Assembly: GCA_021787985.1 (NCBI GenBank)
Contig: JAJYLG010000029.1
Location: 1 to 34,803, forward strand
Length of the DNA stretch: 34,803 bases
Direction of reading: 5' to 3'
Source: Chloroflexota bacterium
Lineage (GTDB): Bacteria > Chloroflexota > Dehalococcoidia > DSGV01
A program made the translations under genes and the position numbers. Position 1 is the first letter of the stretch; every line of letters starts with the position of its first letter. Shown here one piece after another: positions 1-34,803 of the stretch. A model generated the notes under the pieces. It saw only the letters and a list, made by a program, of their open reading frames with translations. It was not told the origin of the DNA and did not search any database.

Positions 1-2
1 CC

Positions 3-779
3 CTCGCGCTGTTGGCGTGCGGCGGGCAGGCGTCCGGCGGCGGCCGGCGACCCACTCCCGCGGGCGGTGAGCGCGCGCGGGTCGTGCGAGTGGTCGACGG
101 CGACACCGTCGTGGTAGATCGGGGCCGGGGTCCAGAGCGTCTGCGCTACATCGGCATGAACGCCCCGGAGCTGCACGTGGCAACGGGAGGGCCGGCGGAC
201 TGCTTCGCCACCGCGGCCAGCGAGCGTAACCGCTCGCTGGTGGACGGCCGAGAGGTCGTGCTGGAAAGGGATGTCTCCGAGACCGACCGCTACGGCCGCC
301 TCCTGCGCTACTTGTGGGTGGACGGGACGATGGCCGGCGAGACGCTGGTGCGCGAGGGCTACGCGCACGCGGCCACCTTCCCGCCCGACGTTCGTTACCA
401 GGACCGACTGCGGGCTGCCGAGCGCGAGGCGCGGTCACGCGACGCCGGCCTCTGGTCCGCGTGCCGCGCGACGCCGGCCCGCGGCTCTCCCACATCGCCG
501 CACACGTCCTCGTCGACACCCGTCCGATCCGCGATCGCGCTCGAGACGGCGTCGCCGCGCCCCACCACCAGCCCCCCGCTCGGCGGCCAGGTCTGCGACT
601 TCAGCGGCACGGATCGGCCGCTGATCAAGGGCAACATCAACGCAAAGGGCGAGCGCATCTACCACGTGCCGGGCGGCGCGTTCTACGAGCGAACGGTCAT
701 CGACGAGTCGCAGGGGGAGCGTTGGTTCTGCACCGAGGCGGAGGCGACAGCGGCGGGCTGGCGGCGCAGCCTGCGCTGA
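3..779 (+). CDS. Thermonuclease-like (SNase) lipoprotein, 5' end outside window
   Basis: This is the 3' portion of a secreted nuclease gene. The open frame enters at the window edge, and its first visible residues, Leu-Ala-Leu-Leu-Ala-Cys, form a lipobox. The protein is therefore probably lipid-anchored outside the membrane, and most of its signal peptide lies upstream of base 1. The SNase fold (OB-fold, Ca2+-dependent phosphodiesterase) is recognisable from VVDGDTVVV, LRYIGMNAPE, a Lys/Arg-rich stretch, ETDRYGRLLRYLWVDG, and the VREGYAHA and AGLWS segments. After a Ser/Thr/Pro-rich linker there is a C-terminal domain (ICDFSGTDRPLIKGNI-like, then YHVPGG and WFCTEAEATAAGWR) of the kind often attached to such nucleases. 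Its role is probably nutritional or in DNA turnover. The frame and family are clear; the true start cannot be seen. Confidence 0.88.
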   Translation, partial: LALLACGGQASGGGRRPTPAGGERARVVRVVDGDTVVVDRGRGPERLRYIGMNAPELHVATGGPADCFATAASERNRSLVDGREVVLERDVSETDRYGRLLRYLWVDGTMAGETLVREGYAHAATFPPDVRYQDRLRAAEREARSRDAGLWSACRATPARGSPTSPHTSSSTPVRSAIALETASPRPTTSPPLGGQVCDFSGTDRPLIKGNINAKGERIYHVPGGAFYERTVIDESQGERWFCTEAEATAAGWRRSLR

Positions 780-826
780 GCGTGCGCGGCCGCGGCAGCG
801 AGCAGGCGCGGGGAGGCACGTGACAG

Positions 827-850
827 CGAGTGTCCGCCGGCGGATACTCG
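827..850. promoter_or_regulatory. 24-bp near-perfect palindrome upstream of the five-gene operon
   Basis: The left half CGAGTGTCCGCC and the right half GGCGGATACTCG are reverse complements except for one G/T pair. It lies in the only sizeable gap (780-1046) between the nuclease gene and the ATPase-helicase operon, about 200 bp before the first gene. It could be an operator for a dimeric repressor, or, as RNA, a hairpin terminating the nuclease transcript. No T-run follows, which weakens the terminator reading. I see no convincing -35/-10 pair in the rest of the gap. Confidence 0.45.
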
Positions 851-1046
851 GACGCGGATATACGTGGACGAGGATCCAACACCGCGGTGAGGAAGAGGAA
901 GGTCTCTAACCCGTTGGCGCTGGCAGTCCTGGCCCCGAAGCAGGTGGTGAGGGCTGCCGAGGCGGGCGCGGTGTTCTTCATAGGCTGCATAACCGACGAT
1001 CTGGGTACGACATGCCAAGGCGGCGTGGAAACGACCGAAGCGAGGG

Positions 1047-1835
1047 ATGGCGACGGTGGAGTTCGAGCAAGCGTGTGAGGATGCCGAGGGTGCCGCGCAG
1101 GCGGCGGAGCGTGCGGCCAAGGACGTCCTGAAGGCCGCGAAGCAGATGGAGAAGGCGGCCCAGACAGGCGATGTCAAGAAGCTGCGCAAGTCCGCGGCGA
1201 GCATCCGCGCGGCCATCGAGGTTGCGCGACAGGCCGCAATGAACGCGGGCTCCGCATGGCCGTTCAGTGAAGAGCAGGAACAACAATACCTCGAGCGCGA
1301 GTACAACGCCGAGTTCCTGGCGACAGCCAAGCGCGCCGGCCTCACGGTGCACGCGCGCGACCAGCGGCTCATCGCGTTCCCGTCGATCGTGAGGATCTTG
1401 CCCAGCGACTTGGGAGTCAGCATCGACCGCAAGAAGGTCTATGCGATACGTCCGTCCCATCTCGTTTCCGTGCTGCTCAAGAGACAGACAAGCCGCGCGC
1501 GTTCGAAGAGTGAGCAGTTTCTGGAATCGCTCTACGCTGCCTACAAGCTGCTCGTCCCCAAGAATGAGCTTGGGAAGGTCATCAAACTGGTGGACGTCTA
1601 CCGCGCGTTCACGTTGCAGCCGGGCGCCGCGTCCGAGTACGACCGCAGTGAATTCGCGCGCGATCTCTACATGCTGGACCGGAGCCGCCTGAGGCACACG
1701 AGATCGCGTGCCACCGTCTCGTTGCCAGCGGCGCCGAGCGCCAGAGGCGCCGAGCGGGATCGCATCTCGTTCGTTGCCGAGGACGGCGAGCCGCTGACGT
1801 ACTACGGGCTCAGCTTCACGGAGGCGAAGGCATGA
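1047..1835 (+). CDS. Orphan protein with N-terminal coiled coil, first gene of ATPase-helicase operon
   Basis: This 262-residue protein belongs to no family I recognise. Residues about 3-68 are Ala/Lys/Glu-rich and heptad-like, so a coiled coil or long helical hairpin is expected. A folded domain follows, with AFPSIVRILPSDLGVSIDRKKVYAIRPS, FLESLYAAYKLL, LVDVYRAFTLQPG and EFARDLYMLDRS, then a basic linker and a C-terminal strand pair (ISFVAEDGEPLTYYGLSF). There is no signal peptide or membrane segment, so it is cytoplasmic. The ATG at 1047 directly abuts GAGGG. A GTG at 1056 (fourth codon) has that purine stretch at normal distance and may be the real start. The stop overlaps the next ATG by 4 nt, so translation is probably coupled. 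By position it could be a sensor or adaptor for the ATPases, but that is inference. Confidence 0.8.
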   Translation: MATVEFEQACEDAEGAAQAAERAAKDVLKAAKQMEKAAQTGDVKKLRKSAASIRAAIEVARQAAMNAGSAWPFSEEQEQQYLEREYNAEFLATAKRAGLTVHARDQRLIAFPSIVRILPSDLGVSIDRKKVYAIRPSHLVSVLLKRQTSRARSKSEQFLESLYAAYKLLVPKNELGKVIKLVDVYRAFTLQPGAASEYDRSEFARDLYMLDRSRLRHTRSRATVSLPAAPSARGAERDRISFVAEDGEPLTYYGLSFTEAKA

Positions 1836-2803
1836 CGGCGACCATCGACCCGGAACGCTGGCTGAAGTTCATTCGGGCGGAGTACCTGGACGCATTCATC
1901 AAGGAAGGCGGCTCATCGATCAAGTTCGCCGTCCCGTTCGATGCGGCCTCGAAGACATCCATCATCGAGGGCGTCCGGAAGTCGGCGGAGGCGTCCGGCT
2001 ATCTGGTTGCCCAGATTTCGGCCGAAGACACGCGCATCCACATGATCGATCAACTTTTCTTCCGGATTGCGGATCAGATGCCCTGGCCAGCGCTGAGCCA
2101 GCGTGTCATCAACAAGCTGGCCGTCGCGGCGCACTACGCGCCCGCGCCAGATGGCACCGAGCCGTTGGTCGACCGGATCGCCGCCGCGAACCATCTGGAG
2201 GCCGATTTCGTGAGGATGGAGATCCGCCCGAAGATAGAGGGACGGGTCACCAAGTGCAGCATGCTGGCCCGGGATTTTCGGGTGGCTGCCAGCCAGTTGT
2301 GCCTCGCCGAGCTCGCGGGCGATGCGGGTGGCGAGTCCATGACCGAGGCCATCACCGACTGGCTCACCGGCCGTAACAAGGCAATCGCCGCGGTCAAGCC
2401 GTATCAGATCTTCACACGGATTCATCGCACCAACGCCCGCTACCTGCTCGCCTCGCTGCTGCGCTGGGTGCGGTTCGCCGGCCACGCGGGGGTCGTCATC
2501 GTCATCGATATGGAGCGCGTCCTGGTCCCTTCGAACCCCCGGGACGGGACAGTGTTCTACACGAAGGCCGCGATGTTCGAGGCCTACGAGGTGCTTCGCC
2601 AGTTCATCGACGCCACCGACGAGATGAAGGGGTTGCTCATGGTGCTCGTGCCTTCCCGGGAGTTCGTCGATCCTGACTCGCCTCGCGGGATTGGCGTTTA
2701 TGAGGCCCTGAAGTTCCGCGTTTACGATGAGGTGCACGACCAGCGCCTGGTCAACCCCATGACGTCGCTCGTCCGCATCAAATCGTCAGGAGGTGCGCCG
2801 TGA
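1832..2803 (+). CDS. BrxC/BrxD-like P-loop ATPase relative with degenerate nucleotide site
   Basis: This 323-residue cytoplasmic protein has the layout of the ATPase encoded next to it but appears to have lost key nucleotide-binding residues. Where the P-loop is expected (about residues 26-37) it reads GGSSIKFAVPFD, without the Gly-Lys-Ser/Thr of a Walker A motif. The Walker B-like strand is VVIVIDME at 221-228: Asp226 is kept, but the following catalytic Glu is Met. The region after it (YTKAAMFEAYEVLRQFIDATDEMKGLLMVLVPSREFVD) parallels the segment after Walker B in the 2800-4080 protein. It overlaps both neighbours by 4 nt (ATGA before, GTGA after). The likely role is a non-hydrolysing partner in a mixed AAA-type assembly. 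The relation to BrxD is my reading of motifs and length; a profile search is needed to confirm it. Confidence 0.72.
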   Translation: MTATIDPERWLKFIRAEYLDAFIKEGGSSIKFAVPFDAASKTSIIEGVRKSAEASGYLVAQISAEDTRIHMIDQLFFRIADQMPWPALSQRVINKLAVAAHYAPAPDGTEPLVDRIAAANHLEADFVRMEIRPKIEGRVTKCSMLARDFRVAASQLCLAELAGDAGGESMTEAITDWLTGRNKAIAAVKPYQIFTRIHRTNARYLLASLLRWVRFAGHAGVVIVIDMERVLVPSNPRDGTVFYTKAAMFEAYEVLRQFIDATDEMKGLLMVLVPSREFVDPDSPRGIGVYEALKFRVYDEVHDQRLVNPMTSLVRIKSSGGAP

Positions 2804-4080
2804 ACGCGGGTGGCGCGAGGACCGAGGATCTCCGGCGGGCCCTCGAAGCGCTGCGCAACGGCGTGCCGAACCGCGACGCCGTGCGCTTCCTCGGCTGCGG
2901 TCAGACGAAGGTGGGGCCGCGCTTCCACGACCAACTCGCCAAGGTGGAGCCACTGCTCGACGAGGGCAGACAGGCAGAAGGGATGCTCGTCGCCGGCGAA
3001 TTCGGCACGGGGAAGTCGCACCTGCTCCAGTACCTTCAGCACATCGCGCTCGATCAGAACTTCATCTGCAGCCGCGTCGTGATCAGCAAGGAGACGCCTC
3101 TCTACGAGCCGGGGAAGGTGTACGAGGCCGCCGTCGGCTCCGCGGTGATTCCCGGGGCCAGCGGGCAGGTGTTCCAGGAAGTCTCGCCCAAGCTGCGCCA
3201 GGATCCGCCGCGATACGCGGAGTTCTTCCGCTGGGCTGGCAGCGAGGCAAGCGGCATCTCGCCACTGTTCCCGGCGACGCTCTTGTTGAAAGAACGGCTC
3301 AGCGGGGATCCCGAGCTGTCGGAGCAGATCAGCGGCTTCTGGGCCGGGGAGAAGCTGCCGGTCGCCCGCGTCCGCGTCGGGCTGCGGCAACTCGGCCAGG
3401 CGGCGGCCTTCTCCGTGCGTGCCGTGCCTCTCAAGCAGCTCGCCCTCCAGCGCTTCCGCTTCGCGCCGCGCCTGTTTCGCGCGGCCGGCTACAAGGGTTG
3501 GGTCATCCTCATCGATGAAGTGGAGCTGATCGGCCGTTACAGTCTGCTCCAGCGCGCGAAGTCGTATGCGGAGCTCGCCCGCTGGCTGGGGCTGGTCGCC
3601 GAGGAGCAGTACGCCGGCCTGACGGTGGTTGCCGCCATCACTGGAACCTTCGCTGAAGCGGTCCTGCACGACAAGGGCGACTGGGACCTCGTGGCGCCCC
3701 GCCTGCGTGACAAGGGCACGGAGGAGTTCAACGCGCTGGCCGCGCGCGCCGAGACCGGCATGCAGGTCATCGAGAAGAGAATCCCCCTCGTGGAGCCTGA
3801 TGATGCCGTGCTGCATCGGACTTATGCCACGCTCAAAGAGCTGCATCGCGACGCCTACGGCTGGGCGCCTCCCGACGTCTCCTGGGGAGAGCAATTGACC
3901 ACGCGCGCGATGCGCTCCTACGTGCGACGCTGGATCAACGAATGGGACCTCAAGCGCCTGTGTCCCGACGCGGAGCTCCACACGGAAGAAGAGGCTCTGA
4001 CCTCCGACTTCACAGAGAGCCCAGAACTGGAGCAGCCTCCGGAGGATCCCGCCAGCGGTGAGCGCGAGGCAGGCGAATAG
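2800..4080 (+). CDS. BrxD-like (DUF2791) ATP-binding protein
   Basis: This is a 426-residue P-loop ATPase of the BrxC/BrxD (DUF2791) type. The N-terminus, LRRALEALRNGVPNRDAVRFLGCGQ, matches the family's typical opening. Walker A is GEFGTGKS at residues 66-73 and Walker B is GWVILIDEVE at about 233-242, both intact. A sensor-like stretch follows (LTVVAAITGTFAEAVLHDKG), and the C-terminal tail is acidic. In BREX systems BrxD is the accessory ATPase, and related ATPases occur in other defence cassettes with helicases. Here it starts with GTG inside the stop of the previous gene and ends 3 nt before the next ATG, so it is co-translated with its neighbours. It probably forms an ATP-driven ring or clamp acting with the SNF2-nuclease encoded downstream. 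The family is well supported; the biochemical role is inferred. Confidence 0.87.
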   Translation: MNAGGARTEDLRRALEALRNGVPNRDAVRFLGCGQTKVGPRFHDQLAKVEPLLDEGRQAEGMLVAGEFGTGKSHLLQYLQHIALDQNFICSRVVISKETPLYEPGKVYEAAVGSAVIPGASGQVFQEVSPKLRQDPPRYAEFFRWAGSEASGISPLFPATLLLKERLSGDPELSEQISGFWAGEKLPVARVRVGLRQLGQAAAFSVRAVPLKQLALQRFRFAPRLFRAAGYKGWVILIDEVELIGRYSLLQRAKSYAELARWLGLVAEEQYAGLTVVAAITGTFAEAVLHDKGDWDLVAPRLRDKGTEEFNALAARAETGMQVIEKRIPLVEPDDAVLHRTYATLKELHRDAYGWAPPDVSWGEQLTTRAMRSYVRRWINEWDLKRLCPDAELHTEEEALTSDFTESPELEQPPEDPASGEREAGE

Positions 4081-4083
4081 GCG

Positions 4084-4626
4084 ATGGCGATCCCGTTTCG
4101 CGACCTGCGCCCGGACGACGGTGGCGCGCTCGCCGGCTACTTGCGCTTCGTCGATGAAGACGGCGGCCGTGGTATTCGCGGGGCGCTGTTCATCGTGAAC
4201 GCCCGCGGCGAGCCTCTCGACTTCACGTTCAGCCGCGTCGATGTCCCCGCGTCCTTCCTCTGGCGCGCGGGCGAGGCGCGGCGTCACGCCGTCGCTTCGC
4301 TCGTCGCCTCGCTGTTCCACGCCTGCGCGCAGACGCCCGCACTCATACTCTCGATGGCGGCCGAGGTGCATCCGCGCCTGTTCAGCGAGGATATCCGCGT
4401 CGAGGTCCCGCTATGCCGCATCGCGGAGGGCGTGGCGGTGGTCCACGCAGCCGATGAGTCGCCGGAGCCGCTCGCCGATGGGACGCATCTCTTCTGGCTC
4501 GGCGCGTCGCCACTGGCGGACTCCAACGCGCGGCGTCTGCTGGATGCGCTTGTGGCGCGGCACCTGCTACTGGAGCCGTTCGAGCGTACTGTGAAAGGCA
4601 TCGCCGAGGCGTTTGACGGATCATGA
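4084..4626 (+). CDS. Orphan 180-residue protein of the ATPase-helicase operon
   Basis: I do not recognise this family. The protein is soluble, mixed alpha/beta, with an N-terminal strand-rich part (LAGYLRFVDEDGGRGIRGALFIVNARGEPLDFTFSRVDVP), a helical middle (FLWRAGEARRHAVASLVASLFHACAQ) and a C-terminal helix pair (ARRLLDALVARHLLLEPFERTVKGIAEAF). No catalytic motif stands out. It is tied tightly into the operon: 3 nt after the ATPase stop, and its own stop overlaps the helicase start (ATGA). This fixed position between the ATPase and the helicase-nuclease suggests a structural or specificity subunit linking them. It lacks the BrxA, BrxB or PglZ features I would expect in BREX. Confidence 0.78.
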   Translation: MAIPFRDLRPDDGGALAGYLRFVDEDGGRGIRGALFIVNARGEPLDFTFSRVDVPASFLWRAGEARRHAVASLVASLFHACAQTPALILSMAAEVHPRLFSEDIRVEVPLCRIAEGVAVVHAADESPEPLADGTHLFWLGASPLADSNARRLLDALVARHLLLEPFERTVKGIAEAFDGS

Positions 4627-6767
4627 CCGACTGGTGGGCGCCGCGCGCGGAACGCACAACGCGCCGTCTCCTCTGGATGCGGCCCAGCCGTCCGCGCGCC
4701 GAGCCTGCCCTCCGCATACGCGCCGCGGTACCGCTGCCGGCGCCTACTGCCACGATCAGTGCGGCCATGGAAGCTGCCGAGCCCGGTCGGTCGCTCCTGC
4801 GATCGCCGATCTTCCTCGTCTCTGCCGTATCGAATGTCAACGTCGCGTCGCGCGCAGAACGAGACAACGTGTCGATGGAGACGCAACCGCCAGCCCCGGC
4901 GGCCGCCGCCGATCCCTCGATCACGCGAGTGCGGCCGGAGCCAGCACCCGTCCCGCCGGGCCCGAGCCTCGCGGATCGGCTGCGCTCGGTCCTCGCCGTG
5001 CCGCTTCGCGCGCTGCTTCCCGGCGACGCTTCCCTGCTCGAATGGCCGGCCGGCCTCATGCCCTTCCAGCTCGACGGCGTGCGCACGCTCCTGCAGAGCG
5101 AACGCCTGCTCCTCGCCGACGACATGGGGTTGGGGAAGACCGTGCAGGCGGCGGCCGCCATCCGGATCATGTGTGCCCAACGCACCATCGAGCGGGTGCT
5201 GCTGATCGTTCCAGCCGGGCTGCTTGACCAGTGGCGTCGTGAGCTCCACCGGTGGGCGCCCGAGCTCCGCGCGATCATCGTACGCGGACCCGCGCACGAG
5301 CGTGCGTGGAAATGGAAGGCCGAAGCCCACGTTGCGATCGTGAGCTACGAGACGTTCAGGTCGGATGCCGTATCGATTCCCGCGTCGGCGTCGCGGGCGC
5401 GCGTGTGGGATCTCGTCGTGCTCGATGAGGCGCAGAAGATCAAGAACCGCGAAGTCGATGTGAGCCGCGCGGTGAAGCAGCTCGCCCGTCGCCGTTCGTG
5501 GGCGCTCACAGGCACGCCACTCGAGAACAAGCTTGATGACCTCGCCTCGATCATGGAGTTCGTCGATCACGGCGATGGCGGTGAGCCGCGGCGCTACGCG
5601 CCCGATGCGCGCCTCCTCGATCGTCATCGCGAGCTGCAGTTGCGGCGGCGCAAGTCAGATGTCCTCGCCGAGTTGCCGGCCAAGCAGATGATCACGATCC
5701 AGGTGCCGTTGCTGCCTCGGCAGCAGGCGAGCTACAGTCGGGCGGAGTCCGAAGGGGTCGTGCGCCTGCGCGAGCGCGGTGCTGAAGTGCGTATCGAGCA
5801 CGTGCTCGAGCTCATCACACGGCTGAAGCAGATCTGCAACGTCGACGCGGCGACCGGCGAATCGGCCAAGTTCGAGGATATTCACGAACGGCTGGGCACG
5901 CTGTCGGACGAGGGTCACCGGGCGCTCCTGTTCTCGCAATACACGGACGACACGTTCGGCGTTGGCGCCGCCGCGCGCGCCCTGAGCGAGTTCCGGCCAC
6001 TCACATACGTGGGATCGATGTCAGGGGCCCGCCGGGACGCGACGATCGCGCAATTCAAGTCCGATACGTCGCATCGTGCGCTGATCCTCTCTCTCAAGGC
6101 AGGAGGTGTGGGGCTGAATCTGCAGGACGCGTCCTACGTGTTCCACATCGACCGTTGGTGGAATCCTGCTGTCGAGCGACAGGCCGAAGACCGCAGCCAT
6201 CGCATGGGGCAACTGGTTCCCGTCACCGTCTTCAAGTACGTGTGCATCGACACGATTGAGGATCGTATCGATCGCCTGCTCGCCGGGAAGCAGCAGTTGT
6301 TCGATGAGATCATCGATGATGTGTCGATCCTGCCATCGCGCCTGACGGGCGACGAACTGTTCGGGCTCTTCGGCATCGACGCACCGAGCCCGAAGGGGTA
6401 CGACCGCACGCAGCACCGGTCGGGTATCGCGCTCGAAGACCGGTGCGCGGCCATTCTGGAAGCCCGAGGCTGGCACGTCCAGCGAACGCCGGTCACGCGC
6501 GATGGCGGCGTCGATCTTGTAGCTACGAAGCTCGATGAGGTCGGAATCGAGCAGACGATGTTCGTCCAGTGCAAGGACCATGCGGTTGCGGTCGGTGTGG
6601 AAGTCGTCCGCGAGCTCCTGGGTGTGTTGCCGACCGAGCGACCGACCCGCGCCGTCATTGCCGCGCCCGCGGGTGTCACGCGCGACGGGAGCGCGCTTGC
6701 GGAGCGAAGAGGCATCGTGATCTGGGACGAGCGCGCGCTTGCGGCGCTCGAGGACCGCATCGCTTGA
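4623..6767 (+). CDS. SNF2-family DNA translocase fused to Mrr-type nuclease
   Basis: This 714-residue protein has two recognisable parts. The SNF2/SF2 motor carries motif I DMGLGKT at 167-173, motif II DEAQ at 268-271, motif III LTGTPLENKLDDL, and in the second lobe LILSLKAGGVGLNLQDASYVFHIDRWWNPAVERQAEDRSHRMGQ (motifs V and VI). The last ~115 residues form a PD-(D/E)xK domain of the Mrr_cat type: an E-containing helix (LEDRCAAILEARGW), then DGGVDLVA with Asp631, then Gln649-Cys-Lys651, so the catalytic set looks intact. The first ~130 residues are Pro/Arg/Ala-rich and poorly conserved in appearance. The protein should translocate on duplex DNA using ATP and cleave it. It is the probable effector of the operon, with the BrxD-like ATPases as loaders or regulators. 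Confidence 0.9.
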   Translation: MTDWWAPRAERTTRRLLWMRPSRPRAEPALRIRAAVPLPAPTATISAAMEAAEPGRSLLRSPIFLVSAVSNVNVASRAERDNVSMETQPPAPAAAADPSITRVRPEPAPVPPGPSLADRLRSVLAVPLRALLPGDASLLEWPAGLMPFQLDGVRTLLQSERLLLADDMGLGKTVQAAAAIRIMCAQRTIERVLLIVPAGLLDQWRRELHRWAPELRAIIVRGPAHERAWKWKAEAHVAIVSYETFRSDAVSIPASASRARVWDLVVLDEAQKIKNREVDVSRAVKQLARRRSWALTGTPLENKLDDLASIMEFVDHGDGGEPRRYAPDARLLDRHRELQLRRRKSDVLAELPAKQMITIQVPLLPRQQASYSRAESEGVVRLRERGAEVRIEHVLELITRLKQICNVDAATGESAKFEDIHERLGTLSDEGHRALLFSQYTDDTFGVGAAARALSEFRPLTYVGSMSGARRDATIAQFKSDTSHRALILSLKAGGVGLNLQDASYVFHIDRWWNPAVERQAEDRSHRMGQLVPVTVFKYVCIDTIEDRIDRLLAGKQQLFDEIIDDVSILPSRLTGDELFGLFGIDAPSPKGYDRTQHRSGIALEDRCAAILEARGWHVQRTPVTRDGGVDLVATKLDEVGIEQTMFVQCKDHAVAVGVEVVRELLGVLPTERPTRAVIAAPAGVTRDGSALAERRGIVIWDERALAALEDRIA

Positions 6768-7267
6768 TTCACCCGCAGCCACCTGGCCGGAGCCGGCTTC
6801 TTCACGGGCCTGGGGGGCGAGGACGGGGTCTCGCGGTGGACGCGCTGCCGTGAGCAGACGGGGGCATCCCCGGAAAGGAGGCCCCACTGCAGCGATCGCT
6901 GAGGCCGACAGGAGTCGGTCATCGCGCGGTGCAACTCCTCGTTCTGCCCCTGACGTTCCTCTCGTCTACGCTGATGCCGGCGAACCTGGCGCCCACCTGG
7001 ATGCGCGACGCGGCGCGTCTTGATCCGGTCAACTGGGCCGTTGAGGCGGGCCGGCAGACGCTTGTTCCCAGGGTCGAGTGGATGCTGGTGGCCACCCGCG
7101 TCGCCTACCTGGTCGCCTTCGCGGTCTCCCGCGCCTGGCTATCGGCACGTGCCTTCCGGACGTGCCAGCGCTTCGTCTGAGCCGGATCGCCTCGCGAGGA
7201 CGGGGAGCGCGATGACGACGCGCGTCCGAGCACCGGGGGCTCTTGCCGTGGCATGGGCGAAGCGTAG
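6768..7267. other. Intergenic stretch with only a permease remnant
   Basis: About 500 bp separate the helicase-nuclease gene from the P-type ATPase gene. Apart from the ABC-2 permease remnant I see no intact gene, tRNA, repeat or clear terminator. I looked for a magnesium riboswitch (M-box) or a long leader before the transporter and did not recognise one. Confidence 0.55.
6929..7180 (+). pseudogene. C-terminal remnant of an ABC-2 type transporter permease
   Basis: The frame reads QLLVLPLTFLSSTLMPANLAPTWMRDAARLDPVNWAVEAGRQ and then a hydrophobic helix and LSARAFRTCQRFV. This is the characteristic end of DrrB/ABC-2 multidrug permeases (an FxSSxxxP loop, the PVNW..E segment, then the last transmembrane helix). 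About 170 upstream residues and any partner ATPase are missing, so it is a decayed fragment rather than a gene. It lies directly between the helicase-nuclease operon and the P-type ATPase, which marks this junction as a site of past rearrangement. The GTG at 6929 is simply the first start-like codon in the remnant. Confidence 0.75.
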
Positions 7268-7312
7268 ATGGTGCATGCGGAACGAGCTGGGGCCGTGAGG
7301 GCGCCTGGGGGC

Positions 7313-9895
7313 ATGCATCGCGGTAGGGGAGTCCGGTCACCGGAGCGTGCGGGGAGGCCGCGGCGGCTCGCTGCCGGCACGGTGGATCTCGCCACGGTAG
7401 CCGCCGAACCGACCGACGTGACGCTGCGCAGGATGGCGGGCACGCCGGACGGGCTTTCCGCCGTTGAGGCCGCGAGCCGGCTGGCGGAGCAGGGGCCGAA
7501 CGCGTTGCCGGAGCCGCGCTGGACGGCGCCGCGGGTGCTCTTTCGTCAGCTTGCCAATCCGCTGCTCGTCCTGCTCGTCGCCGCCGCGTCGGTCTCCGCC
7601 TCGCTGGGACACGGCGCCGACGCGGTCATCATTCTGGGCATCATTAGCCTGTCCGTGCTTCTCGGGTTCATCGACGAGTTCCGCGCCGACCGCGCGGTGC
7701 GGCTGCTCGAGCAGCGGCTGACACGCACGGCACTGGTGTTGCGCGGCGGCGAGCCGCGGCGCATCGCGGCGCGCGAGGTCGTGCGGGGGGACGTGCTGCT
7801 GGTCGAGGTGGGGGACGTGGTCGCGGCCGACGCGCGGCTGCTGGAGGCGCGCGGGCTGGCCGCGGACGAAGCCGCGCTGACCGGGGAGTCGCTGCCGGTG
7901 GAGAAGCGCCCGCAGCCGGTGGGGGACGGGTCGCTGGCATCCGTGCTGCTCGCCGGCAGCGTCATCCGCGCCGGACGCGGGCGGGCAGTCGTGGTGGAGA
8001 CGGGGCCGCGGACGGTCCTCGGCCGCACGGCGGCCCGGGCGGGGGCGCCCCCGCCCGAGACCGGATTCCAGCGAGGGCTGCGCCGTTTCTCGTTCTTCCT
8101 GGTCCAGGTGACGGCCGCGCTTACGGCCTTCATCTTCGCTGCCAACGCGATCCTTGGTCGGGGGCTGCTGGAGGCCCTCCTCTTCTCGTTGGCGATCGCC
8201 GTCGGCCTGACGCCGCAACTCCTTCCTGCCGTGGTCACGGTCAGCCTGGCCGCCGGGGCGCGGCGATTGGCGCGCCGCAGGGTGATCGTCCGCCACCTGG
8301 TGGCCGTCGAGGATCTGGGCGACATCGCGATCCTCTTCTCCGACAAGACGGGCACCCTTACCGAGGGGCAGGTGCGGCTCGACCGCGCCGTCGGTCCGCC
8401 CGGAGATGATGGCGCGGGGGTGCTGCGCTGGGCTGCGGGCTGGTTGCTGGCCGGGGTCCACGAGCAGTCGGGGAACGTCCTCGACGCCGCGCTGGCGGCG
8501 GACGCGCGGGTGCGAGGCGCGGGCGGGACGGAGGGCTGGCGGCTGGTGGACGAGCTGCCGTTCTCCTACGAACGGCGCGCCTCCGCCGTGGCACTCGCGG
8601 CGCCGGACGGCACGCCCTGGCTGGTGGTGAAGGGTGCGGCGGAGGAAGTGCTGTCCCGATGCACCGCTGCCGAAGGGTGGGGCGAGGAGTGGCGGCCGAC
8701 GGCCGAGGCGGCTCTCGCGCGCCTGCTGGACGAGGGTGCGCGCGCGCTGGCGGTCGCCGTCGGGCCGTATCGCGAGGGGGCGATCGAGGCGCAGGCGGGG
8801 CACGACCTGCGGCTCGTCGGCTTCCTCGCCTTCACCGACCCGCCGAAGGAGGGTGCCGCCGCATCGCTCGCGCGGCTGGCGGAGCAGGGGGTGATGGTGC
8901 GGCTGGTCACCGGCGACCACCCCGCCGTGGCGCGGCACGTCTGCGAGCGGGTGGGCATCCCGGTCGTGGGAATCCTCACCGGCGCCGACATCACCGGGCG
9001 CACGGAGCTCGAGCTGGCGCGGCTGGTGTTGGAGACGACCGTCTTCGCACGCGTCACCCCGGAGCAGAAGGCGGTGCTGGTGCGGGCGGCGCAACGGACG
9101 GGCGCGGACGTGGCGTTCCTGGGCGACGGGGTGAACGACGCTCCGGCGCTGCGCCAGGCGGACGTGGGGATCTCGGTGGACGACGCCACGGACGTGGCGA
9201 AAGCCGCCGCCGACGTGGTGCTGCTGGAGAAGGACCTGGGCGTGCTGACGGACGGTGTGATCGAGGGCCGGCGGACGTTCGCGAACACGGTCAAGTACGT
9301 GATGATGGCCACCAGCTCGAACTTCGGCAACATGTTCAGCGCGGCCGGCGCGTCCCTCTTCCTGGCCTTCCTGCCGATGCTGCCCACGCAGATCCTGCTG
9401 AACAACTTCCTCTATGACCTGTCAGAGCTGACCCTCCCGTCCGACGCGGTCGACCCGGAGCTGACCCGGCGGCCGGCGCACTGGGACATCGGGCTCGTCG
9501 GGCGGTTCATGCTCGTGTTTGGGCCGGTGAGCTCGCTCTTCGACTTCCTCACCTTCTGGTTGATGCTCGGACCGTTCCACGTTGGCGAGGCGCGGTTTCA
9601 TACCGGCTGGTTCGTGGAGTCGCTCTGCACGCAGACGCTGGTGATCTTCGTCATCCGTACGCGGCGCGTGCCGTTCTGGCGCAGCCGGCCGTCGTGGCTG
9701 CTGGCGAGCGCGACGCTCGGCTGCGTGGCGGTCGCCGTGCTGCTGCCGTTCACGCCGCTCGCGGGGTCGCTGGGCTTCGAGCCGCTGCCGTGGGGTTTCC
9801 TGCTGGCGCTGGTTGGGATGGTCCTGACTTACTTGTTGCTGGTGGAGACGGCGAAGCGCTGGTTCTACCGCCGCTGGCCGTCTTTCGTGGTCTGA
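7313..9895 (+). CDS. mgtA: P-type ATPase, Mg2+-importing MgtA/MgtB type
   Basis: This is a full P-type ATPase of about 860 residues. In order it has an N-terminal cation-ATPase domain, two transmembrane helices, the actuator loop with LTGES, the phosphorylation motif SDKTGTLTEG (about residue 344 of the chosen frame), the nucleotide domain, the hinge GDGVNDAPAL, and C-terminal helices. The motif LLNNFLYDLSELTLPSDAVDPE in the transmembrane part is typical of the P3B magnesium group and argues against Ca2+ or K+ pumps. The frame is open from an ATG at 7268, but neither start has a strong ribosome site; I prefer 7313 because a G-rich run precedes it. Expected function is ATP-driven Mg2+ uptake across the inner membrane. 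It stands alone, without an MgtC neighbour. Confidence 0.87.
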   Translation: MHRGRGVRSPERAGRPRRLAAGTVDLATVAAEPTDVTLRRMAGTPDGLSAVEAASRLAEQGPNALPEPRWTAPRVLFRQLANPLLVLLVAAASVSASLGHGADAVIILGIISLSVLLGFIDEFRADRAVRLLEQRLTRTALVLRGGEPRRIAAREVVRGDVLLVEVGDVVAADARLLEARGLAADEAALTGESLPVEKRPQPVGDGSLASVLLAGSVIRAGRGRAVVVETGPRTVLGRTAARAGAPPPETGFQRGLRRFSFFLVQVTAALTAFIFAANAILGRGLLEALLFSLAIAVGLTPQLLPAVVTVSLAAGARRLARRRVIVRHLVAVEDLGDIAILFSDKTGTLTEGQVRLDRAVGPPGDDGAGVLRWAAGWLLAGVHEQSGNVLDAALAADARVRGAGGTEGWRLVDELPFSYERRASAVALAAPDGTPWLVVKGAAEEVLSRCTAAEGWGEEWRPTAEAALARLLDEGARALAVAVGPYREGAIEAQAGHDLRLVGFLAFTDPPKEGAAASLARLAEQGVMVRLVTGDHPAVARHVCERVGIPVVGILTGADITGRTELELARLVLETTVFARVTPEQKAVLVRAAQRTGADVAFLGDGVNDAPALRQADVGISVDDATDVAKAAADVVLLEKDLGVLTDGVIEGRRTFANTVKYVMMATSSNFGNMFSAAGASLFLAFLPMLPTQILLNNFLYDLSELTLPSDAVDPELTRRPAHWDIGLVGRFMLVFGPVSSLFDFLTFWLMLGPFHVGEARFHTGWFVESLCTQTLVIFVIRTRRVPFWRSRPSWLLASATLGCVAVAVLLPFTPLAGSLGFEPLPWGFLLALVGMVLTYLLLVETAKRWFYRRWPSFVV

Positions 9896-10016
9896 GCGAC
9901 GCTCCTTGCCCCGGGCATGCGCCACCGGGCCGAGCGGTTGCAGGACAGACCAGACGGTCCGTCCTCGCCCGGCGGAGGCCCGCGCGAGGGACGGCGGTGC
10001 GGCGAGGACGTATCCT

Positions 10017-10724
10017 GTGCGGGTGGCGACCGCGGGTTTTCTCCATACCGCTCAGACGCACATCGAGACGTTCGAGTCCCTGGTCCATGGGCTCGACGCG
10101 ACGGTTCGGACCCGCCACCTGGTCGACGCCTCGCTCCTCGCGGACGCCCGTTCGCGCGGCGGCGTTGACGCGGATCTCCGCGGCCGTCTGCTCGAACGGC
10201 TGGTCGAGGCCGCGGACGGGGCCGGCGCCGTGCTGTGCACCTGCTCGACCATCGGCGAGGCGGCGGAGGGGCTCGCAGCGCAAGTCGGGGTGCCCGTGCT
10301 GCGCGTGGACCGCCCCATGGCTGAGGAAGCCGTGCGGCGGGGCGGAAGGATCGCGGTCGTGGCCGCGGTAGACAGCACCATCGCCCCCACCCTGCGGCTC
10401 CTTTCGGCGGCGGCGGCCGCGGCGGGAACGCGCGTGGACCTGCGTCCGGCGCCGTGTCCGCGCGCCTGGCCGCTATTCGAGGCGGGCGACTTGAACGCCT
10501 ACCTCGCTGTCATCGAAGGCCACGTTCGCTCGCTCGAGGGCGCGGCCGACGTCATCGTGCTCGCACAGGCCTCGATGGCCCCCGTCGCAGATCGCCGCGC
10601 CGCGGGCCCGACGCCCGTCCTCGCCAGCCCCGGGCCGGCGGCCGCGGCGCTGGTGCGAGCGATCGCCGGCCGCGGGATCAGCGTGGATAGAGCCCCCCGT
10701 CGACCGATATGGTCTGGCCGTTGA
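10017..10724 (+). CDS. Asp/Glu racemase-family protein, second cysteine missing
   Basis: The start GTG at 10017 (or 10023) gives VRVATAGFLHTAQTHIETFESLV, a normal first strand; the longer frame from 9906 only adds Arg/Pro-rich sequence. The protein (about 235 residues) follows the aspartate/glutamate racemase/hydantoin racemase fold, with VLCTCSTIGEAAEG around the first catalytic Cys. Where the second Cys is expected the sequence reads VIVLAQASMAP, with Ala, so classical two-base racemisation is unlikely. It may instead be a racemase-fold lyase or isomerase of unknown substrate. Its last 47 bp overlap the convergent SDR gene tail to tail, so the final residues (DRAPRRPIWSGR) are probably read-through. 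Confidence 0.7.
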   Translation: MRVATAGFLHTAQTHIETFESLVHGLDATVRTRHLVDASLLADARSRGGVDADLRGRLLERLVEAADGAGAVLCTCSTIGEAAEGLAAQVGVPVLRVDRPMAEEAVRRGGRIAVVAAVDSTIAPTLRLLSAAAAAAGTRVDLRPAPCPRAWPLFEAGDLNAYLAVIEGHVRSLEGAADVIVLAQASMAPVADRRAAGPTPVLASPGPAAAALVRAIAGRGISVDRAPRRPIWSGR

Positions 10725-11418
10725 GGTAGGCGTTGGTGACGACCGCGAGGACGAGGTCAGCGACCTCCTCGGCTCGTCCGAGCCGTCCAACCGGAATGGA
10801 GGCCGCGAGGCGCTGACCGACGGCGGGGTTGCCGGTGACCATGTCGGTCTCCACCAGGGCCGGTGCTATGGCGTTGACGGTGATGCCGTGGGGGGCGAGT
10901 GGGCGGGCCAGCGCATGGGTAAGCCCGATGAGCCCGGCCTTCGAGGCCGTGTAGTGGGCGCCCAGGATCCCGCCGGTGAACGCGGCGACCGAGGACATGA
11001 AGACGATCCGGCCGAAGCCGCGGTCGCGCATTTGCGGGACGAGCGCTTGGGCGAGGAGGAACGGGGCGCGCAGGTTGACGTCGAGCACCCGGTCCCAGGA
11101 GTCCAGGTCGATCTCCTCCAGCTCCGCCCTCGGGCCGATCCCGGCATTGGCCACGAGCACATCGACGGGCCCGAGCTCTGCGATCGTGGCGCTGACCACC
11201 GCCCGCACCATGACAGGGTCGGCCATGTCGCCTTCCACCGCTGTGGCCCGTGGTCCGATGCGCCGGATGGCGGCGACCACTTCGGCGGCGGCCTGCGGAT
11301 GGCTGGAGTAGCCGACGGCGACATGCGCGCCGGCTTGCGCCAGCCGGAGCGCCACGGCCCGCCCGATGCCACGGGAGCTGCCGGTGACGAGGCAAACGCG
11401 ATCGTGCAGGTCGTCCAT
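10678..11418 (-). CDS. SDR-family oxidoreductase (FabG-like)
   Basis: This 246-residue short-chain dehydrogenase is complete. It has the cofactor motif TGSSRGIGRA near the N-terminus, NAG after the fourth strand, the catalytic Ser in MSSVAAFTGG, YTASK with Tyr and Lys, and the closing DGGLYPR. Cofactor and substrate cannot be fixed from sequence. The Arg residues in the first loop make NADP(H) likely, and the closest textbook relative is 3-oxoacyl-ACP reductase. The open frame runs on upstream to 11628, but the ATG at 11418 is preceded by GGGAGGGAG at proper distance and begins the first beta strand, so it is the start. It stands as a single gene and converges with the racemase-like gene. Confidence 0.9.
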   Translation of the reverse strand: MDDLHDRVCLVTGSSRGIGRAVALRLAQAGAHVAVGYSSHPQAAAEVVAAIRRIGPRATAVEGDMADPVMVRAVVSATIAELGPVDVLVANAGIGPRAELEEIDLDSWDRVLDVNLRAPFLLAQALVPQMRDRGFGRIVFMSSVAAFTGGILGAHYTASKAGLIGLTHALARPLAPHGITVNAIAPALVETDMVTGNPAVGQRLAASIPVGRLGRAEEVADLVLAVVTNAYLNGQTISVDGGLYPR

Positions 11419-11439
11419 CGGCTCCCTCCCTACCCCGGT

Positions 11440-11466
11440 AGTGTATCGCTTGCCGGTCCGGTTGAA
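11440..11466 (-). promoter_or_regulatory. Possible promoter of the SDR gene
   Basis: Reading the minus strand, TTCAAC (11466-11461) and TACACT (11445-11440) lie upstream of the SDR start. The 15-bp spacing is short. An overlapping GC palindrome (CCGGTCCGG) lies between the boxes and could be a repressor site. The support is weak. Confidence 0.3.
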
Positions 11467-11603
11467 CCGTCCGTTTGCTACGAGCATGCGACCGCCCGGC
11501 GCCCCCTCGCCTGACGCGGCGGTGCCGGCTCCGTCGCCGGGCGCACAACCGTTGCCATCCTTGGGGCGTTCTGCGCCTTCGCGGTACCGTTGGAGCCTGG
11601 CGC

Positions 11604-11653
11604 TTGGCTTCGCACAATACGAACCCAAACCCGCTGGTAGCGGGCCCGACGCT
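11604..11653. repeat. Dispersed repeat, copy 1, with CCCGCT-GGT-AGCGGG hairpin
   Basis: Fifty bases here match 13969-14018 at 46 of 50 positions in the same orientation. Weaker similarity continues for about 50 more bases, up to ~11706. The core contains a 6-bp stem with a 3-nt loop at 11630-11644. On the minus strand the hairpin is followed by TTTGGGTT, so it could act as a Rho-independent-like terminator for the broken gene ending at 11773. The spacing changes between copies are compatible with a decayed coding repeat (TNPNPL.AGP in one plus-strand frame). Confidence 0.75.
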
Positions 11654-11772
11654 CTTGCTTGTTCCGGTTCACGGCAAGGTCGGACGGGCCGGATATCGCA
11701 AGACGGCGGGCCACTGACGGAGATCCGTGCGGCGCCGCCCGAAACTGATGCCGTAGAGCTTCCGGCGAGTCG

Positions 11773-12245
11773 TCATAAGGGGTCGCAGCGCGCGACGACC
11801 CGCTGATGCCAGACAGCGGGCTGGTGGTAACGGTCGATCAGGCCGGCGTCGGAGAGGTTACGGGCGAGGGTGGCGCTGCCGTGGATGGTGATCGGCCCGC
11901 CCTCGGTCTCCTCGAGCGCGGTGACCTCGTCGAGCGAGCGGCGAGCGAGCGGAGAATGGTGGTCTCGGCCCCGGTTGTCGACCAAGTCGTCGTCGGTCAA
12001 GGTCGTCGAGACGACGTACTTCGGCAAGGCCTTGTAGCCGGCTGCACCGAATCCTTGCCGTCGGCGAGCTCCGTCAGGTCCGGCTGGACCTTGCTGAACG
12101 CCTCGTAACTGGCCCGCCCGAGCAGCATCGCCGTGGTCTCGTGCTGCTCGCGACCCTTGAGCTCGTGGGCCTCCTTGACGAGCTCGATGTCCTTGAACGT
12201 GAAGCAGGCCGGGCCAGAGCGGACGCGGAGTTGGGTGGGACGCCG
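11773..12245 (-). pseudogene. Broken RibD-C/dihydrofolate reductase-like gene
   Basis: Two minus-strand frames together spell a RibD_C/DHFR-family protein. One gives TFKDIELVKEAHELKG..TTAMLLGRASYEAFSKV. A second frame then gives KALPKYVVSTTLTDDDLVDN and, after another disturbance, LDEVTALEETEGGPITIHGSATLARNLSDAGLIDRYH. The family's N-terminal strand and cofactor start are missing, and the end after DRYH does not match the usual LMVFPVVLG segment. A local duplication of a CGCTCG-type unit around 11933-11951 lies where ETTILRSL should continue in frame, and it explains one frameshift. Intact relatives are small NADPH-dependent reductases. The 5' side has been replaced by the divergently oriented AraC gene region. 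Confidence 0.72.
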
Positions 12246-12288
12246 GCGGCGCTTGGCAGCGCGGGCGCGACGTGGCACGATCGCGCAC

Positions 12289-12738
12289 GTGACCAGCAGG
12301 CCGGCCACGGCGCAGCACCTGTGCGACCTCGCGCGGTTGCGCCGCGTCCGCGACCGGATCGACCGGGAGTACGCGCAGCCGCTGGACGTCGAGGCGCTCG
12401 CCCGCGGCGCGCACATGTCGGCCGGGCACCTCAGCCGCGAGTTCCGGCGCGCCTACGGCGAGTCGCCGTACGCCTACCTGATGACGCGACGCATCGAGCG
12501 CGCGATGGCGCTGCTGCGTCGTGGCGACCTCAGCGTCACCGCGGTCTGTTTCGCGGTTGGCTGCTCGTCGCTGGGCACCTTCAGCACGCGCTTCACCGAG
12601 TTGGTCGGTATGCCGCCCAGCACCTACCGGCGCCACGCGGACCGTGCGACGGCCGGGATGCCGCCGTGCGTGGCGAAACAGGTCACCAGACCCGTCAGGA
12701 ATCGAGAAGCGCGGATCCCCCATCCGCGCATAGCATGA
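12289..12738 (+). CDS. Short AraC-family transcription regulator
   Basis: The start GTG at 12289 gives a 149-residue protein that is essentially the AraC DNA-binding domain: LRRVRDRIDREYAQPLDVEALARGAHMSAGHLSREFRRAYGESPYAYLMTRRIERAMALLRRGDLSVTAVCFAVGCSSLGTFSTRFTELVGMPPSTYRR. Both helix-turn-helix units and the linker helix are present; there is no N-terminal ligand domain. The open frame extends further upstream, but that part runs antisense through the broken reductase gene. Its stop overlaps the ATG of the VOC gene (ATGA), so the two are translationally coupled. This AraC-VOC pairing suggests the regulator controls its partner and perhaps senses the same small molecule. Confidence 0.87.
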   Translation: MTSRPATAQHLCDLARLRRVRDRIDREYAQPLDVEALARGAHMSAGHLSREFRRAYGESPYAYLMTRRIERAMALLRRGDLSVTAVCFAVGCSSLGTFSTRFTELVGMPPSTYRRHADRATAGMPPCVAKQVTRPVRNREARIPHPRIA

Positions 12739-13154
12739 CCACCATGGAGATCACCATCTACCAGACCCTCCTCCCACACGACGACCCGGATGCGTCCCTG
12801 GCCTTCTGGCGCGACATCTTCGGCTTCGAGGTCCGGGGCGACGTCGAATACGGCGGGATGCACTGGATCACGGTCGGCCCCTCCGACCAGCCCGGCACGT
12901 CCATCGTCCTGTACCCGCCGGCCGCCACCCCCGGCCTCACCGACGACGAGCGCCGCACCATCGCCGAGATGATGGCCAAGGGAACCTACGCCAGCATCAA
13001 CCTGGCCACCACCGACCTCGACGGCACCTTCGAGCGGCTGCAGGCGAGCGGCGCCGAAGTGGTCCAGGAGCCGACCGACCAACCGTACGGGGTCCGCGAC
13101 TGCGCCTTCCGCGATCCCGCGGGCAATCTGATCCGCATCCAGGAGCTGCGCTGA
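12735..13154 (+). CDS. VOC-family (glyoxalase/bleomycin-resistance fold) protein
   Basis: This 139-residue protein has two beta-alpha-beta-beta-beta units. The first runs from YQTLLPHDDPDASLAFWRDIFGFEVRGDVEYGGMHWITVG, and the second from YASINLATTDLDGTFERLQASGAEVVQEPTDQPYGVRDCAFRDPAGNLIRIQEL. The C-terminal FRDPAGNLIRI is typical of VOC enzymes and binding proteins. A metal site is possible but not certain, because the usual first His is not obvious. It could be a lyase/dioxygenase or a drug-binding protein. It follows the AraC gene with a 4-nt overlap. Confidence 0.88.
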   Translation: MTTMEITIYQTLLPHDDPDASLAFWRDIFGFEVRGDVEYGGMHWITVGPSDQPGTSIVLYPPAATPGLTDDERRTIAEMMAKGTYASINLATTDLDGTFERLQASGAEVVQEPTDQPYGVRDCAFRDPAGNLIRIQELR

Positions 13155-13220
13155 GCCGTCCGGCGATCGCGCCGGAGGTCAAGCGGCCGGAACTCGTTCG
13201 ACGCACGGAGGTGCTTCGTG

Positions 13221-13694
13221 ATGGCTGAGAGGAAACCTGCAAAGAAGGGCACGCAGCAGTCCGCCAAGAGCACCGCGATTGGCGAGAAGGTCAAGGGATT
13301 CACGGACGAGGAACGGGGCGCGATGCGGGAGCGCACCCGAGAGTTGAAGCGCGCGGGCACGGCGGACGGGGAGAGCGACGTGCTCGAGAAGATCGCCGAG
13401 ATGCCGGAACCGGATCGCGCGAAGGCCGAGCGGCTCCACGCAATCGTCAAGGCCACCGCGCCGGACCTCTCACCAAGGACGTGGTACGGCATGCCCGCGT
13501 ACGCCAAGGACGGCAAGGTCGTCTGCTTCTTCCAGAGCGCGGCGAAGTTCAAGACGAGGTACGCGACGATCGGCTTCAGCGACCAGGCGAACCTCGATGA
13601 CGGCGCCATGTGGCCGACCTACTTCGCGCTGAAGGAGCTGACCGCCGCCGAGGAGGCAAGGATCGGCGCGCTCGTGAAGAAAGCGGTGAGCTGA
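13221..13694 (+). CDS. DUF1801 (YdhG-like) domain protein
   Basis: The protein has about 157 residues. The first ~60 are Lys/Glu-rich and probably flexible. The rest is a DUF1801 domain: [104 protein letters not shown]. The YGMP and WP..FALKEL elements mark the family, which is annotated in other bacteria as iron-chaperone-like or of unknown function. A GGAGG at 13207-13211 serves either GTG 13218 or ATG 13221. It is cytoplasmic and stands alone. Confidence 0.83.
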
Positions 13695-13735
13695 GGACTG
13701 AGCCTCACTGACCCACGGCTCGCTGCCGGGCCGGA

Positions 13736-13968
13736 GTGGTGTCGGTCGACCAGTTCCGCCGGCTCGTCGACTCCGGCAAGTCGGTCATCGTCATCGAGCA
13801 CCACGAGGCGGTCATGGCGCACGCCGACTGGATCTTCGACTTCGGCCCCGGCGCCGGCTACGACGGCGGTCGGATCGTTTCCGAGGGCACACCCGCCGAC
13901 CTCGCCGCCGCCCGCTCCACCCTCACCGGGGAGCACCTCGCGGCCTGCGTCGGCACCCGACCGCGCAC
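13736..13968 (+). pseudogene. C-terminal remnant of a UvrA-like ABC ATPase
   Basis: The frame reads [69 protein letters not shown]. This is the very end of UvrA-type proteins: the region after Walker B with the switch His (IEHH), the D.GPGAG.DGG motif and the TP.DL tail. Everything before it (more than 650 residues) is missing. The similarity ends near 13953, and the dispersed repeat begins 16 bp later. The sequence looks little eroded, so the loss is probably recent. Confidence 0.8.
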
Positions 13969-14018
13969 TTGGCTTTGCACAAGACGAACCCAAACCCGCT
14001 GGCAGCGGGCCCGCCGCT
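13969..14018. repeat. Dispersed repeat, copy 2, with CCCGCT-GGC-AGCGGG hairpin
   Basis: This is the second copy of the repeat at 11604-11653, 46/50 identical and in the same orientation, with similarity fading out near 14071. Its hairpin is at 13995-14009. On the minus strand the hairpin again precedes TTTGGGTT and lies about 70 bp past the end of the DinB-like gene, so a terminator role is possible here too. It also directly follows the UvrA-like remnant. Confidence 0.75.
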
Positions 14019-14087
14019 GGTGCGTATCTGGACTGACAGCAAGATCCGGCGAGCCGAGTACCAGAAGGCCCCTCTGCGCTGGTCCGG

Positions 14088-14558
14088 CTACGTGGCGGAC
14101 GATCGTTCCTGGGCTGCCAGGGCGGCTTCGATCTCGTCGATGTGCTCGGCCCGGTGGGCGGCGCGCAAGGCGTTCAGCGGGCTGTTGGCGTCGTTAGGCC
14201 ACACTTGGTCGGGCGGGAGCGAGGCGACGCGCCGGTCGGTCTCCTCGGCCAAGCGCAATGCGAGCTGGGCCGCTTCACGTGGCGCGATGGCGTGGATCAG
14301 CGGGCGCGTGGCGTCGTTGATCCAGTCGACGTCTTCCGGCTCCGCGTCGGATGGTGAGAACGGTACGCCGCGCTCGAGCTTCTCGGCCAGCGCCAGGACG
14401 CGCGCGTCCCAGAAGGCGATGTGGCCGAGCACGCCGGCGATCGTCCAGTGTTCGTTCGCATCGCCGCGCAGTTCATCTTCACCCAGACGCGCGACCAAGG
14501 CGCGCAAGCGCTCGCACTCGTCGGCGTTCTTCTCAACGTAGGAACGATCTGGGGACAT
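14088..14558 (-). CDS. DinB-family protein
   Basis: This 156-residue four-helix-bundle protein begins [30 protein letters not shown] and carries [28 protein letters not shown]. This segment holds the DinB-type metal-ligand His of helix 2 (GHIAFWD), and the C-terminal [13 protein letters not shown] gives a likely second ligand set. Members include thiol-dependent hydrolases and transferases. The ATG at 14558 is preceded by GGAGGTGAG, an excellent ribosome site, which settles the start over the longer frame. It is a single gene. Confidence 0.85.
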
Positions 14559-14620
14559 TCTCACCTCCGGATCGAAAAGGCCCCGGCCTGCAAGGAAAGG
14601 TTCGCACACCGTTGGGATTC

Positions 14621-14697
14621 TGGCGCCCCCGGCAGGACTCGAACCTGCGACGCGCGGCTTAGGACGCCGCCGCTCTGTCCAACTGAGCTACGGGGGC
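14621..14697 (-). tRNA. tRNA-Arg(CCT), CCA encoded
   Basis: On the minus strand the acceptor GCCCCCG pairs with CGGGGGC. The D-arm is GCTC..GAGC, the anticodon stem GCGGC/GCCGC encloses GTCCTAA (anticodon CCT), and the T-arm GCAGG-TTCGAGT-CCTGC is complete. The discriminator is G and CCA is encoded. It reads AGG codons. Confidence 0.95.
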
Positions 14698-14707
14698 GCG
14701 AGCTCGG

Positions 14708-15841
14708 CTACGACGTGGTCACACCGATCAGCCTGCCGATGCCGAACGTCACGGCGGCCGCGACCGCGCCGGTGAGCACCTGGCGGGCCGCGCTGTACAG
14801 CGGGTGCCGCCCGTTGATCAGCGACAGGCCCAGCCCTACCACCGCGAGCGTCAACGCCGCCAGGCCGATGGCGGACACGAGCGCTACCGTCCCTGAGGTT
14901 ATCAGGTAGGGCACGACGGGCACGAACGCGCCCGAGGCGAACATCACCAGGCTGCTGAACGCGGCGAGCCACGGCGAGCCGAGCGCGGAGGGCTCGATCC
15001 CCAGCTCCTCGCGCGCGAGCGTCGCCAGGGCGGTCTCCTTGTTCTCCATCAGCCGGTGGGCGATGCGTACCGCCTCCTCGGCGGGCAGCCCCTTGGCGCG
15101 GTAGATCAGCGCGAGCTCCTGCTCCTCCTCGGCGGGCATCTCCTCCAGCTCCTCGCGTTCGAGCCCGATCTGGCGCTGGAACATCTCGCGCTGGGCGGTC
15201 ATGGAGATGTATTCGCCGATCGCCATGGAAAGCGAGCCGGCCAGCAGGCCCGAGACGCCCGCCAGCAGGATGAAGTGCCGGCTCGCATTGGCGCCGGCGA
15301 ACCCCATCACCAGGCTCACGTTGGATACCAGGCCGTCGTTGACGCCGAACACGGCAGCGCGCAAGCCACCGCCCTGGTCCATGCGGTGCCACCGCTCGCC
15401 GCGGAGGATGGTGTCCGGGCTCACCAGGGCGGCGAGCCAGGTCGCCACCTTGGCGTGGGTGCGCTCGTCGTGGGAGATGCCCGCGGCCTCGGGCTGCAGG
15501 GCGTACTTGTTCATGTCGGAGAGCTCGCCCACCTGGACGATCGGCAGCACGGACTTGGGGCCGAAGCGGCGGGCGAGCCAGCAGATGAGGCGGGTCTTCA
15601 GGCCGGGCCGCAGCTCGGGCACCGGTACATCGGCCTGGCGCAGCTTCTGACGCCACAGGTCGGCGTGGCGGTCCTCCTCGGCGGCGAGGTCGCGGAACAG
15701 CCCGGCGCGGTCCGAGTCCTTCTCAGCCTCGGCGAGCCCGCGGTACATGGCGGCGCCGTCGACCTCGCCCTGCAAGTTGCGGCGGTAGCGTTCGATATCG
15801 CGCTTGGTGACCGTGGGTGGATGCTGCGATTCGATGCTCAT
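14708..15841 (-). CDS. Ferritin-like (rubrerythrin) / VIT1-CCC1 fusion membrane protein
   Basis: The protein has 377 residues. Residues about 15-120 form a ferritin-like di-iron domain (NLQGEVDGAAMYRGLAEAE with Glu26, then DLAAEEDRHADLW with Glu55/56 and His59). The C-terminal half is a VIT1/CCC1 transporter domain (GLRAAVFGVNDGLVSNVSLVMGFAGA, SMAIGEYISMTAQREMFQRQI, then EELEEMPAEEEQEL and three hydrophobic helices). Such fusions export or store Fe2+/Mn2+, with the di-iron part as sensor or oxidase. A start at ATG 15841 has GGAGGAG before it. A hairpin lies upstream between it and tRNA-Ala. Confidence 0.9.
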   Translation of the reverse strand: MSIESQHPPTVTKRDIERYRRNLQGEVDGAAMYRGLAEAEKDSDRAGLFRDLAAEEDRHADLWRQKLRQADVPVPELRPGLKTRLICWLARRFGPKSVLPIVQVGELSDMNKYALQPEAAGISHDERTHAKVATWLAALVSPDTILRGERWHRMDQGGGLRAAVFGVNDGLVSNVSLVMGFAGANASRHFILLAGVSGLLAGSLSMAIGEYISMTAQREMFQRQIGLEREELEEMPAEEEQELALIYRAKGLPAEEAVRIAHRLMENKETALATLAREELGIEPSALGSPWLAAFSSLVMFASGAFVPVVPYLITSGTVALVSAIGLAALTLAVVGLGLSLINGRHPLYSAARQVLTGAVAAAVTFGIGRLIGVTTS

Positions 15842-15872
15842 GCGGCTCCTCCAGGCGGCCTGGAGACACAAC

Positions 15873-15893
15873 CGCCCGGGCGATACCCGGGCG
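15873..15893 (-). terminator. Hairpin between tRNA-Ala and the ferritin-like/VIT gene
   Basis: An 8-bp perfect stem (CGCCCGGG / CCCGGGCG) with a 5-nt loop lies just downstream of tRNA-Ala on the minus strand, followed by GGTTGTGTCT. It probably ends the tRNA transcript. It could instead be a leader structure of the VIT gene, which starts 32 bp further on. Confidence 0.5.
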
Positions 15894-15909
15894 CGTTATC
15901 GTCAACGGT

Positions 15910-15985
15910 TGGTGGAGATAGGGGGATTCGAACCCCCGACCTCTGCGATGCGAACGCAGCGCTCTCCCAATTGAGCTATATCCCC
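15910..15985 (-). tRNA. tRNA-Ala(CGC), CCA encoded
   Basis: On the minus strand the acceptor GGGGATA pairs with TATCTCC. This includes the G3-U70 wobble that identifies alanine tRNAs. The anticodon loop TTCGCAT gives CGC. The D- and T-arms are intact, the discriminator is A and CCA is encoded. Confidence 0.95.
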
Positions 15986-16026
15986 ACGACGGGCAAACTC
16001 AGTCTAGTAATCGCTCGCAGGGCGCG

Positions 16027-16518
16027 TCAATCGAGCCTGGACGGAAGGACGATCGCCAGGTCGCCGACGCGCACGACACCCGGCTCGAGCACGCGCGCGT
16101 AGACGCGGCTCCAGCCCGGGTGGAGCTTGTGGCTGATACGGTCAGACCGGCCGTCGGCGAAGCTCGCTTCGATCTTGTGGCAGGGCGTCGTGAAACGCGT
16201 GACTTCGAGCAGCACGTCACCGACGGCGAGCCTGACCCCGGGTCGGATGGCCTCCCAGTCGATGCCGCTGACGGTCAGGTTCTCGCCCACGTGGCCGGGC
16301 GCGAGCGTGTGACCCTCGGCGCGGAGCGCCTCGATGCGCTCCAGCGAGTAGATGCAGACGGCACGGTCGGGACCGCCGTGGTGCTCCGTGTCGGCGTGCT
16401 GGTCGCCAACCAGGCCGTCAGGCGTCACGTCCGCCTCGGGCACCGGGTGCTTGGGCAGGCCGCCGGCCGAGACGTTGATCGACTGCACCACGCCGTGCAC
16501 GAGAGCCCGGTCTTCCAC
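16027..16518 (-). CDS. MOSC-domain protein
   Basis: This 163-residue protein carries the MOSC domain (molybdenum cofactor sulfurase C-terminal family): VVQSINVSAGGLPKHPV, GLVGDQHADTEHHGGPDRAVCIYSLE, GHVGENLTVSGIDW, LAVGDVLLEVTRFTTPCHKIEASF with the family's conserved Cys, and VGDLAIVL at the end. Relatives transfer or bind sulfur or molybdenum cofactor and detoxify N-hydroxylated compounds (YiiM type). I choose GTG 16518 because GAGGAG lies 9 nt upstream on the minus strand; the frame further upstream is Arg/Pro-rich and unlike the family. It is cytoplasmic and possibly downstream of the membrane protein gene. Confidence 0.88.
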   Translation of the reverse strand: MEDRALVHGVVQSINVSAGGLPKHPVPEADVTPDGLVGDQHADTEHHGGPDRAVCIYSLERIEALRAEGHTLAPGHVGENLTVSGIDWEAIRPGVRLAVGDVLLEVTRFTTPCHKIEASFADGRSDRISHKLHPGWSRVYARVLEPGVVRVGDLAIVLPSRLD

Positions 16519-16542
16519 GGTCGTATTCTCCTCTTCGGACGG

Positions 16543-16578
16543 GTCCGCCGCAGGCCTGCCTGCTGCAGGCAGGCGGAC
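16543..16578. terminator. Strong inverted repeat between two minus-strand genes
   Basis: The inner part, 16554-16574, is a perfect 10-bp inverted repeat around a single T. Flanking GTCCGCC (16543-16549) and GGCGGAC (16572-16578) offer an alternative outer pairing. It lies between the stop of the membrane protein gene (16632) and the MOSC start (16518). No T-run follows, so it may be a regulatory hairpin or a dimer binding site rather than a terminator. Confidence 0.4.
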
Positions 16579-16631
16579 CTCGGCTGCTCCCCACCCTACC
16601 CGATCGAGCCGGGAGGCCGCGCGGCCCTGCG

Positions 16632-18161
16632 TCACCGCACGAGCAGCCGATAGGGACCGAAGTCACCGGCCACGCGATAGTGGGTCGTCAGGTAGTCGTC
16701 GAGCAGGGTGCTGCCCGCCAGGCGCGAGGCGTTGGGCTCGACGGGCTGGGGAGCGGTCCACAGCACCACCAGCCGGCAGTGCTGGAGGTCGCGGACGATG
16801 GCGCGCTGGACGCTTGCCCGATCGGTAAGGCCGGGTGCGAACTCCAGGTACCGTGTCGCCGGCGGCAAGCCGATCCACCAGTAGAGGAAGGTCGGGCCGG
16901 AGATGGTGCGCGACGCGTGGGAGGCGAGCCCCACGTAGAGCGTGTCTCCCGGCCCGGCGCGAGCGCGGACGGCATCGCGGAGGGCGTCGAGCGTCGCGAC
17001 GTCCGGGCGGCTGGCCATCGGCAGCCAGTGCGCGCCGGCAGGCGACCGGAAGCGGGCGAACCCGTGGATGAGAGCAAGGCCGTCACCGGCGTAGCCCAGC
17101 GGGCGGGCCGGCCGCGTGAACGGGGATGCGGTCAGCGCGAGGAGGGCAAGGCCCGCTCCGGCGGTCGATGCCGCGAACGGCACTGCGAGCGGACGGCGGC
17201 CGCGTCGGCCGAAGGCCAATCGGCCGGCGAGGATCGCCGCGGGCAGCGCGCCGCTGAAGAAGTGCTGCCAGTCGGCGCGCTGGAGCACCTGGGCGGCCGC
17301 CACGAGGGAGACCGCCGTCAGCAGCGGCACGGCCTCGTCGGTTGTGGCGCGCCGCAGCGAGCGCGTCAGGCCGAGCGCCACGGCCGCGGCGGCGGCGAGC
17401 GCCAGCGGCAGGTAGCGAGCGTCGAGCAGCAGCTCGCTCAGCGGCAGGCGGCGGCCTGGGCTGATGCGGAGTATCGGATCGATGAACGTGTCGCGCCAGA
17501 AGGCCATGCCGAACGCCAGCGTGCTGGCCGCGAGCACGGCCGCCGCGCCCAGCAGGAAGCACGCCAGGTCGCCCGCCGCGCGGCGGAACGCCGCTGGCTC
17601 GTCACGGCGCAGCCATGCGCGGAGCGCCAGGCCGAGCGCGCCCGCCGGGAACGCCTCGAGGCGCATGAGCCCGGCAGCGAGAAGCAGCGCGATCGCCAGG
17701 GCACGTGCCGGCAGGGTGTCGCGCAGGACGAGCACCGCGCAGACGAAGCAGAGGACGGCGGCCGGGTAGGTGAACGCCCCTGGCCCGGTGCCGAACACCA
17801 GCAGCGCGAACGCGAACGCCCACAGCGGGCTCGGCCGGCCGCGCGGGGACACCAGCACCGTGGCGACGACGACGATCGCCAGGTGCAGCACGAACGCGGC
17901 GACACGCTCGGCGAGCAGCGAGGCTCCCGCCGCGTACCAGGGCGCCAGGTAGAGCAGGATCCCGGGCGGATACGACATCCAGAAGGAGCGGTACGGCAGA
18001 TGGCCGTGGAGCAGGCGCTCCGGATAGACGAGCAGCAGACCTTCGTCCATCGGCCAGAGGCCATAGACGATCGCCAGGGACCACAGGAGCAGGGCGGGAA
18101 GGGCGAGGGCGGCGACCCACCAGAGCGCGGACCGCAGACGGGCGCGCCGGCCGTCGGTCAC
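16632..18161 (-). CDS. Polytopic membrane protein, GT-C glycosyltransferase-like
   Basis: This protein of about 509 residues has at least ten hydrophobic segments and a C-terminal soluble domain of about 140 residues. After the first helix it has the loop GLWPMDEGLLLVYPERLLHGHLPYRSFWMSYPPGILLYLAPW. The acidic pair after helix 1 and the following Tyr/Pro pattern are typical of the GT-C fold (dolichyl/polyprenyl-phosphate sugar users, such as the PMT or ArnT groups). The C-terminal part (GDTLYVGLASHASRTISGPTFLYWWIGLPPATRYLEF) resembles the extracytoplasmic domain of such enzymes. Substrate is unknown. The GTG at 18161 fits the first helix best, but no ribosome site is seen. Its first codons are part of a 43-bp direct repeat. 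Confidence 0.78.
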   Translation of the reverse strand: MTDGRRARLRSALWWVAALALPALLLWSLAIVYGLWPMDEGLLLVYPERLLHGHLPYRSFWMSYPPGILLYLAPWYAAGASLLAERVAAFVLHLAIVVVATVLVSPRGRPSPLWAFAFALLVFGTGPGAFTYPAAVLCFVCAVLVLRDTLPARALAIALLLAAGLMRLEAFPAGALGLALRAWLRRDEPAAFRRAAGDLACFLLGAAAVLAASTLAFGMAFWRDTFIDPILRISPGRRLPLSELLLDARYLPLALAAAAAVALGLTRSLRRATTDEAVPLLTAVSLVAAAQVLQRADWQHFFSGALPAAILAGRLAFGRRGRRPLAVPFAASTAGAGLALLALTASPFTRPARPLGYAGDGLALIHGFARFRSPAGAHWLPMASRPDVATLDALRDAVRARAGPGDTLYVGLASHASRTISGPTFLYWWIGLPPATRYLEFAPGLTDRASVQRAIVRDLQHCRLVVLWTAPQPVEPNASRLAGSTLLDDYLTTHYRVAGDFGPYRLLVR

Positions 18162-18167
18162 GGGTTC
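18125..18167. repeat. 43-bp direct repeat, left copy
   Basis: This segment matches 21222-21264 at 41 of 43 positions in the same orientation. The left copy covers the first codons and start of the GT-C-like gene. The two copies bracket the toxin-antitoxin-rich segment of about 3.05 kb. Confidence 0.8.
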
Positions 18168-18333
18168 AGACGATGCAGGTGGTGGTCCGAGCACGTGGCC
18201 GTATGGCCCTTCAGGCACTGGCAGGAGGGCAGGTCGGCGGGCTGGCGCGAGGAGAAGACGACAGGCGCTACCCACCGCGGGCGGATGCCTGCCCCCGCGA
18301 ACTGGCAGGGGGTGGCTGGGCGCGCGGCCATAG

Positions 18334-18732
18334 CTACGGCTCGCCGAGCACCTCGACGTGGCAGAGGAGTCCTCGCACCCGTCCGAGGCGCTCGTCGGTG
18401 GTGATCAGGGTGGCGCGCAGTGCTTCGGCCAACGCGACGTACATCGCGTCCCAGCCGCGGACGTTCAGGCGGAGCTCCCACGCGCGCTCAAGGAGGTCGC
18501 GGTGGCCGAAGCGCTCACCCGGCCAGTCCCGGAGGTCCTCGACCGCCTGGTCCGCGGCGGTGGAGTCGAGACGGCCCAGGAGCCGATCTCGGCGGATGAT
18601 GTTCAAGACTTCGACATCGACAACGTGGGGCGCCGCGTGGTCCATGTCCGCGGCGAGGCGATCACGGATCCGCTCGGCGCGAGCCGTCCCTGCCACCACC
18701 TCGTAGATGCAGGACGCGTCAACGACCAGCAT
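18334..18732 (-). CDS. VapC-like PIN-domain toxin
   Basis: This 132-residue PIN nuclease starts MLVVDASCIYEVV (first acidic Asp, and a Glu in the following helix). A central VDVEVLNIIRRD holds the conserved Glu, and RGWDAMYVALAEAL and ITTDERL supply the last two acidic positions. The four-acid Mg2+ site therefore looks intact. VapC toxins cut tRNA or rRNA and are neutralised by the cognate antitoxin. The start overlaps the end of the upstream antitoxin gene by 14 bp, giving the classical antitoxin-first VapBC order on the minus strand. Confidence 0.92.
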   Translation of the reverse strand: MLVVDASCIYEVVAGTARAERIRDRLAADMDHAAPHVVDVEVLNIIRRDRLLGRLDSTAADQAVEDLRDWPGERFGHRDLLERAWELRLNVRGWDAMYVALAEALRATLITTDERLGRVRGLLCHVEVLGEP

Positions 18733-18964
18733 CCGGCCACGGACCGCGCAGCTCGTCCAACGCCTCGGTCACCTCTGCTCTCGTGATCGCGCTCCGCCGG
18801 CGCCGGGTCCTTGCCAGCCACTCCTCGACGCTGGGTCGAGCGGCCAGTCGGGCCGCCTCCCGGCGCAGCAGCTCGGGCACGGTGATGCCGGCCGCGGCAG
18901 CGTGGCGCTGAAGCGACGCGTACACCTCGTCATCGATCTCGCGGATCTGCACGGTCTTAGGCAC
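18719..18964 (-). CDS. VapB/FitA-like ribbon-helix-helix antitoxin
   Basis: This 81-residue protein begins MPKTVQIREIDDEVYASLQRHAAAAGITVPELLRREAARLA. This is an N-terminal ribbon-helix-helix DNA-binding unit of the FitA/VapB type. The tail (RPSVEEWLARTRRRRSAITRAEVTEALDELRG) would wrap the PIN toxin. It starts with GTG at 18964 and has no ribosome site, so the mRNA is probably leaderless or nearly so. The upstream inverted repeat is a likely autoregulatory operator. Confidence 0.88.
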   Translation of the reverse strand: MPKTVQIREIDDEVYASLQRHAAAAGITVPELLRREAARLAARPSVEEWLARTRRRRSAITRAEVTEALDELRGPWPDAGR

Positions 18965-18965
18965 G

Positions 18966-18985
18966 GACGCATGTTATCATGCATC
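18966..18985 (-). promoter_or_regulatory. Likely vapBC operator overlapping the -10 region
   Basis: The inverted repeat GCATG-N4-CATGC (18969-18982) begins 5 bp upstream of the antitoxin GTG and has an AT-rich centre (ATAA on the minus strand). TGATAA or GATAAC could be the -10 box, placing the transcription start at or next to the GTG. Autorepression by the ribbon-helix-helix antitoxin is the family norm. Confidence 0.5.
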
Positions 18986-19439
18986 GGCGCATGATGGCCC
19001 CATCGTCGGTCGCTGCCGTGACCGGGAGATGCGACCTGCGCCCCTGTGCCGGCTCCCGGATGTCGGCCGGCGTCGCCGCGTAGCTCTCCTCTGGCCGGAG
19101 CCGGCCACGAATGGACCGTAACAGGTAGACCGTGGCTGTGGCATGGGTGCCAACAACGGCGACCACCAGGTCGCCCCCGGATTGGCCGGCAGAGCCGCTC
19201 GGCTCTTGGGCGAAGGAGGCCTGGCAGCCCGGGGCCCGCTCCCCGAACGAGCGACCGCGCCTCACCCTCTGTCCGCGTTCTTCGTCGTGTGCGGCCCTGT
19301 GGACATGGTCCTCGCGATGATCCCTGACCCGCCTGGCCTCGGTCGAACAATACGGATGCTGCCCGGATCAGGTCGGACCCACCGGGCGCAGCACTCCGAG
19401 TAGCAAGGGCATTATCCCAGCGCTGTATGGGCGCGCTAG
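18986..19439. other. Non-coding interval between two toxin-antitoxin-type modules
   Basis: These ~450 bp carry short open frames on both strands but none with family features or plausible codon patterns. No tRNA, hairpin cluster or insertion sequence remnant was recognised. Confidence 0.5.
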
Positions 19440-19468
19440 TTGCACGTACGTACTTGCGATGCCATGAT
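19440..19468 (+). promoter_or_regulatory. Promoter of the 19475 gene, probably leaderless
   Basis: TTGCAC (19440-19445) and CATGAT (19463-19468) are separated by 17 bp. The expected transcription start coincides with the ATG at 19475, and no ribosome site precedes that ATG. Confidence 0.5.
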
Positions 19469-19474
19469 ATGGGC

Positions 19475-20125
19475 ATGGAACACGGCCAGCAGACACCGAC
19501 GACATCCCCCGAGCCCGACCTTCAAATGAGCGGCACTGCTGAAGGCTTGTTGGCCTTTCTCGACTGGGCGAGCCGAACCGGCGAGCTCAGCGCCAACACC
19601 ACGGCGGCGTACAAGACGGCGGTGACGCGGGTTCTCGAGATCGACGGGGAGTCGTGGCGGAGCAGGAACGTCCGAGAGCTGGACGTTGCCCGCCAGATGG
19701 ACCGTTTCGCCCGAGTTCGGGGCAGCCGATACAATCCTGCGAGCATCCAGGCGTACGGAAATCGCCTCAGCGCGGCCGTCGCCCAATATCTAAGATATCT
19801 CGCGGATCCGGCGGGGTTCCGGGCGGGGCAAGCGAACGTCGCACGTGCCAAGTCCTCAGGCCGGCCACGGGTCGCCCGAGTCGGCAAAGCGCCGAGCAGC
19901 CCGGATCGAGCGAGCCGAGCAGGGACGGTGCCTATGTCCGGCGACCCGTCGGTGCCTACCGACCTCGTGCAGTACCCCTTCCCTCTCCGGGCAGGGGTCA
20001 TGGCGTACCTGTCGCTCCCCAGGGACCTTCAACGCGGCGAGGCGCAGCGAATCGCGGCATTCGTCGCCAGCCTGGCGATCGATCCTGTCGCGGAGAGCGA
20101 AGCCGGGGGGCAGGAAGGTCACTAA
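19475..20125 (+). CDS. Integrase N-terminal (SAM-like) domain protein without catalytic domain
   Basis: From ATG 19475 the protein has 216 residues. Residues about 17-110 resemble the core-binding SAM-like domain of tyrosine recombinases (GLLAFLDWASRTGELSANTTAAYKTAVTRVLEIDG..WRSRNVRELDVARQMDRFAR.., then ASIQAYGNRLSAAVAQYLRYLADP). The catalytic R-K-H-R-H-Y domain is absent. A basic linker leads to a small C-terminal module, YPFPLRAGVMAYLSLPRDLQRGEAQRIAAFVASLA. It is therefore likely a DNA-binding protein derived from, or sharing a fold with, an integrase domain. Its stop overlaps the start of the toxin-like gene by 1 nt (TAATG). It could be the regulator or antitoxin of that gene; this is inference. 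Confidence 0.7.
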   Translation: MEHGQQTPTTSPEPDLQMSGTAEGLLAFLDWASRTGELSANTTAAYKTAVTRVLEIDGESWRSRNVRELDVARQMDRFARVRGSRYNPASIQAYGNRLSAAVAQYLRYLADPAGFRAGQANVARAKSSGRPRVARVGKAPSSPDRASRAGTVPMSGDPSVPTDLVQYPFPLRAGVMAYLSLPRDLQRGEAQRIAAFVASLAIDPVAESEAGGQEGH

Positions 20126-20556
20126 TGTCTCCTGCGGGAGGCGGGCCTGCACCCTGGCGGATCCACTTCTTTCAGCGTCATCGCGACGACGATGCCTCCA
20201 CCGCCGTCCCGGCGCGGGACTTTCTGGACTCACTGCCACCCAAGATTGCGGCGGAGTTCCAGGCCGTCCTTGATGCCGTCGCCGCGGCGCCGCCACCCGC
20301 CTTCTCCGGGGGCGGGAAGTGGGAGGCCATGCACGGGGACATGGGTGGCATCTACGAAGTGCGCATTAGCTCGGCAGGCGCCAATCACCGCCTGTCTTGC
20401 CTGCTGGTTCACGGGTCCGGACGCCTCAGCGGGCCAAGCATAATCTGCCTTGGTGGCTTCAAGAAGCCGCCCCGGTCGGCGGCTCATCGGCGCGAGTATC
20501 TCCGGATCAGGCAGTACGCCGACGAGTTCCGGAAGCACGAAGGGGTGCTTGGATAG
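20125..20556 (+). CDS. HigB/Gp49-like (RelE-superfamily) toxin-like protein
   Basis: This 143-residue protein fits the phage-derived Gp49/HigB (DUF891) group of RelE-like mRNA interferases: WRIHFFQRHRDDDASTAVPARDFLDSLPPKIAAEFQAVLDAVAAAPP, then KWEAMHGDMGGIYEVRISSAGANHRLSCLLVHG, ICLGGFKKPPRSAAHRREYLRIRQYADEF. The YEVRI strand, the GFKKP turn and the basic C-terminal helix are the family signature. The active centre is formed by basic residues in these segments. It begins at the stop of the integrase-like gene, and its last 50 bp overlap the convergent XRE gene. Confidence 0.83.
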   Translation: MSPAGGGPAPWRIHFFQRHRDDDASTAVPARDFLDSLPPKIAAEFQAVLDAVAAAPPPAFSGGGKWEAMHGDMGGIYEVRISSAGANHRLSCLLVHGSGRLSGPSIICLGGFKKPPRSAAHRREYLRIRQYADEFRKHEGVLG

Positions 20557-20905
20557 AAGCAGGGGAATCCGGGGCGCCGATGTCCAACATTGAACCTTGC
20601 GGCGCCATTTGAGCTGATGCGGTGCAGAAGCGCAAGTCCAGTGCGTCCGCGATCGCGACCAGGGTTGTGAGCGTCGGGTTCTTGTGCTGCTGCGAGAACA
20701 GTCGGCGAACGACCGCCGGAGGCATGTCCGCTCGGCGGGCCAGCTCTGCCTTGCTCATCCCCAACTCCTGCCGACGAGCATCAAGGGAGCGCACCACATC
20801 GTCAAACATCCCGATCCGACGCGAGGCGGCCTCATACGCCCGCTCGTAGGCGGGATCCGACCTGCGCTGGGCCAGGTATTGCTCGGCCGCGGTCCTGGGC
20901 CTCAT
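20507..20905 (-). CDS. XRE-family helix-turn-helix protein, HigA-like
   Basis: This 132-residue protein has an N-terminal helical lead-in (AAEQYLAQRRSDPAYERAYEAASRRIGMFDDVVRSLDARRQELG), then the XRE HTH (MSKAELARRADMPPAVVRRLFSQQHKNPTLTTLVAIADALDLRF) and a Pro-rich tail. This layout is common in antitoxins of Gp49/RelE toxins. Unusually, the gene faces the toxin-like gene tail to tail and overlaps it by 50 bp instead of sharing its operon. Upstream of the ATG there is no ribosome site; TACACT a short distance upstream could be a -10 of a leaderless transcript. Confidence 0.85.
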   Translation of the reverse strand: MRPRTAAEQYLAQRRSDPAYERAYEAASRRIGMFDDVVRSLDARRQELGMSKAELARRADMPPAVVRRLFSQQHKNPTLTTLVAIADALDLRFCTASAQMAPQGSMLDIGAPDSPASIQAPLRASGTRRRTA

Positions 20906-21276
20906 GGAGGGAGTGTAACATTCATGCTACGCCCGCGCCAGAGCCAAGGGCGAGCCAGGCGGGCAGCCTGTCCCGGCAGCCACTTCTCGGTTCGCCCGCC
21001 AAGGCGCCACCGTCGTCAGCGTCGAACGTCGGACGCGGCGGTGGTGCGCGACAAGTGGGCCAGGCACGTCGGCCTGGACGGCCTCAGCTTTGACGCTACT
21101 GGCCGCGGCGCGCGGGTGCTTGCCGAGGGCCGCTTCTGCCGCTATCTGTCATCGGTGGGCGGCCTGCGGGGCTGCGCGTCATGTGGTGTCGCTCGCTGCC
21201 GCAGACCGCCAAGGCCCCGCCGCGCGGACCGCAGACGGGCGCGCCGGCCGCTGGTCACGGGTTCGGGGGGTAGGGT
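20906..21276. other. Non-coding interval ending in the right direct repeat
   Basis: These 371 bp between the XRE gene and tRNA-Val hold the right copy of the 43-bp repeat and no supported gene. A short plus-strand stretch (RQGATVVSVER) resembles nucleotide- or CoA-enzyme fragments, but it is too short to call. Confidence 0.5.
21222..21264. repeat. 43-bp direct repeat, right copy, next to tRNA-Val
   Basis: It is 41/43 identical to 18125-18167 in direct orientation. It lies 12 bp from the encoded CCA of tRNA-Val(TAC). In the left copy the same sequence is the 5' end of the GT-C-like gene, so this one looks like a displaced fragment of that gene. Confidence 0.8.
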
Positions 21277-21353
21277 TGGTGGGCGATAGAGGACTCGAAC
21301 CTCTGACTCCGTGGGTGTAAACCACGTGCTCTGGCCAACTGAGCTAATCGCCC
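21277..21353 (-). tRNA. tRNA-Val(TAC), CCA encoded
   Basis: On the minus strand the acceptor GGGCGAT pairs with ATCGCCC. The anticodon stem CGTGG/CCACG encloses TTTACAC (anticodon TAC), and the T-arm AGAGG-TTCGAGT-CCTCT is intact. The discriminator is A, with CCA encoded. Confidence 0.95.
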
Positions 21354-21357
21354 ACGG

Positions 21358-21654
21358 CTAGACGCCGCCGCGGACGAAGGGCCAGCCCGGACCCACGCCC
21401 GAGAAGGGGCCCGCCGCGCTGTTCTCGTCCTCGACGGAGTGGTCGGCGCCGTTCCAGTCCTCGCGGCGGAACTTGCGGCCGAGGAATCGCTCCAGCGAGC
21501 GGACGGAGATCTCCAGCGGCCTGCCGTCGGTGGACTCGCGGGCCTCGAGTTTCCCTTCCCGGACCCAGCCGGTCACCGCCGCGACGTCAGCCAGGAGTCG
21601 GCCGGCCGCCCGGTAGATGCTCACCCACTCGTCGCGCTGCGTTTCCTGGCGCAT
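21358..21654 (-). CDS. Small excisionase/MerR-type HTH protein
   Basis: This 98-residue protein carries EWVSIYRAAGRLLADVAAVTGWVREGKLEARESTDGRPLEISVRSLERFLGRK. This follows the winged HTH_17/excisionase pattern: a helix, the turn, a recognition helix ending in W-V-R-E-G-K-L, a wing, then a strand. The C-terminal 40 residues are acidic/Gly-Pro-rich and probably disordered. It starts 5 bp from tRNA-Val. It may be a recombination directionality factor left by an element that used this tRNA, or a small cytoplasmic regulator. Confidence 0.7.
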   Translation of the reverse strand: MRQETQRDEWVSIYRAAGRLLADVAAVTGWVREGKLEARESTDGRPLEISVRSLERFLGRKFRREDWNGADHSVEDENSAAGPFSGVGPGWPFVRGGV

Positions 21655-21755
21655 CCGTCACGTCACCCGCAGTCTGAGCCGCTTCCTCCGCCGGGAGGAT
21701 GGGCGGCCCGAGCGGATCATACACGGGCTCGACGCCGTTAGACGAGGGATGGCCG

Positions 21756-24311
21756 TCAGTAGGCGAGCGCGTCGATGTCGCGGCCGTCGCGTTGGAGCTG
21801 GACGACGCCATGCCGTCCTCCCTCGGAGGGGGCGGATGGCGACGCCCGCCAGGAGCCGGCGCAGGCCGCGTTTCCGGCCCCCGCGAAATAGACGCGGCAG
21901 GCAGCGCCCAGGGGCAAGCTCTGCACCGCGAACGCGAACGTGCGACCCCCGGCCAGAAGCGACAACCCGCCGAGCGCGGCGGGCGCCGGGCCGGCGCTCG
22001 TCACCTCCACGAAGGGGGTCTGCTGGTCTCCCGGGCCGCCGTAGTACACGGCCGTGATCACGACGAGCGGGGCGGACAGCGCGCGGGCCACCGCCATGCG
22101 CGTGGAGAGGTCGCCGGCCTGGGCGCGCAGGCCGATGGTGTAGGACAGCACGACCGGTGGGGACAGGGACGATGGCCCACCGAGGGCCGCCGAGAGGCCA
22201 GACCAGGCGGCGACGCTGCCGTCCCACAGCGCTTGCAGGAAGGGGCTGCACGGCGTGTCCGGCGGCTGGTCCTGTGGCACGCACCGGGGTCGGCGCGGGC
22301 GAACGGCGGCGTTGCCGGCAAGCAGATCCACCTCGGTTGGCAAGCCCGGGACGACGACCGACAACGGCGGATCCGTGATGGCGGGGAGGCTGCCCACGGT
22401 GAAGTCGAGCAGGGCATTGGCGGCGCAGGCGCCGCTGGTGACGAACACCAGGGCACGGTAGGAGCCCTTGAAGGAGCCGGAGTCACCGCAGCGGACGCCG
22501 CCGGCCGACGCGACGATCGCCGTACGGTCGGGAGCGGGCACACCATACAGGCTCACGAGGCCGGCCAGATCGGCGGCGTTGCCGGTCACCAGATCGAGCT
22601 GACGGGCGGCGGGCGACCATGCGCCTCCCGTTTGGATGCCGGTGCTCCCGAGCTGGAAGTGCACGGAGGCGCCCGGGGTGCCGCATCCGGGCGTCGTGGC
22701 GGCCGCGTCAACGCTCGCCAGGTACACCGGCGCTCCGTACAGGGTGAAGGTGGCGCCCGCGCCGCACGGCTTGCCGTCGATGTAGGCGTACACCGGGGAG
22801 CCCGGCTGGACCGGCGCGTCGCTCACGACGCGGCCGTAGAAGGTGGCGGGGACGCGGCGCAGCGCGGCGGCGACGTTCAGGATGCCGGCGCCGGCCCAGC
22901 CGGGCTCCGGGTTGGCGTCGGCGGGCGAGGCGCCGGCGCGAAGCAGGACGCGCACCTGTTCGGGGAAGAGCATGGAGTTCTGCGACTTGAGCAGCGCGGC
23001 AGCCGCGCTGACGAGCGGCGCGGCGAACGACGTGCCGTCGGCCGCCTGGTACCGGCGGCCGCCGTTGAGCGAGCCGGGGATGGTGGAGACGATCTGCACG
23101 CCCGGCGCGGCGAGGGCGACCTGCGGCCCGAGGTCGGCAAAGCACGCAGCCGAGCGCGGCGCGTCCGGTCCGCCGCTGGCGGTGACGGCGATCACCTCCG
23201 GGTACGCGGCCGGGTAGTCGACCGGCCGGCGCCCGCGCGGCGTGCCCGGAGCGATGCAGTCGCCGTTGCCGGCGGCGGCCACCAGCGTCACGCCGTACTG
23301 GTCGTGAGCAACGCGGATAGCGTCGTGCTCGACGTCGGACGGGAGCGGGTCGCCGAAGCTCATGTTGATGACGGCCGCGCCTGCCTGGGCGGCGTAGAGT
23401 ATGGCCTGCGCCTCGAAGTAAACCGTCGTGAACTGGCCGAGGCAGTCGAAGACCTTCACCGGCATGACGCGCGCGTTCCAGTCCAGGCCCGCCACACCGA
23501 TGCCGTTGTTCGGCACGGCGCCGATGACCCCGGCGACGAAGACGCCGTGGCCGTGCCAGGGCTCATCCGGGGCGCGGTCGTCGGAGGTGATGTTGTCGTT
23601 GGGGATCGGAGTCGTGTAGTCGCAGCGGTTGTAGATGCCGGGGTAGAAGGCGGCGAAGTTGCAGCCGTGGACGTCGTCGGGGCATCCGAAGGCGCCGGGC
23701 TTCGGATTCGTCCAGTAGCGCGTGGCCAGGTCGGGATGGGTGAGGTCCGCACCGTCATCGAGCACGGCGACGACGACATCCGGCGAGCCTTGCTGCAGGT
23801 CCCAGGCGGCCGGTGCGCCGATCAGGTTGTAGTACCAGGCTTGACCGGGCGGCTGGGCATAGAGCGGGTCGTCGGGCACGCGCCAGGGGCGGACGGCCCG
23901 GCGCAAGAGGTTCGGCGACGCGCTGCGAACGCCGGGCAGCGTGCGTGCGGCCGCGAGCGCCTGCTCGACTGGCGTGGTGCCGACGTCGGCCAGCACCAGC
24001 GTCATGCCGGGTGCGTGGGCGATATCCAATGTGCGGAGGCCGATGCTCGCCAGCGCTACGCGGGCCGCCGCGGACGTGGTCGCGTCGGCGAATGCGACGA
24101 CGATCTGGCCCGGTACGGCTGCCCGCGCGGCGGGGACCGTGGGCGCGGGAGTCGCGTCGGATTCCGTCGTGCCGCCGGAGAGGACTTCGAGCGCGCGGCG
24201 ATAGACCGCCGATGGGTCGAGGGGGCGCACGACCCGCTTCGCCGCGCCGGCACCAGGCAGGGCGGTGAGCAGCCAGGCCGCGATGAGGACGGCGTACCAG
24301 GCGCGTCGCAC
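21756..24311 (-). CDS. Secreted subtilisin-like serine protease (S8 family)
   Basis: This 851-residue exported protease has a signal peptide (residues 1 to about 23, ending AGAA), a pro-region of about 110 residues, and an S8 catalytic domain with Asp185 (VAVLDDG), His255, Asn349 (AAAGNG) and Ser428 (DGTSFAAP). The stretch around His255 is GHGVFVAG instead of the usual GHGTHVAG. A C-terminal region of about 400 residues (from GAGILNVAAAL on) contains Cys pairs and jelly-roll-like strands that probably bind substrate or the cell surface. It is extracellular. It is transcribed towards the HTH gene. Confidence 0.92.
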   Translation of the reverse strand: MRRAWYAVLIAAWLLTALPGAGAAKRVVRPLDPSAVYRRALEVLSGGTTESDATPAPTVPAARAAVPGQIVVAFADATTSAAARVALASIGLRTLDIAHAPGMTLVLADVGTTPVEQALAAARTLPGVRSASPNLLRRAVRPWRVPDDPLYAQPPGQAWYYNLIGAPAAWDLQQGSPDVVVAVLDDGADLTHPDLATRYWTNPKPGAFGCPDDVHGCNFAAFYPGIYNRCDYTTPIPNDNITSDDRAPDEPWHGHGVFVAGVIGAVPNNGIGVAGLDWNARVMPVKVFDCLGQFTTVYFEAQAILYAAQAGAAVINMSFGDPLPSDVEHDAIRVAHDQYGVTLVAAAGNGDCIAPGTPRGRRPVDYPAAYPEVIAVTASGGPDAPRSAACFADLGPQVALAAPGVQIVSTIPGSLNGGRRYQAADGTSFAAPLVSAAAALLKSQNSMLFPEQVRVLLRAGASPADANPEPGWAGAGILNVAAALRRVPATFYGRVVSDAPVQPGSPVYAYIDGKPCGAGATFTLYGAPVYLASVDAAATTPGCGTPGASVHFQLGSTGIQTGGAWSPAARQLDLVTGNAADLAGLVSLYGVPAPDRTAIVASAGGVRCGDSGSFKGSYRALVFVTSGACAANALLDFTVGSLPAITDPPLSVVVPGLPTEVDLLAGNAAVRPRRPRCVPQDQPPDTPCSPFLQALWDGSVAAWSGLSAALGGPSSLSPPVVLSYTIGLRAQAGDLSTRMAVARALSAPLVVITAVYYGGPGDQQTPFVEVTSAGPAPAALGGLSLLAGGRTFAFAVQSLPLGAACRVYFAGAGNAACAGSWRASPSAPSEGGRHGVVQLQRDGRDIDALAY

Positions 24312-24412
24312 GTTCGGGTCTTAGTCTAGCGTCTTCGGACCCGAGCCGCCTGGGCGCGCTCGGCTCGGACAAGCCGGGAGCTCGCACGTGCACGGCTGAA
24401 AGGTGAGAGGGA

Positions 24413-24490
24413 TGGCGCGCTCGGCGGGACTTGAACCCACGACCTCGGCCTCCGCAGGGCCGCGCTCTATCCAAACTGAGCTACGAGCGC
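24413..24490 (-). tRNA. tRNA-Arg(GCG), CCA encoded
   Basis: On the minus strand the acceptor GCGCTCG pairs with CGAGCGC. The anticodon stem CGGCC/GGCCG encloses CTGCGGA, giving GCG. The T-loop is TTCAAGT, with CCA encoded. G34 would read CGC and CGT codons. Most bacteria use tRNA-Arg(ACG), whose A34 becomes inosine, so the direct G34 form is unusual. Confidence 0.92.
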
Positions 24491-24507
24491 GCGTAGATGT
24501 CAGGAGA

Positions 24508-24594
24508 TGGTGCCGAAGGGGAGATTTGAACTCCCACGCCCGCAAGGGGCACTACACCCTGAATGTAGCGCGTCTGCCATTCCGCCACTTCGGC
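24508..24594 (-). tRNA. tRNA-Leu(CAG), CCA encoded
   Basis: On the minus strand the acceptor GCCGAAG pairs with CTTCGGC. The anticodon stem CTACA/TGTAG encloses TTCAGGG (anticodon CAG). A long variable arm (TGCCCCTTGCGGGCG) marks a class II tRNA. The T-arm is GGGAG-TTCAAAT-CTCCC, with CCA encoded. Confidence 0.95.
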
Positions 24595-24605
24595 ACGCGG
24601 TCTGA

Positions 24606-24682
24606 TGGTGGGCGATACTGGACTCGAACCAGTGACCTCTTCCGTGTGAAGGAAGCGCTCTAACCAACTGAGCTAACCGCCC
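24606..24682 (-). tRNA. tRNA-Val(CAC), CCA encoded
   Basis: On the minus strand the acceptor GGGCGGT pairs with ATCGCCC (one G-T wobble). The anticodon stem CTTCC/GGAAG encloses TTCACAC, giving CAC. The T-arm ACTGG-TTCGAGT-CCAGT is complete, with CCA encoded. With tRNA-Val(TAC) at 21.3 kb it covers valine wobble in part. Confidence 0.95.
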
Positions 24683-24890
24683 GCGGTCACCAGTATAGAA
24701 ACGGCCCGTGGCGCCTTCAAGGTCGGGTCCTGTCCGCTGGTCTCGGCGCCGGCCGCCTCGGCTGGGCATCTCCGCGTCCTGTTCATTGTACCGTTGAGAG
24801 GGCCGATCGTGGCGGCACCGGGGGCGGGCCGGCATCCTGTGCGCGGGACCGCGGTGGTCCGGTCCCGACCGAAGTCGTGGAGGAAGCTCG

Positions 24891-25310
24891 ATGGAGAGTC
24901 TTGCCGAGCTGCAGGAGCGGATGTCTCCGTTTGCGCGACTGCTCGGGATCCGGTTCGTCAGCGTCGGGCCGGACGGGGTGGTCGCGGAGATGGAGGTCCG
25001 GGAGGACCTCTCGACGGTTCCCGGGATCGGGCACGGGGGCGCGTTGATGGCGTTCGCGGACACCGTCGGCGCCTCGGCCACGTTCATCAACCTGCCGCCC
25101 GGCGCGTCGACCACGACCCTCGAATCGAAGACGAACTTCTTCGCGCCCGCCGGCGTCGGCACCACGGTGCGAGGCGAGTGCCTGCCGCTGCACCGTGGTC
25201 GCCGCACGATGGTGTGGCAGACGCGCGTCGTGGGCCCCGATGGCCGCCTGCTGGCCCTGGTGACGCAGACTCAGATGGTGCTGGAGGCCTCGCTGGGAGC
25301 ACGGAAGTAG
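24891..25310 (+). CDS. PaaI-family hotdog-fold thioesterase
   Basis: This 139-residue protein has the hotdog fold with the PaaI-type core: LLGIRFVSVGPDGVVAEMEVREDLSTVPGIGHGGALMAFADTVGASATFINLPPG, where HGGALMAFADT is the active-site helix, followed by TLESKTNFFAPAGVGTTVRGECLPLHRGRRTMVWQTRVVGPDGRLLALVTQTQMVL. It should hydrolyse acyl-CoA thioesters, perhaps aromatic ones. GGAGGAAG precedes the ATG at good spacing. It is a single plus-strand gene among tRNAs. Confidence 0.92.
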   Translation: MESLAELQERMSPFARLLGIRFVSVGPDGVVAEMEVREDLSTVPGIGHGGALMAFADTVGASATFINLPPGASTTTLESKTNFFAPAGVGTTVRGECLPLHRGRRTMVWQTRVVGPDGRLLALVTQTQMVLEASLGARK

Positions 25311-25412
25311 GCCGACACCTGCCCGGCAGTCGAGCCGGCAAACGCCGCACTCGGCCTCTCCCAGCGCAGGGCCGCGAACCGCTCCCGCTGGCGGGCACGC
25401 ATGAAGGCAACC

Positions 25413-25487
25413 TGGTAGCAGCGGGTGGATTCGAACCACCGACCCGACGATTATGAGCCGTCTGCTCTGCCCCTGAGCTACGCTGCC
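25413..25487 (-). tRNA. tRNA-Met(CAT), CCA encoded
   Basis: On the minus strand the acceptor GGCAGCG pairs with CGCTGCT (G1-U72 pair). The anticodon loop CTCATAA gives CAT, and the T-arm GGTGG-TTCGAAT-CCACC is intact, with CCA encoded. The anticodon stem lacks the three G-C pairs of initiator tRNA, so it is an elongator, or possibly the lysidine-modified tRNA-Ile. Confidence 0.9.
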
Positions 25488-25556
25488 ATCCGCCTCGATC
25501 TTCGGCGACCCCGGCCGCGGGCGTCAACCTGCCCGCTCTTTGCGTGAGGCGGGACA

Positions 25557-27437
25557 ATGGGGGTGATGGAACGGACGCAGCCCCTCCGCGAGCGGTTTGC
25601 CGAACAGCTCCGCGCGTTGCCGGCGCGTCCCGGCGTCTACGTCTTCCGCGACGACCAAGGCGACGTGATCTACGTCGGCAAGGCCGCGAGCCTGCGCAAC
25701 CGTGTGCGCAACTACTTCGGCTCGCCCAGGTCGCTGGAGCCCAAGACCCGGCGGCTGCTGGAGCGCGTCGGCAGCCTGGACTGGATCCTGACCGGGTCAG
25801 AGTCCGAGGCGCTGATGCTGGAGGCGACGCTGGTCAAGCGCCACCAGCCGCTCTTCAACGTCCGGCTGCGGGACGACAAGCACTACCCGTACCTGAAGAT
25901 CGATGTGAACGCGCCCTGGCCGCGCGTCACGATCACCCGGCGCATCGAGGACGACGGTGCGCGCTACTTCGGTCCCTATGCCAGCGCGCACTCCGTACGG
26001 ACGGCGCTCGACCTGGTGAAGCGGCTCTTCCCCTGGCGGTCGTGCACCAAGGAGATCACCGGCCACGACCCCCGGCCGTGCCTCGACTACTACATCCACC
26101 GTTGTATCGCGCCGTGCTCCGGCTACTGCACCGAGGAGGAGTACCGCGAGGTCATCCGCCAGGTGGTCCTCTTCTTGGAAGGGCACACCGAGGAGGTGAT
26201 GCGGATCCTCGAGGGGCGGATGCGGGTCGCCGCGGAGACCTACGACTACGAGCGGGCGGCGCTGTTCCGCGACCAGATCCACGCACTACAGCACGTGGCA
26301 GAGCGGCAGCAGTTCGCCACCACCCGCCCGGCTGAGATGGACGTCTTCGGCATGGCACGCGCCGACGACGAGGCGTGCGTTCACGTTTTCTTCGTGCGCG
26401 GCACGAATGTGATCGGCCGCGACTCGTTCATCCTGCAGGGCACGCGTGATGAGACGGACGCGGCCGTGCTGAGCGGATTCCTGCGGCAGCTCTACGGCGG
26501 CGGGGCGATGGTGCCGGCCGAGGTTCTGCTGCCAGCGTCGACCGACGACGCGTCTGCCATTCGTGCCTGGATGGTGGAGCGGCGTCACGGAGCGGTGAGG
26601 CTGTGGGTGCCGCAGCGCGGCGACGGCCTGCGGCTCGTCAAGCTGGCGAACGAGAACGCAAAGGAGGCGCTCGAGATCGAGCGGATCCGCTGGCTGGCCG
26701 ACCGCGAGCGCACCGCCGAGGCGCTCGAGCAACTGCGCGACGAGCTGGGCCTGCCGGACATACCGCGACGGATCGAGTGCTACGACATCTCCAACATCCA
26801 GGGGCGGGACTCGGTCGCCTCGATGGTGGTCTTTGTGGACGGCCGCCCGGCGCGCTCCGAGTACCGGCGCTTTCGCATCAAGACGGTCGAAGGCGCGGAC
26901 GATTTCGCCTCGATGGCCGAGGTGCTGCGGCGGCGCTTCCGCCGCTTCCAACAGGCGGCGGAGGCCGGGCCGGACGGCGCGGACGAGGGGCCGCTGGTGG
27001 CCGGATGGGGGGCGCTGCCGGACCTGGTGATCGTCGACGGCGGGAGGGGGCAGCTCAACGCGGCGCTTGACGTGTTGCGCAACCTGGGCCTTGGCCAGGT
27101 GCCCGTGTCCGGGCTGGCCAAGGAGCGGGAGGAGCTGCACGTCGTCGACCTGGACGAACCAGTGGTGTTACCGCGCGCGTCGCAGGCGCTCTACCTGGTG
27201 CAGCGCGTGCGGGACGAGGCGCACCGCTTCGCCATCACCTACCACCGTGCCGTACGACAGAAGCACGGCTTCGAGTCCCAGCTCGACCGCGTGCAGGGGA
27301 TCGGCCCCAAGCGTCGCCGTGCGCTGCTGCGCAAGTTCGGCTCACTGCGGGCGATCCGCGAGGCGTCAGTCGATGAGATTGCCGCGACGGTCGGGATGAC
27401 GCGTTCGCTGGCGGAACGCGTCAAGCAGGCGATATGA
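25557..27437 (+). CDS. uvrC: Excinuclease ABC subunit C
   Basis: This 626-residue UvrC makes the dual incisions in nucleotide excision repair after UvrA/UvrB recognition. The GIY-YIG nuclease domain is at the N-terminus (RPGVYVFRDDQGDVIYVGKAASLRNRVRNYF), followed by the Cys-rich loop (RSCTKEI..RPCLDYYIHRCIAPC), the UVR motif (YERAALFRDQIHAL) that binds UvrB, the RNase H-like second nuclease (ECYDISNIQGRDSVASMVVFVDG.., PDLVIVDGGRGQL) and the helix-hairpin-helix end (VQGIGPKRRRALLRKFGSLRAIREAS). GAGG at 25546-25549 supports ATG 25557. The stop overlaps pcm by 4 nt (ATGA). Confidence 0.96.
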   Translation: MGVMERTQPLRERFAEQLRALPARPGVYVFRDDQGDVIYVGKAASLRNRVRNYFGSPRSLEPKTRRLLERVGSLDWILTGSESEALMLEATLVKRHQPLFNVRLRDDKHYPYLKIDVNAPWPRVTITRRIEDDGARYFGPYASAHSVRTALDLVKRLFPWRSCTKEITGHDPRPCLDYYIHRCIAPCSGYCTEEEYREVIRQVVLFLEGHTEEVMRILEGRMRVAAETYDYERAALFRDQIHALQHVAERQQFATTRPAEMDVFGMARADDEACVHVFFVRGTNVIGRDSFILQGTRDETDAAVLSGFLRQLYGGGAMVPAEVLLPASTDDASAIRAWMVERRHGAVRLWVPQRGDGLRLVKLANENAKEALEIERIRWLADRERTAEALEQLRDELGLPDIPRRIECYDISNIQGRDSVASMVVFVDGRPARSEYRRFRIKTVEGADDFASMAEVLRRRFRRFQQAAEAGPDGADEGPLVAGWGALPDLVIVDGGRGQLNAALDVLRNLGLGQVPVSGLAKEREELHVVDLDEPVVLPRASQALYLVQRVRDEAHRFAITYHRAVRQKHGFESQLDRVQGIGPKRRRALLRKFGSLRAIREASVDEIAATVGMTRSLAERVKQAI

Positions 27438-28078
27438 GCGACGGCATGGCCCGTGCCCGTCAGGCGATGCTCGAGCTGGTGCTGCAGTACGTCAAGGACC
27501 CGCGTGTCATCGAGGTGATGGCCGCCGTGCCGCGCGAGGCGTTCGTCTTGCCGGAGTGGCGCGACCGAGCATACGAGGACAGCCCGCTGCCCATCGGCCA
27601 CGGACAGACGATCTCGCAGCCGCTGATGGTGGCGATGATGCTGGAGGCCGCGGCGCCGGGCGGCGCGGAGCGCGTGCTGGAGGTCGGCGCCGGCAGCGGT
27701 TACACGCTCGCCCTCCTGCGGCGGCTGGCGGGTAGGGTCTATGGCGTGGAGCGGATCCCGGAGCTGGCTGCCCGGGCCGTGGAGAACCTGCGCGCGTGCG
27801 GCATCAGCGACGTGACGGTGGAGACCGCCGGTCCCGCGCTCGGGATGCCACGGCATGCGCCGTATGACCTGATCGTGGTTTCCGCCGCCGCCCCGAACGT
27901 GCCGCAACCGCTTCTCGACCAGCTTGTGCCGGCGGGGCGGCTGGTGATGCCGGTGGGCAGCCGGATGCACCAGGAGCTGGTGCGGGTGAGGCGGAGCGGA
28001 GCCGGCTGGCAGAGCCGGTTCCTGGGTCCTTGCCGGTTCGTGCCGCTCATCGAGCGCGAGCCGCGGCGGAGCGAATGA
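27434..28078 (+). CDS. pcm: Protein-L-isoaspartate O-methyltransferase
   Basis: This 214-residue SAM-dependent enzyme repairs damaged Asp/Asn residues by methylating L-isoaspartate. It has the family's substrate segment (LPIGHGQTISQPLMVAMMLEA), the SAM motif LEVGAGSGYTLALL, GVERIPELAARAVENL, and PYDLIVVSAAAPNVPQPLLDQLVPAGRLVMPVG. Full length for the family. It is translationally coupled to uvrC, an arrangement that links protein and DNA repair in one transcript. Confidence 0.93.
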   Translation: MSDGMARARQAMLELVLQYVKDPRVIEVMAAVPREAFVLPEWRDRAYEDSPLPIGHGQTISQPLMVAMMLEAAAPGGAERVLEVGAGSGYTLALLRRLAGRVYGVERIPELAARAVENLRACGISDVTVETAGPALGMPRHAPYDLIVVSAAAPNVPQPLLDQLVPAGRLVMPVGSRMHQELVRVRRSGAGWQSRFLGPCRFVPLIEREPRRSE

Positions 28079-28130
28079 TCGCGGGAGGCTTCCGTCAGCA
28101 GCGGTTGATGGGTCCGTGCGCCCACCGGCG

Positions 28131-28139
28131 TGGTAGAAT
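28131..28139 (+). promoter_or_regulatory. Extended -10 promoter element of the xer gene
   Basis: TGGTAGAAT fits the extended -10 pattern (TG, one base, TAGAAT) and lies 32 bp upstream of the chosen ATG at 28171. No good -35 lies at 17 bp spacing, which is tolerated with a TG extension. Confidence 0.45.
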
Positions 28140-28170
28140 GCGCCCGATACAAGCCCCCGCTGCCCGGACG

Positions 28171-29115
28171 ATGGCCAAGGAGGCGCTCAGGAAAGGGATG
28201 GAAGACGCGGTCACGGGCTTCCTTCACTTTCTCACTGCGGAACGTGGAGCATCCCCCAACACTGTTGCTGCCTATCGGAACGACATTCGCCAGTTCAGTG
28301 CGTTCTTGCGCGCTCGGAGCTCGGCGGTCAACGGCCGCAAGATGCTCGCGGAAGTCGACCGCTCGGTGATCCAGGACTACCTGGCGGACCTCAAGTTCGA
28401 GCGGTGCTACAAAGAGGCGACCGTCGCCCGCAAGGTGGCGGCCGTGAAGTCGTTCTTTGCCTTCCTGGTCTCGGAGCGTATCGTGGCGCGCGACCCCACC
28501 GAGGAGATGCCGGCGCCGCGCGTGCGCAAGGCGCTGCCGCATTGCATCTCCTCGACCGAGGTGGACCTCCTGCTCGAGCAGCCCCTGCGCCGTGGCACGC
28601 TGGAAGCGCGACGAGACCACGCAATGCTCCAGTTGCTGTGGGCTACCGGGATGCGCGTCTCCGAGCTGGTCGCCCTCGACCTGGACGACCTGCACCTCAG
28701 CGGCGACCGCTCGCGCGTCCGCTGCCGAGGCAAGGGGAACAAGGAGCGCGCGATCCCGTTCGCCGACCCGGCCGTCACCGCCATCCAGCAGTACCTCGAT
28801 GGCGTTCGCGGGCGGCTGTTGCGGCGGATGGACGTGCTTGCGCTCTTCGTGAACCGAAGGGGGGAGCGCCTGACTCGCCAGGGCTTCTGGCTGATCCTGA
28901 AGCGGTACGGGCAGGACGCAGGCATCCAGCCGGAGGTGACCCCGCATACGCTGCGCCACAGCTTCGCCACGTACCTGCTGCGGAAGGGCGCGCCGGTCCG
29001 AAACGTCCAGGAGCTCCTCGGCCACGCCAACATCGCCACCACGCAGGTCTACACCCACCTGACGCTGGACCACCTGCGGGAGGAGTACGCCCGCGCCCAC
29101 CCGCGCGCCCGCTAG
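28171..29115 (+). CDS. Tyrosine recombinase XerC/XerD-like
   Basis: From ATG 28171 this is a full 314-residue Xer-type recombinase, with an N-terminal SAM-like core-binding domain (AVTGFLHFLTAERGASPNTVAAYRNDIRQFSAFL) and a catalytic domain with the canonical residues: Arg in ATGMRVSEL, Lys in GKGNKERAIPF, His-X-X-Arg in HTLRHSFATYLL, His in LLGHANIATTQVYTH, and Tyr in VYTH. The length and the LLGHANI/TTQVYTHL end fit Xer proteins that resolve chromosome dimers rather than phage integrases. It lies in the uvrC-pcm block, has its own promoter candidate, and is not next to a mobile element. Confidence 0.9.
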   Translation: MAKEALRKGMEDAVTGFLHFLTAERGASPNTVAAYRNDIRQFSAFLRARSSAVNGRKMLAEVDRSVIQDYLADLKFERCYKEATVARKVAAVKSFFAFLVSERIVARDPTEEMPAPRVRKALPHCISSTEVDLLLEQPLRRGTLEARRDHAMLQLLWATGMRVSELVALDLDDLHLSGDRSRVRCRGKGNKERAIPFADPAVTAIQQYLDGVRGRLLRRMDVLALFVNRRGERLTRQGFWLILKRYGQDAGIQPEVTPHTLRHSFATYLLRKGAPVRNVQELLGHANIATTQVYTHLTLDHLREEYARAHPRAR

Positions 29116-29122
29116 CTTCCGC

Positions 29123-31009
29123 TTGAGACGTCGCGCCGCCTGGCTGCTGGTCGTCGCGCTGCTGGTCGCAGCCTGTGGCGGCGGACGCGCGGCGCCCAGC
29201 GCTACCAGCACCCCGACAGAGACCGCGTCGCCCGTCGTCGCGGCGCCAACCCCTGGCTTCGGTCACGGGTCCGCGGAGACGTTGCCCCAGTCCGTGCCGC
29301 CGCCCGCGGACCCTGTCGCCCTCGCCGAGCGGCTGCGCGGCGCCAGCCCGACGCCGGCAAAGCCCGCGCCCGTCGGGGGGCGGCAGGCGGGCGACCAAGC
29401 CCAGTTCCACCTCCTGCTCGCGGACCCGCCATCCGTGGAGCCGGTCCGCGCACAGCTCCGAGCCGTGTCGGAGCACGCCTATCTCTACACGACCACGTCC
29501 GCCGGATGGAGCGACCAGGAGGCGCGCTCGGCCCTCGACATCTTCGAGTCCTCCGTCTATCCCACCGTTGTCCGCTGGTGGGGTCCGCCGCTGGTGGGCC
29601 CGGACGGAGACCCGCACGTGACCATCCTGGTCGCACCGCTCCAAGGGATCGGTGGCTACGTCACGGGCAACGACTATCTGCCCCGATCGATCGACCGCTA
29701 TTCCAACGAGCGGGCGATGCTCTATCTCGAGTCGTCGGTACGCCCGGCGTCGCGGTCGCAGTGGGCGGGGCTGGCGGCGCACGAGTTCCAGCACCTGGTG
29801 CACTACGCTCGCAACCCGCACGCGGACGCCTGGTTCAACGAGGGCATGTCGGAGGTGGCGCGTTCGGTGGTGCAGGCGGCGGGAGTGTTGCCGTGGAGGC
29901 CCGTTTCGCTGCCCGATGTCCAGCTCAATGACTTCTCCGTCGAGCAGGATGGCGAAACCCACTACGCCGCCGCGGAGGCGTTCCTGCTCTACGCCCTCTC
30001 GCGTCTCGGCGGGTTGGCTACCGTGCGCCCGCTGGTGGACCAGAAGCTGCCGGGCGTGGACGCGCTGGCGCGGCTGCTCGCCGATCGCTCCTCTGCAACG
30101 TTCGACGACCTGTTCGCCGATTGGCTGGTGGCGAACGTGACCGGCGTGCTGCAGCCGTCGGACGGCGCTCGCGCGACCGGCCCGGCCGAGCGCTCGCTCT
30201 CGCTGGCGTTCAACACGAGCGAGTCCGGGCAGATCCATCAGCTCGGCTGGAAGACGTACCTCATCTCGGATCCGCGGCCCGGGGAGACGGTGGCCCTCAT
30301 CGGCTCGCCCGAGGTGCAGCTCGTGCCCACGTCAGCGCACTCGGGCAGCGGCTTCTGGTTTAGCGGCCGTGGCGACGGCATGGACGCCACGCTCACCCGC
30401 TCGCTCGATCTGCGCACCGTCAGCGGCTCGGTCACCCTCGACTTCTGGGCCTGGTACCAGATCGAGAAGGACTGGGACTACGCCTACGTGGAGGTGTCGG
30501 ACGACGGTGGCCGGCGCTGGGCGGCCATGCGCGCGCCGGACACGACCACGGAGGACCCGGTCGGGAACGCGTACGGCCCCGGCTTCACCGGCACGAGCGG
30601 GACGAACGCCCCGGCGTGGCGCTTCGAGCAGGTCGACCTCAGCCGGTTCGCCGGCAAGCAGGTGTTGCTGCGCTTCGAGTACGTGACGGACGAGTCGACC
30701 AACCTGGCTGGTTTCGCGGTCGATGACCTGAGGGTCGACGCCCTCGGGTGGAGCGACGACGCGGAGCAGGCGCGCGACTGGCGGGCGAGCGGCTTCCGCC
30801 TCGTTGGCGGGCCGGTGGCGCAGCCGTGGGTGGGGCGGCTGATCGTCCAGTCGGCGTCCGGGCTCGAAGTGGTGCCGTTGCGGCGCACCGCTCCCGGCAC
30901 GCTATCGGCGCGAATGCCGGAAGGGGCGGTGACGGCCTGGGTCGTGTTCAGCGCGCTCGATCCGGACACGGTGGACACGGCCAGCTACCGAGTCTCGCGG
31001 CGGCCCTGA
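29123..31009 (+). CDS. M6-like (immune inhibitor A-type) zinc protease lipoprotein
   Basis: This 628-residue protein starts with TTG. Residues 1-18 form a lipoprotein signal (LVVALLVAAC, Cys18), followed by a Ser/Thr/Pro/Ala linker to about residue 90. The catalytic region has HEFQH at 220-224 with a downstream NEGMSE (239-244), as in gluzincin/M6-like metalloproteases. The rest holds beta-rich domains with a jelly-roll pattern (DFWAWYQIEKDWDYAYVEVSDDGGRRW..LRFEYVTDE..AGFAVDDLRVDA) of the type found in immune inhibitor A. It should be an outer-surface protease. It follows xer by 8 nt. Confidence 0.85.
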   Translation: MRRRAAWLLVVALLVAACGGGRAAPSATSTPTETASPVVAAPTPGFGHGSAETLPQSVPPPADPVALAERLRGASPTPAKPAPVGGRQAGDQAQFHLLLADPPSVEPVRAQLRAVSEHAYLYTTTSAGWSDQEARSALDIFESSVYPTVVRWWGPPLVGPDGDPHVTILVAPLQGIGGYVTGNDYLPRSIDRYSNERAMLYLESSVRPASRSQWAGLAAHEFQHLVHYARNPHADAWFNEGMSEVARSVVQAAGVLPWRPVSLPDVQLNDFSVEQDGETHYAAAEAFLLYALSRLGGLATVRPLVDQKLPGVDALARLLADRSSATFDDLFADWLVANVTGVLQPSDGARATGPAERSLSLAFNTSESGQIHQLGWKTYLISDPRPGETVALIGSPEVQLVPTSAHSGSGFWFSGRGDGMDATLTRSLDLRTVSGSVTLDFWAWYQIEKDWDYAYVEVSDDGGRRWAAMRAPDTTTEDPVGNAYGPGFTGTSGTNAPAWRFEQVDLSRFAGKQVLLRFEYVTDESTNLAGFAVDDLRVDALGWSDDAEQARDWRASGFRLVGGPVAQPWVGRLIVQSASGLEVVPLRRTAPGTLSARMPEGAVTAWVVFSALDPDTVDTASYRVSRRP

Positions 31010-31052
31010 GGCGCTGGAGCCAGCCGGGGCTGGCCGATATGATGCTGGCGCA

Positions 31053-33730
<2,678 letters not shown>

Positions 33731-33766
33731 ACACACGTGATGGGGCGGTGGGCAGGGGGTGCGACG

Positions 33767-34780
33767 ATGACCACGCGGATCGGGATCAACGGCTTCGGGC
33801 GGATCGGCCGGCAAAGCTTCAAGGCAATGTGGGAGCGGCATCGCGACACGCTCGAGGTAGTGGCGGTTAACGATCTCGTCGACACGGCGACGAACGCGCA
33901 CCTGCTCAAGTACGACACGAACTACGGACGTTTCGGAGCGGAGATCCGCGCCAGCGAGGGTGCCATCCATGTGGACGGCACGGTCGTGAGGGTCGTGGCA
34001 CAGCCGGACCTGGCGAAGATCCCGTGGCGTGAGCTCGGCGTGGAGATCGTGGTCGAGTCCACCGGGTTGTTCACTGATGGCAAGCAAGCAGCCGGCCACC
34101 TTGACGCCGGCGCGAAGCGTGTCGTCATCACCGCACCGGCGAAGAACGAGGACGTGACCGTGGTGCTGGGCGTCAACGCGGAGCGATACGACCCGGCGCG
34201 GGACCGCATCGTGTCGAACGCGAGCTGCACGACGAATGGGCTGGCGCCGGTCGTGAAGGTGTTGCTCGATACGTTTGGCATCGTGAAGGGGCAGATGACG
34301 ACGATCCACTCCTACACCAACAGCCAGAAGCTCCTGGACGTGGCCGGCAAGGACCTGCGCGAGGCGCGCGCCGCCGGGCTGAATATCGTGCCGACCAGCA
34401 CGGGGGCCGCGCGAGCGCTGAAGCTGGTCATTCCCGAGGTCGAGGGGAAGCTGGATGGGCTGGCCTACCGTGTGCCGACGCCGACGGTCTCGATCGTGGA
34501 GGTGGTGGCGCTGACGGAGCGCGACACGAACCGAGACGAGGTGAACGGGGCGATGCGGCGGGCCGCGGCAGGCCCGATGAAGGGGATCCTGGACGTGGTG
34601 GACGAGCCGGTCGTCTCGATGGACCTCAAGGGCACGTCGGCCTCGTCGATCGTCGACGCGGCCTGCACCAACGTGGTGGGGGGCAACCTGGTAAAGGTCG
34701 CGGCCTGGTACGACAACGAATGGGGGTACGCGTGTCGCGTGGCCGACCTATGCGCGTTCATCGCGGAGCGGGGCGTCTGA
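33767..34780 (+). CDS. gap: Glyceraldehyde-3-phosphate dehydrogenase, type I
   Basis: The 337-residue enzyme oxidises and phosphorylates glyceraldehyde-3-phosphate. The Rossmann motif GINGFGRIGR opens it, VNDLVDTATNAHLLKYDTNYG follows, and SNASCTTN holds catalytic Cys154 with downstream His in TTIHSYTNSQ, then VPTSTGAARA and YDNEWGYACRVADL. The ATG at 33767 is ten codons inside the longest frame and is preceded by AGGGGG at good distance. The SYTNSQ and CTTNGLAP variants differ from the commoner forms, but catalysis should be intact. Past 34780 only 23 bases remain; no gene start is visible. Confidence 0.96.
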   Translation: MTTRIGINGFGRIGRQSFKAMWERHRDTLEVVAVNDLVDTATNAHLLKYDTNYGRFGAEIRASEGAIHVDGTVVRVVAQPDLAKIPWRELGVEIVVESTGLFTDGKQAAGHLDAGAKRVVITAPAKNEDVTVVLGVNAERYDPARDRIVSNASCTTNGLAPVVKVLLDTFGIVKGQMTTIHSYTNSQKLLDVAGKDLREARAAGLNIVPTSTGAARALKLVIPEVEGKLDGLAYRVPTPTVSIVEVVALTERDTNRDEVNGAMRRAAAGPMKGILDVVDEPVVSMDLKGTSASSIVDAACTNVVGGNLVKVAAWYDNEWGYACRVADLCAFIAERGV

Positions 34781-34803
34781 GGTGCGCAGCCCGGTGGCTG
34801 GGT

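What the first reader, a model, noticed from the sequence alone, without database searches (positions are those of the whole stretch)
1832..4080. Paired catalytic and pseudo-catalytic BrxD-like ATPases
The 2800-4080 protein has Walker A GEFGTGKS and Walker B ILIDE. The adjacent 1832-2803 protein keeps the strand ending in Asp (IVIDME) but has no P-loop Lys/Ser and no catalytic Glu. The segments after Walker B appear to align. A duplicated ATPase with one inactive copy suggests a hetero-oligomer, such as an asymmetric ring or a sensor-motor pair.
Basis: partly seen in the sequence, partly recalled or inferred. Interest (0 to 1): 0.7.

Follow-up and report, generated by a model that had tools for sequence, protein, structure and literature searches.

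The report
Split BrxD-type ATPase, one half dead
Two neighbouring genes encode an ATP-burning protein and a permanently dead sister of it; in relatives from at least 14 bacterial phyla the dead copy has lost the ATP pocket but kept the part expected to reach into its partner's pocket, so the two probably form one shared engine that drives a DNA helicase, most likely in defence against invading DNA.

Summary
Both proteins belong to Pfam BrxC_BrxD. C (2800-4080) has intact Walker A and B; B (1832-2803) has neither a P-loop nor the Walker B Glu. They lie in a tight operon A-B-C-D-E (1047-6767) ending in a SNF2 helicase with an Mrr nuclease. The loss is fixed: 0 of 86 B proteins from at least 14 phyla has a P-loop, while 68 of 68 aligned C proteins keep FGxGKSH and DE. 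B and C are fused in 10 ORFs, two independent lineages. AlphaFold of B is confident (pLDDT 95.8). Degeneration is complementary: single Shango SngB ATPases carry both the P-loop and a YxALxxR motif at the AAA+ arginine-finger position; twin systems with two P-loops keep the motif only in B; here B keeps only the motif and C only the ATP site. The nearest outgroup B (L034) has Walker A but a dead Walker B, so loss was stepwise. Best reading: one obligate B-C complex, C binding ATP, B probably donating the arginine finger, loading or gating an SF2 helicase. Complex: very likely. Finger in trans: plausible, untested. Defence: probable. Neither BREX nor Shango; no earlier description found in the open library searched.

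The parts
1047..1835 (+). Gene A, 262 aa: long helical hairpin, small beta region, C-terminal alpha/beta region; no known family; adjacent to B and C in nearly all relatives
   Evidence: No Pfam/PADLOC/NCBIfam match above cut-off; AlphaFold2 pLDDT 94.6, no PDB relative; synteny
1832..2803 (+). Gene B, 323 aa: inactive BrxD-type AAA+ protein (no P-loop, no Walker B Glu, no C-terminal lid)
   Evidence: PF10923 E=4e-14; 0 of 86 relatives has a P-loop; AlphaFold2 pLDDT 95.8
1934..1957 (+). B residues 35-42 (PFDAASKT): remnant of the P-loop position, directly after strand 1
   Evidence: Alignment with P-loop relatives
2492..2515 (+). B residues 221-228, Walker B strand: Asp226 invariant (76/76), catalytic Glu absent
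2684..2719 (+). B residues 285-296 (RGIGVYEALKFR): conserved RGxxxYxALxxR, at the place of the AAA+ arginine finger (just before the last core strand)
   Evidence: R285 and Y290 76/76, R296 75/76; secondary structure; motif distribution
2800..4080 (+). Gene C, 426 aa: active BrxD-type AAA+ ATPase
   Evidence: PF10923 E=1.9e-21; SngB model 5e-8
2995..3018 (+). C Walker A GEFGTGKS (residues 66-73)
   Evidence: FGxGKSH pattern invariant in 68 of 68
3505..3519 (+). C Walker B ILIDE (residues 236-240)
   Evidence: DE invariant in 68 of 68
4084..4626 (+). Gene D, 180 aa, unknown; present where helicase E is present
   Evidence: No family match; synteny
4623..6767 (+). Gene E, 714 aa: SNF2-family helicase with C-terminal Mrr-type nuclease
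   Evidence: SNF2-rel_dom 2.9e-46, Helicase_C 6.7e-17, Mrr_cat 8.4e-20; motif GGVDL...VQCK present
6420..6749 (+). Mrr_cat nuclease domain of E (residues 600-709)
   Evidence: present in about half of the E relatives

Best explanation
Genes B and C encode the two halves of one heteromeric ORC/Cdc6-like AAA+ ATPase. C binds and hydrolyses ATP. B is a permanently inactive BrxD paralog that has no P-loop but keeps the surface that completes a neighbour's ATP site, so it probably donates the arginine finger to C. The B-C unit, with the helical protein A, works as a loader or gate for the operon's SF2 helicase (E: SNF2 with or without an Mrr nuclease; an XPB-like helicase F in one mainly actinobacterial lineage), letting it act on invading DNA. 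SHOWN by sequence: family, motif loss, fixation, co-conservation, fusions, order of loss, complementary motifs. INFERRED: physical complex (about 0.85), finger in trans (about 0.5), helicase loading (about 0.5), defence role (about 0.7). Stoichiometry and ring shape are unknown.
For: Both proteins in PF10923. B lacks the P-loop in 0/86 retained cases, i.e. all, while C keeps FGxGKSH and DE in 68/68. Ten natural B-C fusion ORFs in two independent lineages. A-B-C adjacent in nearly all relatives, with an SF2 helicase next door in most complete loci. Motif split: Shango SngB, single copy, has P-loop and YxALxxR (5/5); twin P-loop B 7/7 and 7/7; twin C P-loop 7/7, motif 0/7 at the homologous site; here B motif 85/86, C motif 1/68, equal to the chance rate of 0.011 per sequence. 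YxALxxR lies between strand 4 (268-273) and the last core strand (313-316) of the B model, where BrxD's arginine finger is placed in PMC12839542, which also proposes that BrxD loads BrxHI. First-gene and second-gene trees branch in the same order.
Against: No model or experiment of the complex. C keeps partly conserved Arg/Lys residues in its own strand 4-5 segment (R301: R 45, K 22, Y 1; R303: R 57 of 68), so it may have a finger of its own. The identification of YxALxxR as the finger rests on position only. Four fusion loci (L066, L070, L078, L087) have no detectable A, D or E nearby, so the B-C unit may also work without them. Foldseek of B gives no match with E below 0.001. The window itself is not in an obvious defence island.
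Confidence: 0.5

Rival explanations
1. B is a sensor or scaffold pseudo-NTPase, like the inactive STAND protein BrxB in BREX: it binds DNA, a phage product or the helicase and only regulates C; it gives no catalytic residue.
For: Inactive P-loop proteins are common sensors in BREX (PMC12839542). B has many invariant residues outside the motif (Y18, G26, G27, W85, R150, W177, R199, D226, E253, R256, D260).
Against: The retained motif is exactly the one C has lost, and single-copy SngB has both. Proposed BREX sensors are described as fast-evolving; B has 45% mean column identity over at least 14 phyla.
Confidence: 0.3
2. B is a decoy for phage-encoded inhibitors aimed at BrxC/BrxD-type ATPases (phage OrbA inhibits BrxC, PMC11580459, seen only as an abstract).
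For: Inactive copies beside active ones are a known decoy pattern in defence.
Against: A decoy should resemble the target C; B and C share almost no direct sequence similarity. Fusions to C and near-universal co-occurrence point to a structural part.
Confidence: 0.05
3. The operon does DNA repair or replication restart rather than defence; B-C is a helicase loader in that role.
For: The window's own neighbours are ordinary genes (P-type ATPase, SNase-like). No phage or plasmid record carries it. The control regions also gave a few PADLOC hits.
Against: Patchy distribution (13 of 301 genomes of the phylum with P-loop-less orthologs, read), Mrr nuclease, kinship with Shango, and defence genes beside several relatives: type I RM in L047/L052, DUF1156 methyltransferase in L056, with PtuA, ZacA/ZacB, DpdF and AbiLi models hit in flanks.
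Confidence: 0.14
4. B is a decaying pseudogene-like remnant with no function.
For: It has lost its N-terminus, P-loop, Walker B Glu and lid.
Against: 18 invariant columns over 76 sequences, open frames across at least 14 phyla, fusions to C, confident fold.
Confidence: 0.01

Closest known systems
Shango (SngA TerB-like, SngB BrxD-type ATPase, SngC DEAD/DEAH helicase; PMC10250203)
   Same: BrxD-type ATPase next to an SF2 helicase; C matches SngB weakly (5e-8); twin relatives have an SngC/BrxHI-like helicase.
   Different: Two BrxD-type proteins instead of one, one of them dead; no SngA match in gene A; SNF2-Mrr or XPB-like helicase instead of SngC. SngB has both P-loop and YxALxxR in one chain.
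Type 2 BREX (BrxD and BrxHI)
   Same: BrxD family ATPase and a neighbouring helicase; proposed helicase loading (PMC12839542).
   Different: No PglZ in the genome, no other BrxC/BrxD locus, B and C at 57 and 67 bits against a BrxD equivalog cut-off of 350.
Paired Orc/CDC6 neighbourhoods with one degenerate copy (PMC10853773)
   Same: An active ORC/Cdc6-type ATPase beside a second one with a broken site.
   Different: [quoted passage not shown] here Walker A is gone too, the family is BrxD-like and the partner is an SF2 helicase. L034's B resembles the earlier state.
ZorD (Zorya), DrmD (DISARM), DpdE helicases
   Same: Gene E's SNF2 helicase core resembles them (ZorD 2e-70, DpdE 4e-63, DrmD 7e-42).
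   Different: Genes A-D match none of the other Zorya, DISARM or Dpd models; the similarity is limited to the helicase.

Membership tests
BrxC_BrxD ATPase family (PF10923) | Match above Pfam's gathering score (22.2 bits) | tested here: met
   B 52.8 bits, C 76.9 bits
BREX system | PglZ present | tested here: not met
   PF08665: no match in the window's genome, 95.6% complete
BREX system | BrxD equivalog cut-off (350 bits) | tested here: not met
   56.9 and 67.4 bits
BREX system | BrxC present elsewhere in the genome | tested here: not met
   The only PF10923 matches in the genome are genes B and C; DUF6079/DUF499-type BrxC models were not searched genome-wide
Shango | SngA (TerB-like) protein | tested here: not met
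   Gene A: no PADLOC match up to E=1
Shango | One complete SngB ATPase | tested here: not met
   Two proteins, motifs split between them; SngB model only 5e-8 to C and none to B
Shango | SngC-type helicase | tested here: not met
   E is SNF2 family; SngC is not among its 25 best PADLOC matches; the SngC-like profile H does not call E
Heteromeric AAA+ with a finger-only subunit (works-like claim) | Partner lacks own ATP site but keeps the finger region; active subunit the reverse | tested here: met
   B 0/86 P-loop, 85/86 YxALxxR; C 68/68 P-loop, 1/68 YxALxxR
Heteromeric AAA+ with a finger-only subunit (works-like claim) | Finger contacts the partner's nucleotide | not testable with these tools
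   No complex modelling available
Anti-phage defence system | Located among defence genes more often than chance | tested here: inconclusive
   Flanks of 17 loci richer in defence genes than a smaller, imperfectly matched control
Anti-phage defence system | Reduces phage or plasmid entry in an assay | not testable with these tools
   No experiment

The most novel reading that the evidence does not exclude
A previously undescribed, widespread immune operon (A-B-C plus an SF2 helicase) whose AAA+ motor was made by splitting one ATPase: after an ancient duplication one copy kept only the ATP pocket and the other only the finger that fires it, so the motor can work only as an asymmetric B-C pair; living intermediates (single SngB, twin ATPases with two P-loops, a twin with a half-dead copy, a fully dead copy, re-fused halves) record each step.
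Probability: 0.42. Interest if true: 0.75.

Novelty: new variant of a known kind. Interest (0 to 1): 0.62.

Why it matters
BrxD-type ATPases sit beside helicases in BREX and Shango, and what they do there is unsettled. A system in which nature has separated the ATP site from its proposed activating surface gives a clean genetic handle: one lysine in C and one arginine in B should each abolish the machine, and the natural fusions give a single polypeptide for structural work. It would also be a case of complementary degeneration after duplication in prokaryotic immunity with the intermediate stages still alive, and it marks a candidate defence family in at least 14 phyla for which the libraries searched here hold no dedicated model.

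Tried and rejected
Direct BLASTP of B against C and hhalign on small alignments were too weak to show homology; the shared Pfam family and larger profiles carry it. PDB sequence search: nothing for the single proteins; BrxC 9zdx and relatives only weakly for the C profile. Plasmids and phages: no match. Foldseek for gene A: nothing meaningful, so its role is open. The 255-aa gene before the Nitrospira fusions was tested as a diverged A and rejected (hhalign E=0.56). A recent-duplication reading was rejected: B groups with first-gene P-loop copies, C with second-gene copies. A BREX reading was rejected. The single YxALxxR in a twin C protein (L035) lies about 50 residues after the P-loop, not at the homologous site. 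One Pfam call failed on bad coordinates and one literature search on an illegal term. A first regular expression for the Mrr motif missed most cases and was redone.

Full report
WHAT IS THERE. The window holds a tight five-gene operon on the + strand: A 1047-1835, B 1832-2803, C 2800-4080, D 4084-4626, E 4623-6767. A/B, B/C and D/E overlap by four bases and C/D are 3 nt apart. B and C each match Pfam BrxC_BrxD (4e-14 and 1.9e-21), E is a SNF2 helicase with an Mrr-type nuclease, and A and D match no known family. C has GEFGTGKS and ILIDE; B has neither a P-loop nor the Walker B Glu. These are the only PF10923 matches in the genome and there is no PglZ, so this is not BREX. The genome is a Chloroflexota member, probably Dehalococcoidia: a genome that one search lists as 'same class' (G114) appears to carry the same contig as the record titled Dehalococcoidia bacterium AUK178 (same length and same gene positions).

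IS THE LOSS FIXED? A search of 301 genomes of the phylum gave 18 with a B match: 13 carry P-loop-less orthologs (the window's own included), one (G137) is a divergent relative with a P-loop, and four are weak hits to P-loop twins (read). A scan of one genome per species found 126 relatives, 80 kept, from 14 named phyla. Among 76 aligned B proteins plus 10 B parts of fusions none has a Walker A. In C, FGxGKSH and DE are invariant in 68 of 68. In B the P-loop position is a variable stretch, mostly starting with Pro and an acidic residue, whereas strand 1 (GGAAVKFAV), Asp226, Arg285, Tyr290 and Arg296 are invariant or nearly so. B is therefore a maintained pseudo-ATPase, not a decaying copy. AlphaFold2 gives B pLDDT 95.8 and pTM 0.93. 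Foldseek's AAA+ matches (DAP3/mS29, Orc1, IstB; probability 0.87-0.95) fit a P-loop NTPase fold but are weak in E-value and TM-score.

DO B AND C WORK TOGETHER? A-B-C are adjacent in nearly all relatives. In ten ORFs of nine loci B and C are one protein joined by a short linker, in the gene order B-C; every B part lacks and every C part has the P-loop. On the tree of C the fusions need two origins, Nitrospirota/Nitrospinota and candidate division CSSED10-310. A tree of B and C with more distant pairs splits into first-gene and second-gene copies, with much the same branching order in each half, as expected of a pair inherited as a unit (quick tree, SH-aLRT only; the split between the halves has 93% support).

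HOW DID THE PAIR ARISE? Relatives in the same phylum form a series. (i) Shango-type loci (L164-L168; SngA, SngB or SngC confirmed by PADLOC for those tested) have one ATPase with both the P-loop and a YxALxxR motif (5 of 5). (ii) Twin systems (L034-L038, L169, L170) have two ATPases, both with P-loops; the first keeps YxALxxR (7/7), the second lacks it at that site (0/7; the one regular-expression match lies elsewhere). (iii) In L034 the first ATPase still has GRPGSGKT but its Walker B reads IDG; it is sister to the P-loop-less clade (97*). (iv) In the clade of the window B has only YxALxxR (85 of 86; the exception is cut by a contig end) and C only the ATP site (motif in 1 of 68, equal to the chance rate of 0.011 per sequence). 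(v) In two lineages the halves are re-joined. So the parts needed for a shared ATP site were divided between the two copies.

MECHANISM. [quoted passage not shown] In the B model the motif helix (291-297) sits just before the last core strand (313-316), the place of that finger. The simplest reading is that B completes C's ATP site in trans, and that the B-C unit positions or gates the operon's helicase. Where a helicase is found it is of superfamily 2: E (SNF2, with Mrr in about half of the cases) or, after one swap in a mainly actinobacterial clade, F (XPB-like). The contact between B's arginines and C's nucleotide is inferred, not shown. C's own partly conserved Arg/Lys at 301 and 303 is the main reason for doubt.

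DEFENCE OR NOT? Flanking ORFs of 17 loci hit type I restriction genes, a DUF1156 methyltransferase, PtuA, ZacA/ZacB, DpdF and AbiLi models at very low E-values (positions known for type I RM in L052/L047 and the methyltransferase in L056). A smaller control of random Chloroflexota regions gave mainly one Orf5/SspE-like and one HamB-like set; the control is not matched by genome, so this is suggestive only. With the patchy distribution, the Mrr nuclease and the kinship with Shango, defence is the likely role, but the window's own neighbours are ordinary genes and nothing was assayed.

NOVELTY. Searches for DUF2791, BrxD-like/PF10923 and related terms found no description of this operon in the open library; subscription papers and preprints were not covered. 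The nearest precedent is a mobile neighbourhood with an active Orc/CDC6 and a second one with intact Walker A but disrupted Walker B (PMC10853773). I rate it a new variant of a known kind.

Noticed in passing
L035, L036, L037, L038, L169, L170: Twin BrxD-type ATPases, both with P-loops, in other Chloroflexota operons, several with an SngC/BrxHI-like helicase next door: another apparently undescribed architecture related to Shango.
   Followed up: partly
L034:3105-6436: Divergent A-B-C locus whose B still has Walker A (GRPGSGKT) but a dead Walker B (IDG): a living intermediate.
   Followed up: yes
L068, L074, L108-L114 and others, right after C (e.g. L068:10196-11824): A mainly actinobacterial clade has replaced D and the SNF2 helicase E by one XPB/RAD25-like helicase F of about 530 aa.
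   Followed up: partly
L066, L070, L078, L087: Nitrospira-type fused B-C genes stand without detectable A, D or E; a conserved 255-aa gene lies just upstream and a 448-aa hydrophobic protein downstream.
   Followed up: partly
L085:1045-5832; L077:3-9022: Tandem copies: two fused B-C genes in a row in L085; two copies of the system on one contig in L077.
   Followed up: no
L056:1413-7103: DUF1156 methyltransferase and a PLD-SNF2 helicase directly upstream of A-B-C-D-E, possibly one composite operon.
   Followed up: no
L099: MAG labelled Bifidobacterium breve carries a copy that groups with Acidimicrobiia-type sequences; probably mislabelled or contaminated.
   Followed up: no
window 14621-25487: Seven tRNA genes on the minus strand; none adjoins the operon.
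   Followed up: no
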